Positions 1 through 64,000 of a stretch of DNA of 64,000 bases are shown here, piece after piece (the first letter of the stretch is position 1; every line of letters begins with the position of its first letter). Origin of the DNA: Edaphobacter paludis. Its GTDB lineage: Bacteria > Acidobacteriota > Terriglobia > Terriglobales > Acidobacteriaceae. The notes beneath the pieces are model-generated. The model did not search any database and was not told where the DNA came from. It was given only the letters and a program-made list of their open reading frames with translations. The stretch lies in contig NZ_CP121194.1 of the NCBI RefSeq assembly GCF_039993895.1, forward strand, positions 62,001 to 126,000, in the 5' to 3' direction. Made by a program: the position numbers and the translations under genes.

Positions 1-108
1 CTCGGCGTTCCGGGCTCGCTGGCCTCGCAGTATGTCGTTGTGAAGTTCGGCGGCCTTGTAGTGAAGGGCGCGAACTACGCCCACTATCAGGTGCTGGTCG
101 ACCGCTAG
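1..108 (+). CDS. 3' end of an unidentified protein (partial, phage block)
   Basis: The frame is open from the first base and stops with TAG at 106-108, giving 35 residues that end in QVLVDR. The fragment is too short to assign. Its position just before a head-tail connector gene is where a capsid or capsid-decoration protein usually lies in tailed-phage head modules, so a virion head protein is a reasonable guess, but that is context only. The start lies outside the window. Confidence 0.55.
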   Translation, partial: LGVPGSLASQYVVVKFGGLVVKGANYAHYQVLVDR

Positions 109-155
109 GACAGAAATCAGGGACTCGCAGGTAACTTGCAGGGGCCGGTGCATTT

Positions 156-815
156 GTGTCGGTCCCTGTTTCTTTTTCGAGGGAGGTGGATGTGGGTTAT
201 TTATTGCCGGCGGAGTATGTGCAGTACGGGTTGACGGCGGAGACGACGGACAATTGGGTGACGATGGCGTCTGCGCTGATGGAAGCGTATTGCCGCCGTC
301 CTAGCCTGATGGTGACGCAGTATGTGGAGCGGGTGCGGCTGACGGCAGGTGCGCAGACGGCGCGCCTGAGCTATCGTCCACTGGCTGCGGCGGCGGGTGC
401 AACTTCGGCGCTGGTAGGCGTTAACGTGCGCTACGGACGGCCCCGACGAGGTGAGTTGCCGGATCCCTATCGCGAGCAGATTGCCTGGGCGTTCAGCGTG
501 CCGGGAAGTTGGAATGCGTTAGACGTGGCCAGCGTGGATGTGAACGAGACGACGGCGGAGTTGACGTTCCCGATTAACTTTCTTGGGCTGAACTACAACG
601 AAGTCGAGGTGACGTATACGTCGGGGCTCGTGACCATTCCGGATGCGGTGAAGGTGGCCTGCGTGCAGATTGTGAAGAATGCACAGGCGACTCCGGCGAT
701 GAATGTGAAGTCAAGCCGGATAGACACGATGCAGATGCAGTACTTCAGTGGGTCGTTGATCGATGCCCAGGTGCAGTTACTGCTGCGGCCTTATGTAGCC
801 GAAAGGCTCGGGTGA
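156..815 (+). CDS. Phage head-tail connector (gp6-like) protein
   Basis: The gene encodes 219 residues from a GTG start at 156. The N-terminal part (DNWVTMASALMEAYCRRP, about residues 30-50) resembles the helical region of gp6-like DNA-packaging/connector proteins. These form the ring under the portal that joins head and tail. The following 4-bp gap to the next gene and the downstream tail-terminator-like and tail-tube-like genes fit the standard head-to-tail order. At 219 residues it is roughly twice the size of minimal gp6 proteins, with a beta-rich middle and C-terminal half that I cannot assign. The connector role is inferred from resemblance and neighbours. Confidence 0.55.
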   Translation: MSVPVSFSREVDVGYLLPAEYVQYGLTAETTDNWVTMASALMEAYCRRPSLMVTQYVERVRLTAGAQTARLSYRPLAAAAGATSALVGVNVRYGRPRRGELPDPYREQIAWAFSVPGSWNALDVASVDVNETTAELTFPINFLGLNYNEVEVTYTSGLVTIPDAVKVACVQIVKNAQATPAMNVKSSRIDTMQMQYFSGSLIDAQVQLLLRPYVAERLG

Positions 816-819
816 CGCG

Positions 820-1251
820 ATGGCTGATCTGATAAGCAACCCGGATGCGGCGCTGCGGTTTGCGGAGACGTTGCTTCGCGGAGTGGGCGGCCGGTCTGTC
901 GTGCTTCGCATGCCGGCTACGGCAAGCGCGGGTGATGTGACCGAGCAGTTGGGGCTGGCGGTGCCCCAGTTTCAGGATGTGGAACTTGCTCCCGTAGTCT
1001 TCCGTTCAGCGCGGGCGCGTGTCGTGGAGGGCAAGGCCGCGAGATGGGAGTTGCTGGTCTCTGGCTGCGCGGTGCAGGCGCTGACAGGGTCGTTGGGATT
1101 TGGCGCGGCGGAGTCGATGTTTGCTGCGGCGTTTGGCGTGTTGATCGATGGCGTGCTGATGACGGTGGAATCGGCCACGGCGGCGGAGGTAGAAGGCGCG
1201 GCTTATCTGTACCGGCTCGTATTGCACGCTCCCGTTGCGCAGGCGGTTTAG
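820..1251 (+). CDS. Phage protein of unknown function at the head-tail adaptor position
   Basis: The gene encodes 143 residues beginning MADLISNPDAALRFAETLL. It starts 4 bp after the connector gene and is followed by the tail-terminator-like gene, so it is co-transcribed with virion morphogenesis genes. I see no catalytic motif, signal peptide or membrane segment. In comparable modules this slot holds a head-closure or adaptor protein. The product could be that, or a small structural protein specific to this phage type. Several frames are open in this stretch because of high GC; this one is preferred for its tight spacing and its phage-gene context. Confidence 0.5.
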   Translation: MADLISNPDAALRFAETLLRGVGGRSVVLRMPATASAGDVTEQLGLAVPQFQDVELAPVVFRSARARVVEGKAARWELLVSGCAVQALTGSLGFGAAESMFAAAFGVLIDGVLMTVESATAAEVEGAAYLYRLVLHAPVAQAV

Positions 1252-1290
1252 TCCGATTGACGAAATTGTATCGAGAAAGGTTACAGATTA

Positions 1291-1785
1291 ATGCAGAACG
1301 CAAAAGATACGTTTTATACCACGCTGCGCGACCGGCTGGCGGCGGTAAACCCGGCGCGCACGATAGTCGTGAGAGGCGTGACCCGGCCGGCGGTGCTGGT
1401 CGAGGAGAACGAGCTGCCTTCTGATGCTGTGCCGGTCGATGCGTTTCGGCTGCGCTGGGTGGGGCTGAAAGCAGATCCGAATGGCGCGCAGCCGCTGGTG
1501 ACGATGAGCTGCGAGATCCGCTACGCGACCGATGGGAACTCTGGCAATGGCGGCATGGATCGCGGGCGTCTGTTGGCTGGGATGGATGCGGAGCTCGCCT
1601 CGGCCGTGAGCGAACATCCTCGAAGTGCGGTGAAGATGAGTTATTCCGCTGCGCCGCCTGTGGCCATGGGTACGAATGTGTTCTGGGGTGACGTCGCATT
1701 CAGCGCGGCTGCAACGACAGGTGAGCGGCTGGAGCGGGTGGCTACGGTGGAAGTTTTTTGCTACCAGGAAGCGGGTGAGCTGTGA
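1291..1785 (+). CDS. Phage tail-terminator/tail-completion-like protein
   Basis: The gene encodes 164 residues starting MQNAKDTFYTTLRDRLAAV, with a helix-plus-beta-sheet character typical of tail-completion proteins. These cap the tail tube and join it to the head. Its stop overlaps the start of the tail-tube-like gene by 4 bp (GTGA), so the two are translationally coupled. It follows connector-type genes by 39 bp. Assignment rests on order and general fold character rather than a diagnostic motif. A minor tail protein is the main alternative. Confidence 0.45.
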   Translation: MQNAKDTFYTTLRDRLAAVNPARTIVVRGVTRPAVLVEENELPSDAVPVDAFRLRWVGLKADPNGAQPLVTMSCEIRYATDGNSGNGGMDRGRLLAGMDAELASAVSEHPRSAVKMSYSAAPPVAMGTNVFWGDVAFSAAATTGERLERVATVEVFCYQEAGEL

Positions 1786-2747
1786 GTGGATTGGTTGATG
1801 CAGTAGCTCCGGTGACGCGGAGGGTAAGGGCATATTTTGCTCCGGTGAACCGCGCAGCAGGCGTGCCCGCGATCTTTGACGCGGCGCAGATGGGCAGCTT
1901 TGAACTGGACGTTCCAACAGCTCCGTGGGTGGATCTGGGATGGTGTTCGGGGTTCGCTCGGAAGTGCGCAACCAAGGTTGCGCCGCTGCGAACAGGCGCT
2001 CCGGCGGTGGTTCAGACACAGGTCCGGACAGAGCTCGAGGCCACCGTTTCGCTCGAGTTTGAGAGCTGGGGGAAGTTGCAGATGGCTCTCGCCGCTGGGT
2101 CGCAGCAGATGAATCTATTGGTGACGGCGGCAGGCGCGGCGGCCAATGGAAGTGGTGGCACCGCTGCTGCTCCGGTCCCGCTCGTTGCCGGATCTACAGC
2201 GGCTTCGCTGAATGTCGGCACGGCGTCTGGTTCTTTTAACGTCGGTGATTTGGTAGTTGTCGATGTGGACTATGCGGGGCAGGTTGGCTTTGTGGGCAGC
2301 GGAGTGAGCGCGGCATATGTCGCTTCGGCAACTGCGGTTAATGGAGATGTGAATTATGTGCGGCGCGTTTCGCTGAATGTTGCGCGAGTGATCGCGATTG
2401 CGAGCGGTGCGTTGCAGCTTGGCACGCCGCTGCTGGCGGGGGCTCCGGCAGCGGGTATGCAGGTGAGCAAGCTGGTTGGGTTTGTCGATCGCGAGGGCGG
2501 CGGATGGTTTCAGGAGTGGTCTGCGCTGTTTGTCCTGGAGGGAGAGCAGGGCGACCGGGTGATCTATCACTATCCGCGGTTGCAGGCGATGCAGGGATCT
2601 GCGGAGTCCATGGTGGCATTGGCAGCGCCGCTGGAGCGAGTAAGGCTGGCGGGGGCATTTCGCGCGCTGCCGGTGAAGGATGCTAACGACGGCGAGACGG
2701 TGGTTTGTTTCCGGAGCTATCTGCCGGGAGCGATGCGAGCGGTTTAG
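1782..2747 (+). CDS. Phage tail-tube-like structural protein
   Basis: The gene encodes 321 residues from a GTG start at 1782 that overlaps the preceding stop. The sequence is beta-rich, with long Gly/Ala/Val/Ser stretches and a central domain (about residues 130-240) that looks like an inserted beta domain. Tail-tube proteins of siphophages and myophages sit just after the tail terminator, as here. A tape-measure gene would be expected next but is absent; a large secreted fibre-like gene follows instead. Alternative: a generic major tail or decoration protein. Confidence 0.5.
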   Translation: MSGLVDAVAPVTRRVRAYFAPVNRAAGVPAIFDAAQMGSFELDVPTAPWVDLGWCSGFARKCATKVAPLRTGAPAVVQTQVRTELEATVSLEFESWGKLQMALAAGSQQMNLLVTAAGAAANGSGGTAAAPVPLVAGSTAASLNVGTASGSFNVGDLVVVDVDYAGQVGFVGSGVSAAYVASATAVNGDVNYVRRVSLNVARVIAIASGALQLGTPLLAGAPAAGMQVSKLVGFVDREGGGWFQEWSALFVLEGEQGDRVIYHYPRLQAMQGSAESMVALAAPLERVRLAGAFRALPVKDANDGETVVCFRSYLPGAMRAV

Positions 2748-2846
2748 ACAAAGGATTAGTATCGATCAAAAACGAGAGCCGATCGCGATGGGCACGGCGA
2801 AGCGCGGATCAGGAACAGACAACGGCACGAACGAATTACAGAGGTC

Positions 2847-2878
2847 TCTCGACAGCGCCCTTTGGGCCTTCGTCGAGA
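2847..2878. repeat. Intergenic hairpin with GATGACG tail
   Basis: TCTCGAC at 2847-2853 pairs with GTCGAGA at 2872-2878, and inside it GCCC (2857-2860) pairs with GGGC (2864-2867). The right arm runs on into TGACG. Similar tails follow the hairpins near 46395 and 31490, so this may be one copy of a dispersed intergenic repeat. It lies between the tail-tube-like gene and the fibre-like gene, and there is no T-run that would make it a clear terminator. Confidence 0.45.
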
Positions 2879-2909
2879 TGACGTGTCTGTCAGGATGAGG
2901 AGGACGGGG

Positions 2910-5900
2910 ATGGTTTGGAAGCTTAGACGATGGACGTTGGTGGGGATGCTGCTGGCGGTGATGACTGTGAGTGCAGCCGCGCAGATTGCTACCACTTCGG
3001 TTACAGATACAGTTTACCGTGCGGATGGAACGGCGGCCACAGGCACAGTGCTTGTGAGTTGGCAGGCGTTTACGACTGCGTTGGGACAATCGGTGCCGAG
3101 TGGAAGCGCGTCTGCGACGATTGCAAGCGGTGGTGTGATGAGCATTGCGCTGGTTCCCAATGCCGGAGCTACGCCGATGGGGAGTTACTACACGGCGGTG
3201 TATCACCTGGATGACGGGACGGTGAGCCGTGAGTTCTGGGTGGTTCCGGCTAGCCAGACGCCGGTGCAGGTCAGCGCGATCAAAAATTCCGTGTTGCCGA
3301 CTTCGGTGGCGATGCAGACCGTGAGCAAGAGCTACGTGGACACGGCGATTGCAACTGCGGTAGCGGGACATCCGCTGGATAGCACCAATCCGTATGTTTT
3401 GAAGAGCGGAGATACGATGGCGGGTCCGCTGGTGCTGCCCGGCGATCCCGTAACGGCTACGCAGGCCGCCGACAAGCATTATGTGGATGCGAGTATCGCC
3501 GGAGTTGCAGGTGGACTGGGGCAGAAGGTCTCGGAGTTGCCAGCCGGGTCGCAGATCATCTCTCAGCCCGTCGGCACAAATCTGGATGTTAACAAACTGA
3601 ATGGCGTGGTCTATGCCAGCCAGTATGTGAACGGACAGGGAAACAACGGCATCGCAAATTCGCTGGCCAGTTCGGACTGTGCGAACGGCTGCGATATCAA
3701 TATCGAACCGAGCTATGCTTCCACTGAAAACTACACGCCTTCAACATGGAACAGCAGTATCGGTGGCGGGACACATATTGGGGACCAAAGGAACGGTGCG
3801 CGACGAGATAGCTATTTCAATCCGGTAAACATGTTGGGGCCTGGCCTCGATGCGGGGCAGGTGCTGGATGTTCAATCGACACGGAGCGCGGCAAGCGTCT
3901 TTCAAAACGAACGAGCTGAAGAGCCCAGCTCCTTTGGACTGATGATTTCCCACGAGGGCCTTACTGGCGGGTCGAACCTGTTTCCAGCATCGATTGAGAG
4001 CACACCCTATTTCAAGAGCAATTACGCGGCACTGTCGGTGACGGGAACATACAACACGATGGGGCAGCATGTTCTTGCGCCGAAGCAGATCAACTGTTTC
4101 GGCGTTGGAGATTGCCTGATCGGCTCGCAATTTATTTTGGCTTCGGGCGGCTTTCGCGATGAGGCGGATGAGGGAGCGCACCCGATGGACCTGCAGATAC
4201 AGGAAGATACGCGGGTGTTTCAGGGCACATGCAGCTCGGGTTGCACGACGGGATCGACGACGGTTGCGGTGGCAGTGACCTCTTCGCCGGGCACGCAGGG
4301 AGAAGGACGATACCTGATCGACAAGAATCCGGCGGATGTCATGACGGCGGGATCTCTGACGAGCGGAACTCCGACAGTGGCGGGGACGCCGGGAGCCACG
4401 GCGAGCTTTAGCGGAACGAACTTTCCGGTGAGCGTCTTCTTTGAGACGGCGCAAATGATTCCATCGCAGGCGAACAACGTCGCTCCGGGAACGGTGACCG
4501 TAACGCTGGCGACGAGCGGCGTAGTTGCGGGTTTTGCGACGAATACGTCGGTGGCCCCCAGTCAGAGCGGCGTGGCCTGTGTCGTGGACCAGCCGTTCAG
4601 CACCGCTCCCCACAACTACGAGATGGGGAACTACACGGTGATCGATGGCACACATCTGCAGATGACACTGAACAAACCGCACCGCGCCGGGGCGACGATT
4701 GCGATGGGCGGGCTATGCGGCTATGGGCTGGAGCAGACGGTGGATACGGCCAATGGTATTCGACAGGTGTTCCCTGTGATTGGGTCCTACTCGCCGACTG
4801 GCCTCTATTATGCCGGTGGGTTGACGACGATTGTAGGCATCAGCGGCCTCACCAGCGGTTTTTTGAATCTGAGCGCCTCGATTGCCTCGATCACGCGCAA
4901 CAACAATGTAGTAACGGTAACGACGGCGGGAAATCTGCCGGTCGATGTGAATAAGCTGACGCTGACGGTCTCCGGAGTGGCGGACTCGAGCTACAACGGC
5001 AGTTTCCCGGTGACAACGACCGGAGCGAACACGTTGACCTATGCCAATGCAGGCGCAAACAGCACCAGCACCGGAGGCACGGTGGCTATACTGACTGGCG
5101 GCTATGCCCTCTATCCCATGGCGGAGGTGCTGGGCGTATTCGATGCAGCGACCAAGACGATAGACGGACAACTGACATTGGCGCCGAACACGGTGCCCTG
5201 GGCGGTGAACGATCCGGTAGAAGAGCCGCATTACTACCAGGAGAAGGTAGCTGCCGACGCTACCTATGTGGGGCAGACGATGCCGCGACCGCTACTCAGT
5301 CAGGAAGCCGGGATTCAATATCAGTTGGGGGCCGGGCCCGGATTGTCGGGTTGGTCGATCAGCAATATGGTGCCGGTCTCGAACTACCTGGGCAACGGAG
5401 GAACCCATACGATGCCTTTTGCGGCCTATCTAGCGAAGGGCATCTGGCAGACGACCATGGATGCACAGGCTGGGGACAGCAGCGTATTCGCAATCCACTG
5501 CAACTCGCATGGCTGCGGAAGGTGGAACTCGATCTACAACCTGTTTCAACTGGACAGCGCTGCCAGCGTCGACACCATCAGCTTTCAGCCGTTGACCAGC
5601 GCGTTGACGATGACGCTGCGCGGGACGAGCTATGGATTCACGCCACAGGCATTGACCGCGGGAACCGTGAATGCGACGACCGTGAATGCAACGACGCTGA
5701 ATGGAACCGTAAATGCGATGCAGGTAAGCGGAACCCTCGGTGCTTCACAGTTGCCGGTATTCGGAGCCTCCGGTAGCGGGCACGCGGCGGGCGCGGTGCC
5801 TGACCCTGGCGCTGCGGCAGGGTCGACGCGCTATCTGCGGGAGGATGGAACCTGGGCGGCTGTGAGCGGGGCCAACAGCGGCATGGCTGGCCAGCTCTCG

Positions 5901-7451
5901 GCCAATCTGCTCGCGCGCTATGCGCTGACCGATGGCAGCGGAGCGCCACAGGATACAAGTGGCAACGGCAACAACGCAACGCTTCCGGGCGGAACGGCGA
6001 ACCCGGCGTGGACGTCGCAGGGAATCTCCTGCAATGGCACTTCGCAGTACTTCGGCGCGACTGGCACCAAGACAGCAAGGACGTTCGTATGGGCATCGAC
6101 GTTGACTCCGCAGCTCAATGCGGCTCTCCCGGCAGGGGCGCAGTTTGTCTCGGCGTTTGGTGTGCCGGACCTGAGTGTTGTGTTTGGCGGCAGCTACTAT
6201 GGGCATCATCCGGCAGTAGCCCATGCCGGAACCTACGGCGATATGAGTAACGACACGCTGCAGGGCACGCACACCTTTGCCCTGACGTTGGGAACGAATA
6301 GTTCTACGGACCCCAATGTGTTCTATATCGACGGCATGCCGACTACTTATATCTCCTCTCGTGCGGCGGCTGCGGCACTGGCCACCGCAGACTACCAGGT
6401 ATGCGGAATGAATTCCGGGTACTCCACTTATTTCGGCGGAAATTTTTATTACTTTGAAGCGTTCTCCGACGAGAAGACACCAACGCAGATTCAGCAGGAG
6501 ACCGCCGCGGTGACGCAGGTGGTCAAGAGTCGCGGGGTTGCGTACAACACCGTTCCCAGCGCCGCGACCAAGGATCTGTATATCGCCGTGGGCGATTCGC
6601 TGACGAACGGTGAAGGGGTCAATCCTTCAAGCCAGTACATCGCGCCAACGGACTCGTTCGACGTGCTGAACTATGGGCTGGGTAACTCCGATAGCGATGA
6701 CCTGTTCGAGCTGTTCGATGCCCGGGAGGCGCCGCTGTACCGGCACAACGCGGGCAGGAACGTGATCCGGCTGTGGGTGGGAACCAACGATGTGAGTACG
6801 CGAGGCAGAACGCCGCAACAGGCGCTCGACGGCATTCGCGCGTATTGCAGAAAGGCGAAGGCAGTAGGATTTCAGACCATCGTCTCGGACATGATTAGCC
6901 GGACGGGTAACGACAACAATATGCTGGCGCTGGATACATTGCTGACAACGCAGGATACAGGATGCGACCTGATGCTCGACCTGGCATCGGATGCACGCAT
7001 TGGAGCGGTGGGCGCGAATACAAACGCGTCTTACTTCCAGAGCGATAACACTCATCTGAACCAGGCTGGCCAACAGAACATCGTTGCACCGGCGGAGACG
7101 CGGGCAATCAACCTGCTGTCCCATCTGAAGGGAACGCAGACCAGCCCAACGGTGACGGCGGCAATCTACACGATGGCGGACTATGACCTGTATCTTCCGG
7201 TAAGTCCTGCGGCGAACTCTGTCGCGGTAACGCTGCCGGACTGCAACTACTTTACCGGCATGACGCACTCGATCAAGAACGTACAGACGACGGGCGCTAA
7301 TGCGGTTACGGTGGTTCCGGCAGTAGGCCAGTTGGTCGACGGGTCAGGATCTGCCGTGGCAATTGCGAACGGAGCGACGCTGGTTCTGCGGCCGGTGGTG
7401 CTGAATCGTACGACTGCGGGGTGCAGTTGGCTGAAGGTCAGCAATAACTAA
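2910..7451 (+). CDS. Secreted fibre-like protein with LamG-like and SGNH/GDSL hydrolase domains
   Basis: I chose the ATG at 2910, which has AGGAGG six bases upstream and yields a clear Sec signal peptide (positive MVWKLRR, hydrophobic core, SAAAQ cleavage region); the product is 1513 residues. Residues about 162-192 carry a phage tail-fibre motif (KSGDTMAGPLVLPGDP, then ADKHYVDA). A concanavalin/LamG-like domain covers about 1000-1180. An SGNH hydrolase domain follows, with block I GDSLTNG (about 1228), GTND (about 1290) and DNTHLN (about 1378) supplying the Ser, Gly/Asn and Asp-His residues. The C-terminus resembles tail-fibre tips. A likely role is binding and de-esterifying surface or environmental polysaccharide. 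A Sec signal is odd for a virion protein, so it may instead be a host-exported cargo product. The terminator right after it suggests an independent transcription unit. Confidence 0.8.
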   Translation: MVWKLRRWTLVGMLLAVMTVSAAAQIATTSVTDTVYRADGTAATGTVLVSWQAFTTALGQSVPSGSASATIASGGVMSIALVPNAGATPMGSYYTAVYHLDDGTVSREFWVVPASQTPVQVSAIKNSVLPTSVAMQTVSKSYVDTAIATAVAGHPLDSTNPYVLKSGDTMAGPLVLPGDPVTATQAADKHYVDASIAGVAGGLGQKVSELPAGSQIISQPVGTNLDVNKLNGVVYASQYVNGQGNNGIANSLASSDCANGCDINIEPSYASTENYTPSTWNSSIGGGTHIGDQRNGARRDSYFNPVNMLGPGLDAGQVLDVQSTRSAASVFQNERAEEPSSFGLMISHEGLTGGSNLFPASIESTPYFKSNYAALSVTGTYNTMGQHVLAPKQINCFGVGDCLIGSQFILASGGFRDEADEGAHPMDLQIQEDTRVFQGTCSSGCTTGSTTVAVAVTSSPGTQGEGRYLIDKNPADVMTAGSLTSGTPTVAGTPGATASFSGTNFPVSVFFETAQMIPSQANNVAPGTVTVTLATSGVVAGFATNTSVAPSQSGVACVVDQPFSTAPHNYEMGNYTVIDGTHLQMTLNKPHRAGATIAMGGLCGYGLEQTVDTANGIRQVFPVIGSYSPTGLYYAGGLTTIVGISGLTSGFLNLSASIASITRNNNVVTVTTAGNLPVDVNKLTLTVSGVADSSYNGSFPVTTTGANTLTYANAGANSTSTGGTVAILTGGYALYPMAEVLGVFDAATKTIDGQLTLAPNTVPWAVNDPVEEPHYYQEKVAADATYVGQTMPRPLLSQEAGIQYQLGAGPGLSGWSISNMVPVSNYLGNGGTHTMPFAAYLAKGIWQTTMDAQAGDSSVFAIHCNSHGCGRWNSIYNLFQLDSAASVDTISFQPLTSALTMTLRGTSYGFTPQALTAGTVNATTVNATTLNGTVNAMQVSGTLGASQLPVFGASGSGHAAGAVPDPGAAAGSTRYLREDGTWAAVSGANSGMAGQLSANLLARYALTDGSGAPQDTSGNGNNATLPGGTANPAWTSQGISCNGTSQYFGATGTKTARTFVWASTLTPQLNAALPAGAQFVSAFGVPDLSVVFGGSYYGHHPAVAHAGTYGDMSNDTLQGTHTFALTLGTNSSTDPNVFYIDGMPTTYISSRAAAAALATADYQVCGMNSGYSTYFGGNFYYFEAFSDEKTPTQIQQETAAVTQVVKSRGVAYNTVPSAATKDLYIAVGDSLTNGEGVNPSSQYIAPTDSFDVLNYGLGNSDSDDLFELFDAREAPLYRHNAGRNVIRLWVGTNDVSTRGRTPQQALDGIRAYCRKAKAVGFQTIVSDMISRTGNDNNMLALDTLLTTQDTGCDLMLDLASDARIGAVGANTNASYFQSDNTHLNQAGQQNIVAPAETRAINLLSHLKGTQTSPTVTAAIYTMADYDLYLPVSPAANSVAVTLPDCNYFTGMTHSIKNVQTTGANAVTVVPAVGQLVDGSGSAVAIANGATLVLRPVVLNRTTAGCSWLKVSNN

Positions 7452-7456
7452 GTTAC

Positions 7457-7486
7457 GAGACGCGGCTTCATGCGAGGCCGCGTCTC
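7457..7486 (+). terminator. Rho-independent terminator after the fibre-like gene
   Basis: A perfect 10-bp stem, GAGACGCGGC (7457-7466) with GCCGCGTCTC (7477-7486), extends by one more C-G pair, has a 10-nt loop and is followed by CTTTGTC. It begins 6 bp after the stop codon of the fibre-like gene, so it probably ends that transcript before the terminase gene. The T-run is short. Confidence 0.7.
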
Positions 7487-7507
7487 GCTTTGTCTGGGGG
7501 GACAAAT

Positions 7508-9001
7508 GTGGAGATGGGTGGGATGACCGAGGAGCAGTGGAGCGTAGAGGATTTGCTGAAGTATGGCAGGGAGATGAACGAGCAGCCTGAGAAGATATTT
7601 GAAATCGCGGGGAAGCTACTGAAGGTGCGGGACCGGGAGGGGGTGGAGCGGCCGCTGTTGCCGAATGCAGTGCAGGAGGAGTTTGAGCGCAATCGTGGGC
7701 AGCGGAATATCGTGTTGAAGGCGCGGCAGATGGGCATCACAACCTGGGTGGCGGCGCGCTTCTTTTTGAAGACGATCACTACTCGCGGCGTGATGACGGT
7801 ACAGGTGGCGCATACCCAGGGAGCGGCGGAGGGGATCTTCCGCATGGTGCAGCGTTTCTGGGAGTGTCTGCCGGAGAAGCTGCGCGAGGGGCCGCTGAAG
7901 CGCAGCAGGGCGAACTCGGGGCAGATGCGCTTTGCCGCGCTGGACAGCGAGTTTCGCGTGTTGAGCGCGGGCGATGAGGGCGCGGGGCGCGGCCTGACCA
8001 TGCAGAACCTGCATTGCAGCGAGGTGAGCCGATGGCCCCGCGCGGCAGGGGAGACGCTGGCGGGGCTGCGCGCGGCGCTCGCTCCGGGCGGCGAGCTGGT
8101 GATGGAGTCCACGCCCAACGGAGCTTATGGCTGCTTCTATGAAGAGTGGGGGCGGGCGGGTTCGAACGGCGTGGTGCGGCATTTCTTTCCCTGGTGGCTG
8201 GAGAAGGATTATGTATCTTCTGCGGTTACAGAATTTACCGAGGAAGAGCAGGCGCTGATGCTGGCGCATGAGTTGACGCCGGAGCAGATCGGCTTTCGGC
8301 GCGGACTGGAGGCGAACTATCACGGACTGCGTTCGCAGGAGTTCGCGGAAGATTCAGAGACCTGCTTCAAGGCCACGGGCGATTGCTGCTTTGAGGCTCC
8401 GGCGGTGGAGGCGCGGCTGGCCCAGCTGGACGAGCCGACGGAGATGCGACACAACGGAGCGTTGCAGGTGTGGCTGCCTGCAATACCGGGCAGGAAATAT
8501 CTGGTGGCGGCCGATCCGGCGGGGGGCGGCATGGACGGTGACTTCGCCGTGGTGCAGGTCATCGATATGGAGTCGGGCATGCAGTGCGCAGAGTTGCAGC
8601 AGCGGCTGGCTCCGCTGGACCTGGCAAAGGCAGCAGCCAAGCTGGCCCGGGAGTACAACGGTGCGATGATCGCGGTGGAGCGCAACAATCATGGCCATGC
8701 AGTGCTCGCCTTTCTAAGTACGGTAGAGCACTATGCCTATGTGTATGGCCAGGGTGGCGACGCGGGATGGCTTACCTCGGCGGGCAGCAAGCCGGGCATG
8801 GTCAGCCGGATGGGTGCGCTGCTGGTGGAGTCGCCGTTGATGTTCTCCAGCAGGAGATTGCTGGCGGAGTGTCGTACCTATATCTCGCTGCCCGGAGGCG
8901 GGACCGGCGCAGCCAACGGAGCGCATGACGATTGCGTGATGGCGATGGCGATCGCGCAGGCGGTACGCGCTGAAATGATTGTGAAGATGAAGAAGAGATA
9001 G
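7508..9001 (+). CDS. Phage terminase large subunit
   Basis: This is the ATP-driven DNA-packaging motor with headful/cos nuclease. The ATPase domain shows the Walker A-type segment LKARQMGITTW near residue 75. The RNase H-like nuclease domain shows AADPAGGGMDGD (about 335), VERNNHG (about 385) and NGAHDDCVMA near the C-terminus, giving the expected acidic residues. I prefer GTG 7508 because GGGGGGA lies five bases upstream, giving 497 residues; TTG 7490 and ATG 7523 are possible. A terminator precedes it, and it is followed by a palindrome and a HipA-like kinase gene before the portal gene, whereas terminase and portal genes normally adjoin. No small terminase subunit is visible. Confidence 0.92.
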   Translation: MEMGGMTEEQWSVEDLLKYGREMNEQPEKIFEIAGKLLKVRDREGVERPLLPNAVQEEFERNRGQRNIVLKARQMGITTWVAARFFLKTITTRGVMTVQVAHTQGAAEGIFRMVQRFWECLPEKLREGPLKRSRANSGQMRFAALDSEFRVLSAGDEGAGRGLTMQNLHCSEVSRWPRAAGETLAGLRAALAPGGELVMESTPNGAYGCFYEEWGRAGSNGVVRHFFPWWLEKDYVSSAVTEFTEEEQALMLAHELTPEQIGFRRGLEANYHGLRSQEFAEDSETCFKATGDCCFEAPAVEARLAQLDEPTEMRHNGALQVWLPAIPGRKYLVAADPAGGGMDGDFAVVQVIDMESGMQCAELQQRLAPLDLAKAAAKLAREYNGAMIAVERNNHGHAVLAFLSTVEHYAYVYGQGGDAGWLTSAGSKPGMVSRMGALLVESPLMFSSRRLLAECRTYISLPGGGTGAANGAHDDCVMAMAIAQAVRAEMIVKMKKR

Positions 9002-9192
9002 TGTCCTGCCGGACGGGCCTCCTGCGCGGAGGGCGGTCACTTCGTGACTTGTATACCTTTTCTGGGCGAGGAAAAGGTACGGGGCCTCCCGTTGGTCGGC
9101 AACGATACTTGATCCCGACCAACGGGAGGGCCACCCGAAGGCGTACACGAGTCACGAAGTGACCGCGCAGCGGGCCCTGTCCGGCAGGACAC
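9001..9192. repeat. 190-bp nested palindromic element
   Basis: The outer arms are GTGTCCTGCCGGAC at 9001-9014 and its exact complement GTCCGGCAGGACAC at the right end (9179-9192). Inside, GGTCACTTCGTGACT at the left matches AGTCACGAAGTGACC at the right. Next comes a small hairpin, CCTTTTC with GAAAAGG (near 9057-9076). In the centre a 15-bp perfect arm, 9085-9099, pairs with 9115-9129. The whole element can fold into one long cruciform. It starts at the terminase stop codon and ends just before the HipA-like gene. It has no coding capacity of its own and resembles a MITE or a structured mobile or regulatory repeat. Confidence 0.8.
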
Positions 9193-9224
9193 GGGGTTTA
9201 TCCTGTTGCCCAGGGGTAAACGGC

Positions 9225-10091
9225 TTGGCGGTTCTGGCGGTGCAGGCGATTCGAAGGATGCGGGGCGGGGCGCAGAGCCAGTTGATGCTGGGGGCCGACG
9301 GCAAGCTGTGGGTGGTGAAGTTTCAGAACAATCCGCAGCACCTGCGCGTGCTGGCGAATGAGCTGATTGCTACTCGTCTGGCGGCGGCGGTGGGCCTGAC
9401 CGTCCCTGTGAGTGATGTCGTTGAAGTAACGGAATGGCTGGTGGCGAACACGCTCGACATGCAGGTGGAGCTGGGACACAGCGTCCGCTATAAATATGTT
9501 GCCGGGTTGCAGTTTGGGTCGCAGTTCGTGGGCGGCCTGATGCCGGGGCAGGTGGTGGACTATCTGCCCGAGCAGCAGTTGGATGAGGTGAGGAACCTGG
9601 CGGAGTTTGCCGGAATGCTCTGCATCGATAAGTGGGCGGGCAACTGCAATGGGCGGCAGGCAGTGTTTGAACGCAAGCCGCGAGAACGGAAGTATCGAGC
9701 AACGTTTATCGATCAGGGCTTCTGCTTCAACGCGGGCGAGTGGACGTTTCCCGATTCACCGCTGCGTGGCGTCTATCAGCGCAACAAGGTGTATGCGCGG
9801 GTGACCGGCTGGGAGAGCTTTGAGCCGTGGCTGAGCTGTGTGGAGGCGATGGACGCAGGCGTGCTGTGGGAGATTGCGGAGGCGGTTCCTCCGGAGTGGT
9901 ACGGCGGAGATACGGCTGTGATCGAGCGGTTGATGGAGCAGATGCTGACGCGGCGGTCGCGGGTGCGAGAGTTGATTGCGTCATTTCGGGATTCGAATCG
10001 GGAGCCGTTCCCAATGTGGGATACAGGGAAGCGGATTGTTGTGCCGAGGCAGTTCGCGGAGATGAGTGGAGCGGGTAAGTTTGTGATGTAG
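9225..10091 (+). CDS. HipA-like kinase (HipA_2 type)
   Basis: The product is about 288 residues with a protein-kinase-like HipA fold. IRRMRGGAQSQLM near the N-terminus is the family's phosphate-binding loop region, and WVVKFQNNPQ holds the ATP-binding lysine. DKWAGNCNGRQAVF (about 135) is the catalytic loop with Asp and Asn, and FIDQGFCFN is the metal-binding Asp segment. I chose TTG 9225 with AGGGG upstream; the open frame extends to GTG 9159, but that lies inside the palindrome and adds unrelated sequence. A DUF3037 gene follows 44 bp downstream, a pairing I recall for this kinase type. It lacks the full-length HipA N-terminal domain. It interrupts the usual terminase-portal order, so it is probably phage cargo (toxin, immunity or exclusion). 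The target is unknown. Confidence 0.75.
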   Translation: MAVLAVQAIRRMRGGAQSQLMLGADGKLWVVKFQNNPQHLRVLANELIATRLAAAVGLTVPVSDVVEVTEWLVANTLDMQVELGHSVRYKYVAGLQFGSQFVGGLMPGQVVDYLPEQQLDEVRNLAEFAGMLCIDKWAGNCNGRQAVFERKPRERKYRATFIDQGFCFNAGEWTFPDSPLRGVYQRNKVYARVTGWESFEPWLSCVEAMDAGVLWEIAEAVPPEWYGGDTAVIERLMEQMLTRRSRVRELIASFRDSNREPFPMWDTGKRIVVPRQFAEMSGAGKFVM

Positions 10092-10135
10092 TGGATTGGT
10101 TGATGGATTGCTAATGGTTTAAAGAGGAGACGGTC

Positions 10136-10984
10136 TTGAAGGAACGGTTGCCGTGCGAGTTCTTCCTGATCCGGTATGTGCCGGATGTGGTGAAGGGCGA
10201 GTTTACGAACATCGGGGTTGTGCTGCGAGAGGCCGGAGACGTTGCGTCCGATGCAGCGAAGCCCGAGCACGCGGTGGTACGTTTTACGCGGGACTGGAGC
10301 CGCGTGCGGTGCATGGATGCGGATGCCGACATCGGCCTGCTGGAGGCGTTGGAGGGTGAGATCGCGGAGCGGTTGCGAATGAGCGCAACCGATCCGAAGC
10401 CGGTGCTGGCTTTGCTGGAAGACACGCTTTCGAATTCGGTGCAGATCTCGCCGCCGCGGGCTTCGCTGGCCGAGAGTATGGCAGCGGAGATGGAACAGTT
10501 GATGCGCATGTATGTCGAGCCGCTGAAGATTAAGGTTGAGCGTCGTCGAACGGGGCGCGCAGCCATCGCCGGAGCGATGCGGACGGAGTTTGAGCGCGCC
10601 AGGGTTTGGGCCCTGATGCGGAAGCGAATTGCGGCTTCGCTCTATACGCGGCCCGGCGATCCGATGAAGATCGACTGCGGCTATCGACCGAATGGTGTGA
10701 TTCGAATGTTTCAGGCTGTGTCGCTCGAAGGCGATGTGGAGGCGGCCAAGGGGTTGGCTTATTCGGCTCCGCAGTTGCGCGAGGGCGTGCTTCGGGTGGA
10801 GAGCGCAAAGCTGGAGTTGACGGCGGTGGTCGAGCCTTTGCGGTCGGTGTCGGATATTGAGGACGAGGCGATGGAGCGGTACCGGTTCGGCGTCGAGGCG
10901 ATGGAGCGACAGGAGATTCGCGTGGTGACGGTAAGCGATCTGGCGCGGGTGGCGGAGACGGCGCGGGTGGAGTTGCGGGTTTGA
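10136..10984 (+). CDS. DUF3037 family protein, partner of the HipA-like kinase
   Basis: The gene encodes 282 residues from TTG at 10136, with AAAGAGGAGA upstream as ribosome-binding site. The N-terminus CEFFLIRYVPDVVKGEF followed by TNIGVVL is characteristic of DUF3037 proteins. The C-terminal half is Arg/Glu-rich with no recognisable catalytic motif. It sits 44 bp after the kinase gene and is followed by a terminator, so the two form a unit. Biochemical function is not known to me. In such pairs it could be an antitoxin, a kinase substrate or an adaptor. At 282 residues it is longer than short DUF3037 proteins, so the C-terminal part may be a second domain. Confidence 0.75.
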   Translation: MKERLPCEFFLIRYVPDVVKGEFTNIGVVLREAGDVASDAAKPEHAVVRFTRDWSRVRCMDADADIGLLEALEGEIAERLRMSATDPKPVLALLEDTLSNSVQISPPRASLAESMAAEMEQLMRMYVEPLKIKVERRRTGRAAIAGAMRTEFERARVWALMRKRIAASLYTRPGDPMKIDCGYRPNGVIRMFQAVSLEGDVEAAKGLAYSAPQLREGVLRVESAKLELTAVVEPLRSVSDIEDEAMERYRFGVEAMERQEIRVVTVSDLARVAETARVELRV

Positions 10985-11026
10985 GTTTAGAGGAGAGTTA
11001 GAAGTTAAGCGCTGAGTTTTGATTTG

Positions 11027-11059
11027 AGGCATGGCCCCTGGGCTGTGCCTTTTCTTTTT
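11027..11059 (+). terminator. Terminator after the kinase/DUF3037 pair
   Basis: AGGCATGGCC (from 11027) pairs with GGCTGTGCCT (to 11050), including two G-T wobbles, around a tight loop, and is followed by TTTCTTTTT. This is a good Rho-independent terminator 43 bp past the DUF3037 stop. It separates the pair from the portal gene, which has its own ribosome-binding site (GAGAGAGGTGAGG). Confidence 0.7.
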
Positions 11060-11087
11060 GCACGGATACGAAAGAGAGAGGTGAGGC

Positions 11088-12326
11088 ATGGGAGTTCGGA
11101 CGATGGTGAAGGATGTGTGGCAGAAGCTGGCGGGCGTTGAAGCAGCAACAGGCACGGCGGTTGGGGAACGGAAGACGACGATGCTGCCTTCGATCTTTAC
11201 GCCCTACAACCAGGCCGGGCGGACGGGGCAGAGTGCGTTGCCGAAGCCTACACCGGCGAACCTGCGGAAGTTTGCCGAGACGCCGGTGGTGCGGCGGGCG
11301 ATCAACGTGGTGAAGGACAAGATCGCCAGCATGGACTGGCAGATTCGCGTGCGCAGGGGCTATGACGCTGCGAGCGTAGCGGACGCAAGCGCGCGACTGA
11401 ATGCGCTGCGGCTCTGTCTCGAGGAGCCGAATGCTTCGGACAGTTTTCGCGTGTTGTGGGAGCAGGTGCTGGAGGACCTGCTGGTCGGCGGATTTGGCGC
11501 GGTGGAGATGGAGGCTACGGGCGATGCGCTGCGGCCATTTCATCTCTGGGCGGTGGATGGGGCGACGATCCAGATCGACAGCAAGTGGGATGGCGATCCC
11601 GCAAAGCCGCGATACGCGCAGGCGACGGGGCAGTTGGGACGCGAGGGGTTGGTCCCTCTGCTGGATGATGAGCTGATGTACGTGCGGCTGAATCCGCGCA
11701 CGCATACTCCGTTTGGGCTGGGGCGGCTGGAGGTCGCATTCGAGACGGTGAATCAGTTCCTGAGCGCGAACCGTTATGCGGGGCGACTCGCGTCGAACTC
11801 TGTCGTGCAGTATGCGCTGTGGCTCAATGAGGCTACGCCCGAGCAGCATGACCGCCTGATTCGCTGGTGGCAGGACGAGATCGAAGGTACGGGCCGCGTG
11901 CCTTTGCTGAGTTGCGAGCAGAAGCCCGAGGTGCTGCGGTTTGCCGGTGGAACCGATGCCGACCTGCGGCTGGCATGGCAGGAGATGCTGATTCGGCTGA
12001 TTGCGAATGCGTTCGAGATACCTCCGATGCTGTTGGGATTGCAGGAGGGCCTCAACCGCTCGACTGCTGGCGAGCTGGCGGACGAGGCGTTCCAGAGCGC
12101 GATTGTGCCGGTGGCGAAGCTGCTGGCCGAGCACATCACACGCGACATCTTTGCGAAGAAGCTGGGCTGGCGCGAGTTCGAGTTCTGCTTCAACGATCTC
12201 GAGAGCAGGGACGAGACCGAAGAGCTGCAGATACAGACGGCACTGCTGCATGCGGGTGTGCTGACGGTGGATGAGGTGCGGCAGATGCGCGGACTGGCTC
12301 CGCTTACAACCGGGGAGGCGCAGTGA
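11088..12326 (+). CDS. Phage portal protein
   Basis: The gene encodes 412 residues. Portal proteins form the dodecameric DNA gate at the capsid vertex. The sequence has the family's features: TPVVRRAINVVKDKIASMDW early (about residues 65-85), an extended middle, VNQFLSANRYAG, and a C-terminal PPMLLGLQEGLNRSTAGELA segment seen in HK97/lambda-type portals. GAGAGAGGTGAGG precedes the ATG at 11088. Its stop overlaps the next start by 4 bp. A portal downstream of tail genes and of a kinase cassette is not the canonical order and implies rearrangement or cargo insertion. Confidence 0.85.
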   Translation: MGVRTMVKDVWQKLAGVEAATGTAVGERKTTMLPSIFTPYNQAGRTGQSALPKPTPANLRKFAETPVVRRAINVVKDKIASMDWQIRVRRGYDAASVADASARLNALRLCLEEPNASDSFRVLWEQVLEDLLVGGFGAVEMEATGDALRPFHLWAVDGATIQIDSKWDGDPAKPRYAQATGQLGREGLVPLLDDELMYVRLNPRTHTPFGLGRLEVAFETVNQFLSANRYAGRLASNSVVQYALWLNEATPEQHDRLIRWWQDEIEGTGRVPLLSCEQKPEVLRFAGGTDADLRLAWQEMLIRLIANAFEIPPMLLGLQEGLNRSTAGELADEAFQSAIVPVAKLLAEHITRDIFAKKLGWREFEFCFNDLESRDETEELQIQTALLHAGVLTVDEVRQMRGLAPLTTGEAQ

Positions 12327-14641
12327 AGATCACGATCGATAATCTCGATGGCATGGGCGCGGTGGATTACAGCGGCACCGTGTGTGCGGACAGCCCGCTG
12401 AAGATCGAGCGCGTGCTGAACGCCCCTTCGCGGTGCAGCGGGATGCTCGATATCAGCGCCGAGGCGCTGGCTGCACCTGCACGACGCGGGCGCGTGGTGG
12501 TGACGTCGGATAACGGAACGATTCTGTTTACGGGCTATGTGGCGACGGAACCGGAACGCGTCTATGCCGGCGTGGCGACGATAGGGCCGGTGTATCGCTA
12601 TGCGTTCAGCGCGATCAGCGACGAGTGGCTGCTGGACAAGCAGGCGACTCCGTTGAGCGGAGCCGGATTTGCGCTGCCGGGAGGGCAGGTGCTGACCACG
12701 CTAACCAACCGTGTCGACTGCGGCTTGTTCACGACCTCAGGTGTAGAGGGCGGCGCAAAGGTTGGCGTCTTTGAGCCGATGCAGACCGAGACCTGGTCGG
12801 GGAATGCAGGCCGCGTTGCGGACGCGATCTATGCGGCGTATCGCGTGCTGAATGGCGCGGTGACGATGCAGCCTGCGGGCGCGGTGACTCATGCTTTGAG
12901 CGATGGCGATGGGACATTGCAGATTGCAGCTTTGAAGACATCGGCAGTGAAGGAGCTGGCCAATGACGTGACCGTGAGCGGCGAGATGGAGCCCGCGGCG
13001 TACATCACCGAGGCCTTCGCGGGAGACGGCGCGACGACTGTGTTTCAGTTGGCGCAGACGCCGTTTCGTCCAAAGAAATCGGCCAACTCTTCGCGGCTGT
13101 TATCGGACAGCTTCAACGAAGGCGCATTTAATTCGCGAGTGTGGCAGCTCACCGATCCGGGCGCACACCTTGGATTTGGCGCATCGGGGCTGGCGATGAC
13201 GGGAGGCAACGGATTCGATGGGCAGACGACCCTGACCGCTATCGACGGGGTGGAGATGGGCGGATCGCTGGTGATTGAGGCAGGAAATCTGCAACTTGGT
13301 GGGGCCAGCACCGGCGTGGTGTGCGGGCTTTACGGTGGCGCGACGCTGAGCGCGAACTGCCTCGCGGGTTACAACGTGAGACAGAGCGACGGCGCAACGG
13401 TCGTCGTGCCGTTGGTGAATGGGGCAGAGGCGGGTACGGTGTTTACGCTGCTGAGCGGACACACCTATACGCTGCGCATTCGGTTGCATTGTGTCGAGGC
13501 ACAGCGGGTCTTGCAGGCGTACTACGCAATGGTGGATGGCGCGGTGCAGCAGTTCGGCGGCGGCGTGGTCGCGGCTCCCATGAGTGTTGTGTTTGAGCTG
13601 CAGGACCTGGGCGCGTCTTCGAATACACCAGCGACGTTGTTGTACGACGGTGCAGTGGCGACTTCGACGGCGAGTTGCAGCTTTGTTGCGGTGAACAGCG
13701 TGCAATTGTTTGGGTCCATGGGCTACTGCAGAGTGACGCAGACGGGATCGGCGTGGGTGACGAGCACGCTTCCCAGTGGAACAAGAGTGACCCGGTTGAT
13801 TGGCGTGGCGGGGGAGGGTGTGGATTGCACGGTATCTGCAACTGGCAAAGTTACATTTATGGCGGGTCGCATTCCGGTTGCAGGAGAAATTGTAACTGTA
13901 ACGTATCGTGGACAGCAGAGAGCAGTGGCGCGGCTGGAGAATGCTGCGAGCATTGCGGCGGAGGCGGCGGGCGGAGCGCCAGGTACGGCGCAGTGGCTTG
14001 GTAAAGTTACCTCGCCGGCGGCGCGCAGCTCGATGGACTGCGAGAACGCCGCGCTGGCGGTGCTTAGCTTTTCGGCCAGCCGCGCTGCGGCGATTGCGGG
14101 AACGTATGAGGCGGGGAATCCTGCGGATATCTGGCCGGGTGACGTTCTCGCCATTGCGAGCGGTGGCGAAACCATGAATGTCATCGTCCGCCGTGTGGAG
14201 GTCGCTAATGAATCCGCGTGGCCGGAGATGTTGACCTATCGCATCGCCTTTGCGAATGACTGGGCCGAGGGGCTGGGGCTGAAACTGTCGGAGGCGATTG
14301 CGGCGGATGCTCTGCTGCCGCAGACGGCGCTGACTACTGTCGGCAACGTGCTTGCGAACCTGCAACAGTTACAAATTGTGAGTGCTACCGGCACCACGCT
14401 GCAGTTGGATGCTGGCATGGCTCCTCCTGCGGGCGGTGGCTTGGAGGTACGACGGCGCGACTGGGACTTTGGGCCAGGCGTCGATCAGGATCTGGTGCTG
14501 CGCAGTCCGGTGCGGAATTTTTCGATTCCGCGCGAGGCACAGATAGAGCGGTACTACGTGCGGATGTACGACGGTTCGACGCCGCCGCTATATTCGCGAT
14601 TTTCGAGTGCAGTGTTTACGGATTTACCGGTGGGATCATAA
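12323..14641 (+). CDS. Large phage tail/baseplate protein with an inserted jelly-roll-like domain
   Basis: The gene encodes 772 residues from a GTG start overlapping the portal stop. The N-terminal third (MKITIDNLDGMGAVDYSGTV onward) and the C-terminal third (residues about 545-700) look like a split tail-hub or baseplate protein that puts domains on either side of a spacer. Residues about 255-420 (SFNEGAFNSRVWQLTDPG onward) look like a concanavalin/LamG-type beta domain, a plausible carbohydrate-binding insertion. No signal peptide is seen. The role as an adsorption-apparatus component is inferred from size, beta content and position after the portal gene. No exact family is recognised. Confidence 0.55.
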   Translation: MKITIDNLDGMGAVDYSGTVCADSPLKIERVLNAPSRCSGMLDISAEALAAPARRGRVVVTSDNGTILFTGYVATEPERVYAGVATIGPVYRYAFSAISDEWLLDKQATPLSGAGFALPGGQVLTTLTNRVDCGLFTTSGVEGGAKVGVFEPMQTETWSGNAGRVADAIYAAYRVLNGAVTMQPAGAVTHALSDGDGTLQIAALKTSAVKELANDVTVSGEMEPAAYITEAFAGDGATTVFQLAQTPFRPKKSANSSRLLSDSFNEGAFNSRVWQLTDPGAHLGFGASGLAMTGGNGFDGQTTLTAIDGVEMGGSLVIEAGNLQLGGASTGVVCGLYGGATLSANCLAGYNVRQSDGATVVVPLVNGAEAGTVFTLLSGHTYTLRIRLHCVEAQRVLQAYYAMVDGAVQQFGGGVVAAPMSVVFELQDLGASSNTPATLLYDGAVATSTASCSFVAVNSVQLFGSMGYCRVTQTGSAWVTSTLPSGTRVTRLIGVAGEGVDCTVSATGKVTFMAGRIPVAGEIVTVTYRGQQRAVARLENAASIAAEAAGGAPGTAQWLGKVTSPAARSSMDCENAALAVLSFSASRAAAIAGTYEAGNPADIWPGDVLAIASGGETMNVIVRRVEVANESAWPEMLTYRIAFANDWAEGLGLKLSEAIAADALLPQTALTTVGNVLANLQQLQIVSATGTTLQLDAGMAPPAGGGLEVRRRDWDFGPGVDQDLVLRSPVRNFSIPREAQIERYYVRMYDGSTPPLYSRFSSAVFTDLPVGS

Positions 14642-14647
14642 GGGGGC

Positions 14648-14866
14648 ATGATGACAGAGTTTGAAGGACAGGTGCTGGCCGACCTGAGTGTTTTGAAGAG
14701 CCAGATGCAGCAGGTGATGGGGATAGGCCAACCGGGACGCTTGACGCAACTGGAAGAACGCGTGGAGCGGCATGAACGCAGCATGCAGAGGATGAAGGGT
14801 TTGTTTACCGCTGCCGGTGGCCTGGTGACGATGGTTCAGGTCGCGGTGGATTATTTTCGTCGCTGA
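14648..14866 (+). CDS. Small coiled-coil protein with C-terminal membrane helix (XhlA/holin-like)
   Basis: The gene encodes 72 residues. An amphipathic, probably coiled-coil segment (about 5-48, with LTQLEERVERHERSM) is followed by one hydrophobic helix (GLFTAAGGLVTMVQVAVDYF). This layout matches small XhlA-type holin partners of phage lysis modules, and it is the last gene of the phage block. It lies 6 bp after the tail gene, with AAGGGGG upstream of the ATG. No lysin follows; the nearest lysozyme gene is about 8 kb away on the other strand. Function is inferred from architecture. Confidence 0.55.
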   Translation: MMTEFEGQVLADLSVLKSQMQQVMGIGQPGRLTQLEERVERHERSMQRMKGLFTAAGGLVTMVQVAVDYFRR

Positions 14867-14875
14867 GAAAGGTTT

Positions 14876-14985
14876 AACAACCGACCACGGATTACACGGA
14901 TAAAGACGGATTTTAAATACTGAAAGAGAAAATCGGTGTTAAGTTTTTGATCCGTGTAGGTCCGCGAAATCCGTGGTCGGTTGTT
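14876..14985. repeat. 18-bp inverted repeat with nested ACACGGAT arms
   Basis: A perfect 18-bp arm at 14876-14893 is the reverse complement of 14968-14985. Inside, ACACGGAT (14894-14901) is inverted at 14950-14957. The arms contain the CCACGGATTACACGGAT type of sequence. The element fills the gap between the last phage gene and purE, so it may mark the boundary of the phage block or be an unrelated dispersed repeat. There is no T-run beyond TTGTTTT at 14981-14987. Confidence 0.75.
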
Positions 14986-15031
14986 TTGACCTGTCGGTGT
15001 TAAGTCGTTCGAAAACGTATAATCGTGGTCT

Positions 15032-15538
15032 ATGAATGCCGAGCCGCTGATAGGAATTGTGATGGGGAGCCGCAATGATTATGCGGTGATGAAGGGCGCC
15101 GTCGAGGTGCTGAAGGAGTTCGGCGTGCCGCACGAGGTGCGTGTGGTTTCGGCGCATCGCACGCCGGAGCTGCTGTTTGAATACGCCGATGCGGCGATGG
15201 GACGCGGTCTGCGGGCGATCATCGCGGGCGCGGGTGGCGCGGCGCACCTGCCGGGAATGCTGGCGGCAAAGACCGTGGTTCCCGTGCTGGGCGTGCCGAT
15301 TGCCGCGACGGCGTTGCAGGGGATGGACTCGCTATTGAGCATCGTTCAGATGCCGAAGGGAGTTCCCGTGGCGACGCTGGCGATTGGAGCGGCGGGCGCG
15401 GCAAATGCAGGACTTCTGGCGATTGCCATGCTGGCTACAACCGATCCGACGTTACGGTTGAAGTTGGTGGAGTGGCGTGCGGCACGACGAGACGAGGTAC
15501 TGGGGCAGGTGGTTGGGGAAGATGAGGCCGGCGCGTGA
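15032..15538 (+). CDS. purE: N5-carboxyaminoimidazole ribonucleotide mutase
   Basis: PurE class I converts N5-CAIR to CAIR in purine synthesis. The 168 residues contain the PurE signatures: the substrate loop near residue 11 (GSRNDYAVM), VVSAHRTPE with the catalytic His, [12 protein letters not shown], and [17 protein letters not shown]. The first loop has Asn where most PurE proteins have Ser (GSxSD), a small deviation. The stop overlaps purK's GTG start by 4 bp, so the two are translationally coupled, and PurK supplies its substrate. The upstream region is the inverted repeat at the phage boundary. Confidence 0.95.
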
Positions 15539-16731
15539 GCTTGTCTAAATCCAAAAACAAAATACAGACAGCAAAGCCGATTCTTCCTGGCGCGACGATT
15601 GGGATCTTTGGTGGCGGGCAACTTGGGCGCATGACGGCCATGGCGGCGCGCGCGATGGGATATCGCATTCTTGTGCTCGATCCGGACCCGGCTTGTCCGG
15701 CACGGTTTGTGGTGGATGGATGCATCGAGGCGGGGTGGGACGATTCGCGCGAGGCGGCGAACCTGGCTCGTGGATGCGATGTGGTGACGCTCGAGATTGA
15801 ACAGATTGCGGCGGCAAGCATGGAGGCTGCGGCAAACTTTGCTCCGGTACGTCCGAGCGGCGCGATGCTGGCGATCATTCAGAACAGGATTGAGCAGAAG
15901 GACTGGCTGCGGCGCAACGGGTTTCCCCTGGGAGAGTATCGCGCGGTGCAGTCGATCGATGAGTTGCGCAGCGCGATTGCCGAGCTTGGCGGCAGATGTT
16001 TTTGCAAGAGCGCGACTGGCGGCTACGATGGGCGCGGACAGGGCAAGGTTGGGTTTGCCGCGGGAGCTTCGTTTGAAGATGAAGTACGCGGCGCGTGGGC
16101 GGCTTTGGGAGAAGGCCCGGGCGTGGCGGAGAAGGCGATTGAATTGGATCGCGAGATCTCGGTGATGGTGGCGCGTGCTCCCAATGGCGAGGTGAAGGTC
16201 TTTTCGCCGGCGTTGAACCACCACGAGGATCAGATACTTGCGTGGAGCGTGATGCCTGCTCCGCTACCCGAGGCGATGGAGACCGAGGCGCGCAAGATCG
16301 CCGAAGAGATCGCGGACACGTTTCAGCTTGAGGGCGTGCTGGCGGTCGAGATGTTCTGCACGAAGGACGGGCGGCTGCTGGTGAATGAGCTGGCTCCGCG
16401 ACCGCATAACAGCTACCACGCCAGCGAGCGGGCCTGTGTGACCAGCCAGTTCGAACAACTGGTGCGTGCGGTCTGCGATTTGCCGCTGGGCGATGTGGAG
16501 ATCGTGCAGCCTGCCGCGATTGTGAACCTGCTGGGCGAGGTCTGGCTGAACGAGGATGGTACGGCGCGGGAGCCGAAGTTTGATGAGGCGCTGGCGGTGC
16601 CGGGGGTAAGGCTGCATCTGTATGAGAAACATCGTCCGCGCAAGGGGCGGAAGATGGGGCACCTTTCGGCTGTGGGCATGACGGCGGAAGAGGCGGTGGA
16701 ACTGGTGTTGAAGGCTAAGGCGCTGCTGTAG
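15535..16731 (+). CDS. purK: N5-carboxyaminoimidazole ribonucleotide synthase
   Basis: PurK uses ATP and bicarbonate to carboxylate AIR. The 398 residues show the ATP-grasp layout: N-terminal [12 protein letters not shown] (about 22-33), ATP-binding [17 protein letters not shown], and metal-binding [21 protein letters not shown] with HNSYHASE. It starts with GTG at 15535, overlapping purE. The N-terminus has about 20 extra residues ([19 protein letters not shown]) before the Rossmann segment. It is followed by a 600-bp stretch with no conserved gene. Confidence 0.95.
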
Positions 16732-16811
16732 CAACCAACGCATTTACAACTAATCTTCAACCCGACTCTAAACCGGAACAAACAGTAGCCGGTCTTACGT
16801 TGCTGAGAGCA

Positions 16812-17281
16812 TCAGCCAAAATAGAGAAGACCACTTGTGACCACGTGATACGCGAAAAGACAGAATGCTAATACGCCAGCTAGGCACAGAACGGTGTTGA
16901 CTTGTGCAGCCGGATTTTCCTTTGCTTTGATCAGAAAGGAGATAAAGGTGAAGGCCAGAACAATGGTCGAGAAGAAGAGCCAGACTAAATCTGCCCTAAA
17001 GCCGCACAGTCGAAGCCAACCAAAAAGCCGATCAGCTACACCGATCTTCTGCTCGCTTCCTTCGAACAAGATGACCAACTTAGAGCCACGAGTAATAGAT
17101 TGAACGTCACCGTGAGGCGAAGCAGTACATCCATCTTTTTGGTAAAGCTCGAATATGATTGCCTTTGATGCTCGCTCATGGCCATGGGGCATAGTTTGCT
17201 ACGTTGTCGTTGTGAAATCGGATAGTCCCATTGGCCATTCCGGCTAATCGAGCACCCGAATATTTGTAGTTCCATAAACAA
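16812..17281 (-). pseudogene. Possible frameshifted small membrane protein
   Basis: Two overlapping minus-strand frames look like parts of one protein. The upstream frame (17281 to 17036) has a hydrophilic start and then VLLRLTVTFNLLLVALSW, a good membrane helix. The other frame (to 16812) continues with SEQKIGVADRLFGWLRLCG and then two strong helices (VWLFFSTIVLAFTFISFLI and VLCLAGVLAFCLFAYHVV). A single-base shift near 17050-17090 would join them into a three-helix protein. Base composition is more AT-rich than the neighbours, which suggests foreign origin. No family is recognised. The alternative is that only the 126-residue downstream frame (17192-16812) is real. Confidence 0.35.
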
Positions 17282-17310
17282 GGCAGGCTCTCTGATGAGA
17301 GCCTGCCTTG
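17279..17310. terminator. Strong bidirectional-type terminator
   Basis: A perfect 14-bp stem (17279-17292 with 17297-17310) has a TGAT loop. On the plus strand it is followed by TTTTGCTTATTTTTC; on the minus strand only TTT follows. It lies 17 bp past the stop of the minus-strand E2 gene, so it most likely ends the E2 transcript, and it could also stop plus-strand transcription coming from purEK. Confidence 0.75.
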
Positions 17311-17326
17311 TTTTGCTTATTTTTCT

Positions 17327-18952
<1,626 letters not shown>

Positions 18953-19122
18953 GAAGGATCCTTATGGTGATACCTGGCGCTGGTTATATTGCCGCGCAAC
19001 TTTGGATTATAAGACGGTGTGTTGGAAACTGGCATGTTTAGCCGATAATCGGTGCCGGTGCGGTCACAAAGTGCAGGGCTGTTTTCCAAGGTGCTGTCTC
19101 AAACTCCAGTCCTCTCGGAGCA

Positions 19123-20133
19123 CTACTCCGGAATCATCCCGATCGTTCCCAGCCATGTCTCCACCAACTCGGGCCATCTTGTCGCTGGAAGCTTCGTGCG
19201 CCGCAGGCCGAAGGCGTGGCCGCCGTGCGCGTAGAGATGCATCTCCACGGGGACCCTGGCATTTTTCAGCGCAATGTAGTAACTCAGCGAGTCGTCTACG
19301 TTGTCCACGTGGTCGTCCTCGTTCTGCAGCAGGAACGTAGGCGGCGTCTGGCTGGTGACAGGAATCTCCGGATTCAGCGAGAGATCTTTATCCGCGTTCG
19401 GAGGATGAGGAACGATAAACTTTTTGGTGCCTTGCGTGGCATCCCACTCAGCCGCGGAGAGCGACAGATGGCCCGGATAGATAGGGACGGCAAAGTCTGG
19501 GCGGCAGCTTTCTTTGTCGGCAGCATCGACAACGGGGTACAAACGCTTCGCGTAGTGCGTGCTGATCGCTGCCGCCAGATGGCCTCCCGCCGAAAAACCG
19601 AGCACACCAATCTTGTGCGGATCGATATGCCACTCCGCGGCGTGAAAGCGCACCAGCCCCAACGTTCTCTGCGCATCTTCGAGCGCCATCGGCGATTCCG
19701 GATACGGCCCCGATTTCGGATACTCGCCCACATCCGTCACGCGGTACTTCAGCAGCACGCACGTGATTCCCCTGGGAGTCAGCCAGTCGCAGATCTCCGA
19801 GCCTTCAAGGTCGATGGCGAGGATCTGATAGCCGCCGCCGGGAAATACGACCACCGCGGCGCCGGTATTCTTTCCCGTTGGCGAGTAGACGGTCATCGTA
19901 GGCTGCGAGACATTTTCGACCGCAAGCCACGGCCTGCCGGCGACCAGCTCCTTCGTGGCCAGCTCTGTAGTCTCGGGCCCCTTGGCTGGCTGCGCATCAG
20001 GCGGCGTTCCCGGCCAGATCGGTATTTGTACATGGCCCGGCGTGGGCTGCCAGGTGGTGGTCTGCGCGTTCAGAGCGGCGAACGGGAACATCATGCAAAG
20101 GGAAAGGAGAAGAGGCTTCGTCACAGTCTCCAC
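19123..20133 (-). CDS. Secreted alpha/beta-hydrolase (BD-FAE / acetyl-xylan esterase-like)
   Basis: From GTG 20133 the product is 336 residues with a signal peptide (KPLLLSLCMMFPFAALNAQ). The hydrolase core shows the oxyanion segment VVFPGGGYQILA, nucleophile motif GFSAGGHLAAA, acid region FLLQNEDDHVD, and the catalytic His in HAFGL near the C-terminus. This family removes acetyl or feruloyl groups from plant polysaccharides, fitting a soil acidobacterium. GTG 20124 is an alternative start; longer upstream starts would run into lipB and spoil the signal peptide. It lies between lipB and the E2 gene on the same strand but has no obvious role in lipoate metabolism. Confidence 0.8.
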   Translation of the reverse strand: METVTKPLLLSLCMMFPFAALNAQTTTWQPTPGHVQIPIWPGTPPDAQPAKGPETTELATKELVAGRPWLAVENVSQPTMTVYSPTGKNTGAAVVVFPGGGYQILAIDLEGSEICDWLTPRGITCVLLKYRVTDVGEYPKSGPYPESPMALEDAQRTLGLVRFHAAEWHIDPHKIGVLGFSAGGHLAAAISTHYAKRLYPVVDAADKESCRPDFAVPIYPGHLSLSAAEWDATQGTKKFIVPHPPNADKDLSLNPEIPVTSQTPPTFLLQNEDDHVDNVDDSLSYYIALKNARVPVEMHLYAHGGHAFGLRRTKLPATRWPELVETWLGTIGMIPE

Positions 20134-20203
20134 AGAGTAATGGTGACGTTGGCTGTGAATTGGGAGTATCTGCAGGGAGTACATGCAACGGCAATGGCAG
20201 TTT

Positions 20204-20950
20204 TTAAACAGATTCGCGTGCGGTCGCACCTGCTGAATGAAGCAGCTCGTCGAGCGATTCGCACCAGAGCATCTGCCGCTCGAAGATACGGCCAAAGTTG
20301 CGGGCGGTGGAGTTGAGCGCGCTCTCCATGGTTGGCTGATGGTTGCTGTCGGCTTCCAGTTCGAGGCTGGTGACCTGGCGGTCGGTGATGCCGCAGGGGA
20401 CGATCCACTCGAAGTCGCGGAGGTCGGTGGTGACGTTGAGCGCGAAGCCGTGCGAGGTGACGCCCTGCGAGACGTGGACGCCGATGGCGGCGATCTTCTT
20501 CTCCTGAATGCTGCCGCCTGCGATCGTCCAGACGCCGGTGCGTTTGGGGATGCGCTGTGTCATGACGCCGAAGTCGCCGCAGGTGCGGATGAGGACTTCT
20601 TCTAACAGGCGGACGTAGTCGACAGGGCCGAGATGCGGGCCCTTCTTGCCGGGGAGGTCGCCGCGCAGGTCGATGATGGGGTAGCCGACGAGTTGGCCGG
20701 GGCCGTGGTAGGTGACGTCGCCGCCGCGGTTGATCTCGTGCAGCTCGATGCCGCGCTGAACCAGGAACTCGTCGGAGGCGAGGATGTTGGAGCGGCTGGC
20801 ATTGCGCCCTAAGGTGAGGACGGGAGGGTGTTCGAGCAGGAGAAGCGTGTCGCCGATAAGGTTCTGCTTGCGGGCGGCGATGACCTGCTGCTGGAGGGCT
20901 AGGCCGTCAGCATAGGGAATGCGGCCGAGATGGAGGAGGTGGATGAACAT
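20204..20950 (-). CDS. lipB: Octanoyl-[acyl-carrier-protein]:protein N-octanoyltransferase
   Basis: LipB moves octanoyl groups from ACP to lipoyl domains, the first step of lipoate synthesis. The 248 residues contain LLEHPPVLTLGRNAS, the signature INRGGDVTYHGPGQLVGYP, IAAIGVHVSQGVTSHGFALN with the conserved Lys and Gly-rich loop, and the catalytic Cys in IVPCGITD. About 30 residues at the C-terminus exceed the usual length. It lies 74 bp downstream of lpd and upstream of the E2 gene whose two lipoyl domains are its likely substrate. No lipA is in the window. Confidence 0.93.
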   Translation of the reverse strand: MFIHLLHLGRIPYADGLALQQQVIAARKQNLIGDTLLLLEHPPVLTLGRNASRSNILASDEFLVQRGIELHEINRGGDVTYHGPGQLVGYPIIDLRGDLPGKKGPHLGPVDYVRLLEEVLIRTCGDFGVMTQRIPKRTGVWTIAGGSIQEKKIAAIGVHVSQGVTSHGFALNVTTDLRDFEWIVPCGITDRQVTSLELEADSNHQPTMESALNSTARNFGRIFERQMLWCESLDELLHSAGATARESV

Positions 20951-20973
20951 TGAAACAATACTGCGAGTTAGAA

Positions 20974-21008
20974 GACACAGCCCGATCTCGCGACCGGGCT
21001 GGTGTCTC
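20974..21008. terminator. Hairpin between lpd and lipB
   Basis: AGACACAGCCCG at 20974-20985 pairs with CGGGCTGGTGTCT at 20996-21008 with one bulged base. The T-rich CCTTTATTTT follows on the plus side. On the minus strand, the direction of lpd, no T-run follows. It may act as a weak attenuator, an mRNA-stabilising hairpin after lpd, or a plus-strand stop. Confidence 0.45.
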
Positions 21009-21024
21009 CTTTATTTTGCGCGAT

Positions 21025-22443
21025 CTAAACGTTGATGGCCATGCCCTCGACGCTGCTGAAAGCATCGAGCAGGCTTTCGGACAGCGTTGGGTGGGCGTGG
21101 ATGGTGAACATCATCTCTTCGACCGTGGCTTCAAGCTCGAGCGCGGTGACGCACTCGGCGATCAGCTCCGTGGCGTTGGGCCCGATGATGTGGACGCCGA
21201 GGATCTCGCCGTACTTCGCATCGGAGACGACCTTGATGAAGCCATCGTGCGAGTCGAGGATCGTCGCCTTGGAGTTGCCGACGAAGGGGAACTTGCCGAC
21301 CTTGACCTGGTAGCCCGCTTCCTTCGCCTTCGCCTCGGTGAGGCCGACGCTGCCGATCTGCGGGTCGCAGTAGGTGCAGCCGGGGACGCGGGCGCGGTTG
21401 ACGGCGCGAGCGTATCTGCCCGCCAGCTTTGCCGCGACGACGAGGCCAGCCATCGCGCCGACGTGCGCGAGCTGAGGCAGACCGGCGACGATGTCGCCGA
21501 TGGCGTAGACGCCGGGCTCGGTCGTCTCCATCCACTCGTTGGTGAGGATGAAGCCTCGGTCGGGGGTGATTTTGGTCTTGTCGAGGCCGACGTCAGAGGT
21601 GCGCGGTGCACGGCCTACGGCTACGAGCACCTTCTCCGCCTGCTTGGACTGGGCCTTGCCGTTTGCATCGGTCCACGAGATCAGAGCGCCATCCTTGTTC
21701 TTCTCGATCTTGGTGTCTTTCACCGACACGTGCATATCGATGCCGCGTTTCTTGAAGAGGCGCAGAAGCTCCTTGCTTACGTCTTCATCTTCCGCCGGGA
21801 CCACTCGCGGCAGCATCTCGAGGACGGTGACATCCGTGCCGAAGCTCTTGAAGATGGAGGCGAACTCGACGCCGACCGCGCCTGAGCCGATGACGACGAG
21901 CGACTTCGGCAGCTTATCGATGGAGAGGACTTCGATGTTGGTCAGAATGGTCGAGTCGGCCTTGTAGCCGGGCAGCATACGGGCGTCGGAGCCGGTGGCG
22001 AGCACGACCTTCTTTGCCTTGACCGTCTCTTTTTTGCCAGCCTTGTCGACTTCGATGGAGAACACGCCCTCTTTTGCGGGGCCGGTGAGACGACCGTAGC
22101 CATTAACGACGGTGATCTTGTTCTTCTTCATCAGGAAGTCGAGGCCCTTGGTGTGTTTGGTGATGATCTCGTTCTTGCGCGCGAGCAGGTTCTTCCAGTT
22201 GAGCTTGGGCTGGCTTACGCCGTCGATGCCGTACTGCTCGGCGTGCTTCAGGTGGTCCCAGACCTCGGCGGAGAAGAGCATCGCCTTGGTGGGGATGCAG
22301 CCGACGTGCAGGCAGGTCCCGCCAAGCTTGTCGGTCGACTCAACCACGGCGGCCTTCAATCCATACTGCGCGGCGCGGATGGCGCAGGTATAGCCTGCCG
22401 GTCCGCCGCCAATCACTACCAGGTCATAAATCGTCTCTGCCAA
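21025..22443 (-). CDS. lpd: Dihydrolipoamide dehydrogenase (E3)
   Basis: This flavoenzyme reoxidises dihydrolipoamide on E2 with NAD. The 472 residues show FAD-binding VVIGGGPAGYTCAIRAAQYG, the redox disulfide GGTCLHVGCIPTKA, NAD-binding VVIGSGAVGVEFASIFKSFG, FAD motif GVYAIGDIV, and the C-terminal HAHPTLSE with the active-site His-Glu pair. It is the first gene of the minus-strand set lpd-lipB-esterase-E2. The 200-bp gap upstream probably holds its promoter. Confidence 0.95.
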   Translation of the reverse strand: MAETIYDLVVIGGGPAGYTCAIRAAQYGLKAAVVESTDKLGGTCLHVGCIPTKAMLFSAEVWDHLKHAEQYGIDGVSQPKLNWKNLLARKNEIITKHTKGLDFLMKKNKITVVNGYGRLTGPAKEGVFSIEVDKAGKKETVKAKKVVLATGSDARMLPGYKADSTILTNIEVLSIDKLPKSLVVIGSGAVGVEFASIFKSFGTDVTVLEMLPRVVPAEDEDVSKELLRLFKKRGIDMHVSVKDTKIEKNKDGALISWTDANGKAQSKQAEKVLVAVGRAPRTSDVGLDKTKITPDRGFILTNEWMETTEPGVYAIGDIVAGLPQLAHVGAMAGLVVAAKLAGRYARAVNRARVPGCTYCDPQIGSVGLTEAKAKEAGYQVKVGKFPFVGNSKATILDSHDGFIKVVSDAKYGEILGVHIIGPNATELIAECVTALELEATVEEMMFTIHAHPTLSESLLDAFSSVEGMAINV

Positions 22444-22643
22444 GGGTTTTGCTCCATTTCCTGTTCTTTGCCAAACAATTTATCTTACCTCTGCCCCTTG
22501 CTGTGGCACGTCAATCGAGCCATTTTGCGGGCGAATATCGCAATCAGTGGGGGATCAGGCAAGACTCACAGGAATTAGATGCTGCACGGAAACGGTGGAC
22601 TCGAGCGGCGGCAAACAGGGCTGCCTTTAGCTTCAGCGATCCT

Positions 22644-23144
22644 TTAGGCTGACAGGAAGATCGCCATCTCAGCTTGTCGCCGGACGAGAAGACCGGGCAC
22701 AACCGCTGCGCCCGCGTGGTCCCACAACAGGAACTGCTGCGCCGCCAGTTCGAACTCGCCTGCGTTGACGTGGCGAAGCAGCGTTGAATCGATCAGCCTG
22801 CTGCAACCGAGGTTGAAGACGAAATCGACGAGTGCGTCGAAGTGGCACTGGCGGATGTCGGTGGTCACGGCACGATGGACGCAGGCTGCGGCGCGGGTAA
22901 TATCGCTCCGCAGCAGGGTATCGGCCTGGGCGATGGTGATGGTGAGGCCTTGGTGGACATCTGGCCCGGTGTGACCGTAGCCGATGGTCCAGATGCCGGA
23001 CTGGTCCTGATAGGCGGCGAGGCGCAGACCTTCGAATTGTTTGGTGAGCGCGTAACCTTTGTCGCCATAGCTGAATGCAGAAGCTGGCGCTTCGCCGGAT
23101 CGAGGGTGAATGGTGGGCTCTAATTCGGATTGTTGTGGCTGCAT
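22644..23144 (-). CDS. Orphan phage-type lysozyme (GH24, T4L-like endolysin)
   Basis: From ATG 23144, preceded by AAAGGAG with a 5-base spacer, the product is 166 residues. The muramidase triad matches T4 lysozyme spacing: Glu38 in KQFEGLRLAAY, Asp47 in YQDQSG and Thr53 in IWTIGYGH. The C-terminal part (RQCHFDALVDFVFNLG, GLLVRRQAEM) is also typical. There is no signal peptide, so export would need a holin. It stands alone between lpd and hemB, on the opposite strand to and 8 kb from the phage block. It may be a relic lysis gene or part of a separate prophage remnant. Confidence 0.9.
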   Translation of the reverse strand: MQPQQSELEPTIHPRSGEAPASAFSYGDKGYALTKQFEGLRLAAYQDQSGIWTIGYGHTGPDVHQGLTITIAQADTLLRSDITRAAACVHRAVTTDIRQCHFDALVDFVFNLGCSRLIDSTLLRHVNAGEFELAAQQFLLWDHAGAAVVPGLLVRRQAEMAIFLSA

Positions 23145-23461
23145 TGATGCTCCTTTCAGGTATTCCCCGTGGTATCCGTGTGTAAAACGCATGTTTTCAA
23201 TAAGATGAGGGGGTATTTGCGGATAAAGTATTCAGACAACCGGGATTTATAAATTCTTTGTCTTAACGAGTCAGGCCCAGCGTCTCCGCTGGGCCTGTGA
23301 TTTTTCTCTAACTGTTCTCTAGTTTAAAGAATTGGGTATAACTAATTTGCAGTTTTTCGGAAAATATTTTTGGCGGTAAAGCCGTTTATTTTGTTCAGCT
23401 TGGATGTTTGAGGCGCGTGGAGAGGGGCTTGACAGCCGAAATGCTCCTGAACATGGCGGGG
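23145..23461. other. 317-bp AT-rich gap, no gene found
   Basis: No credible reading frame lies between the lysozyme start and the hemB stop. The stretch is AT-rich relative to its surroundings (for example GTTTAAAGAATTGGGTATAAC). It carries the terminator-like hairpin listed separately, which is oriented to stop plus-strand transcription even though no plus-strand protein gene is present. A small RNA on the plus strand is one explanation. Confidence 0.5.
23273..23306 (+). terminator. Orphan plus-strand terminator hairpin
   Basis: AGGCCCAGC (23273-23281) pairs perfectly with GCTGGGCCT (23288-23296) over a GTCTCC loop; GTGATTTTTC follows. It is a sound Rho-independent terminator for plus-strand transcription, yet both flanking genes run on the minus strand. 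It may belong to a short non-coding transcript starting somewhere in 23150-23270, or be a leftover from a lost gene. Confidence 0.6.
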
Positions 23462-24451
23462 TCAGCCCAGAAGGCGGGCGACGTCCTTGGCGAAGTAGGT
23501 GACGATGAAGTCGGCCCCGGCGCGGCGGATGGAGAGCAGCGACTCCATCATGGCGCGTTCGGGTTCGAGCCATCCGCGCTGGAACGCCGCCTGCATCATG
23601 GAGTATTCGCCGGAGACCTGGTAGGCGCCCAGGGGCAGGTCGCAGCGTTCGCGGGCTGCTCGGATTACATCGAGGTAGGGCATGGCGGGCTTCATCAGCA
23701 GCATGTCCGCGCCTTCGGCGATGTCCTGATCGATCTCGCGCATGGCCTCGCGCAGGTTGGCTCCGTCCATCTGGTAGCTGCGCCGGTCGCCGAACTGGGG
23801 AGCGGAGTCGGCAGCCTCGCGGAAGGGGCCGTAGAAGGCCGAGGCAAACTTCGAGGCGTAGCTGAGGACGGGCGTCTGCTGGTGGCCGCTCGTATCGAGG
23901 GCCTTGCGGATGGCGGCGACGCGTCCGTCCATCATGTCGCTGGGGGCGACGATGTCGGCACCGGCGTCGGCCAGCGAGGCTGCTGTTTTGGCGATGAGGG
24001 TTACGCTGGAGTCGTTCTCGATCTCATAGTGCTCGCCGTCGCGGGCGATGATGCCGCAGTGGCCGTGCGACATGTACTCGCAGAGGCAGACGTCGGCGAT
24101 CTGGAGCAGCGAATCGAGTTTGCGGTTCGATTTGAAGGCGCGCAGCGCGGTCTGGACGATGCCGTTGGCGACCCATGCTCCGGTTGCCTGCTCATCCTTC
24201 TGTTCCGGCAGGCCGAAGAGCAGGAGGCCGCCGATGCCGAGCGCGGCGCAGGTCTCCGCCTCTTTGATTGCCTCGTCGATGGAGAGGTTGAAGCAGCCGG
24301 GCATGGAACTGATCTCTTTGCGGACGCCCTCGCCGGGGCAGAGGAAGAGCGGATAGATGAGCGCGGCGGGATGGAGATGGGTCTCGCGGACGAGCGACCG
24401 GATCGCTTCGGTGCGGCGCAGGCGGCGCAGACGCGTGGCGGGGAAATTCAT
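23462..24451 (-). CDS. hemB: Delta-aminolevulinic acid dehydratase (porphobilinogen synthase)
   Basis: HemB condenses two 5-aminolevulinates to porphobilinogen in haem synthesis. The 329 residues have the Cys-rich zinc site [14 protein letters not shown] (about 124-137), the first Schiff-base Lys in [15 protein letters not shown] (about 203), and the second in [12 protein letters not shown] (about 256). The three cysteines indicate a zinc-type enzyme. It is transcribed divergently from a rhodanese gene across a 137-bp gap. A long plus-strand open frame covers it but is a GC artefact. Confidence 0.96.
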
Positions 24452-24588
24452 ATGAATAGTTTACGGCGAGTGCTGTTCGGCGCAGGAGGGCCGTTTGCTG
24501 AAGTGTGCGCGGAGATGAAAGGATTGCGGAGCCGACGCTCGTCTCTCGTCGACCGCCGACTAGTCAGAAGAGAAGAAGGGGATGTTCC

Positions 24589-25068
24589 ATGAGGATTCGT
24601 TCGAATCGATTTGCAACTGCTTTGTGCGTGGCGATTTTACTTTGCTCGGCGTCGTGGGTGGCCTACGCGCAGTCCGGCAGGGCGTCTGGGATTCCGGCGG
24701 CGGATCTTATACAGCCTTCGGAACTTGCGCAGACGCTGAAGTCTCCGACCGAAGAGAAGCCTCTTGTTCTGCAGGTAGGCTCCCACATTTTGTTTGCGGA
24801 GGCACATATTCCGGGAGCGGAGTATGCGGGCGCTGCCGCGCAGGAAGAGGGGCTGCGGGCTCTGAAGGATCGGGCGAGCAAGCTGGACCGAGCCAGGTTC
24901 GTGGTGATCTATTGCGGATGCTGCCCCTGGAGCAAGTGCCCGAACATCTGGCCGGCTTACCAGCAGATGAAGGCTCTCGGCTTCACTCACCTGAAGGTCT
25001 TGTACGTGGCCGATAACTTTGGAACCGATTGGGTAGACAAGGGTTACCCGGTCGCAAAGGGACGATAG
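24589..25068 (+). CDS. Exported rhodanese-like protein with Cys-rich active loop
   Basis: From ATG 24589 (AGAAGAAGGGGA upstream) the product is 159 residues with signal peptide MRIRSNRFATALCVAILL and an AYAQ cleavage site. The rest is one rhodanese domain: VLQVGSHILFAEAHIPGAEY (about 65-85) is the typical N-terminal signature. The active loop reads IYCGCCPWSKCPN, with four cysteines rather than the single one in classical sulfurtransferases. A TlpA-like thioredoxin gene begins 2 bp after the stop, so a periplasmic thiol or sulfur-transfer pair is likely. The substrate is unknown. Confidence 0.82.
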   Translation: MRIRSNRFATALCVAILLCSASWVAYAQSGRASGIPAADLIQPSELAQTLKSPTEEKPLVLQVGSHILFAEAHIPGAEYAGAAAQEEGLRALKDRASKLDRARFVVIYCGCCPWSKCPNIWPAYQQMKALGFTHLKVLYVADNFGTDWVDKGYPVAKGR

Positions 25069-25070
25069 GC

Positions 25071-25610
25071 ATGGCTGCTGCTGATTTGGGTATGACCTGC
25101 CGGAGATGGATCGCGGGTTGTCTTGTATTGACGGGCGTCCTTGCAGGCGCGGCGCGATTGTCGCCGGTGGAGGCGCAAGCGCAGGCTCTGACGGCACAGA
25201 AGGCTGCGCCTTCCTTTATACGCACGGATTTGAATGGAGAGAGAGTCGAGCTTTCTGCGTATCGGGGTAAGGTGGTGCTGCTGAACTTCTGGGCAACGTG
25301 GTGTGCGCCGTGTCTGGCTGAGATGCCGGTCTTCGCCGCTTGGCAGAGGCAGTACGGCGGCCGAGGTTTGCAGGTGATTGGGGTGTCGATGGATGACGAT
25401 GCTGCACCCGTGCGCAGGCTCTACCAGAAGTACAGGTTGAACTACCCGGTGGTGATGGGAGATGAGAACTTGGGGGAGCTTTACGGCGGCGTTCTCGGTT
25501 TGCCGGTGTCGTACCTGATCGACAGTAAGGGAAAGATCGTTAAAAGGTACGAGGGGAGCGTCGATTTGAAGCAGTTCGAGGGTAGGCTTCAGCGACTCTT
25601 ACCAAAATAG
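25071..25610 (+). CDS. Exported TlpA/ResA-like thioredoxin
   Basis: ATG 25071 gives 179 residues. The N-terminal signal segment (WIAGCLVLTGVLAGAA) is followed by a thioredoxin fold of the AhpC/TSA-Redoxin type: APSFIRTDLNGERVELSAYR, LNFWATWCAPCLAEM with the CxxC redox site, VIGVSMDDDAAPV and GLPVSYLIDSKGKIV with the cis-Pro. Such proteins reduce periplasmic disulfides, often for cytochrome c or cofactor assembly. It is almost contiguous with the rhodanese gene and probably acts with it. Confidence 0.88.
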   Translation: MAAADLGMTCRRWIAGCLVLTGVLAGAARLSPVEAQAQALTAQKAAPSFIRTDLNGERVELSAYRGKVVLLNFWATWCAPCLAEMPVFAAWQRQYGGRGLQVIGVSMDDDAAPVRRLYQKYRLNYPVVMGDENLGELYGGVLGLPVSYLIDSKGKIVKRYEGSVDLKQFEGRLQRLLPK

Positions 25611-25627
25611 AGGATCGCCAACAGATT

Positions 25628-26182
25628 TCAGGTACGGTCGGCGATGGCTTCGTACTCCATTCCCGACTCTGCCGGGGCCAGCACCCAGAGTGTGTAGATG
25701 CCCAGCGCCGTGCCGATGGGGAACTTCAACAGGGCAAGGATGGCGACGACGATTCCGAGTACACGTCCCCAGGGCTTGCGCCGGAGCAGGCTGAAGCCGA
25801 CGAGGAAGGCCAGGAACGCGGTCACGACCGAAACCACGGCGATGAGCGGTAATAGAGCGACCATCCAGGGAGCACCGTGGAAGGGGCCGCCCCAACCCCA
25901 GTCGCCAAAGCTTCGGAATGTTATGACTCGCATAATGAAGATCCCGATCAGCCCGGTGATGATCCGGTAGCCTCCGAAGGCGCACCACAGAATGCCGAGC
26001 ATCTGCAGGTTTCGCTGGACACGCGGCGCGCGCGTTGCATACACAGGGGGATACGGCGGGGGATAGGCCGGGGGAATGGGCGGCGGCGGGACCGGAGCAG
26101 CAGCAACTACGACTGGAGCGCCGCATTGGGGGCAGAAGCGGACCTCCGCCGTGACCTGGTTACCACATGTCTGACAGATCAT
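25628..26182 (-). CDS. Zinc-ribbon membrane protein
   Basis: The gene encodes 184 residues. An N-terminal zinc ribbon (C3, C6, C17, C20 in MICQTCG and FCPQCG) is followed by a Pro-rich linker (about 28-50) and then three to four hydrophobic helices (ILWCAFGGYRIITGLIGIFI, MVALLPLIAVVSVVTAFLAF, VLGIVVAILALL). This layout is common in uncharacterised bacterial inner-membrane proteins. It is convergent with the TlpA-like gene and its start lies 140 bp from the divergent mutS2. Function is unknown. Confidence 0.8.
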   Translation of the reverse strand: MICQTCGNQVTAEVRFCPQCGAPVVVAAAPVPPPPIPPAYPPPYPPVYATRAPRVQRNLQMLGILWCAFGGYRIITGLIGIFIMRVITFRSFGDWGWGGPFHGAPWMVALLPLIAVVSVVTAFLAFLVGFSLLRRKPWGRVLGIVVAILALLKFPIGTALGIYTLWVLAPAESGMEYEAIADRT

Positions 26183-26322
26183 TCGACACCTCCGGGTGGA
26201 GTCCGCGATCTTCTACAACATCTGGTACGCGCGCCGGACCATGCCGGTTCCATGCGCGGCTACGATACTCCTTTTTGAAAATAGATACGATAGTAAATGT
26301 GACCGTTTTTCCTCTGCTGACC

Positions 26323-28794
26323 ATGCCCCTGCTTCCCAATGTTCCCTCGCCACTGCCTGAGTCGAGCGCCGCCGCGCTGGAGTGGCCGCGTCTGCGCGAC
26401 GCCGTTGCGGGCCGAACATTTTCGGCGCTGGGGCGGGCGTGGGTGCTGGCGCTCGAGCCTTCCGCCGATCTTAGCTGGATCGACCGGCAACAGCAGCGGA
26501 CAGAAGAGATGCGGAAGATGCTCTCGGGCGGTGGCAGCTTCGACTTCCATGGGCTATTCGACCCTACGGGGCTGCTCGACCAGGCGCGCATCGAGGGGGC
26601 AGCGCTGGAGGCGATGGAGATCAGCAGCCTGCTCAACGTCGTCGAACGGGTTGCGGCATGGCGTAATGTGATCGATCCGCCAGCCAGTGGCGCGCGGTAC
26701 AACTGGCCGGGGATCGTCGCGCTCTCGGAGCCGCTGCTGGGTTATGACTTCGCGCCGCTGCTGCGGTTGCTGCGCGGCAAGATCGAGCCTGACGGCTCGT
26801 TGAGTGATGATGCGTCGCCGGAGCTGCGCCGGATTCGCCGGGCCATGGAGCGGCAGCATCGCGCCATCGAAGAGAGCCTGCGCCGGTCGCTGCGCTCGCT
26901 GACCGAGGGCGGAAGCACGCAGGACGACCTCATCACCATTCGCGGCGACCGCTTCGTGATTCCAGTAAAGGCAGAGTTCAAGCGCAAGGTGCCGGGCGTG
27001 GTGCATGGGTCGTCTTCGTCGGGGCAGACGGTGTTTGTGGAGCCGCTGGAGACGATCGAGCAGAACAATGAACTTGTCCGTCTGCTCGATGAAGAACAGG
27101 CGGAGATTCACCGCATCCTGGTTGCGATGACAAGGGCGCTTGGCGAGAATGCCGCCGCGATTCATACGGGCACGTGCATCCTTGCCGAGGTGGAGGCGCA
27201 TGTTGCGCGGGCGCGGTTCGCCATTGACCTCAACTGCGTTCGGCCTGTGTTTACAGAGGAGTTGTCGCTTACCGCTGCGCGACATCCCTTGCTCGAGCTG
27301 CGCATGAAGGCCGCTGCGCGGGAAGAGGGAAGTGAGGCGGATAGTCCTGTGCCGCTGACGATTATCCTTCCCCCGGCGACGAAGCAACTCATCATCAGCG
27401 GCCCGAACACCGGCGGCAAGACGGTCTCGCTGAAGACGCTGGGATTGCTGGCGCTGATGGCGCAGGCCGGGATTCCGGTCCCGGCGGAGGAGGCGAAGCT
27501 GCCGCTGTTCACCAGTGTCTATGCGGACATTGGCGATGCGCAGTCGATCGAGCGCAATCTTTCGAGCTTCTCCGCGCACGTCGTCAATCTCGACCGCATC
27601 TCGCGCGAGGCGACGGCGTCGTCGCTGGTTCTGCTCGATGAACTGGGTTCGGCCACTGATCCGGAAGAGGGAGCGGCGCTGGCCGTGGCTGTGGCCTCGC
27701 ATTTTCTCGCGGCGAATGTCTGGTGCTGTATCACTACGCACCTTACGTCGCTGAAGGTCTACGCAGCCAACCATGCGGGAGTGCTCAACGCGGCGGTGGG
27801 CTTCGACCAGGAGACACTGACGCCGACGTATGAGCTTCGGCTGGGGGTGCCGGGGGCGTCTGCCGGTCTGAATATCGCTGCGCGGCTTGGGCTTTCGCCG
27901 GAGATTATCACAGCGGCGCGGGCGCAGATGACCACGCAGACCGCGGATATTGGAGCGTTTCTCGACCAGCTTCACGACCAGCTCACCGCGGCTATCGCTG
28001 AGCGCGAGACGCTTCGCCAGAGGGAGCGCGAGCTGTCCCGCGAGAAGGCGCGCGTGGAGGTGGAGGGGCGGGTCGAGCAGAAGGCGCGTACGAAGGAGCT
28101 TGAAGTAAAGCTCAATTCGCTGATCGAGGATTTTGCCTATCAGCTCCGCGAGACGGTCAAGGCCATCGACGACAAGACCGTCGCGCAGAAGATTGCGCGT
28201 GACTCCGCGGCTCGAATTGCGCGCTTGCGCCGCGAGTTTTCTGAGCAGTTCAACTCGACTGTCGTCGCTCACAATACCGGGGCGGACAAGAACGATCCCG
28301 CCGCGCAGCCGCATTTGCCGAAAGGCATCAAGGTCGGGGATCTGGTCAAGCTAAAGTCGTTGGGCAGGCAGGCGCGAGTCGATCGGGTGGTTGATGCGAA
28401 GACGTTTGAGGTCTCCATTGGCCCGATGAAGATGCGGGCCGGTATCGACGACATCGCCGGAGTGGAATCGGTGAAGGTCGTCACGCCGCTCGAAGCTGCG
28501 CGCAAGAGGGGCAACATCACTGTCTCCACCAATAGCGATCCGGACTATATGTCATCGGAGATTAATGTGATTGGCCGCACCGCCGACGAGGCGCATGATG
28601 AGGTTGAGCGCTTTCTCGATCGCGCCTTCCTGGCTGGGCTGCCGCGCATTCGTATCGTCCACGGAACCGGCATGGGGGTCCTGCGCCGCACGCTGCGAGA
28701 GTATCTGCGCGGCCATCCCCATGTCACTACTGTCACCGAACCCGCGCAGAATGAGGGAGGTCAGGGCGCGACTGTAGTGGAGCTGAGGCAGTAA
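26323..28794 (+). CDS. mutS2: Endonuclease MutS2
   Basis: MutS2 binds branched DNA (and stalled ribosomes in some bacteria) and suppresses recombination. From ATG 26323 it has 823 residues: MutS core and clamp, ATPase with Walker A SGPNTGGKTVSLKT (about 360), Walker B LVLLDELGSATDPEEGAALA (about 435), a long coiled coil (about 560-620, rich in Glu/Arg), and the C-terminal Smr nuclease domain (about 745-823) with RIVHGTGMGVLRRTLREYL. GTG 26299 is an alternative start; neither has a strong ribosome-binding site. There is no N-terminal mismatch-recognition domain, as expected for MutS2. Confidence 0.94.
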   Translation: MPLLPNVPSPLPESSAAALEWPRLRDAVAGRTFSALGRAWVLALEPSADLSWIDRQQQRTEEMRKMLSGGGSFDFHGLFDPTGLLDQARIEGAALEAMEISSLLNVVERVAAWRNVIDPPASGARYNWPGIVALSEPLLGYDFAPLLRLLRGKIEPDGSLSDDASPELRRIRRAMERQHRAIEESLRRSLRSLTEGGSTQDDLITIRGDRFVIPVKAEFKRKVPGVVHGSSSSGQTVFVEPLETIEQNNELVRLLDEEQAEIHRILVAMTRALGENAAAIHTGTCILAEVEAHVARARFAIDLNCVRPVFTEELSLTAARHPLLELRMKAAAREEGSEADSPVPLTIILPPATKQLIISGPNTGGKTVSLKTLGLLALMAQAGIPVPAEEAKLPLFTSVYADIGDAQSIERNLSSFSAHVVNLDRISREATASSLVLLDELGSATDPEEGAALAVAVASHFLAANVWCCITTHLTSLKVYAANHAGVLNAAVGFDQETLTPTYELRLGVPGASAGLNIAARLGLSPEIITAARAQMTTQTADIGAFLDQLHDQLTAAIAERETLRQRERELSREKARVEVEGRVEQKARTKELEVKLNSLIEDFAYQLRETVKAIDDKTVAQKIARDSAARIARLRREFSEQFNSTVVAHNTGADKNDPAAQPHLPKGIKVGDLVKLKSLGRQARVDRVVDAKTFEVSIGPMKMRAGIDDIAGVESVKVVTPLEAARKRGNITVSTNSDPDYMSSEINVIGRTADEAHDEVERFLDRAFLAGLPRIRIVHGTGMGVLRRTLREYLRGHPHVTTVTEPAQNEGGQGATVVELRQ

Positions 28795-28918
28795 TGATTC
28801 TGCAGCCGGCATAAACTGCAACTGGGCTATTTCAGATACCTTCGAGTCTTGATTCTCCGGTGAGAGGGAGAACGTTGTACTCTTGGTGTCGCAAGGCGCG
28901 ACGGGCGAGGGGACAGCG

Positions 28919-29407
28919 ATGGCGATGGCGGTGATGGCGTGGATTTTGGCGATCCCTATGCTTGGGGCGGCGACGGGGATGCGGACGTTCACTCCGATGG
29001 CGGTGATCTGCTGGTTTGCCTATGCCGGGAATCTGCCCGTGGACGAGACATGGGCGTCCTGGGTCGCGAAGCTGGTGACCGCGATTGTGTTTACCGTGCT
29101 TGCAGTAGGCGAGCTGGTGGGCGATAAGCTGCCGCAGACACCGGACCGAACCTCGATGTTGCCGCTACTGGCGAGACTGATCTTTGGCGGACTGGTGGGC
29201 GCGATTATCGCAGGGAGCTTGAATGGACCGGCGACGGAAGGAGCGATTCTGGGGATCGGTGGAGCGCTGGTGGGCGCGTTTGGGGGGTATCTTGTTCGCC
29301 GTGCCATTGTGGAGTGGTCAGGCGGCAAGGATTGGCCGGTTGCGGTCGCCGAGGACTTTGTTGCGGTGGGATTCGCCGTGATTGCGCTGGGGATTGTGAC
29401 CGGGTGA
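28919..29407 (+). CDS. DUF4126 family membrane protein
   Basis: ATG 28919 is preceded by GCGAGGGGA and gives 162 residues. Four hydrophobic stretches (WILAIPMLGAATGMRTFTPM, LVTAIVFTVLAVGELV, GAIIAGSL with GAILGIGGALVGAFGGYLV, VAVGFAVIALGIV) are separated by short loops including GDKLPQTPDRT, which is typical of DUF4126. Function is unknown; members are small integral membrane proteins. It follows mutS2 by 124 bp. Confidence 0.82.
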   Translation: MAMAVMAWILAIPMLGAATGMRTFTPMAVICWFAYAGNLPVDETWASWVAKLVTAIVFTVLAVGELVGDKLPQTPDRTSMLPLLARLIFGGLVGAIIAGSLNGPATEGAILGIGGALVGAFGGYLVRRAIVEWSGGKDWPVAVAEDFVAVGFAVIALGIVTG

Positions 29408-29473
29408 GGTAGGATGACAGCGTAAGGTGACACTTGTAAGTGCGCAAACGAACGTTGCGTTTTGGCGGTGTCC

Positions 29474-29495
29474 CATGTCCCAGAATCGGGACATG
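29474..29495. repeat. CATGTCCC hairpin repeat
   Basis: CATGTCCC (29474-29481) pairs with GGGACATG (29488-29495). The surrounding TCCCATGTCCC is close to the arm sequence of the terminator-like hairpin at 41539-41573, so these may be copies of one dispersed palindrome. It lies in the 196-bp gap between two membrane-protein genes and lacks a T-run. Confidence 0.5.
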
Positions 29496-29603
29496 AGGCA
29501 GCCGGGTTCGGATGTTTTTGAATTTATTGGTACATCCGGAGTACGGCCTGTATATTTCTGGCATCTCAGATCGAGAAGATATTTAGAAAGAGGACGAAGC
29601 CCT

Positions 29604-29801
29604 ATGTTTACGCCCACGCTTATCAGCATTATTGTGACCCTGATTGTGATTGGTCTGCTGTTGTATTTGATCGGGTTGATTCCGATGGATGGAACCATTA
29701 AGCAGATCATCCGCGTGGTTGTGATCATCGCCGTGATTGTGTGGTTGCTGCAATCGTTTGGGCTGCTTGGGCCGATCGGGCACGGGCACTTGATGCGGTA
29801 G
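29604..29801 (+). CDS. Small two-helix membrane protein (Thivi_2564-like)
   Basis: The gene encodes 65 residues from ATG 29604. Two hydrophobic helices (LISIIVTLIVIGLLLYLIGL and IIRVVVIIAVIVWLLQSFG) flank a short polar loop with PMDGTIKQ. This pattern matches tiny membrane proteins of the Thivi_2564 type, for which I know no function. AAAGAGGAC upstream may serve as a ribosome-binding site, though it is somewhat distant. The frame is open further upstream, but only this part looks like protein. Confidence 0.7.
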   Translation: MFTPTLISIIVTLIVIGLLLYLIGLIPMDGTIKQIIRVVVIIAVIVWLLQSFGLLGPIGHGHLMR

Positions 29802-29824
29802 TTTCGCGGCGGCTATCCGGCTGT

Positions 29825-31165
29825 TTATCCCCAGAGAACCTTGCGTGCCGTGGCGCGAAGGGTCGATTCGCTTTGAGCTCCAATTCTGCTTCCTACGAGT
29901 TCTTCGTGCTTTCGACTGCCGTCGGATCGGCTGACCTCGCCCGCGCAGACGCGGTTGCGGCCAGTTCGCTTGGCCTCATAGAGGGCCTTGTCGGCCGCTT
30001 CGAGCAGATCTTCGATGCAGAACGGGTCGCCGGGCAGACAGGTTGCGACGCCGCAGCTTACGGTGGTGGGGAGCACGGTGGATGAGTCGGCGGATTCGAC
30101 GGCGGGCGAACCTGCGACCTCGACGAGCTTGCGGATGCGCTCGGCGACGATCAGCGCCGAACGCTGTGAGGTCTGGGGGAGCAGGACGACAAACTCTTCC
30201 CCGCCAAAGCGGGCCGCGAAGTCGTCCTTGCCGCGCAAGGACTGCTGCAGGAGCGATGCGACGCGAGTCAGCACTTTGTCGCCGTAGAGGTGGCCGCGAA
30301 GGTCGTTGACCGCCTTGAAGCGGTCGATATCGATGACGATGGCGGAGAGCAGGGTGCCGTCGGCCATGGTCTGCTGCCAGAGGGTCCCGCAATAGAGCTC
30401 GAACGAGTGACGATTGGCGAGGCCGGTGAGATTGTCGCGGTTGGAGATGCGATGCAGTTCGGCGTTGACGTAGGCAAGCTCTTCACTCTGCATCTCATTG
30501 CGCAGCAGCATGAGATAAACCAGGCGAAGATGCCGGCCGAAGCTGAAGTTCGCAACCAGGGAGATGGTGACGGAGAAACCGGTCAGCATGATACCCAGCG
30601 TCTGCTCCACCGGGCTGAGGAAACGATCGAAATGGATAAAGATGAGGTCGGCGCCGAACATTACTGCCGAGGTGGAGAGCGCATAGGTAAACGGCAGGCG
30701 CATCACCAGGTTTGCAAACAGGATGACAATGATCAGGGCGGCCTGCGCATAGGCTGAGGAGGCCGGGCTCTTGTCCATCGCTATATAGAGCTGGGAGAGC
30801 CCGGCGAGGCCGATCACCGCTGCGACGCTGGCTTCGCGGTAAACTTTTCCCGGATTCCACCGCATACTGGCGTTGACCAGAAGCGCCAGCGGGGTGATGA
30901 TGCCCGCCCGCAGAATGATCGCACTCCATGAGTTGCCGTCGCCGATGCAATAGTCGATGACGGCAAAGAGATCGAACAACACGATGGCGATGAGGCCCTG
31001 ATACCAGAGGTGGGTGGCGCGCTGCCCGGCGATGTTCTGTTCGAAGCGCTCTTCGAGCAGGGGCGGCAGCTTCGGCCACTTCAATTTCACGCCAGAGAGC
31101 CGCTCGATTTCCTGGGTGACCTGGTTGTGAATTGAATTGGACTCCATAAAATCGCTGTCCTTCAC
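29825..31165 (-). CDS. Membrane-bound diguanylate cyclase (GGDEF)
   Basis: The gene encodes 446 residues. The N-terminal half contains about six membrane helices (for example GLIAIVLFDLFAVIDYCIG and IMLTGFSVTISLVANFSFG), followed by a GGDEF domain (about 250-415) with DNLTGLANRHSFE, VIDIDRFKAVND and active-site ARFGGEEFVVLLP. It should make cyclic di-GMP. The inhibitory RxxD site usually lies five residues before GGEEF; here RGKDD places the Arg one residue too far, so product inhibition may be altered. The membrane part resembles sensor regions of unknown ligand. It stands alone. Confidence 0.9.
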   Translation of the reverse strand: MKDSDFMESNSIHNQVTQEIERLSGVKLKWPKLPPLLEERFEQNIAGQRATHLWYQGLIAIVLFDLFAVIDYCIGDGNSWSAIILRAGIITPLALLVNASMRWNPGKVYREASVAAVIGLAGLSQLYIAMDKSPASSAYAQAALIIVILFANLVMRLPFTYALSTSAVMFGADLIFIHFDRFLSPVEQTLGIMLTGFSVTISLVANFSFGRHLRLVYLMLLRNEMQSEELAYVNAELHRISNRDNLTGLANRHSFELYCGTLWQQTMADGTLLSAIVIDIDRFKAVNDLRGHLYGDKVLTRVASLLQQSLRGKDDFAARFGGEEFVVLLPQTSQRSALIVAERIRKLVEVAGSPAVESADSSTVLPTTVSCGVATCLPGDPFCIEDLLEAADKALYEAKRTGRNRVCAGEVSRSDGSRKHEELVGSRIGAQSESTLRATARKVLWG

Positions 31166-31516
31166 GCTGTAGAACCGAGCTGGGTACGTGCCGCAGCCTC
31201 TTCTGTCATCCTGTTGAACTAAATGGGTTGATTACCGGTTATAGTTTCATTGCAATAGCCTGATAAGTCTGTCACAGTCGGAGAACGAAATTATTTCAGT
31301 CTTCTGCAACTTTAGGGCTATTTCTTTCAAATTGCTACCTAATAAGATGCCTGAGAAAAGAAAACCAACCTCCCGAAAAGCCGCTATCGATTTTATATGT
31401 AAAAACATGAAGCGAGCTTGAGTTCCCGCCATAGGCAAACGATTGTGTTGGGGTTCCGATGTACTCTTCCCCTTCGGGGCGCTCCGAGGCGGGATGACAT
31501 CGGTGAAGTGCCTCCG
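31166..31516. other. 351-bp non-coding gap with a hairpin downstream of panC
   Basis: I find no credible gene. The middle part (about 31220-31420) is AT-rich, unlike the flanks, and probably holds the promoter of the minus-strand cyclase gene at its left end. Near the right end, CCGATGT (31456-31462) pairs with ACATCGG (31497-31503) around a CCCC-TTC-GGGG mini-hairpin and a GCGGGATGACAT tail. This lies 14 bp past the panC stop and probably helps end that transcript. Confidence 0.55.
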
Positions 31517-32350
31517 TCAGCCCGCGAGAAAATTATCGATCAGGCGGGTTTGGCCGACCCAGGCAGCGATGGCGACCAGGGTTCCCGGTTCCACGATATC
31601 GACCGGGAGAAGCGTCTGCGCATCGACGGCTGCGAGATAGTCGACCTTTACGGTGGCCAATTCCTGGGTTGCCTGCCGTATCAGTTCCTCACTCCGGCGT
31701 TGGCCGGTGGCAATAATTTGCTGGATATGGCGCAGGGCACGGGGCAGGGCGAGGGCTTGGACCCGTTCGGCGGGGCTGAGATAGCGATTGCGGCTGCTCA
31801 GGGCGAGGCCGTCGGCGTCGCGGACGATGGGACAGCCGATCACTTCGATGTCGAAGTTCAGGTCGCGGACCATCTGCCGCAGCACGGCGAGTTGAGCGGC
31901 ATCCTTCTGGCCGAAGTAGGCGCGGTGAGGCTGGGCGATATGGAACAATTTGGCGACGACGGTGGCTACGCCGGTGAAGTGACCGGGGCGCGAGGCTCCG
32001 TCGAGGCGGTCGCCGATGCCGTCTACGGTGATTTTGGTGACTGCACCGGGGGGGTACATCTCCGCGGCGGTGGGGGCAAAGAGCAAGGCGACTCCCTCAG
32101 CGGCGAGCTGTCGGCAGTCGTCGTCGAAGGTGCGAGGATACTTTGCAAGATCTTCATTGGGTCCGAACTGGAGGGGGTTGACGAAGATGGAAGCGGCGAC
32201 CGCGGCGCACTCCGACCGTGCCCGGCGGACGAGCGAAAGGTGTCCTTCGTGAAGCGCGCCCATCGTTGGCACAAAGCCCAGCGGGGCGTTATCTGTGCGC
32301 AGGCTGCGGCATAGCTGCTGCATTTCACTTGCGGTTTGGACAATCTTCAT
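31517..32350 (-). CDS. panC: Pantothenate synthetase
   Basis: PanC joins pantoate and beta-alanine using ATP. The 277 residues show VPTMGALHEGHLSLVRRAR (HxGH-type nucleotide site, about 27-46), SIFVNPLQFGPNEDL, AYFGQKDAAQLAVLRQMV and LSSRNRYLSPAER. It starts 6 bp after the panB stop, so both are in one operon. A hairpin lies just past its stop. Confidence 0.96.
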   Translation of the reverse strand: MKIVQTASEMQQLCRSLRTDNAPLGFVPTMGALHEGHLSLVRRARSECAAVAASIFVNPLQFGPNEDLAKYPRTFDDDCRQLAAEGVALLFAPTAAEMYPPGAVTKITVDGIGDRLDGASRPGHFTGVATVVAKLFHIAQPHRAYFGQKDAAQLAVLRQMVRDLNFDIEVIGCPIVRDADGLALSSRNRYLSPAERVQALALPRALRHIQQIIATGQRRSEELIRQATQELATVKVDYLAAVDAQTLLPVDIVEPGTLVAIAAWVGQTRLIDNFLAG

Positions 32351-32356
32351 GGGTTG

Positions 32357-33259
32357 TCAGCCAGCCTTCTCGGTTAGGGCTGCCATGCGATCGCGCATCT
32401 CCTGGGAGAGATGGTAGCTCTCCGCGTCGGAGGGAAACTGGTGGGTTTCGACGTCGCGCTTGTAGTTGCCGAGGGCCTCGCGCATTATGCCGGAGACGTC
32501 GGCGTAGCGGCGGACGAATTTGGCGGGGGCAGAGAAGGTCATGGTCATCATGTCGTGAAGGACGAGGACCTGACCGTCGCAGTCGGGGCCGGCACCAATG
32601 CCGATGGTGGGGACGTGCAGCTCGTCGGTGACGATCTTGGCCAGCTCGCGGGGAACGCCTTCGAGCACGATGGCGAAGCATCCGGCATCTTCAAGCGCAA
32701 GCGCGTCGGCGCGCATCTCCTCGATGGCGGCCAGGGTTTTGCCCTGCACTTTATAGCCGCCCATGCGGTGGACGCTTTGCGGCGTGAGGCCGATATGGCC
32801 CATGACCGGGACCTGAGCGCCGACGATGCGGCGCACCAGATCGACCCGCTCGCGTCCGCCTTCGATCTTTACGGCTTCTGCTCCGGCCTCTTTGACGAAG
32901 CGCAGAGCGTTGGCAACGCCCTCGCTTTCGTCGATCTGGTAGCTGCCGAAGGGCATATCGGCGACTAAAAGGGCGCGGCGGACGGCACGGCGAACGCCGC
33001 GAGTGTAGAGCAGCATCTCGTCCATGGTGATGGCCAGCGTGTTCTCGTGGCCTTGCATGACCATGGCGAGCGAGTCGCCGACGAGGATGACGTCGAGGCC
33101 GACTTCGTCGACGAGGCGAGCGCTGGCGTAGTCGTAGGCTGTGACGACGGTGATGGGCTCGTGGGCCAGCTTTTTATCGAGAAGAGAGGGAACTGTGACT
33201 TTTGCGGCGGGGTTGCCGGGGCGGTCTGCGCTCGCGGCGCGAAACGTTGTCAAACTCAT
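32357..33259 (-). CDS. panB: 3-methyl-2-oxobutanoate hydroxymethyltransferase
   Basis: PanB makes ketopantoate from 2-oxoisovalerate. I chose ATG 33259 (MSLTTFRAAS) because TGGAG lies seven bases upstream; the result is 300 residues. Signatures: VVTAYDYASARLVDEVGLD, ILVGDSLAMVMQGHENTL, metal and substrate residues in PVMGHIGLTPQSV, and VPTIGIGAGPDCDGQVLVLHD. It forms an operon with panC; coaBC, the next enzymes of the CoA route, lies 0.7 kb away on the same strand. Confidence 0.96.
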   Translation of the reverse strand: MSLTTFRAASADRPGNPAAKVTVPSLLDKKLAHEPITVVTAYDYASARLVDEVGLDVILVGDSLAMVMQGHENTLAITMDEMLLYTRGVRRAVRRALLVADMPFGSYQIDESEGVANALRFVKEAGAEAVKIEGGRERVDLVRRIVGAQVPVMGHIGLTPQSVHRMGGYKVQGKTLAAIEEMRADALALEDAGCFAIVLEGVPRELAKIVTDELHVPTIGIGAGPDCDGQVLVLHDMMTMTFSAPAKFVRRYADVSGIMREALGNYKRDVETHQFPSDAESYHLSQEMRDRMAALTEKAG

Positions 33260-33429
33260 TGCAAATCTCCAGTGCAGCTCCGCCGCGTGCTGCATAATTG
33301 CAGCTTTGGCTGGATACCGCCTGTCGCCAGCTAATCTCTGGCAGCACTTTAAGCCTACGCGTCACGGACTTCCACTGGCAAGCCGCCCCGCAAGCGGCCC
33401 AGCTAGTTTTCCAGGCCTACAATCGTGCC

Positions 33430-33978
33430 ATGCCGATCTACGGATATCTCATCGTTGCCGTCGGATGGCTGGTGTGGTTCATCCCGTTTCCGCTGAATGG
33501 GTGGAACCGAAACCCTCCGCAGAGAAGGGATCGACGTGCGCGCTGGGGTGTTCTGCTTCAGGTGTTGTCCTACCTGCTTCTATCGCTGGGGCATTTCTGG
33601 ACGAGATCACCTGCTATGTGGCAGAGTGGGCTCGCAATTGTCCTGTTCGGGTTTGCGGCTCTCTTGTCGTGGACCAGCACACGCGCATTGGGGCGGCATC
33701 TGCGTTTTGAGGCCGCGCTCAGTCCGGACCATGTACTGGTGCGTTCTGGTCCTTATCGTCTGCTTCGACACCCCATCTATACGTCGATGTTCTGTTTGCT
33801 GCTGGGAACCGGTTTCATGGTTGGGTCGCCGCTTCTTCTCGGCCTCGCAATCGTGATCTTCCTGATCGGCACGGAGATTCGTGTGCACGTCGAAGACAGT
33901 CTGCTGGCGTCCCGCTTCGGTGACCAGTTTCGCAACTATCAGCACGGCGTTTCGGCTTACATTCCCCTCATCCGATAG
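33430..33978 (+). CDS. Isoprenylcysteine carboxyl methyltransferase-family membrane protein
   Basis: ATG 33430 gives 182 residues with four to five membrane helices. The C-terminal half has the ICMT/PEMT signature SGPYRLLRHPIYTSMF (about 118-133) and a terminal EIRVHVEDSLLASRFG segment, which bind S-adenosylmethionine at the membrane face. Bacterial members methylate lipids or unknown acceptors. It is divergent from panB (170-bp gap), and its stop overlaps the end of coaBC by 11 bp in convergent orientation. Confidence 0.85.
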   Translation: MPIYGYLIVAVGWLVWFIPFPLNGWNRNPPQRRDRRARWGVLLQVLSYLLLSLGHFWTRSPAMWQSGLAIVLFGFAALLSWTSTRALGRHLRFEAALSPDHVLVRSGPYRLLRHPIYTSMFCLLLGTGFMVGSPLLLGLAIVIFLIGTEIRVHVEDSLLASRFGDQFRNYQHGVSAYIPLIR

Positions 33979-35221
33979 CTGTGGGCTTTAAAGCCCAACT
34001 GCGCAGCCGCCGGACCTCGTCGAGAATTTGCCCGGCCATCTCGCTCTTGCTCATCGCGGGGATCTCTACCGCTCTCTCTCGCGTCAGAAAGGTCCCTGCG
34101 TTTCTTGAGGAATCAAATCCCAACGCGCTTGACGAGACGTCGTTGACCACCACGGCGTCCACGCCTTTGCGCTCGAGCTTCGCGCGGCCATTTGCGAGGA
34201 TGTCGCTGGTTTCGGCGGCGAAGCCGATGACCAGTGTTGCAGGATTTCTCTGCGCCGCTATTTCGCGCAGGATGTCCTGCGTTGGCTCCAGTTCGATTGT
34301 GCGGGGGCCTTCGCGCTTTAATTTTTGCGTGGCGGCCTGCTTCACGGTGTAGTCGCTGACCGCTGCGGCCATGATCACAATGGTGGCCTCATTCAGCCGC
34401 TCCAGTACCGCCGCTCGCATCTCTGCGGCAGAGGATACGCAGACAACCTCGCAGCCTGCCGGGACGGGAATGGTGGTTGACGCGCAGATAAGGATGACGC
34501 GTGCGCCGCGTCGTTGTGCGGCCTCGGCGATGGCAAAGCCCATGCGTCCGCTGGAGCGGTTGCCGATGAAGCGTACGGGGTCGATGGCCTCGCGGGTTCC
34601 ACCTGCGGTAATCAGAACCGTCTCGCTGGTGAAGTCGGTGCCCGAAGCCAGAGTTTGTTGTACGGCTGCGAGGATGGTTGCGCCGTCGGCCAGGCGGCCG
34701 CCGCCGACCATGCCGCAGGCGAGATAGCCGCTACCGGGTTCGACGATTTTTACGCCGCGAGCGCGGAGCGTCTCTATATTGGCGCGGGTCGCGGGGTGGT
34801 TCCACATGTTGACGTTCATGGCTGGCGCGACGATGACCGGGGCCTCCGTCGCCAGATACATGGTCGAGAGAAAATCGTCGGCGAGGCCGTGGGCGAATTT
34901 GGCCAGAACGTGCGCTGTCGCCGGAGCGACGATCAAGGCGCGGGTCGTCTGCGCTTCGTTGATGTGCTCGATGCCGGACGCGGCTTCTTCGTCTTCCGCG
35001 CCGATAACAGCGTCCTCACTCCAGAGGCTGGTGATGACTTTGTGGCCGGTGATGGCGCTAAAGGTCAGCGGGCGGATGAACTCCTCGGCGGAGCGGGTCA
35101 TGACGACGTGAGGATCGAAGGCTGCGTCCTGAAGAAGCCGGACCAGTTCGACGGACTTATAAGCGGCGATCCCTCCGCAGACGGCTACCGTAACCTTCAG
35201 GCGCTCGGCACACATATGCAT
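33968..35221 (-). CDS. coaBC: Phosphopantothenoylcysteine decarboxylase / phosphopantothenate-cysteine ligase
   Basis: This bifunctional enzyme carries out two steps of CoA synthesis. The 417 residues split into a CoaC flavoprotein half (residues about 8-185: VAVCGGIAAYKSVELVR, catalytic His in IEHINEAQ, PAMNVNMWNHPAT, and the Cys clamp in GYLACGMVGGGRLAD) and a CoaB half (about 195-400: LITAGGTREAIDPVRFIGN, SSGRMGFAIA, MAAAVSDYTV, QKLKREG). Its start may be M1 or M3 (MHMCAERL). With panB and panC it gives a local CoA-synthesis cluster. Confidence 0.95.
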   Translation of the reverse strand: MHMCAERLKVTVAVCGGIAAYKSVELVRLLQDAAFDPHVVMTRSAEEFIRPLTFSAITGHKVITSLWSEDAVIGAEDEEAASGIEHINEAQTTRALIVAPATAHVLAKFAHGLADDFLSTMYLATEAPVIVAPAMNVNMWNHPATRANIETLRARGVKIVEPGSGYLACGMVGGGRLADGATILAAVQQTLASGTDFTSETVLITAGGTREAIDPVRFIGNRSSGRMGFAIAEAAQRRGARVILICASTTIPVPAGCEVVCVSSAAEMRAAVLERLNEATIVIMAAAVSDYTVKQAATQKLKREGPRTIELEPTQDILREIAAQRNPATLVIGFAAETSDILANGRAKLERKGVDAVVVNDVSSSALGFDSSRNAGTFLTRERAVEIPAMSKSEMAGQILDEVRRLRSWALKPTAIG

Positions 35222-35329
35222 TCACTCCAAAAGCCGATGGTCTCACAATCGCGGCAGCGCGTGCATACCGCTTAAGAAAGTAACGCGGCGGCAACACCAC
35301 GTTCACTCTCTCGTCATGTGCTGCTTTGA

Positions 35330-37940
35330 CACTCGAACCTGTTCATCGCTCCCGTTGCCACTTCTCCACTGTTCGCACAGTCTGTATCCAATGCGAGCAC
35401 GATTACCGGGACCATTCTTGATCCTCGGGGCAATGTCCTTCCCAACGCTACGGTGTTGGCAAAGAGTGATTCGAGCAGCTTGACGCGCAAGGCCAGCGCG
35501 GACTCCACCGGTCATTTTTCCATCAGCGGCCTGCCTGCCGGTGCCTACACGGTTTCGGTGTCAGCTCCCGGATTCTCCGTCGCGGTCCAGCAGGGGGTTC
35601 AACTCGCTGCCGGTCAGCCGAAGAACCTCTCGTTTTCGCTGAGTCTGGGCAATTTTTCGCAGCAGGTTACGGTCGATGCTGGCGGCTCCGCCTCGATCGC
35701 GGCGCAACGGGCTCCTATGGATGCGCCGCTCGATGAGCGCTCGGCGCGCACTGAAGTGAACACCACGTTCATCCAGAACTACACGGCCCCAACCGCCGAC
35801 TACGGCGAACTCGTCGCTCTGGTGCCGGGCACAGAGACCACCAACTCGAACGGTGTTGGCCTTGGCCAGAGCACTACCACGTTCCGTGGCTTCACCGACG
35901 GCAGCTATGATATCGACTTCGATGGCATTCCCTTCTACGACACGAACACTCCGAGCCATCACTCCTGGGCATTCTTCCCCTCACAGTGGATCGGCGGCGT
36001 GGACTTCGACCGCAGCCCGGGTACGGCTTCGACGATCGGACCCACGCCATTCGGCGGTTCGATTCATCTTCTGTCTAACCAGATGCCTTCGGAACGCAAC
36101 CTCCGCGGCGGTTTTTCCTACGGCTCCTTCAACACCGTTCTCTTCGACGGCAGCTTCAACTCGGGAGACTTTGGCGGGGAGAGCAATAAGTCGAACCTCT
36201 TCGTCGATGTTCATCACATGTCTTCCGATGGCTACCAGACCTTCAACTATCAGACGCGCAACGCCGGATCGTTGAAGTATCAGTACAAGCTCTCCGACAA
36301 GACTGTCCTTACCGGCTTTACCGGCGTCATCTGGCTGGACGCCAACTCGCCGAACCTCTCTTCTACGCGCGCGCAGATTCTTGCCAAGGGCGATAACTAT
36401 CTGCTGCAAAATACGGACAACACGCAGGCGACCTTCTACAAGTACAACCGCTACCATGTGCCTACTGATTTCGAGTATGTCGGCGTCAACTCGCAACTGG
36501 GCCGAAGCTGGAGCCTCGACTTCAAGCCTTATACGTACAACTACGACAACTCCCAGTTCTATGCGAAGCAGCCCAAGGGCGGCGCTCCGATCAACCCAAC
36601 CGTCTGCGGCACGCCGGTGAAGAAGATCAGCCCCTGTGCGGTTGATAAGTACAACAGCTATCGCAAGTATGGCGAGACGCTTGCCCTGAGCCAGACCTCC
36701 AGCCGCGGCATCTTCCGCACCGGCCTCTGGTATGAGCGGGCGGCGACCAACCGCCACCAGTTTCCTTCGAACCCCTTTACTTTGAAGGACGACACGCTGC
36801 CTAATTTCAGCGAGAAGTTCCGGACGAACTCCTACCAGCCTTATGCCGAATATCAGTTGATGGCCACCCACAAGCTGAGTATCACGGCCGGCCTCAAGTT
36901 CGCCTTCTACACCATGGCCCTCGACCAGTTCGCCGACAATGGCGGCAAGATCGGCAGCGTCAACCCAATTACGGGCAAGCCCTTTACCGTCGTCAGCAAC
37001 TCGGTCAACTATCACTCCTGGCTGCCGTCGCTCGACGCCAACTACCGGTTGAAGCCCAACTGGTCGGTGTACGCGCAGGCATCGACGGGAAGCGTCGTTC
37101 CGCCGAGCAGCGTCTACGATACGGCGGGCGCGCTGGTCGGTACACCACCCAAGCCACAGACCTCAACGACCTACCAGACGGGTACGGTGCTGAAGCTCAA
37201 GCGCGTCACGTTTGATGCGGACTTCTATCACACACGTTTTCAGAACGGCTACTCCTCCGCGACCAATAACGACCCCAACTCGCCGCTGTTCGGCGAATCC
37301 ATCCAGTACATCTCGCCCAGTTCGATCACGTTGGGCGGTGAGTTCGAGAGCAGCATCTACCTCGGCAGCGGACTCAGCTTGTATCTGAATGCGACACGGG
37401 GCAAGGCGACTTATGTCGGCACGCTCACCGCTTACAGTCCTAATGGGAGCAGCAGCAATCCGCTTGTGGTCAAGGCGCCGTCGGACCTTTGGGTGGCGGA
37501 AGCGCCGACCGATACGGAGGCAGAGGGTCTTACTTATCAGGAGAGGGGATGGAACGTCGGTGTCTTCAACAAGCGCATCGGCTCCAAGTGGGAGGACAAC
37601 GGCGCGTATCACAATCAACTCCGCGACGATCCTTACAACGTCTCCAATGCCTTCATCAACTACACCATTCGGGGCGGCTCGCACTTCGATCAGACCAAGA
37701 TCAGGCTGAGCATCAACAACCTGATGGGCTCTCACAACGTTACGAGCGTCAGTCCGGGAGGAGCACTGGTGGCTGCGCCGCTGGTCGTAAATGGACTGAC
37801 CTATGCGAATCCATTCATCGGAGCGACGACGTCATCGCCTGGATTTACCGGGGGGCGAAACCTTTGCCGATAATCCCAATCTGCTTCCGGGGCGCAGCAT
37901 TATGCTTTCGGTGACGTTTGGACTTTCGCCGGGCCGCTAG
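35330..37940 (+). pseudogene. TonB-dependent receptor gene, disrupted at both ends
   Basis: An open frame starting as LFIAPVATSPLFAQS (end of a signal peptide) leads into a carboxypeptidase-regulatory-like domain (STITGTILDPRGNVLPNATV), a plug domain and a beta barrel. Coding runs in one frame to 37873, where it stops after FTGGRNLCR. Dropping one G from the G6 tract at 37850-37855 restores GGETFADNPNLLPGR and then SIMLSVTFGLSPGR up to TAG 37940, a normal barrel end. At the 5' end a TGA at 35327-35329 lies in frame, and no ATG, GTG or TTG exists before GTG 35453, so the signal peptide start is missing. It is either a pseudogene, a phase-variable gene or an assembly error. The barrel part is otherwise well preserved. 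Confidence 0.75.
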
Positions 37941-37967
37941 AGACTACTTTGTACAATCCGCATACCG

Positions 37968-38001
37968 GCCCACCCTTCGCAGTTCATCGCGAAGGGTGGG
38001 C
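37968..38001 (+). terminator. Terminator after the disrupted TonB receptor gene
   Basis: A perfect 13-bp stem, GCCCACCCTTCGC (37968-37980) with GCGAAGGGTGGGC (37989-38001), has an 8-nt loop and is followed by TTTCG. It sits 28 bp past TAG 37940, the stop reached when the G6 frameshift is corrected. That supports 37940 as the ancestral gene end. Confidence 0.7.
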
Positions 38002-38142
38002 TTTCGCACGTGGACTTGTAAGTTCTTCCGTAGGTGGACTACCTTCCGGTCTGACCACCTCATTGACTTTCCAAAACGGGGTCCTGTAAGGTTATTTGCA
38101 CGAAAGAAACTATTCATCCATTGGAATAGCCCTGAGGCACTC

Positions 38143-41100
38143 ATGTCACTTCGTCGCCGCTCCTTCTCCTCTTTCCTCGTTCTTTCTTTTCTTGCATTCT
38201 CTTGCGCGTTCAGCCCGCTCCTGAAGGCCCAGCTCTCCACCACGGCCACTATTACTGGCACCGTTACCGATGAGACTGGCGCAGTTATTCCGGACGCTAC
38301 GGTTACCATCACCGATCTCGGCACCAAGGCCGTCACGGTGCGCCAATCGAACAGCGATGGAAACTTCACGGTTCCGGGGTTGCCCGTCAGCAACTATTCG
38401 GTCTCCATCGTGAAAGACGGCTTCCAGACGTATTCGGTCACCGGGATTGCCTTGCACCCGGCGGTCACTGCAACGATTAACGGCATCCTGAAGACTGGTA
38501 CGACCAGTACGTCGGTCACGGTTTCTGCGGATGCCGTCCAGGTGGAGACGGCTACTATCGACCACTCAGCTTCGGTGGATGCTGCTCAGGTGAACACGCT
38601 GCCGCTCAATGGCCGCAACTATCAGAGCCTCTCGAGCCTGATGCCCGGGGTGCAGAATACCTCGGCCGGCTCCGCCCTTACTACCGGGGGCCGCTCCACC
38701 AGCAATACGCTGTCCGTCAACGGCCTCGCCCAGTCCCGCACTTTCTATGCGCTCGACGGTGTGTGGAACGAGAACACGGGCAACATGGCACAGACCTCCG
38801 TCGTGCCCAACCCCGATTCGCTCGATGAAGTCCGCGTGCTTCAGAACAACTACAGCGCCAAATATTCACTAATGGGTTCGTCGGTAGTGCTACTGCAGAC
38901 CAAGAGCGGCACCAGCAGTTTCCACGGGACAGCCTGGGAATTTCTTCGCAATGATGCCCTCAACTCGAAGCCCTACTTCGCCAAATCTGTGTTGCCTTAT
39001 AAGCAGAACATCTTCGGCTACACGATCGGCGGCCCTCTGTTCATTCCGAAGATCTACAACACCAACAAGCAGAAGACATTTTTCTTCTGGAGCCAGCAGT
39101 TCGTCATCCTTCATCAGGTTCCATCGAACCTGACAGGAACGACTCCAACGGCCAACCAGCGCGCGGGCATCTTCAATTCGCCTATCGTCGACCCAAACAC
39201 AGGCCTGCTCGTCCCCAAGAACGGACACGGTCAGTATGTGATTCCATCCTCGGAGATCAACGGGAACTCCACTGCATTCCTCAATGCGCTTTATCCGCTG
39301 CCCAACTTCTCCAACGGCACCAGCACCAACTACATCAATCCCAAGGGACAGATCACCAATCAGCGTGACGACGAGATCAAGATCAACCATAATTTCAACT
39401 CCCGGTTCCAACTGCTTGGCGAGTACTTCGACGAGTACCAGTCCTTTGCCCAGAACTCACTAAGCGGTTCCAACGGAACCTCTGTCTTCGATACGAACTC
39501 CGAGACCGACCTTACCCACAACAAGCTTGCTCAGGTCTCTCTCACCTCCATCATTACGCCCAACATGGTGAACACGACCAGCATCGCCATGAACATCTTC
39601 GATCTCGACCTGAACCTCGAAGGCACGGCGTATACCAACCAGGTCCCGGGCTTCCAGACCACGCTTCCTTACAGTGGCTTCCTCTCCAACCGTCTCCCGC
39701 TGGTCAGCTTCAGCGGTGGTATTGGTTCTGAAGGCATCGCCGCCTCCCGGCCCCTCACCCACGCGGCGGGGCTCGACGATACCGTCGGTGACGACTGGAG
39801 CTATCTGCACGGTCGCCATTATCTCCAGGCCGGCTTCACCCTCGTCTTCAATACCAAGCGTCAGAACGTCGGCAGCGCCACTAATGGCCAGTTCACCTTC
39901 TCGGGTAACTTCACCAAACCCGGGTCTGGAGCGGTCACACAGGACGATGCTCTCGCCGACTTCCTTTTTGGCCGCGCTACGACCTTCACCCAGACGAGCA
40001 ACCAGCCTCGGCTGGCCATCCACGGCGCGGAATTCTCTCCTTACTTCGAAGACCGCTTCAAGATGACCAAGGACCTCACCCTAACCGCCGGCGTCCGCGT
40101 CTACCACGCGCCGCTGCCCTATGGGCCGCCGCAGTCTGAGACCAACTTCGTTCCCTCGGTCTTCGATCCCATCAAGGCGCCGATCGTCAACAGCAATGGC
40201 ACCATCACTCCGACCACGAACTATAGCGCCCTCAACGGTCTTGTCCTCAATGGCGCGAACGGCATTCCGAACAACTTCTCCAACCAGCATGTCTGGTACG
40301 TTGGGCCGGTCGCGGGTTTCGCCTGGGATGTCTTCGGCAATGGCAAGACCTCCATTCGCGGCGGCTACGGCATCACCTATACCCGCATCTTTACCAATCA
40401 GGACTGCTCCTTCGCCTGCGGAACCAATCCCCCCGCTATTACCTCTGCCAACCTGCAAAATCCGCAGTTTCCAAATCCTGTGGGCACCGGCAGCGCGAAG
40501 GCTGCGACGATCGCTTCGCTGAGTGCGGCCAACCAGAACGTCCAGTCGACCTCGGTGCAAAGCTTCAGCCTCTCGCTCGAACACGAGATTGCGCACAACT
40601 GGATCGGCTCGGCCACCTACGCGGGCAGCATCGCCCGCCACCTTGTGGGGCAGTCGAATATCAACCTTGCACCGGCCTATAGCGACGCGACCGGCAACTA
40701 CGACTTCAATCCAGCGATCAATACTGGTGCTGCTTCGGCGTATGCTCCTCAGACAAACGGCACGGCACTGACCAACAGCCCCTTTCAGGGCTACGCGGCC
40801 ATCAACTCTTACGAGACGCAGCAGAGTCAGAACTGGAACGCGCTTGAGTTGAGCGTGCGCCACCCGGTTACAACGAATCTTTTCCTGACGGTGGCTTACA
40901 CCTACTCCAAGGACCTGACCGATCAGAGCAGCCAGCCCGGCAGCGCCCTGACTACGGTCGATCCGTACCACCCGTCGCGCTACTACGGCAATGCGGAGGG
41001 TCTCAACTTTCCTCACTCGCTGGCCATCACGGCTATCTACAACCTGCCCTGGTTGCAGGACTCCAAGGGGGTCAAGCGGTTTGCATTTGCCGGATGGAAG

Positions 41101-41517
41101 CTGTCCGATATCACGACGCTGCGCAGCGGGACCTCGGCTACGCCCTTCTTGAGCATCTCGAAGCAGGGCAATGGCCTTCGTCCGGACCGTGTTCCCGGAG
41201 TCTCCATTCATGGACCGAAGACACAGAAGGAGTGGTTCAATACCGCGGCCTTTGTGGCACCTAAGGCCGGCTTTTACGGAAACGCCGCCACCGGTTCCAT
41301 TCAGGGGCCCGGCCTGATCGACTTCGATATGGCGCTGTACAAGGACTTCCACATCAACGAATCGAACTTCTTCGAGTTCCGTGGAGAGGCCTTCAACGTC
41401 TTGAACCACACCAACTTCACCACGATCAACACCACCTATGGCAACGCGAGCTATGGCAATGCGACTGCTGCCGCCGATCCTCGCATCCTCGAGGTTGCCC
41501 TCCGCTACCACTTCTAA
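38143..41517 (+). CDS. Oar-type TonB-dependent receptor with carboxypeptidase-regulatory-like domain
   Basis: ATG 38143 gives 1124 residues with signal peptide MSLRRRSFSSFLVLSFLAFS and cleavage near LLKAQ. Next come a carboxypeptidase-regulatory-like beta-sandwich (ITGTVTDETGAVIPDATVTI, about 37-120), a plug domain with LPLNGRNYQSLSSLMPGVQN (about 148-167), and a long barrel ending in LEVALRYHF, whose terminal Phe suits outer-membrane insertion. Acidobacteria carry many such receptors for large substrates. It follows a related, broken receptor gene and ends in a strong hairpin. Substrate unknown. Confidence 0.92.
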   Translation: MSLRRRSFSSFLVLSFLAFSCAFSPLLKAQLSTTATITGTVTDETGAVIPDATVTITDLGTKAVTVRQSNSDGNFTVPGLPVSNYSVSIVKDGFQTYSVTGIALHPAVTATINGILKTGTTSTSVTVSADAVQVETATIDHSASVDAAQVNTLPLNGRNYQSLSSLMPGVQNTSAGSALTTGGRSTSNTLSVNGLAQSRTFYALDGVWNENTGNMAQTSVVPNPDSLDEVRVLQNNYSAKYSLMGSSVVLLQTKSGTSSFHGTAWEFLRNDALNSKPYFAKSVLPYKQNIFGYTIGGPLFIPKIYNTNKQKTFFFWSQQFVILHQVPSNLTGTTPTANQRAGIFNSPIVDPNTGLLVPKNGHGQYVIPSSEINGNSTAFLNALYPLPNFSNGTSTNYINPKGQITNQRDDEIKINHNFNSRFQLLGEYFDEYQSFAQNSLSGSNGTSVFDTNSETDLTHNKLAQVSLTSIITPNMVNTTSIAMNIFDLDLNLEGTAYTNQVPGFQTTLPYSGFLSNRLPLVSFSGGIGSEGIAASRPLTHAAGLDDTVGDDWSYLHGRHYLQAGFTLVFNTKRQNVGSATNGQFTFSGNFTKPGSGAVTQDDALADFLFGRATTFTQTSNQPRLAIHGAEFSPYFEDRFKMTKDLTLTAGVRVYHAPLPYGPPQSETNFVPSVFDPIKAPIVNSNGTITPTTNYSALNGLVLNGANGIPNNFSNQHVWYVGPVAGFAWDVFGNGKTSIRGGYGITYTRIFTNQDCSFACGTNPPAITSANLQNPQFPNPVGTGSAKAATIASLSAANQNVQSTSVQSFSLSLEHEIAHNWIGSATYAGSIARHLVGQSNINLAPAYSDATGNYDFNPAINTGAASAYAPQTNGTALTNSPFQGYAAINSYETQQSQNWNALELSVRHPVTTNLFLTVAYTYSKDLTDQSSQPGSALTTVDPYHPSRYYGNAEGLNFPHSLAITAIYNLPWLQDSKGVKRFAFAGWKLSDITTLRSGTSATPFLSISKQGNGLRPDRVPGVSIHGPKTQKEWFNTAAFVAPKAGFYGNAATGSIQGPGLIDFDMALYKDFHINESNFFEFRGEAFNVLNHTNFTTINTTYGNASYGNATAAADPRILEVALRYHF

Positions 41518-41538
41518 CCGCGCAACATCCAAACCTGA

Positions 41539-41573
41539 GGCTCCCATGTTCCCGCTTCCGGGACATGGGAGCC
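41539..41573. terminator. Hairpin after the TonB receptor gene
   Basis: GGCTCCCATGT (41539-41549) pairs with ACATGGGAGCC (41563-41573), with inner TCCCG/CGGG pairing, 22 bp past the receptor stop. No long T-run follows. The arms resemble the palindrome at 29474-29495, so it may be a dispersed repeat that also serves as a terminator. Confidence 0.6.
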
Positions 41574-41689
41574 TGTCACGAAACTCAGATTTTCCGGTTT
41601 TCTGGGCGCGTGGCTGATCAGTGACGATAAGCCGACTTATGAGGAGCGTCACGGGCGCGAGCGATTCCGGGACTCGCCCCGCGCAAAGT

Positions 41690-42964
41690 TCACCTTGCGT
41701 ACTGCTCCTCAGACACAGCCTCGAGCCAGTCCACAGGCTTGCCATCTACGGTTTCGGTAATCGCGATATGCGTCATGCCCACCTGGACGGACGCTCCATG
41801 CCAATGCTTTTCACCGGGTTCGAAAAAGACAACGTCTCCCGGCCGGACTTCCTGAATCGACTCTCCATCCTTCTGAACCCAGCCCAGCCCTTGCGTGATC
41901 ACGATGGTCTGACCTGCCGGATGCGTGTGCCAACGAGTGCGTGCGCCCGGCTCGAACGTCACGACACCGCCATTGGAGTGCCGTCCACCATCCGCCGGAA
42001 AAAGCGAATCGACGCGAACGTTACCTGTGAACCAGTCCTTCGGTCCAGCCATGGAAGGGATGGTGCCTGCCCGAGTAATCTTCATTGTGCTGTCTCCCGA
42101 CTGCTTTGTTGTATGTCCGTCGCCCGCCTTAGCGACCTCTGGCACGTTGTTCTTTCGCTTCTCGAAAACATCTTTCGCTACGGGCAGGGCAGACATCGCA
42201 CAGGGCCAGCCCGCATAGAAGACGATGTGATGCATCACTTCTGACGCCTCCGCCTCCGTCAAGCCATTGTCCATTGCCCGATTGAGATGAAACGGCATCT
42301 GTGCCGTCTGCCCATTCGCAATCAGCGCACTCACCGTGACGAGACTGCGGTCTCGAGGCGCCAGAGCAGGACGCAGCCAGAGGTCGCGAAACAGCACATC
42401 CGTCGTCGCCTGTACAAGCCCGGGAGAAACCGTGCCAAAGTTGCCAGCAACCTGTGTCGCTCTCTGCTTCTCCGTCTCTTCATTGATCGGCAGTAGGTTA
42501 CCCTTGGCCGCTGGAAGTTCCTCCGTTCCAATGCCACGCTCGCGGAAGATGTCTTTGGCTACCGCAACGGCTGCCATCGCATTCCCCCATCCAGCATAGA
42601 AAGCCAGATGGGTGATGATCTCAGACAGCTCTGCCGGTTGAACACCGTTCTCCAGCGCCAGCCCAAAGTGAAACCTGAACTCCATCGACTGGATGCGGGC
42701 AATAAGCGCTGCTACCGTGACCACGCTTCGGTCCCGCCGCGAAAGTCCCGGACGCATCCACAGTCCACCGAGCAGTGTCACCTTCGTGTAGTGCTCCAGC
42801 GCGGGAGACACTGCGCGCACATCGAAGTACGTCAACGCTCCCGTCGCCGCATCCGGCTTCTTCGATTCCTTCATATCCTTCTCCTCTGCCGGGGCGTGTA
42901 CTCCTCGCAGGCATGTCGCCGCCAGAGCAGCCGAACCCGTATGGATGAAAGTCCGTCGTTCCAT
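41690..42964 (-). CDS. Fusion of two carboxymuconolactone-decarboxylase domains and a cupin, with Tat-like leader
   Basis: The gene encodes 424 residues. The leader MERRTFIHTGSAALAATCL has an RR pair typical of Tat export. Two CMD/AhpD-like domains follow (about 45-135 and 165-265), each with a DRSVVTV/DRSLVTV type segment and H-containing helices (RFHFGLALENGV, PFHLNRAMDNGL). Residues about 300-424 form a cupin with metal ligands in TRWHTHPAGQTIVI and GEKHWHGAS. Such enzymes are linked to lactone or peroxide metabolism and often act with SDR dehydrogenases; an SDR gene lies 12 bp upstream in the same operon. The reaction is not known. Confidence 0.82.
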   Translation of the reverse strand: MERRTFIHTGSAALAATCLRGVHAPAEEKDMKESKKPDAATGALTYFDVRAVSPALEHYTKVTLLGGLWMRPGLSRRDRSVVTVAALIARIQSMEFRFHFGLALENGVQPAELSEIITHLAFYAGWGNAMAAVAVAKDIFRERGIGTEELPAAKGNLLPINEETEKQRATQVAGNFGTVSPGLVQATTDVLFRDLWLRPALAPRDRSLVTVSALIANGQTAQMPFHLNRAMDNGLTEAEASEVMHHIVFYAGWPCAMSALPVAKDVFEKRKNNVPEVAKAGDGHTTKQSGDSTMKITRAGTIPSMAGPKDWFTGNVRVDSLFPADGGRHSNGGVVTFEPGARTRWHTHPAGQTIVITQGLGWVQKDGESIQEVRPGDVVFFEPGEKHWHGASVQVGMTHIAITETVDGKPVDWLEAVSEEQYAR

Positions 42965-42976
42965 CGGAGACCTCGA

Positions 42977-43744
42977 CTAGCGCATCACGTATCCACCATC
43001 AACAGAGATGGACTGTCCCGTCACATAGCTCGCCATATCGCTGCACAACCAGAGAACAGCGTCGGCAATCTCCTCAGCGCGTCCCAGCCGCTTCATTGGC
43101 ACAAACGTTTGCAGCATCTTGTCCAGCTCCGGTCCTTGCCCCTCGGCAATCATCTTGTCCGACATGGGCGTCTGGATCATGCCCGGGCAAACGTCGTTCA
43201 CACGAATGCCGCGCGTCGCGTACTCGAGAGCCGCGCTCTTCGTGAATCCAATTACTCCGTGCTTGGCTGCATGATACGTGCCACGCTGATTTCCACCAAT
43301 GAGTCCGCCAAGAGAAGAGCAGTTCACGATCGCACCGCTGCCTTGCTCGCGCATAACCTGCAGTTCAAACTTCATGCAGCTCCACACGCCCCGCAGATTC
43401 ACGCTCATCACGCGGTCATAGTCGTCGCGCGGTGAATCTGCCGTCTCTGCCAGCACGTTCTGGATACCCGCGTTGTTGTAGGCCGCGTCCAACCGCCCAA
43501 ATTCGGCGACCGTCTTCTTCACCATGGCCTCTACCTGCGCGTCGTCCGAAACGTCGCACGTAACGGCGAGGGTCTTGTAGCCTTCATCCGAAAGGCCGTT
43601 GGCCGCTGCCTGAACTTCCTTCTCGTTCCAGTCCGCCAGCACCACCGCAGCCCCGGCCTTTGCAAAAGCGCTGGCGGTAGCCAGTCCCAGTCCGGAAGCG
43701 GCTCCCGTAACGAGCGCCACCTTGTTCTCAAACGAAATCTGCAT
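42977..43744 (-). CDS. Short-chain dehydrogenase/reductase
   Basis: The gene encodes 255 residues, a classical SDR: cofactor site ALVTGAASGLGLATA (about 11-25), NNAG (about 92), catalytic Ser in NCSSLGG, Tyr-Lys in TYHAAKHG (about 155-160), and C-terminal VTGQSISVDGGYVMR. An acidic residue in VLADWNEKE after the second strand suggests NAD preference. It is the promoter-proximal gene of an operon with the CMD-cupin gene and is divergent from a LysR regulator that probably controls it. Confidence 0.93.
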   Translation of the reverse strand: MQISFENKVALVTGAASGLGLATASAFAKAGAAVVLADWNEKEVQAAANGLSDEGYKTLAVTCDVSDDAQVEAMVKKTVAEFGRLDAAYNNAGIQNVLAETADSPRDDYDRVMSVNLRGVWSCMKFELQVMREQGSGAIVNCSSLGGLIGGNQRGTYHAAKHGVIGFTKSAALEYATRGIRVNDVCPGMIQTPMSDKMIAEGQGPELDKMLQTFVPMKRLGRAEEIADAVLWLCSDMASYVTGQSISVDGGYVMR

Positions 43745-43832
43745 AATTTTTCACCTCTTCGTGAGCTTGAACGCTCATGGAACAATTCATGTGCTACAAA
43801 AAGTATGATGAGCGCGACTCTTCGAAAATGCA

Positions 43833-43846
43833 TTTGCGGTGGCAAA
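43833..43846. promoter_or_regulatory. Candidate LysR operator
   Basis: TTTGC (43833-43837) and GCAAA (43842-43846) form a palindrome around GGTG. It fits the T-N11-A pattern of LysR boxes (T43833/A45 and T43834/A46 of the same block). It lies 23 bp before the LysR start and about 90 bp from the divergent SDR start, flanked by ATGCAT on both sides. This is the usual place for an autoregulatory LysR site. The assignment is by pattern only. Confidence 0.4.
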
Positions 43847-43868
43847 CCGTTATGCATATGATTCATGA

Positions 43869-44756
43869 ATGGCCAAAAACGATTTGGCGGAGTTATCTGC
43901 CTTCGCTACCGTCGCAGAAGAGAGAAGCTTCACGCGGGCTGCGGCGAAGCTCGGTCTGTCTCAATCGGCACTTAGCCACGCCATCGGCAGCCTTGAGAAG
44001 CGAATGGGCGTTCAGCTGCTCGCGCGAACCACGCGGAGCGTTTCAGCCACGGCTGCGGGAGCAGCCCTCCTCAGGGAACTTGCTCCCGCCCTCGAACGCA
44101 TCGGCTCTGCCGTCGCGGAAACCATGCAGCAGAGGGATCGTCCGGCAGGCCGCATTCGCCTCATCCTTCCCAGGACGGCGATTGAGATGGTGCTGCTGCC
44201 TAAGCTCGCGAGTTTCGCCCGTACCTATCCGGAGATCGTCCTCGAAGTAACGTCCTCAAACGACCCCGTCGATATCATCGCCGGAGGCTTCGACGCTGGA
44301 GTGCAGCTAGGTGAGTTCATCCAGCGAGACATGATTGCCGTACCAGTCACAGGAGAGATGCGGCTCGCCGTCGTCGGCTCGCCCGCTTACTTCGAGTCAA
44401 ACCCCATCCCAAGAACGCCACAGGATCTCAGGGATCACTCCTGCATCGGCTTTCGTTTCAGCAACGGTTTGTATCGGTGGGAATTTGAGAAAGGACGCAA
44501 GGCGCTCACGGTAAGCCCCGATGGTCCGGCATCGTTTGACGATCCTGATCTGGTGATCCGAACCGTACTCGACGGTGTAGGTATCGGTACGGCCATGGAA
44601 AGCACGCTCGAACGTTTGCTTGCGCGCGGCAAACTGATTCAAGTGCTCAAGGACTGGTGTCCTTCCTTTCCGGGATATTTCCTCTACTACCCCAGCCGAA
44701 GAAACCAGCCGGCCGCCCTCGCGGCGCTAATTGGAGCGTTTCGGGTTTCTGGCTGA
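43869..44756 (+). CDS. LysR-family transcriptional regulator
   Basis: The gene encodes 295 residues. The winged helix-turn-helix covers about 4-62 with AELSAFATVAEERSFTRAAA and LSQSALSHAIGSLEKRMG; the effector-binding domain runs from about 92 to 290. It is transcribed divergently from the SDR/CMD-cupin operon over a 124-bp gap that holds a T-N11-A palindrome, the classic arrangement for a regulator and its target operon. Inducer unknown. Confidence 0.93.
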   Translation: MAKNDLAELSAFATVAEERSFTRAAAKLGLSQSALSHAIGSLEKRMGVQLLARTTRSVSATAAGAALLRELAPALERIGSAVAETMQQRDRPAGRIRLILPRTAIEMVLLPKLASFARTYPEIVLEVTSSNDPVDIIAGGFDAGVQLGEFIQRDMIAVPVTGEMRLAVVGSPAYFESNPIPRTPQDLRDHSCIGFRFSNGLYRWEFEKGRKALTVSPDGPASFDDPDLVIRTVLDGVGIGTAMESTLERLLARGKLIQVLKDWCPSFPGYFLYYPSRRNQPAALAALIGAFRVSG

Positions 44757-44876
44757 GATCGATGGCGTGATGGATTGGCTAACGAGGATTAGTAACGAGA
44801 AACGCCGATATCGGTAGTAGTAATACAGCTCCCCCAGCCAGCCCTCAGAACCCCCACCAGATACAATCAGCGAAGC

Positions 44877-45473
44877 ATGATTGCCCATCTCCGAGGCCGC
44901 CTCCTCTTCAAGACTCCCAACCAGGCCGTCATCGACTGTGCCGGTGTAGGCTACGAAGTCACGATCTCCGTTGCCACCTTTACGAGCCTTCCCGCGGACG
45001 GTGCGGAGGCCTCGCTGCACATCTATACTCATGTGCGCGAAGACCAGATTGCGCTCTTCGGCTTTGCGGAGACGCAGGAGAAGCGGCTGTTCGAGAAGCT
45101 GCTGACGATCAGCGGGATTGGGCCGAAGCTGGCGATTACTGTCCTGAGTGGGATTGCTTCGGACCGCCTGGTTGCGGCTATTCGCTCCGGCGACTATGCC
45201 ACGCTGACACGCATTCCCGGAATAGGCAAGAAGACCGCGGAGCGGGTTGTTCTCGAATTGAAGGACAAGCTCGACGACATGGCGGTGCCGGTGGCTTCGT
45301 CTACAGGCACACACCACGGCCCGGTCGGCGACGATGCTCTTTCGGCGCTGGTGAATCTCGGTTATCCGCGGCCTATTGCGCAAAGGGCGATCGAGACCGC
45401 GATAGCGAAGGACGCTGCCGCAGGGCAGGAGTTTGAGACGCTCTTCCGCGCTGCGATGGCGGCGATTCGGTAA
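44877..45473 (+). CDS. ruvA: Holliday junction DNA helicase subunit RuvA
   Basis: RuvA binds four-way junctions and loads RuvB. The 198 residues have the N-terminal OB fold (MIAHLRGRLLFKTPNQAVID, about 1-62), two helix-hairpin-helix motifs (TISGIGPKLAITVLSG, about 74-89, and RIPGIGKKTAERVVLEL, about 109-125), and a C-terminal RuvB-binding domain (DALSALVNLGYPRPIAQ). No ruvB or ruvC lies next to it. Confidence 0.95.
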   Translation: MIAHLRGRLLFKTPNQAVIDCAGVGYEVTISVATFTSLPADGAEASLHIYTHVREDQIALFGFAETQEKRLFEKLLTISGIGPKLAITVLSGIASDRLVAAIRSGDYATLTRIPGIGKKTAERVVLELKDKLDDMAVPVASSTGTHHGPVGDDALSALVNLGYPRPIAQRAIETAIAKDAAAGQEFETLFRAAMAAIR

Positions 45474-45517
45474 GGCTTATGGTTTCGGCTATGACCGCGT
45501 GCTATTACCAGTTCGAG

Positions 45518-46309
45518 CTAACTACGATTCCTTTCGTAGACATTTCGGAGGAATGGCTTAAAACTGACAATAAGGTCATCCACAAGATTGATCAGGTCAT
45601 GCAAGCTTGGGAGTAACGCGTTCGCGTTAGTAACCTGCGGCTGGCTGAGCGCTTCCTTAATTTCGAGTTGGACATCCTTCTCCACCTGTGTTTCGACTCC
45701 GGCGAAGAGTGGATTGTCGGCTTTCACCAGATAGGCGCCGTCGAACCAGTCTCCAGTGAACAAGAAGTCGTGTGCCAAGGTAAAAAGGGTACGGTGCTTG
45801 TCGATATTGTCGAGTTCATGGATTCGCCAGAGCTCATCATTTCCACCTTTGTATGGTTTGCACCGATCAATCGCCTCGACCGCTTCCGGAAGCATTCCCT
45901 TTACTCTTTTAGGCTTGTCGGCTTCGTATTGCTTGAGAGTCTCTGCGATAGGAAACGCGATTTGACGCATCTCTGCGTCCGTGAGCGGAAGCACCGGGGC
46001 ACATTCCATGCCAACAGCAACGAGGTGATATGCGAGGTGATCAAGCGCAGTCCGAAGGTTGTGGACGACATCTCCAGCCATTGTGACAATATTGAATGGC
46101 AATTTAGGAACTGATTGAATTTTGTTGGGATGCAGGAGAGCTATGGGGTGGGGCGCGATACCCGTGTCCGGATCGGGAGTGAGAATTGCTACGTGATCGA
46201 GGGCGAGAATATCGGTTGCGAGATTACGCAAATGCTTTTTGGCTCCTTCAACCTTAACCTGAACCAAGATAAGGCGGTCAGTGGACTCTAGTTTGTCGGA
46301 GCTGCTCAC
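45518..46309 (-). CDS. Uncharacterised protein with a possible HEPN-type RX4H motif
   Basis: The gene encodes 263 residues with no signal peptide or membrane helix. The segment AGDVVHNLRTALDHLAYHL (about 77-95) is an amphipathic helix with R-x4-H, the arrangement of HEPN ribonuclease active sites. A second conserved-looking block is WRIHELDNIDKHRTLF (about 160-175). Base use is more AT-rich than the neighbours. The protein family with this NLR-ALDHL block is widespread among hypothetical proteins, as I recall, but I know no function. There is no partner toxin or antitoxin next to it. The HEPN reading is inference. Confidence 0.6.
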   Translation of the reverse strand: MSSSDKLESTDRLILVQVKVEGAKKHLRNLATDILALDHVAILTPDPDTGIAPHPIALLHPNKIQSVPKLPFNIVTMAGDVVHNLRTALDHLAYHLVAVGMECAPVLPLTDAEMRQIAFPIAETLKQYEADKPKRVKGMLPEAVEAIDRCKPYKGGNDELWRIHELDNIDKHRTLFTLAHDFLFTGDWFDGAYLVKADNPLFAGVETQVEKDVQLEIKEALSQPQVTNANALLPSLHDLINLVDDLIVSFKPFLRNVYERNRS

Positions 46310-46467
46310 GCCTCCAAACGTAGCACCATCTTTGACGAGAGGGGATAATTACCGTTCTGGTGGTCAAAGGAAAGGAAAATACAGGGGGCTCTCTCCCCTG
46401 CGCTCGGGATGACGTGAGTTTGGGTGGAGAATGAACCGATGATGTTTATCAAGTCATAGAGTGGATT

Positions 46468-46497
46468 GGCCCCGGCGTCGTTTGGACGGCCGGGGCC
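46468..46497. terminator. GC-rich hairpin at the 3' side of the RNase P RNA gene
   Basis: GGCCCCGGC (46468-46476) pairs with GCCGGGGCC (46489-46497), with an inner GTC/GAC pair and a small loop. It begins about 10 bp past the 3' end of the minus-strand RNase P RNA and probably helps end that transcript. No clear T-run follows on the minus strand. Confidence 0.55.
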
Positions 46498-46506
46498 ATG
46501 AGGTTT

Positions 46507-46941
46507 GCAGGCGGCCCGTAAGCCGAATTTTGTTTTAGACGATCATTCCTCTACGCGACGCATTACTGCGGCGCTTTAGCAACCTACCCGCAAGTTTCGG
46601 CTCCGGCTCTCGCCGGTCTCTCCGCCTGGGCGCATCGGGCCGATACGCTCTCGCCGCCTGAAGAGGAGCGGCGAAATCCCTGCCTATTTGGTCTTGCTCC
46701 GTGTGGGGTTTACCCTGCCGCGTCCATTACTGGCCACGCGGTGCGCTCTTACCGCACCTTTTCACCCTTACCTTCCCCGCTTTCGCGAGGCGGGCGGTAT
46801 GTTCTCTGTTGCACTTGCCGTCCAGCCGCCTTGAAGCGGCCGTCCCGGACGTTATCCGGCACACTGCCCTGCGGAGTTCGGACTTTCCTCCCCCGCTCAA
46901 CGCCTTGCGGCCCGAGCGGCAGCGATCATCCAGCCGCCTGC
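46507..46941 (-). ncRNA. rnpB: RNase P RNA, bacterial type A
   Basis: The minus strand carries the conserved core of RNase P RNA: GAGGAAAGTCCGAACTC near the 5' end, CAGGGCAGTGTGCCGGATAA, ACAGAGAACATACCGCC, GGTAAGGGTGAAAAGGTG, GGTAAACCCCAC, AGCAAGACCAAATAGG, and ACAAAATTCGGCTTACGGG near the 3' end. Helix P1 is visible as GCAGGCGGC at the 5' end (46941-46933) pairing with GCCGCCTGC at the 3' end (46515-46507), which sets the boundaries to within a few bases. It processes the 5' ends of tRNAs. Protein frames in this stretch are spurious. Confidence 0.95.
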
Positions 46942-47065
46942 TCCCCAAGTGTATCGCAGTAGCGGCGAACCAACTGCTATTTCACTGCGTATAAGACCCT
47001 ACGTACGCTCTCGCTTTGCTCCCGCCGGGCTGGTAGTCTCAATCGAAGCCTGGGAACTGAAATCG

Positions 47066-48289
<1,224 letters not shown>

Positions 48290-48329
48290 GGAGCTTTGGG
48301 ACCAGGGGAAATAGGAAGGCAGCGGCTTT

Positions 48330-49583
48330 ATGCAGATTGGTGATGTTAAAGAGACGGTCGTAATGGCGCTGGATACGCTGCGAACGAACAAGCTGCGCAG
48401 CGGGTTAACGATTCTTGGAATCGTGATCGGCGTGATGACGGTGATTATCATCTCCTCGGTTGTGAATGGGCTGAACAGCAGGGTCGAAGACCTGGTGAAG
48501 TCGCTGGGGTCAAACGTTCTGTTTGTCTTTCGCTTTCCCGTATTCGGCCAGCGGCCCACGACTGAGATGCTGACGCGCAAACAGTTGACGTACGACGACG
48601 CGATGGCGATGCGCGATCTGCCGCATGTCGTTGCGGTCTCGCCTGCGTTGCAGTACACCGACAACACGGCGCCGGGACGCGCCGGAGTCACGGCGATCAA
48701 GGGCGGCGGCAAGAGTATGCAGGGCACCATTCTCGAAGGCGATACCCCAGCGCAGAAGGACGTGAGCGAACTGGATCTGCGCGAGGGACGGTTCTTCAAC
48801 GAAGGTGACCAGGAGCGCGCCGCCGAGGTGACCGTGCTGGGCAGCGATACGGCGGACGGACTTTTTCCCGGCCAGAGCGCTGTAGGAAAAGAGATCCAGG
48901 CCGCCGGAATGGTCTTCACCGTCGTCGGCGTTCTGGAGAAGCAGAAGCAGGCCTTTGGTGGAGGAAAGAACCCGCAGGACAACCATGCCTACTTCCCGAT
49001 TACGACGTTCCACTACATGCATCCGGAGCAGCTGGATTACTGGATCACGCTGAAGTACGACGACCCGAAGTACCGCTCGCTGGTGGAAGATGAACTGACC
49101 GAACTTCTGCGGCGGCGGCGGAAAGTCGCCAACGCTGCGCCGGACAACTTCGCAATTTTCGGCACCGACTCGCTGACGCGGCTGTGGAACAACATTACGA
49201 GCGGCCTTTTCCTGCTGCTGGTTGCGCTCTCGAGCGTGGCGCTGCTGGTGGGTGGCGTGGGCGTGATGAACATCATGCTGGTGAGCGTGACCGAGCGGAC
49301 GCGCGAGATTGGCATACGCAAGGCAATTGGAGCGACGAAGCAAACCATCCTGACGCAGTTCACGCTGGAAGCGATGACGCTGTGCGCGGTTGGCGGCATT
49401 ATCGGTCTCTGCGCCGGGAGCGCCGTCGCGGTGGGAGTGTCCTTTCTGTTTCCGGCGGCGCTGTCGAGCCTGTGGATGGTGGTGGCATTTTTGAGTTCCT
49501 GCGGGATCGGATTGGTGTTCGGCATCTATCCGGCATGGAAGGCCGCGAACCTCAATCCAATTGAAGCGCTGCGGTATGAGTAG
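48330..49583 (+). CDS. MacB/FtsX-type ABC transporter permease (second of a tandem pair)
   Basis: The gene encodes 417 residues, with the same layout as the previous gene: N-terminal helix (GLTILGIVIGVMTVIIISSV), MacB-type periplasmic domain, and three C-terminal helices with VMNIMLVSVTERTREIGIRK and GIYPAWKAANLNPIEALRYE. The two are clearly paralogues and lie 40 bp apart, so they may form a heterodimeric permease. The ATPase must be encoded elsewhere. Confidence 0.88.
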   Translation: MQIGDVKETVVMALDTLRTNKLRSGLTILGIVIGVMTVIIISSVVNGLNSRVEDLVKSLGSNVLFVFRFPVFGQRPTTEMLTRKQLTYDDAMAMRDLPHVVAVSPALQYTDNTAPGRAGVTAIKGGGKSMQGTILEGDTPAQKDVSELDLREGRFFNEGDQERAAEVTVLGSDTADGLFPGQSAVGKEIQAAGMVFTVVGVLEKQKQAFGGGKNPQDNHAYFPITTFHYMHPEQLDYWITLKYDDPKYRSLVEDELTELLRRRRKVANAAPDNFAIFGTDSLTRLWNNITSGLFLLLVALSSVALLVGGVGVMNIMLVSVTERTREIGIRKAIGATKQTILTQFTLEAMTLCAVGGIIGLCAGSAVAVGVSFLFPAALSSLWMVVAFLSSCGIGLVFGIYPAWKAANLNPIEALRYE

Positions 49584-49624
49584 ACTGCTCCCTTAGCCCT
49601 GTACCGGTTGGTTAGACTAACAGG

Positions 49625-50785
49625 ATGGCCTTAGCGATTGAAGCGATCACTGCGCTTTTGACTTTGTGTGGATTGGCGTATCTGCTGCTGGCATTGTGGG
49701 GAACGCGAGACTTCGCGCACTACTGGAGGCGGCGTCTGAAGGACACGGGCTTTGCTCCCGATGTCAGCATCCTCAAACCAGTGAAGGGCATCGATCCGCA
49801 TATGTATGACGGGCTGGTGAGCCATTGCCGCCAGCAGTATGCAGGCAACTTCGAAATTTTATTCGGCGTCGGCAGCATGGACGATCCTGCCATGGGCGAG
49901 ATCGAGCGCTTGCAGAGGGCGTTTCCTGACTGCATCATCCGCGTGGTGGAGTGCCGCGAGCGGCTGGGGACCTCCGGCAAGGTAAGCAATCTGGTGCAGA
50001 TGCTGCGCGAGGCTCGGTATGAGCACGTGTTGATTAATGACAGCGACATTTATGTCTCTCCGTTGTATCTCGCCCGCGTGATGGCTTGTTTCGCGGATGC
50101 TTCGGTTGGCCTGGTGACGGCACCGTACATTGGCCGCACGGAGAGCGGCGGTGGGCGAACGCTGTGGTCGCGGTTGGAGGCGCTGGGCATCTCAACCGAT
50201 TTTTTGCCCGGCGTACTGACGGCGCGCAAGCTGGAGCATGGCATCCGCTTCGGTCTGGGCTCGACGCTGGCTACAAGTAAGAGTGTGCTGGCGAAGGCTG
50301 GAGGGCTGGAGCCGCTGACTGAATATCTCGCCGACGACTACGAGATGGGCGCACGCATCGCCGCCGCAGGCTATCGTGTGGAGCTGTGCGCTGAGGTGGT
50401 GGAGACGACAGTCCCGGCGTATCGCTTTCGCGGCTTCTGCGATCATCAGCTGCGCTGGGCGCGGTCGACGCGCGACTCGCGCAAGCTGGGATACGTCGGG
50501 TTGGGGATTACCTTCGCGTTGCCGTGGGCGGTAATGACGTGCATTGCGAGCGGATTCGCGCTTTGGAGCTTTTCGCTGCTCAGCGTGGTGGTGCTGGCGC
50601 GGGTTGCGGTCGCGCTTTCCGTCGGCGTCGGAATTCTGCGCGATGGACAGGTGCTGCGTGATCTATGGCTGCTGCCCCTGCGGGATTTCTTCGGCCTCGG
50701 CTTCTGGGCGTGGAGCTTTGCGGGAGATACGGTCGTGTGGCGAGGCGAGCGGTTCCATCTGCGTGATGGGCGGATTGCGCGCTAA
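49625..50785 (+). CDS. hpnI: HpnI-like membrane glycosyltransferase (GT2)
   Basis: The gene encodes 386 residues: an N-terminal membrane helix (AITALLTLCGLAYLLLALWG), a GT2 catalytic domain with VSILKPVKGIDPHMYD (about 41-56), metal site NDSDIYV, DDYEMGARI and QLRWARSTRDSR (Q/RxxRW type), and two to three C-terminal membrane helices. This matches HpnI and ceramide-glucosyltransferase-like enzymes; HpnI adds N-acetylglucosamine to a hopanoid (bacteriohopanetetrol/adenosylhopane-derived lipid). No other hpn genes are nearby. It follows the permease pair by 41 bp and its stop overlaps the convergent GT39 gene by 4 bp. Another lipid-acceptor specificity cannot be excluded. Confidence 0.75.
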   Translation: MALAIEAITALLTLCGLAYLLLALWGTRDFAHYWRRRLKDTGFAPDVSILKPVKGIDPHMYDGLVSHCRQQYAGNFEILFGVGSMDDPAMGEIERLQRAFPDCIIRVVECRERLGTSGKVSNLVQMLREARYEHVLINDSDIYVSPLYLARVMACFADASVGLVTAPYIGRTESGGGRTLWSRLEALGISTDFLPGVLTARKLEHGIRFGLGSTLATSKSVLAKAGGLEPLTEYLADDYEMGARIAAAGYRVELCAEVVETTVPAYRFRGFCDHQLRWARSTRDSRKLGYVGLGITFALPWAVMTCIASGFALWSFSLLSVVVLARVAVALSVGVGILRDGQVLRDLWLLPLRDFFGLGFWAWSFAGDTVVWRGERFHLRDGRIAR

Positions 50786-52704
50786 AAAGGATTCGGCTGA
50801 TTACTCAGGATCTCTTTTCCACCGCTCTGCGCGATGAAGAACGCTTTGCCGGGGAGCTTAGGTACGGGTTGGTCTAGATCCTGCCACAGAAAGATGCGGC
50901 GGACGCCAAGCCATTTGAGGCTAAGCGAGGCGTCGGTCTCAAAGATATGCGGAGCATCAGGGAAGAAGGAGCCGTACCAGAGGTTGGAGCTGCGGCCATT
51001 GAGGATGTGGATGGGCTGGGCATCGGCGGCCGGGCGGTGGAGGTAGAAGCCGAGGGTGCTGCCGCTCTCGTACTCGCCGTCGATGACGATGAGATCATCG
51101 GGCTTCAACTCCGGCGCGATAGCCATCGCCAGTTTGTAGGAGGTCAGCACTGGAGAGAATATTTGCAGACCAAGATGTGCTGCTAATAGAAAACCGAAGG
51201 CACCGCCAGCCAGCCAGAGGTTCGCGGCGTGGGGCTTGTAGTTGCGGCGAAGCAGCCAGTTGAGGAGTGTTCCTGCAAAGAGCGCGATGGCAGTGATGAT
51301 CAGCGGTGTGCGGAAGGCTCCCATCGCTCGCGTGTCGAGATCGAGGAAGTGCCCGAAGGAAAGCGCGTAGTCGCCTGGGTTCTGTTTCAGCATGGCAGCG
51401 AGGTCGGTATTGGGGGCGGGTGGCTGCGAGTGCAGGATAAAGAACCCCGCCGCCAGTGCGGCAATTGAGCCCAGCACGAGAAGGACGATGGAGATGCGCT
51501 GTCCCGCAACGACGAGACGGTTGGGGACGGTGAAGGCCTCTGCCTCATCTGCTTCATCCGCCAGCCATGCGGCGATCAGCAGCGCAAGCGCGGGCAGCGC
51601 GGGCAGCACATAGTACTCCTGCCGAGTGGAGAAGCTGAAAAAGACCATGGGAACCGCCGCCCAGATTCCCAGAAGCAGGCGCGTACTCTGCGCTGCATCG
51701 AGCAGTTGGCGGCGCAGAGATTTCAGCCAGGGAACAGTGGCGACGGCCTTGAAGAGGTAGGCGCTCCACGGCATCAGCCATACGAGCAGCAGTCCCCAGA
51801 ACAGCGCCAGCGGAACCGTGTCGTAGTCGCGCGGGACGCGGAGGTTGAGATAGCGCAGCACCTGTTCGTTGACGAAGTAGAACCACAGCCAGCCGTGGAC
51901 GTTGCCCTCGGTTGGGCCGGGAACGGACCAGTGGCCATGAACGAAGGCGAGGTGGCCGGGATGGCCCTGCGTAGGATTCGCGAGGGCTATGAGGATGTGC
52001 CATGGCGCGGCGATGACGAGGAAGACGATGAGGCTGGAGGCGGGAAAGAACTGGCGGAGGCGGAGGAGCGTTCCGCGGAGGCCGCGGGTGAGCAGCAGGT
52101 GCGCGAGGACGATGAGAAGGGGGAAGACGATACCGATCAGTCCCTTGGTCAGGACGTTGAGCGCGCAGCAGGCTGCGAAGCTCCAGCATAAGAGTCGGCT
52201 GGGACGTTCTTGTGCTTCGGTCTTCCAGTAGCAGAGCATCGCGAGTGTCAGCCACAGGCACACTGCGACGTCGGGGATGGTGATGCGCGTGAAGATGAAG
52301 ATGCCGAAGCTGGAGAGCAGGATGAGGGCGGCGTACAACCCGGCGCGGGTCGAGCCAAAGGCACGCCGTCCAAACGCCTCCATCGCCAGCACGAGTGCCA
52401 GCACGGTAAAGGCCAGCGGCAGGCGCGCCGTTGCGGTGTGCACGCCGAAGACCTTGAAGCTTGCGGCGATGCTCCAGTAGAGCAGCGGAGCTTTTTCCAG
52501 ATAGCGGATGCCGTTGGCGTAGAGCGTGACCCAATCGTGGCGGACGAGCATCTCGCGGGCTACTTCGGAGTGGACCGAGTCGGCATCGTCGAGCAGGGGA
52601 GGGGTGAGCAGGGTGAAGCTGGCGTAGAAGAAGAACCAGAGCGCGACCAGGATAAGTCGATTGCGGCGTGGAGAGGCTGAGGCTGGCGCAGTGTCGGTGA
52701 GCAC
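50782..52704 (-). CDS. GT39/ArnT-like membrane glycosyltransferase
   Basis: GTG 52704 gives 640 residues with about 11-12 membrane helices. The first periplasmic loop has the DDADSVHSEVAREML motif (about 36-50), with the acidic residues that bind polyprenyl-phosphate sugar in PMT/ArnT enzymes, followed by YLEKAPLLYW. The C-terminal soluble part runs from about 560. Such enzymes transfer a sugar from undecaprenyl phosphate to lipid A or proteins. The frame is open further upstream, overlapping the divergent Rieske gene; no typical start there is convincing. It is convergent with the HpnI-like gene. Confidence 0.82.
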   Translation of the reverse strand: MLTDTAPASASPRRNRLILVALWFFFYASFTLLTPPLLDDADSVHSEVAREMLVRHDWVTLYANGIRYLEKAPLLYWSIAASFKVFGVHTATARLPLAFTVLALVLAMEAFGRRAFGSTRAGLYAALILLSSFGIFIFTRITIPDVAVCLWLTLAMLCYWKTEAQERPSRLLCWSFAACCALNVLTKGLIGIVFPLLIVLAHLLLTRGLRGTLLRLRQFFPASSLIVFLVIAAPWHILIALANPTQGHPGHLAFVHGHWSVPGPTEGNVHGWLWFYFVNEQVLRYLNLRVPRDYDTVPLALFWGLLLVWLMPWSAYLFKAVATVPWLKSLRRQLLDAAQSTRLLLGIWAAVPMVFFSFSTRQEYYVLPALPALALLIAAWLADEADEAEAFTVPNRLVVAGQRISIVLLVLGSIAALAAGFFILHSQPPAPNTDLAAMLKQNPGDYALSFGHFLDLDTRAMGAFRTPLIITAIALFAGTLLNWLLRRNYKPHAANLWLAGGAFGFLLAAHLGLQIFSPVLTSYKLAMAIAPELKPDDLIVIDGEYESGSTLGFYLHRPAADAQPIHILNGRSSNLWYGSFFPDAPHIFETDASLSLKWLGVRRIFLWQDLDQPVPKLPGKAFFIAQSGGKEILSNQPNPF

Positions 52705-52800
52705 GTAATTAGTGTATTTGCTCTGGCGAGCGAAGGGCTTAACGTCAATTCGAACCGATAGTTGAATTGAACTGATTTGTCGTAGACTCAGGCTGACTGC

Positions 52801-53886
52801 ATGATGAATGATCTGGTTCAACCTGGGAGCATGGTGTCGCCGCCGACCGAGCTTATCTTCGGCGACTGGTATCCCGCGCTGCGCGCTACTGAATTGCGCA
52901 AGGGCGGGAAGAAGACCGCGATTCTGCTGGGCATCCCTCTGCTGCTGGGCCGCAAGAACGATGGCAGCATCTTTGCCATGCGCGACCTGTGTCCGCATCG
53001 CGGGATTCCGCTTTCAGCGGGGTGGTTCGACGGCGAGACTGTGCAATGCAAATATCATGGCTGGCGTTTCGAGCCATGCAGCGGGCAGTGCGCGGAGATT
53101 CCGTCGCTGACCGGGCACGACACGCTGGATGCGACGAAGATCTTTGCCAGTTCCTTTCCCTGCACAGAGCGCGACGGATACGCGTGGGTTTATATCCCGC
53201 AGGCAGGAACAGGGCGCGTCGGCGATGCGCTGCCCGCTGTACCCGAGGTGCCGAAGTTTTCCGAGCAGTATCGCAGTGCTCACCTGACGGCCGATCTGCC
53301 ATGCAATGTCGATCACGGCATCATCGGGCTGATGGACCCGGCGCACGGGCCATTTGTGCATCAGGCGTGGTGGTGGCGCAGCCGGGCGAGCATTCACGAA
53401 AAAGAGAAACACTTCGAACCGATTCCACAAGGGTTTCGGATGTCGGCCCATGCTCCGTCTGGCAACAGCGCGCCCTACAAGCTGCTGGGGGTGTACGGAG
53501 AGCCGATTACGACGACGATCGATTTCGTGCTGCCGAATCGGCGGTACGAGACGATCCGCTGCGGTGACAAATGGTTCTCCAGCTTGACCACGGTGACGCC
53601 GGTGACGGCTTCGACATGCAGGATTGACGTGGCTGCGGCGTGGAATATTTTTTACAACATTCCATTTGTAACTTCCATCGCTACGTTCTTTGGAGCGCGC
53701 TTTGTGCGGCAGGATCAGGAGACGATGATTCAGCAGGCCGAGGGACTGCGCTTCAATCCGGCGTTGATGCTGATCGACGATGCCGATAAGCCGGCGAAGT
53801 GGTACTTCGCTTTGAAGCAGGCGCGGTTGAAAGGTACGGGGGAGCATCCTCTCGCTGGGCCGGTCACGCTGCGCTGGAGAAGTTAG
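52801..53886 (+). CDS. Rieske non-haem iron oxygenase, alpha-subunit type
   Basis: The gene encodes 361 residues. The Rieske [2Fe-2S] site is C64-P-H66 (LCPHRG) and C83-x-x-H86 (CKYHGW). The catalytic domain has NVDHGIIGLMDPAHGPFVH (about 170-188), with the bridging Asp and the mononuclear-iron His pair. The GW(x)GD-type N-terminus (FGDWYPAL) resembles the pheophorbide/VanA-like subgroup. It needs a reductase, which is not in the window. Lipid or terpenoid hydroxylation would fit the neighbouring lipid glycosyltransferases, but that is conjecture. Confidence 0.87.
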   Translation: MMNDLVQPGSMVSPPTELIFGDWYPALRATELRKGGKKTAILLGIPLLLGRKNDGSIFAMRDLCPHRGIPLSAGWFDGETVQCKYHGWRFEPCSGQCAEIPSLTGHDTLDATKIFASSFPCTERDGYAWVYIPQAGTGRVGDALPAVPEVPKFSEQYRSAHLTADLPCNVDHGIIGLMDPAHGPFVHQAWWWRSRASIHEKEKHFEPIPQGFRMSAHAPSGNSAPYKLLGVYGEPITTTIDFVLPNRRYETIRCGDKWFSSLTTVTPVTASTCRIDVAAAWNIFYNIPFVTSIATFFGARFVRQDQETMIQQAEGLRFNPALMLIDDADKPAKWYFALKQARLKGTGEHPLAGPVTLRWRS

Positions 53887-53920
53887 GCGTGTCTATGCGA
53901 ACTTGCCTAGCTGCTCGCGA

Positions 53921-55183
53921 CTAGCTCTTCGGATGAATGGAATAGATCACTCCATTGACGTCGTCGGTCACTAAGAAGGAATCGGGACCGGTTTGAAAGA
54001 TGCCGCAGGGGCGGCCCGTTACCTTCCCTTTGACGAGGAAGCCGAGCAGGAAATTTTCCGGATGGCGCGATGCGGGTGTGAAGCGAACGACGCGGTAGCC
54101 GGTGCCGATGTGCGGTTTTCCAGCGCCGTGCAGGGCTACGAGAAAAGTATTGTTCAGGAGGCGGTTGGAATCATCGAAGAACGCCAGTCCCAACGGGCTG
54201 GAGTGGGCGATGAAGGTGGTGTAGGCAGCGGGAACGTGAGTGCAGTCGAATTGCGGCGGCGTTGGGCCGACCGGTGGAAAGACATTCTTATTCAAATCGG
54301 GGTGCGAGACGACCGGGTCTTCGTGAACGATGCCGTGTTCGAAGTAGCAGGTGGGCCAGCCGTAGTTGCTGTTAGCTGGCACGGGATGACGATTCGAATC
54401 AAGCTCGAAGAACGTGTCTTCAGGCGCTTGATCGCCTAGATGGTCGTCACCCATGTTGGTGGCGAAGAGAGCGCCATCGTCGATAGAAGGCACAAAGGCC
54501 ATGTCGACGGCGTTGCGCAATCCCTGCGCAATAATCTGCTGGTTCCTGCCATCAGGGTCCATGACCGAGAGTGAAGCGCGAATCGGCTCCTTCTCGCGGC
54601 ACGCATTGCAACTGCTGCCGACGGTGACGTACAGCCGAGTCTGCCCATGCAGTCTGGCGAATGCGACCGTGCGTGTGAGATGCCATCCACCGTACTTATA
54701 GTTGAGACCGTAGTCGGGATAGTGCGCGAGCACTTCCGGCGGCCCTGTGGGAGCGTTGTCGCCAGCCTTGTATTTATAGCGAAGCAGGCGGTCCGTCAGC
54801 GCGGTATAAAGCCACGATTGACCGGATGGATCGGTATAGAAGGCAACGTTATTTGGGTTGCGAAGATCCTTCAGGTAGGTGATGCGCGTCGAAAAGGTGT
54901 GGGTCGTGGGATTCAAGCCGCCAAGGATGTAAATGGTTCCCTGGGTGTTGTCGGCCAGCGAGTACATGTCGGTCGCGAAGACACGGTTGTCGGGAGACTT
55001 CGCCATGAAGCGGACGCGGCGCATGCCCTGTGCGGCGACGCCGATATCGAAGGCAGCAGGCAGCGAGAGGGTCATGTTCTTGCCGCTCGCGAGGTGAAGC
55101 GTGTGCGGCTTTAGGGCGGTCTGCGCATTAGCTGCGAGGCTTGTGGCTAACGCGACTAGAAAAAACGTGCGGAGTTTCGACAT
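53921..55183 (-). CDS. Secreted sorbosone-dehydrogenase-like beta-propeller protein
   Basis: ATG 55183 gives 420 residues with signal peptide MSKLRTFFLVALATSLAANA. The mature part is a six-bladed propeller of the PQQ-dependent sugar dehydrogenase/sorbosone dehydrogenase type: VGSSCNACREKEPIRASL, GLRNAVDMAF, NMGDDHLGD and YGWPTCYFE. It may oxidise sugars in the periplasm with PQQ. It is followed on the same strand by nothing closely linked; the upstream gene is DUF3536, 71 bp away. Confidence 0.85.
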   Translation of the reverse strand: MSKLRTFFLVALATSLAANAQTALKPHTLHLASGKNMTLSLPAAFDIGVAAQGMRRVRFMAKSPDNRVFATDMYSLADNTQGTIYILGGLNPTTHTFSTRITYLKDLRNPNNVAFYTDPSGQSWLYTALTDRLLRYKYKAGDNAPTGPPEVLAHYPDYGLNYKYGGWHLTRTVAFARLHGQTRLYVTVGSSCNACREKEPIRASLSVMDPDGRNQQIIAQGLRNAVDMAFVPSIDDGALFATNMGDDHLGDQAPEDTFFELDSNRHPVPANSNYGWPTCYFEHGIVHEDPVVSHPDLNKNVFPPVGPTPPQFDCTHVPAAYTTFIAHSSPLGLAFFDDSNRLLNNTFLVALHGAGKPHIGTGYRVVRFTPASRHPENFLLGFLVKGKVTGRPCGIFQTGPDSFLVTDDVNGVIYSIHPKS

Positions 55184-55254
55184 GTGGTGATCGTAGCGGA
55201 TGGAGCGTACCTGCAAAAACGTGCTGTTCGCACTCATTCTCAACCTCAACGCAG

Positions 55255-57801
55255 CTAGAAGGCGCTCACGCCGGCTTCGACGACAAGTTGATCGACGCAG
55301 ATGTTCATGGCTTCGCCGAGCTGCTTGAACCCCTCTTTCCATTCTTCAGTCCAGTAGGTCTTGTCGCTGCGGCGGAGGAGGTCGTTCCAGATGTTTTGCG
55401 CCTGCCAGAAGTTCACCTCGAACGGCAGCTTGCGCAGGGAGTTTGCGATGGCGACGGCGTTGGAGATGGCGCCCGTGGCTGAGAAGTTGCCGAAGGCTTC
55501 GGCCTCAAGCCGGATCATGGCTCGCTTCATCCGCTGTCCTGCGGCGAAGCCGAGCAGATGGGGATCAAGGTCGATCTGGTCGGTCTCGGCGCGATTGAGC
55601 AGGCGCTCGATCTCGATGGGGTCGAAGGGTTCGGCTTCGATGGCACGGCGCAAGCTGGCATTGATGGCAAAGCTCGAGGCGAGTGCAAGCGCGGGAGGCG
55701 CGGCAATGCCGGCCTCGGTGAGAAAGTGCAACAGGGAAGCGTGATCCTCGTAGATCTTGCGCAGCGAATCTTCCATCTCGGAGAGGGTGCGATTGAGGAT
55801 GGTGTTGAGGATGCGGTGCTGCTCGTCGGCAAATAGAGAGGTGAGCGAATATGAGGTGTTGCCAAAGAAATGGTCGATGAGGCGGATGACCTCGGGAAGA
55901 TTGGCGCGGCGCATGGCGTTGCCGATCTCCGACGAGAAGGTGGTGAAAGCGTCCAGTTGATCGGGCTCCTCGGGAGCGTAAGGCTTGATGGCGGCGGAGA
56001 GGTTCTGATCGCCGAGATGGAGGACGGCGAAGCAGATGTTCTCGTTCTCTTCGGTGATGCGGGAGCGGACCCGGGCGCGGCCGAGCGCGACGCGGCCGCG
56101 CCCCGAATTGAAGATCTCGTGGCTGTTGCGATGCACATCGAAACAAAAGAGTTCGCCGTCCTCGGGATAGGAGCGAAAGATGGAGCTGATCGCGTAGTGC
56201 GCGCCGACCTCTTCGAGACCGATGCGCATGTCGGTGACGTAGCGGCGATAGACCTCGGCGCCGTTTTGCATCTCCGGGACATTGCTCTTTGCCTTCTCCA
56301 GAATGTTGAGAAATCCGGCTTCGAGGGCAACGCCGGCCTTTCCGAAGAGCTTGGCGGCGAGTTGGAGGACGCGGCCTGCGTAGGCGATGATCTGCACCGT
56401 CTCGATGCCGGAGATCTCGTCGAAAAACCAACCGCAGCTGGTGTACATGAGCTGGGTGTGGCGCTCGAGCTCGAGCAACTCAAGCACATCAATGCGCTCG
56501 GCGGAGGAAAGTTCACGTGCAGCTTGGGCGAAGAAAAAGTTGGCCGTCGAAGCCCGCGATCGATCGTTGATGACGTGGATGTAAGCGTCGCGTGCGGCCC
56601 AGAGATCCTTGAGCAGAGGCCGAGCAAATTCTTCAGCGAGAGGAGCGACGGCATCGCGCAGGTAGTCGAGCGCCTCACGTAGCGGGGCGCGCCACTCCTG
56701 GTTCCAGCCGGGCTTGCCGCCGTTGCAGCCGCAGTTGGAACGCCAGCGCTCGACGCCGTGAATACAGCTCCAGGAGGTGTTCTCCTCGACTTCCGCCTCC
56801 CACGTGGGAGGGAATTTTTCGAGGAACTCACCATAATTGGTCAGCTTGGCCTGCTTTTCGTCCTCGATCCAGTGCATGGCGTAGGAGAGCGCCATCTCGC
56901 CGTGTTTGTGGTGATGGCCGTAGCTTTCGCCATCGGTGGCGATGTGCGAGAGTTGGGCAACTTCAATGTCGGGGGAGCCGGGACGAAACTCTTCCATCAG
57001 CCGTCGTCCAAAGTCTTCGCCGCTGTTGAGGATGCCTTCAAAGGCGACAGCGCGGGAGTTGGGGCCGTCGTAGAAGAAGACGGCGATGCTCCGGCCTTCG
57101 TCGAGCTTGACGGTGTAGGGATGGCGGGGGTCGACGGTGGCATCTGGCGTTCGCAGCCAGGAGTCGCCGTTGTCTACATCGACGTGACGGCGCACCCGGG
57201 CGCATTGGTGCGGCGCGAGGATGGTGAACTTGATACCCTCCTGTGCCATCAGGTCGAGCACGCTGCGGTTGACGGCGGTTTCAGCCAGCCACATGCCTTC
57301 GGGCCTGCGCCCAAAGCGCTTGGCGAAGTCGGCAATGCCCCAGCGGATCTGCGTGAGCGCGTCGCGCCGATTGGCCAGCGGCATAATCATGTGGTTGTAG
57401 ACCTGCGCGAGGGCGGAGCCGTGTCCGCTGTAGCGAATGGCGCTGGTTCGGTCCGCATCGAGAATCATGCGGTAGGTGCGCGGCGCGCTGTCCTGCAGCC
57501 AACTGAGCAAGGTGGGGCCGAAGTTGAAGCTCATCCGCGCATAGTTGTTCATGATGCGGATGATCTCGTTCTGCTTATTGGTGATGCGTGATGCACCGTT
57601 GGGCGCGTAGCACTCTGAGGTGATGCGATCGTTCCAGTCGTGATACGGAGCGGCAGAGTCCTGGACCTCGATGCTCTCCAGCCAGGGATTTTCGCGCGGC
57701 GGCTGATAGAAGTGTCCGTGAACACAGACGAAACGGGTGCCGACCTCGGCCACAGGCGGTGCGGGGAGAGCGGCTTTGATTAATGTTCTGGACTTGGCCA
57801 T
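55255..57801 (-). CDS. DUF3536 protein with GH57-like N-terminal domain
   Basis: The gene encodes 848 residues. The N-terminus FVCVHGHFYQPPRENPWLE (about 24-42) is the GH57 first conserved block. The (beta/alpha)7-type domain extends to about residue 340 with HIATDGESYGHHHKHGEMAL. The DUF3536 region fills the remainder. GH57 enzymes act on alpha-glucans (amylase, branching enzyme). The DUF3536 subgroup is common in Acidobacteria and Cyanobacteria without a proven substrate, as far as I know. No signal peptide, so it is probably cytoplasmic and could work in glycogen metabolism. Long antisense frames over it are artefacts. Confidence 0.9.
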   Translation of the reverse strand: MAKSRTLIKAALPAPPVAEVGTRFVCVHGHFYQPPRENPWLESIEVQDSAAPYHDWNDRITSECYAPNGASRITNKQNEIIRIMNNYARMSFNFGPTLLSWLQDSAPRTYRMILDADRTSAIRYSGHGSALAQVYNHMIMPLANRRDALTQIRWGIADFAKRFGRRPEGMWLAETAVNRSVLDLMAQEGIKFTILAPHQCARVRRHVDVDNGDSWLRTPDATVDPRHPYTVKLDEGRSIAVFFYDGPNSRAVAFEGILNSGEDFGRRLMEEFRPGSPDIEVAQLSHIATDGESYGHHHKHGEMALSYAMHWIEDEKQAKLTNYGEFLEKFPPTWEAEVEENTSWSCIHGVERWRSNCGCNGGKPGWNQEWRAPLREALDYLRDAVAPLAEEFARPLLKDLWAARDAYIHVINDRSRASTANFFFAQAARELSSAERIDVLELLELERHTQLMYTSCGWFFDEISGIETVQIIAYAGRVLQLAAKLFGKAGVALEAGFLNILEKAKSNVPEMQNGAEVYRRYVTDMRIGLEEVGAHYAISSIFRSYPEDGELFCFDVHRNSHEIFNSGRGRVALGRARVRSRITEENENICFAVLHLGDQNLSAAIKPYAPEEPDQLDAFTTFSSEIGNAMRRANLPEVIRLIDHFFGNTSYSLTSLFADEQHRILNTILNRTLSEMEDSLRKIYEDHASLLHFLTEAGIAAPPALALASSFAINASLRRAIEAEPFDPIEIERLLNRAETDQIDLDPHLLGFAAGQRMKRAMIRLEAEAFGNFSATGAISNAVAIANSLRKLPFEVNFWQAQNIWNDLLRRSDKTYWTEEWKEGFKQLGEAMNICVDQLVVEAGVSAF

Positions 57802-57880
57802 AGATGATTTGATGATAGGCAGAGCTGTCGGAATATGAAAATCTTGAAAGCCTGTGCGATGGGGCCGATGCGGGTAGGAT

Positions 57881-58591
57881 TCACGGAAGCGGCGTGAGTT
57901 TGCCTGCTGCCAGATCGCAGGCCCGCCACAGATACCAACTGGCCACCGAGGACCAAGGCTTCCAGCGCTCGCCGCGGCGGCGCATTACGTCGGCTTTGGG
58001 GAGATCGGCAGGCGTGACTTTGTCGGCTGGCTTGAGCCCCTGAAAGGTAAGCGCGAAGCCCTTGCGTACCCCATAGTCGTCAACCGGCAAAACATCAGGA
58101 CGGCCAAGGCGGAAGATCAGCAGCATTTCGACTGTCCAGCGGCCAATCCCGCGAACCTGGGTGAGGTGCTCGATGATGGCTTCGTCGGACATGCGGCGGA
58201 TGCGCGCGAGCGTGGGCACGGTGCCGTCGATCGTCTTTGCGGCGAGATCGCGCAGGGCGAGGCTCTTGTTGTGCGAGAGGCCGGCCGCGCGCAGTTGTTC
58301 GTTGGGGCAGTCGAGCAGATGCTCGGCGGCGGGATGCTCCACACCGCAGACGGGCCCGAAGCTTTCGAGCAGACGGCGATGGATGGTCGCGGCGGCTTTG
58401 CCATGCAACTGCTGGTAGATGATGCTCTCGACCAACGCCTCAAAAGGGGACTGCGTGCTGGACAAGCGCAGCGTGAACGGGCCTGCGCGTTCGATGAGGC
58501 GGCCCAGTTTGGGATCGGCGGCAGCGAGTTCTTTGCAGGCGAGTGCGGAGTCGTAACGAGGCGGGCGCGGACGATTGAGTGGACGCGGCAT
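57881..58591 (-). CDS. DNA-3-methyladenine glycosylase II-type (AlkA/HhH-GPD)
   Basis: ATG 58591 (MPRPLNRPRPPRYDS) gives 236 residues. It has the HhH-GPD fold: FEALVESIIYQQLHGKAAAT, the helix-hairpin-helix VRGIGRWTVEMLL (about 147-159), and the catalytic Asp in VLPVDDYGVRKG (about 169-180). It removes alkylated purines. It lacks the extra N-terminal domain of E. coli AlkA. The frame is open up to 58846, but that extension has no domain. It is 79 bp upstream of the DUF3536 gene on the same strand. Confidence 0.9.
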   Translation of the reverse strand: MPRPLNRPRPPRYDSALACKELAAADPKLGRLIERAGPFTLRLSSTQSPFEALVESIIYQQLHGKAAATIHRRLLESFGPVCGVEHPAAEHLLDCPNEQLRAAGLSHNKSLALRDLAAKTIDGTVPTLARIRRMSDEAIIEHLTQVRGIGRWTVEMLLIFRLGRPDVLPVDDYGVRKGFALTFQGLKPADKVTPADLPKADVMRRRGERWKPWSSVASWYLWRACDLAAGKLTPLP

Positions 58592-59051
58592 ACGTTGACG
58601 GTATCGCAGGCGTCGCAGAAAGTCTCGGGACGCCATTCGGACCGGCTTCTCAATCTCGGACTCATTTGGTTGGAATTTACAAGGACAACACCGTTCCGGC
58701 AGGGTAGATATTGTGGTTCGACGGGTCGATGCGACTGTCATGCACGAGATGTTGTGCAGAGTCTCTGCGAAGTTATTTATGTGATATTTCGATAATCGGA
58801 TTTCGCGTGTAAAAAAAAGTCTGAGAGCGCCGGGGAGTGGTTCCAAGAAGTGTTTTCGCGCTGGTATACTCGGGTTTCTTAACTAAAGCATTTTTTTTGG
58901 GGACTCTACTCATCGCGGAAGCCCCAGCCGCCGACCCTGTATGGCCATCGGCAAAATCGCATTCAGTAATAGCAGGCAGTAGCAGGTAAGGAATCGAGGG
59001 GCAACCTCTCGACCTCGAATCAGGTAAAGCAAAGGAAGCAGGAACGCACTC
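58592..59051. other. 460-bp divergent control region before the alternative complex III operon
   Basis: No gene is seen. The left part probably contains the promoter of the minus-strand glycosylase gene; the right part carries an extended -10 element listed separately and a leader of about 180 bases before actA. The leader contains TCGAGGGGCAACCTCTCGA, a small hairpin. A run of nine A residues (58810) and one of eight T residues (58889) flank the promoter. Confidence 0.5.
58862..58870 (+). promoter_or_regulatory. Extended -10 promoter element for the act operon
   Basis: TGGTATACT at 58862-58870 is an extended -10 (TGnTATACT), only one base from the consensus hexamer TATAAT. No good -35 lies 17 bp upstream (TTCCAA is the nearest), which is acceptable for an extended -10 promoter. 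It would start a transcript near 58877 with a leader of about 175 bases before actA. Confidence 0.45.
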
Positions 59052-59975
59052 ATGGCGCAAGTTTTTGACCGCAGTTCGAACGCGCTGGCTCGTTTGAGCC
59101 TGGTGTTGACGGGCATTATTGTCATCGCGCTCGGCGTCACTCTGAACGAGCTGCAGCGCTCGCCGTGGGTGACGCGGCAGGGTCAGCGGCCGGACCAGCC
59201 GATACCGTTCAGCCACAAGCACCACGTCGAGGGCCTTGGGCTCCAGTGTCAGTACTGTCATACGTCGGTGGAGAAGTCGAGCTACGCCGGAATCCCCCCG
59301 ACCAAGACCTGTATTAACTGCCACTCCGAGATCTGGACCAATGCGGAACTGCTCGAGCCAGTGCGGCAGAGCTGGGCGACGGGCGCTTCGATCCAGTGGA
59401 TTCGCGTGCACGATCTTCCTGACTACGTTTATTTCAACCATGAAGTTCATGTAAATAAAGGTATTGGCTGCGCGAGTTGCCATGGCCGCGTCGATGAAAT
59501 GCCTTTGATGTATCAGCAAAATACGTTGCAGATGGAGTGGTGTCTGAACTGCCATCGCAACCCGGCCAGCAATCTGCGGCCTACCAGCGAGATCTACAAC
59601 ATGGCGTGGGCTGGCCCATCGACGGACAAGCCGGTGTGGTGCACCAGTACGGTAAAAGACGGCCCAACGTCCCAGGATGTGAGCTGCACGACGACCGATC
59701 CGAGCAACAATGGCAATCCTGAGCTTGCGATGATGCAGCTAGAGCCAGTGCATCCAGCGGGACAAGCCAGGCCGCAATCCGGAACCAACCTGCAGCCGCA
59801 TCCGGTACAGGGTGGCGAAGGTCAGACGGTGGGCAGTCCGCTTCCGTTGCAACTGGCGATGCCGGCAAGCTATCAGAAGTTCACCAGCCAGATGGAGCTG
59901 GGCAAATATCTAACCGCTCAGTACCACATCCGCGCGCCTGAACAACTCTCGAGCTGCGAGACGTGCCACCGATGA
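59052..59975 (+). CDS. actA: Alternative complex III multihaem cytochrome c subunit ActA
   Basis: The gene encodes 307 residues. One N-terminal membrane helix (LVLTGIIVIALGVTLNEL) is followed by a periplasmic part with five CxxCH haem sites: CQYCH, CINCH, CASCH, CLNCH and CETCH at the very end. ActA passes electrons from the quinol site of alternative complex III to cytochrome c or terminal oxidase. Between the fourth and fifth haem lies a long Pro/Gln-rich stretch (about 180-275). Its stop overlaps the actB ATG (ATGA). Confidence 0.93.
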   Translation: MAQVFDRSSNALARLSLVLTGIIVIALGVTLNELQRSPWVTRQGQRPDQPIPFSHKHHVEGLGLQCQYCHTSVEKSSYAGIPPTKTCINCHSEIWTNAELLEPVRQSWATGASIQWIRVHDLPDYVYFNHEVHVNKGIGCASCHGRVDEMPLMYQQNTLQMEWCLNCHRNPASNLRPTSEIYNMAWAGPSTDKPVWCTSTVKDGPTSQDVSCTTTDPSNNGNPELAMMQLEPVHPAGQARPQSGTNLQPHPVQGGEGQTVGSPLPLQLAMPASYQKFTSQMELGKYLTAQYHIRAPEQLSSCETCHR

Positions 59976-62900
59976 AGACGACCGGGATCAAAACGACTGG
60001 GATTGGAACAGAGCAGACGATGGCTGAGACAAAAGCACCTGTAGGAGCACAACCCGTAGTAGTCACCCAGATTGCGCCGGCGAAGCTGACGCTCGCCGAG
60101 GTCCACGCCAAGCTGGACGGCAAGACCGGGCGGCGTTTCTGGAAGAATCTCGACGAACTAGCGGAGACCCCGGCGTTTCATGAGTTAATGGCGGAGGAGT
60201 TTCCCCGTCAGTCCGGAGCTGCCGAGTGGGTGGATGCTGTCAGCCGCCGCGGCTTCCTCAAAGTCATGGGCGCGTCGCTGGCGCTGGCCGGACTCGCCGG
60301 TTGCACCAAACAGCCCGACGAGCCTATCTATCCTTACGTCAAGCAGCCGGAAGACCTTGTTCTCGGCAAGCCGATGTACTTTGCCACCGCGCACCCCTTT
60401 CCTACGGGCGCGATTCCTGTACTGATCAAGTCCGATGCCTTCCGGCCCATCAAGGTGGATGGCAACCCGGAACACCCGATGTCGAAGGGCAAGTCGGATG
60501 CGTTTACGCAGGCGACGCTGCTCGACCTCTACGATCCGGACCGCTCGCAGCATGTTCTCAATCGCGGCCAGAACTCTTCCTGGGGCAGCTTTCAGCAAGC
60601 ATTTTCCTCTGGGATCAAGAAGACCAGCGGCGGCCAGGGCGTCTACTTTCTGAGTGAGACCATCACTTCGCCGACACTGGCGACGCAGTGGAAACAGGTT
60701 CAGCAGGCCTATCCCTCCGCAAAATTGGTCCAGTGGGAGCCGGTAAACTCCGATGCTTCACGCGCGGCCTCGAAGGCAGCCTTCGGCAGCTATACCGATG
60801 CGCAGTACAAGCTCGAAGAGGCGGACCTCATCCTCTCGCTTGATGCGGACTTCCTCGGTGGCATCGCTCATCCGGGCTTCCTGCCAATGGCGGCGGCTTA
60901 CGCCGAGCGGCACCGCTACGAAGCGGGCAAGCCGATGAACCGGATGTACGTCGTCGAGACCATGCCGACGGTTACCGGCTTCAAGGCTGAGCACAGATTG
61001 GCGCTGAAGCCCAGCGATATCGCGGCTTTCGCGCAGGGCCTGGTGCATGGGGCAGCTCCGCAGGGTCTGAACCCCGATCAGCAGAAGTTCTTTACCGCGC
61101 TGTTGGCTGACCTGCAAAAGAGCAGCGGCAAGTGCGTCGTCATTCCGGGTGAGCAGGCGGCCCCGGCGGTTCACGCCGCAGCGTACGCGCTCAACGCTTC
61201 ACTGGGCGCCGTGGGTAAGACTGTCGTCTACACCGAGACGGTGAATCCGATTCCGTCCGAGCAGGTTGCCGACCTCAAGGCGCTGGTCGCCGATATGAAC
61301 GCGGGCAAGGTCCAGTGGCTGGTCATGCTGGGCGTCAATCCTGTCTACTCGGCCCCGGCAGACCTCAACTTCCTCGACGCCTTCAATAAGGTGCCGAATA
61401 CGGTGCATCTTGGCAATCACGTGGACGAGACCGGCGCGATTTCGGTCTGGCACATCAACAAGTCGCATTATCTTGAGAGCTGGTCGGATGCGCGGGCATA
61501 TGACGGAACTATCTCAATCATTCAGCCAATGATCGCTCCGATGTACGGCGGCAGGTCGGCGCATGATGTGTTCCAGACTGTGCTGGCCGATCCGCAGTTG
61601 TCGGCTTATGACGTAGTCGCAGCCAACGCGAAGACCTACATCAAGGGCGACTTCGCTACGAGCTGGCGCAAGGCGCTCCACGATGGCTGGGTCGAAGGAA
61701 CTGCATTTACGCCGAAGTCAGGTAGCCCGGCAGGGAACGCTCTCGCATTTGCGCCTGCACCGGCATCTGCGAGCGGCTACGAGATCTCCTTCCGGCCTGA
61801 TCCGTCGCTCTATGACGGGCGCTATGCCAACGTTGGCTGGCTACAGGAGCTTCCCAAGCAGGTCACGAACCTGAGCTGGGACAACGCTGCGCTTATGAGC
61901 ATGGGTACGATGGCAGATCTCAAGGTCGAAGAGACTGACCTGATTGAAATTGATCTGAACGGCCGTAAAGTCACCGCGCCGGTACTGATGGCCCCGGGTC
62001 ATCCCGACAGCGCGATCACAGTCCACCTTGGATTTGGACGCCGCGCCGAGGCCGGCCGCGTCGGAGCGGGCGTCGGGTTCGATGCCTATCAGCTTCGCGT
62101 CGCCGATGCTCCTTACTATCAGGGCGGCGGAACGGCGAAGAAGGTGGGCAGCGACTACGATCTTTGCGTCACCAAGGTCCACAACATCGAGCATCGCGGC
62201 AGCTTTGCGCAGCACGATCTCGACAAGAAGATCTTCGATACCGAAGGAACCTACTCGCTGGCCGGGCACGAAGCGATGGAACGCTCCATCATCCGCTACG
62301 CCACGGTCGCCGAAGTGGAAAAGAATCCCGATTTTGCGCATGACGAGATGGGCAGGGACTCGAGCGGCACGCTGATCGGCAAGGTCGGATACTCGCCGCA
62401 GGGCGAAAAGCCGGGCCGGGACGAGACCTTCTTCCCGGACACCTGGCACTACGACAAGAAGGATCCTGCGACCCTGAAGGTGCAAAACGCGTGGGGCATG
62501 GCTATCGATCTGAATAGCTGTATCGGCTGCAATGCCTGCATCGTCAGTTGCTATGCCGAAAACAATATCGCCGTTGTGGGCCGCGAGCAGGTAAAGATCG
62601 GCCGCAACATGCAGTGGCTGCGCATCGATACCTACTTCGAAGGCGACCTGCATGCACCCAAGGCACACTTTCAGCCGATGGCCTGCCAGCACTGCGAGAA
62701 CGCCGGTTGCGAACAGGTTTGCCCGGTGGGAGCGACGGTCCACACGCCGGAAGGCCTCAACACCATGGTCTACAACCGTTGCGTGGGCACCCGCTACTGC
62801 TCGAACAACTGCGCGTACAAGGTTCGCCGCTTCAACTTCCTGCTTTACTCGGATTACGACACCGAGAGCCTGAAGTTCATGCGCAATCCTGATGTCACGG

Positions 62901-63193
62901 TTCGTTCGCGCGGCGTCATGGAAAAGTGCAGCTACTGCATCCAGCGCATTGAGGCAGCCAAGATCAAGGCCGATATTGAAAATCGCGAGATCGCCGACGG
63001 CGACATCGTAACGGCGTGCCAGCAGGCCTGCCCGACCGATGCCATCGTCTTCGGCAATATCAACGACAAGGCCAGCAAAGTAGCGAAGCGCAAGGCTGAA
63101 GAGCGCGATTACCAGGTCCTTGCAGACTTGAATTACCGTCCACGCACAACCTATACGGCTGGCGTCATTAACCCGAATCCGGAGCTTGCATAG
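59972..63193 (+). CDS. actB: Alternative complex III ActB: molybdopterin-like plus iron-sulfur fusion subunit
   Basis: ATG 59972, overlapping the actA stop, gives 1073 residues; ATG 60020 is possible. An internal Tat-type motif [20 protein letters not shown] lies at about 92-111, typical of the TAT-variant-translocated ActB family. A large molybdopterin-oxidoreductase-like domain (about 110-830) is followed by a four-cluster ferredoxin domain with [52 protein letters not shown] and CQQACPTDA. ActB is thought to carry the electron wire of the complex; the molybdopterin part lacks cofactor in known complexes. Confidence 0.93.
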
Positions 63194-63195
63194 CG

Positions 63196-64000
63196 ATGGC
63201 AACCAAAGGACCAATCTACGATCCGACCCGGGACCCAGTTGTTGACCCGATGATCGACCCGCGTACCGGCGAGTACGCGGTCATCGCACCGGGCCACAAC
63301 TTCAAGTCGGTCACGCAGAAGATCGCGGACATCGTACTGACCTCGAACACGCCGCTGGGCTGGTTCTTCGGCCTCGTGGTGGCTGGTGGTATCGCGACCG
63401 GCGTTGTGATCGGCATTACCTGGCTCTTCCTGAAGGGCGTCGGCATCTGGGGCGTCACCATTCCAGGCGCCTGGGGCTTCGCCATCATCAACTTCGTCTG
63501 GTGGATCGGTATCGGGCACGCCGGTACGTTGATCTCGGCGATTCTGCTGCTCTTCAAGCAGACCTGGCGCAACTCGATCAACCGGTTCGCCGAGGCGATG
63601 ACCATCTTCGCCGTCTGCTGCGCGGGTATCTTCCCGCTCATCCACGTTGGTCGTCCATGGCTGGCGTACTGGCTGTTCCCTTATCCCAACACGATGAATG
63701 TCTGGCCGCAGTTCCGTTCGCCGCTGGCCTGGGACGTCTTCGCGGTTTCGACCTACGCGACCATCTCCATCGTCTTCTGGTACGTCGGCATGATCCCTGA
63801 CTTTGGTACCCTTCGGGATCGCGCGACTATGCCCTTTGCCAAGTACATGTACGGCATGTTGTCGCTGGGCTGGCGCGGTTCGACCCGCCACTGGATTCGC
63901 TATGAGTCGGCATCGCTGCTGCTTGCGGGCCTTTCAACGCCGCTCGTGCTCTCGGTGCACACGGTCATCAGCTTCGACTTCGCGGTCGCGGCCTTGGCTG
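63196..64000 (+). CDS. actC: Alternative complex III membrane subunit ActC (NrfD-like), partial
   Basis: It begins with ATG 63196, 2 bp after the actB stop, and is open to the window edge (268 residues seen). The polar start ([20 protein letters not shown]) precedes membrane helices of the NrfD/PsrC type: [77 protein letters not shown]. ActC binds menaquinol and is proposed to move protons. The rest of the operon (actD onward) is outside the window. Confidence 0.93.

Follow-up and report, generated by a model that had tools for sequence, protein, structure and literature searches.

Tail fibres are normally built and attached in the cytoplasm, and the locus described here raises the question of why a fibre-like gene lying among phage structural genes should open with a Sec export signal, and what the exported protein might do. 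The window (the whole 64,000-nucleotide stretch of Edaphobacter paludis DNA that was analysed) begins 62 kb into a 4.04-Mb contig, and the gene in question lies close to its left end. The gene and its flanking elements are as follows, with the basis of each assignment in brackets:

2841..2888, + strand: upstream hairpin with a genome-wide interspersed, REP-like repeat (fold and repeat count)
2898..2903, + strand: Shine-Dalgarno sequence AGGAGG (sequence)
2910..7451, + strand: fibre-like protein of 1513 aa, predicted to be exported by Sec, with LamG and SGNH hydrolase domains (sequence and homologues)
2910..2981, + strand: Sec signal peptide, residues 1-24, with a predicted cut before Gln25 (sequence; kept in 20/20 same-genus orthologues)
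2982..5549, + strand: conserved anchor and stem, residues 25-880 (50-80% identity, 39 sequences)
3408..3431, + strand: GDTMAGPL fibre motif, residues 167-174 (sequence)
5877..6464, + strand: LamG-type jellyroll domain in the variable tip (model and fold searches)
6567..7130, + strand: SGNH hydrolase domain (Pfam, conserved residues, model and fold search)
6597..6599, + strand: codon of Ser1230 (within the SGNH hydrolase domain)
7456..7487, + strand: terminator-like hairpin 3' of the fibre gene, 14-bp stem (fold)

The start codon is the ATG at 2910, which follows the AGGAGG after a 6-nt spacer, and the protein begins MVWKLRRWTLVGMLLAVMTVSAAA and continues beyond a signal-peptidase-I-like site as QIATT, with n, h and c regions that can be told apart. 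A sequence-only reading of the window had assigned this gene both a perfect AGGAGG and a Sec signal, and both assignments stand, the signal being shared by all 20 same-genus orthologues. The open reading frame can be extended upstream as far as a TTG at 2862, and the conserved signal belongs to the AGGAGG start. The GDTMAGPL fibre motif that had been reported is indeed present at residues 167-174, and the gene does have the terminator of its own that had been ascribed to it, the 14-bp stem at 7456-7487; strong hairpins similarly follow the gene in most orthologues, several of them with T-tracts. The hairpin said to lie upstream of the gene is also there, but it is not a feature of the fibre gene: it carries an interspersed palindrome at 2869-2885 (core CGGTCGAGATGACGTG) that has 45 matches in the genome at no more than two mismatches versus 4 for a reversed control. 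Because its sequence recurs genome-wide, we regard this hairpin as a REP-like repeat that is not gene-specific, and its candidacy as a regulator was rejected.

Signals were called throughout by a simple signal-peptide rule and by inspection. Inspection found a signal at the N-terminus, before the conserved domain, in every one of the 20 same-genus fibre loci fetched. In the sequence-only reading, homologues without the N-terminal residues would have told against export; as far as sequence can show, the export reading passes this check, since homologues in the genus keep the signal peptide (20/20), and the cysteine counts described below agree. The rule was positive on 30 of 41 TerL-adjacent fibre genes, where most of the misses are truncated at the locus edge and two more have a signal that is evident by eye, versus only 5 of 581 other cluster genes. 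The fibres of other genera retain the signal even where the N-terminal domain behind it is unrelated (L089, L104, L124 and L132).

A separate line of evidence comes from cysteine parity. The mature signal-bearing fibres have an even number of cysteines in 30 of 30 homologues (2 to 20 cysteines each); these 30 are kin and do not amount to 30 independent trials, but their counts range widely and unrelated N-terminal types are among them. About half of the cytoplasmic neighbour proteins have an even count, the even/odd numbers from the same loci being 36/31 for TerL, 15/26 for the HipA-like protein, 32/28 for DUF3037, 34/26 for the portal, 28/48 for the tube and 60/26 for the adaptor. Within the genus twelve fibre cysteines are conserved, mostly as close pairs, and ten of the twelve fall in residues 25-880. 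Because the counts are even and the conserved cysteines paired, the fibre would be expected to fold with disulphides outside the cytoplasm; its pattern is that expected of a disulphide-bonded protein folded there, and points to one. Export is therefore a well supported prediction, resting on two lines, the conserved signal and the cysteine parity, and because the export signal is conserved we file the protein as fibre-like and not as an ordinary fibre.

What the exported protein might do is suggested by its layout. In the homologue alignment residues 25-880 are 50-80% identical, and the tip is mostly about 35% identical. The tip has a Pfam GDSL_2 hydrolase match at residues 1226-1389 (E 8e-5, under the curated cut-off), and residues 881-1513, when modelled with AlphaFold (mean pLDDT 75), gave matches to LamG/ConA-like domains and to SGNH esterases. 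The sequence-only reading had named a LamG domain and an SGNH hydrolase in this fibre-like protein and proposed structure prediction as a check; the tip model contains a jellyroll of LamG type together with an SGNH esterase fold, and the catalytic residues are present. All of 32 homologues (mostly about 35% identical to this protein) share Ser1230, Gly1256, Asn1293 and Asp1379, and at least 90% of them have His1382; by these residues the domain is predicted to be an SGNH/GDSL hydrolase whose catalytic Ser, Gly, Asn and Asp/His blocks are kept. The SGNH esterase fold is found in viral receptor-binding proteins as well, for example those of Pseudomonas phages LIT1 and KPP21, and we know of no Sec signal in such proteins. 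Secreted SGNH esterases (polyvinyl alcohol esterase 9kr1, YxiM 2o14 and PbeAcXE 7toh) share both the fold and an exported life with the window protein, but they have neither a fibre stem nor a phage neighbourhood and are 12-16% identical to it.

Among solved structures, the N-terminal domain is matched best by the neck fibre of one phage, the neck of another phage, a lambda-type tail tip and a collar. These matches are marginal (best E 9e-4) and come from a low-confidence model of residues 25-880, of which we use the N-terminal part alone, and with caution. Relatives of this domain in other Acidobacteriota families adjoin phage tail-like genes and have signals (L206-L208), and others are found in host secreted proteins that have no phage neighbours (L210 and L211). 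The same genome also encodes, away from phage genes at L005:9484-12126 (- strand), a signal-bearing protein of 880 aa that is related to fibre residues 233-878, and its own neighbours (an acyltransferase and membrane proteins) look polysaccharide-related.

The fibre gene is one member of a block whose other parts are:

contig 61137-62108 (L006:1137-2108): putative capsid (position)
156..815, + strand: head-tail adaptor (phrog_442, E 3e-13)
820..1785, + strand: a pair of small conserved genes (820-1251 and 1291-1785), assigned from position to the connector or tail completion (synteny)
1782..2747, + strand: putative tail tube protein, by position (synteny)
7490..9001, + strand: terminase large subunit, TerL (Pfam Terminase_6C, phrog_2)
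9159..10091, + strand: HipA-like kinase, a fixed block member (Pfam HipA_2; synteny)
10136..10984, + strand: DUF3037 protein, a fixed block member (Pfam; synteny)
11088..12326, + strand: portal protein (Pfam Phage_portal, E 4e-51)
12323..14641, + strand: conserved protein of 772 aa, from its position a putative tail tip or hub (synteny)
14648..14866, + strand: small conserved protein at the block's right edge (synteny; kept in several decayed loci)
15032..16731, + strand: purE-purK, host genes marking the right boundary (directly downstream in 17/20 same-genus genomes)

Upstream of the window genes lie a CI-like repressor, a sigma-region-4-like gene, a protease-like gene, a coiled protein and the putative capsid, and a small protein in this upstream part of the block has a weak holin match. 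No family match was found for genes 820-1251 and 1291-1785, the tube at 1782-2747 or gene 12323-14641. The putative capsid has no match in Pfam, PHROG, PDB or INPHARED and no similarity to the annotated head protein of the phage Tunturi_5; identification by sequence was dropped for want of a database match, and the name is kept as putative from its position after the protease and the coiled protein.

The same block, consisting of repressor, sigma-like gene, capsid, adaptor, the two small genes, tube, fibre, TerL, HipA-like gene, DUF3037 and portal, is present at 20 of 20 same-genus loci, at one of which the repressor was not detected. The order in other genera is fibre, TerL, HipA-like gene, DUF3037, portal, protease, coiled protein, capsid, adaptor, tube and a gene like 12323-14641, after which come a small gene and then purE and purK. 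The gene order of our own genus differs from this and is therefore explained by a move of the block. The HipA-like and DUF3037 genes (window 9159-10984) stand between TerL and portal family-wide, rank with the block's most conserved genes, and may have a toxin-antitoxin, regulatory or packaging role. Inspection of the block open reading frames recognised no integrase, self-replication gene, tape measure or linked endolysin. A phage-type lysozyme gene (Pfam Phage_lysozyme, E 3e-43) does occur at window 22644-23192 on the - strand amid host genes, and the genome has another copy at a different place; the gene was considered as a block-linked gene and rejected, being sporadic in relatives (17/61 genomes).

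The distribution of these genes bears on how old the association is. The N-terminus of the fibre is found in 45 of 60 same-genus genomes, the source genome included, and the capsid, at 71-95% identity and with no stops, is single-copy in 88 of 150 family genomes that represent 52 of 79 genera; outside the family it is present in two genomes of one other family (58-61%), with the same block order. The site is likewise constant, purE-purK following the block directly in 17/20 same-genus genomes. Distances between block genes track those of purK (r 0.86 for the capsid, 0.88 for TerL, 0.84 for the portal, 0.89 for the tube and 0.64 for the fibre), and none of 2000 permutations gave values as high. 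The capsid has dN/dS values of 0.02-0.05 and the portal of 0.05-0.11; in the fibre they are 0.11-0.15 over residues 1-880 and 0.20-0.23 over the tip. Genomes that have no fibre or capsid have remnants at the same site (G030, G024, G025, G052, G405, G021, G035 and G049). We conclude from these comparisons that the block is, as judged by its sequences, an ancient, vertically inherited, GTA-like domesticated phage cluster under purifying selection. The description of the locus as a phage block in the sequence-only reading is therefore right as to its phage derivation, but the block is not an ordinary prophage, given its fixed site, single copy, tracking of purK and in-place remnants. Among the partly decayed loci, that of Edaphobacter aggregans (L069) retains the capsid and a signal-bearing fibre and has lost TerL to portal, and the L203 genome retains most structural genes and has lost the fibre.

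Gene transfer agents (RcGTA and its relatives; viriforms) resemble the block in being phage structural genes that are kept in a lineage by vertical inheritance under purifying selection, with no mobility genes seen. Gene transfer agents package and transfer host DNA in particles, and for the acidobacterial block such particles are hypothetical. Its gene content and order presumably differ from those of RcGTA, and an exported fibre is to our knowledge a feature of no GTA. The open-licence literature searched gave no description of Sec-exported fibres or of tailspikes with signal peptides, and on GTAs or domesticated prophages in Acidobacteria it gave only a 2018 prophage survey. In that survey (Eichorst et al. 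2018; PMC5900883) six acidobacterial genomes were described as having prophages of a "Cluster 153", which was counted as part of a potentially new viral group, and most such prophages were taken as likely active. Its member from KBS 89 (scaffold00005_5, 60-90 kb) coincides with our locus L067 (KB906758.1, 59-80 kb), and the cluster was thus partly reported in 2018 as a prophage group; the survey's account of it does not discuss vertical inheritance or signal peptides. Strain KBS 146 was prophage-free in the survey (PMC5900883), yet it carries the block here (L062).

Signal-bearing fibres are not confined to this block, and besides isolated phages they are found in prophage-like tail modules elsewhere in the Acidobacteriota. 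Two unrelated isolated phages of Tunturiibacter have them in their structural regions: gp12, gp13, gp14 (the tail spike), gp16 and gp17 of the podovirus Tunturi_1, and gp339 to gp342 of the jumbo myovirus Tunturi_5, open with Sec-like signals. Six large signal-bearing proteins of these phages have even numbers of mature cysteines (20, 10, 20, 32, 14 and 12), and the small gp16 has one. Like the window fibre, Tunturi_5 gp341 and gp342 and Tunturi_1 gp12-gp17 are long fibre or spike proteins with Sec-like signals, but they come from isolated phages. The LamG + SGNH tip of the window protein is homologous to gp342 (29.7% identity, E 2e-29), in which, unlike the window protein, LamG + SGNH is repeated twice; no homology was found between the Tunturi_1 or Tunturi_5 fibres and the conserved anchor of the window protein. 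Because isolated phages of the same host group have signal-bearing fibres, the signal of the fibre need not mean that it has left phage service. The fibre and tail genes of Tunturi_3 and Tunturi_4 that were checked have no signals, so export is not obligatory in Tunturiibacter hosts, and the non-signal fibres of Tunturi_3 have low or odd cysteine counts. Runs of neighbouring genes nearly all of which have Sec-like signals were seen at L164:10371-23028 in Tunturi_1 and L162:1124-9435 in Tunturi_5, and they include the annotated tail spike and two tail fibres.

The explanation that we favour, at a probability of roughly 0.5, is that the protein is an exported receptor-binding fibre of a GTA-like particle system and docks on particles as they exit the cell. 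The particle system would be phage-derived and vertically inherited by Acidobacteriaceae, with this gene as its receptor-binding fibre; the fibre would be made as a Sec precursor, lose its signal peptide and fold with disulphides outside the cytoplasm, its N-terminal domain would then dock on particles leaving the cell, and the variable LamG + SGNH tip may bind and deacylate a surface polysaccharide of recipient or sibling cells. That particles are made, that they carry the fibre, when it attaches and on what substrate it acts are parts of this proposal that we infer. In its favour are the conserved signal, the even cysteines, the intact catalytic residues, the fixed syntenic locus under purifying selection, the resemblance of the N-terminal domain to neck, collar and tail-tip proteins of phages, and the signal-bearing fibres or spikes of Tunturi_1 and Tunturi_5. 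The fibre also has, as far as can be judged from sequence, the layout of a particle component: a constant anchor and a variable tip, with a gene that is always part of the structural block and tends to be lost when the block is. Against it are the locus that has a fibre without TerL or portal (L069), the one with structural genes and no fibre (L203), the host secreted proteins that share the N-terminal domain (L210, L211), the lack of signals on the Tunturi_3 and Tunturi_4 genes, the origin of the neck-fibre match in a low-confidence model, and the fact that no tape measure or linked endolysin was recognised.

The main rival, to which we would give a substantial minority of the probability, is a surface or secreted esterase that joins no particle and works on the envelope of the cell itself, its exopolysaccharide or its surroundings. 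The enzyme might, for example, deacetylate the capsule and in this way allow released particles to adsorb to the population or to leave it, or it might exclude other phages. The conserved Sec signal, the disulphide signature and the active-site residues would all be expected of such an enzyme as well, and the host secreted proteins with the N-terminal domain (L210 and L211), the signal-bearing relative of residues 233-878 beside polysaccharide-looking genes in the same genome, and the retention of the fibre in L069 without TerL or portal speak for it. However, the fibre gene keeps its place among the structural genes and mostly disappears together with them, the protein has a fibre layout with a variable tip, and isolated phages bear the same kind of gene in their structural regions. 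An ordinary tail fibre assembled in the cytoplasm, whose hydrophobic N-terminal stretch plays no part in export, would fit the fibre architecture and is not at odds with a signal called by a simple rule and inspection, but we consider it very improbable: the n, h and c regions and an Ala-X-Ala-Gln-like site are kept in diverged homologues, cysteines are even in 30/30, the rule is positive on 5/581 control genes, and the fibres of Tunturi_3 that have no signal show low or odd cysteine counts.

Two further readings concern the block as a whole. That it is a recent mobile prophage whose fibre gained a host signal peptide by chance fusion could be argued from the phage structural genes and CI-like repressor, and from the earlier survey's reading of the same kind of locus as a prophage (PMC5900883), but this is hardly tenable: a single copy at one fixed syntenic site and remnants in place show that it is not a young prophage, purK-tracking divergence and the absence of a recognised integrase among the block open reading frames inspected add to this, and with its main point refuted the ordinary young prophage was rejected. 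The loss of most of the block from several genomes and the lack of a recognised tape measure could instead indicate a decaying relic with no present function, which seems to us improbable, since dN/dS is well below 1 in every gene tested, the capsid has no stops across 88 family genomes, and the catalytic and paired cysteine residues are retained.

More generally, and at somewhat less than even odds, some Acidobacteriota phages and this domesticated particle system may be assembled in two compartments, with heads and tails made in the cytoplasm and fibres exported by Sec, oxidised outside and fitted to particles on release, some of the fibres possibly being supplied by other cells. If this is true, fibres would be put in place by a different assembly route and could be shared between particles and cells in a dominant soil phylum. 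The cluster would, in addition, make a candidate for a gene transfer agent of the Acidobacteriota.

The putative capsid also has 71-74% identical copies in three large viral contigs (L159, L160 and L161; 89 to 214 kb), outside the usual neighbourhood of the block, and because of these copies a related capsid appears to circulate in large soil phages too.
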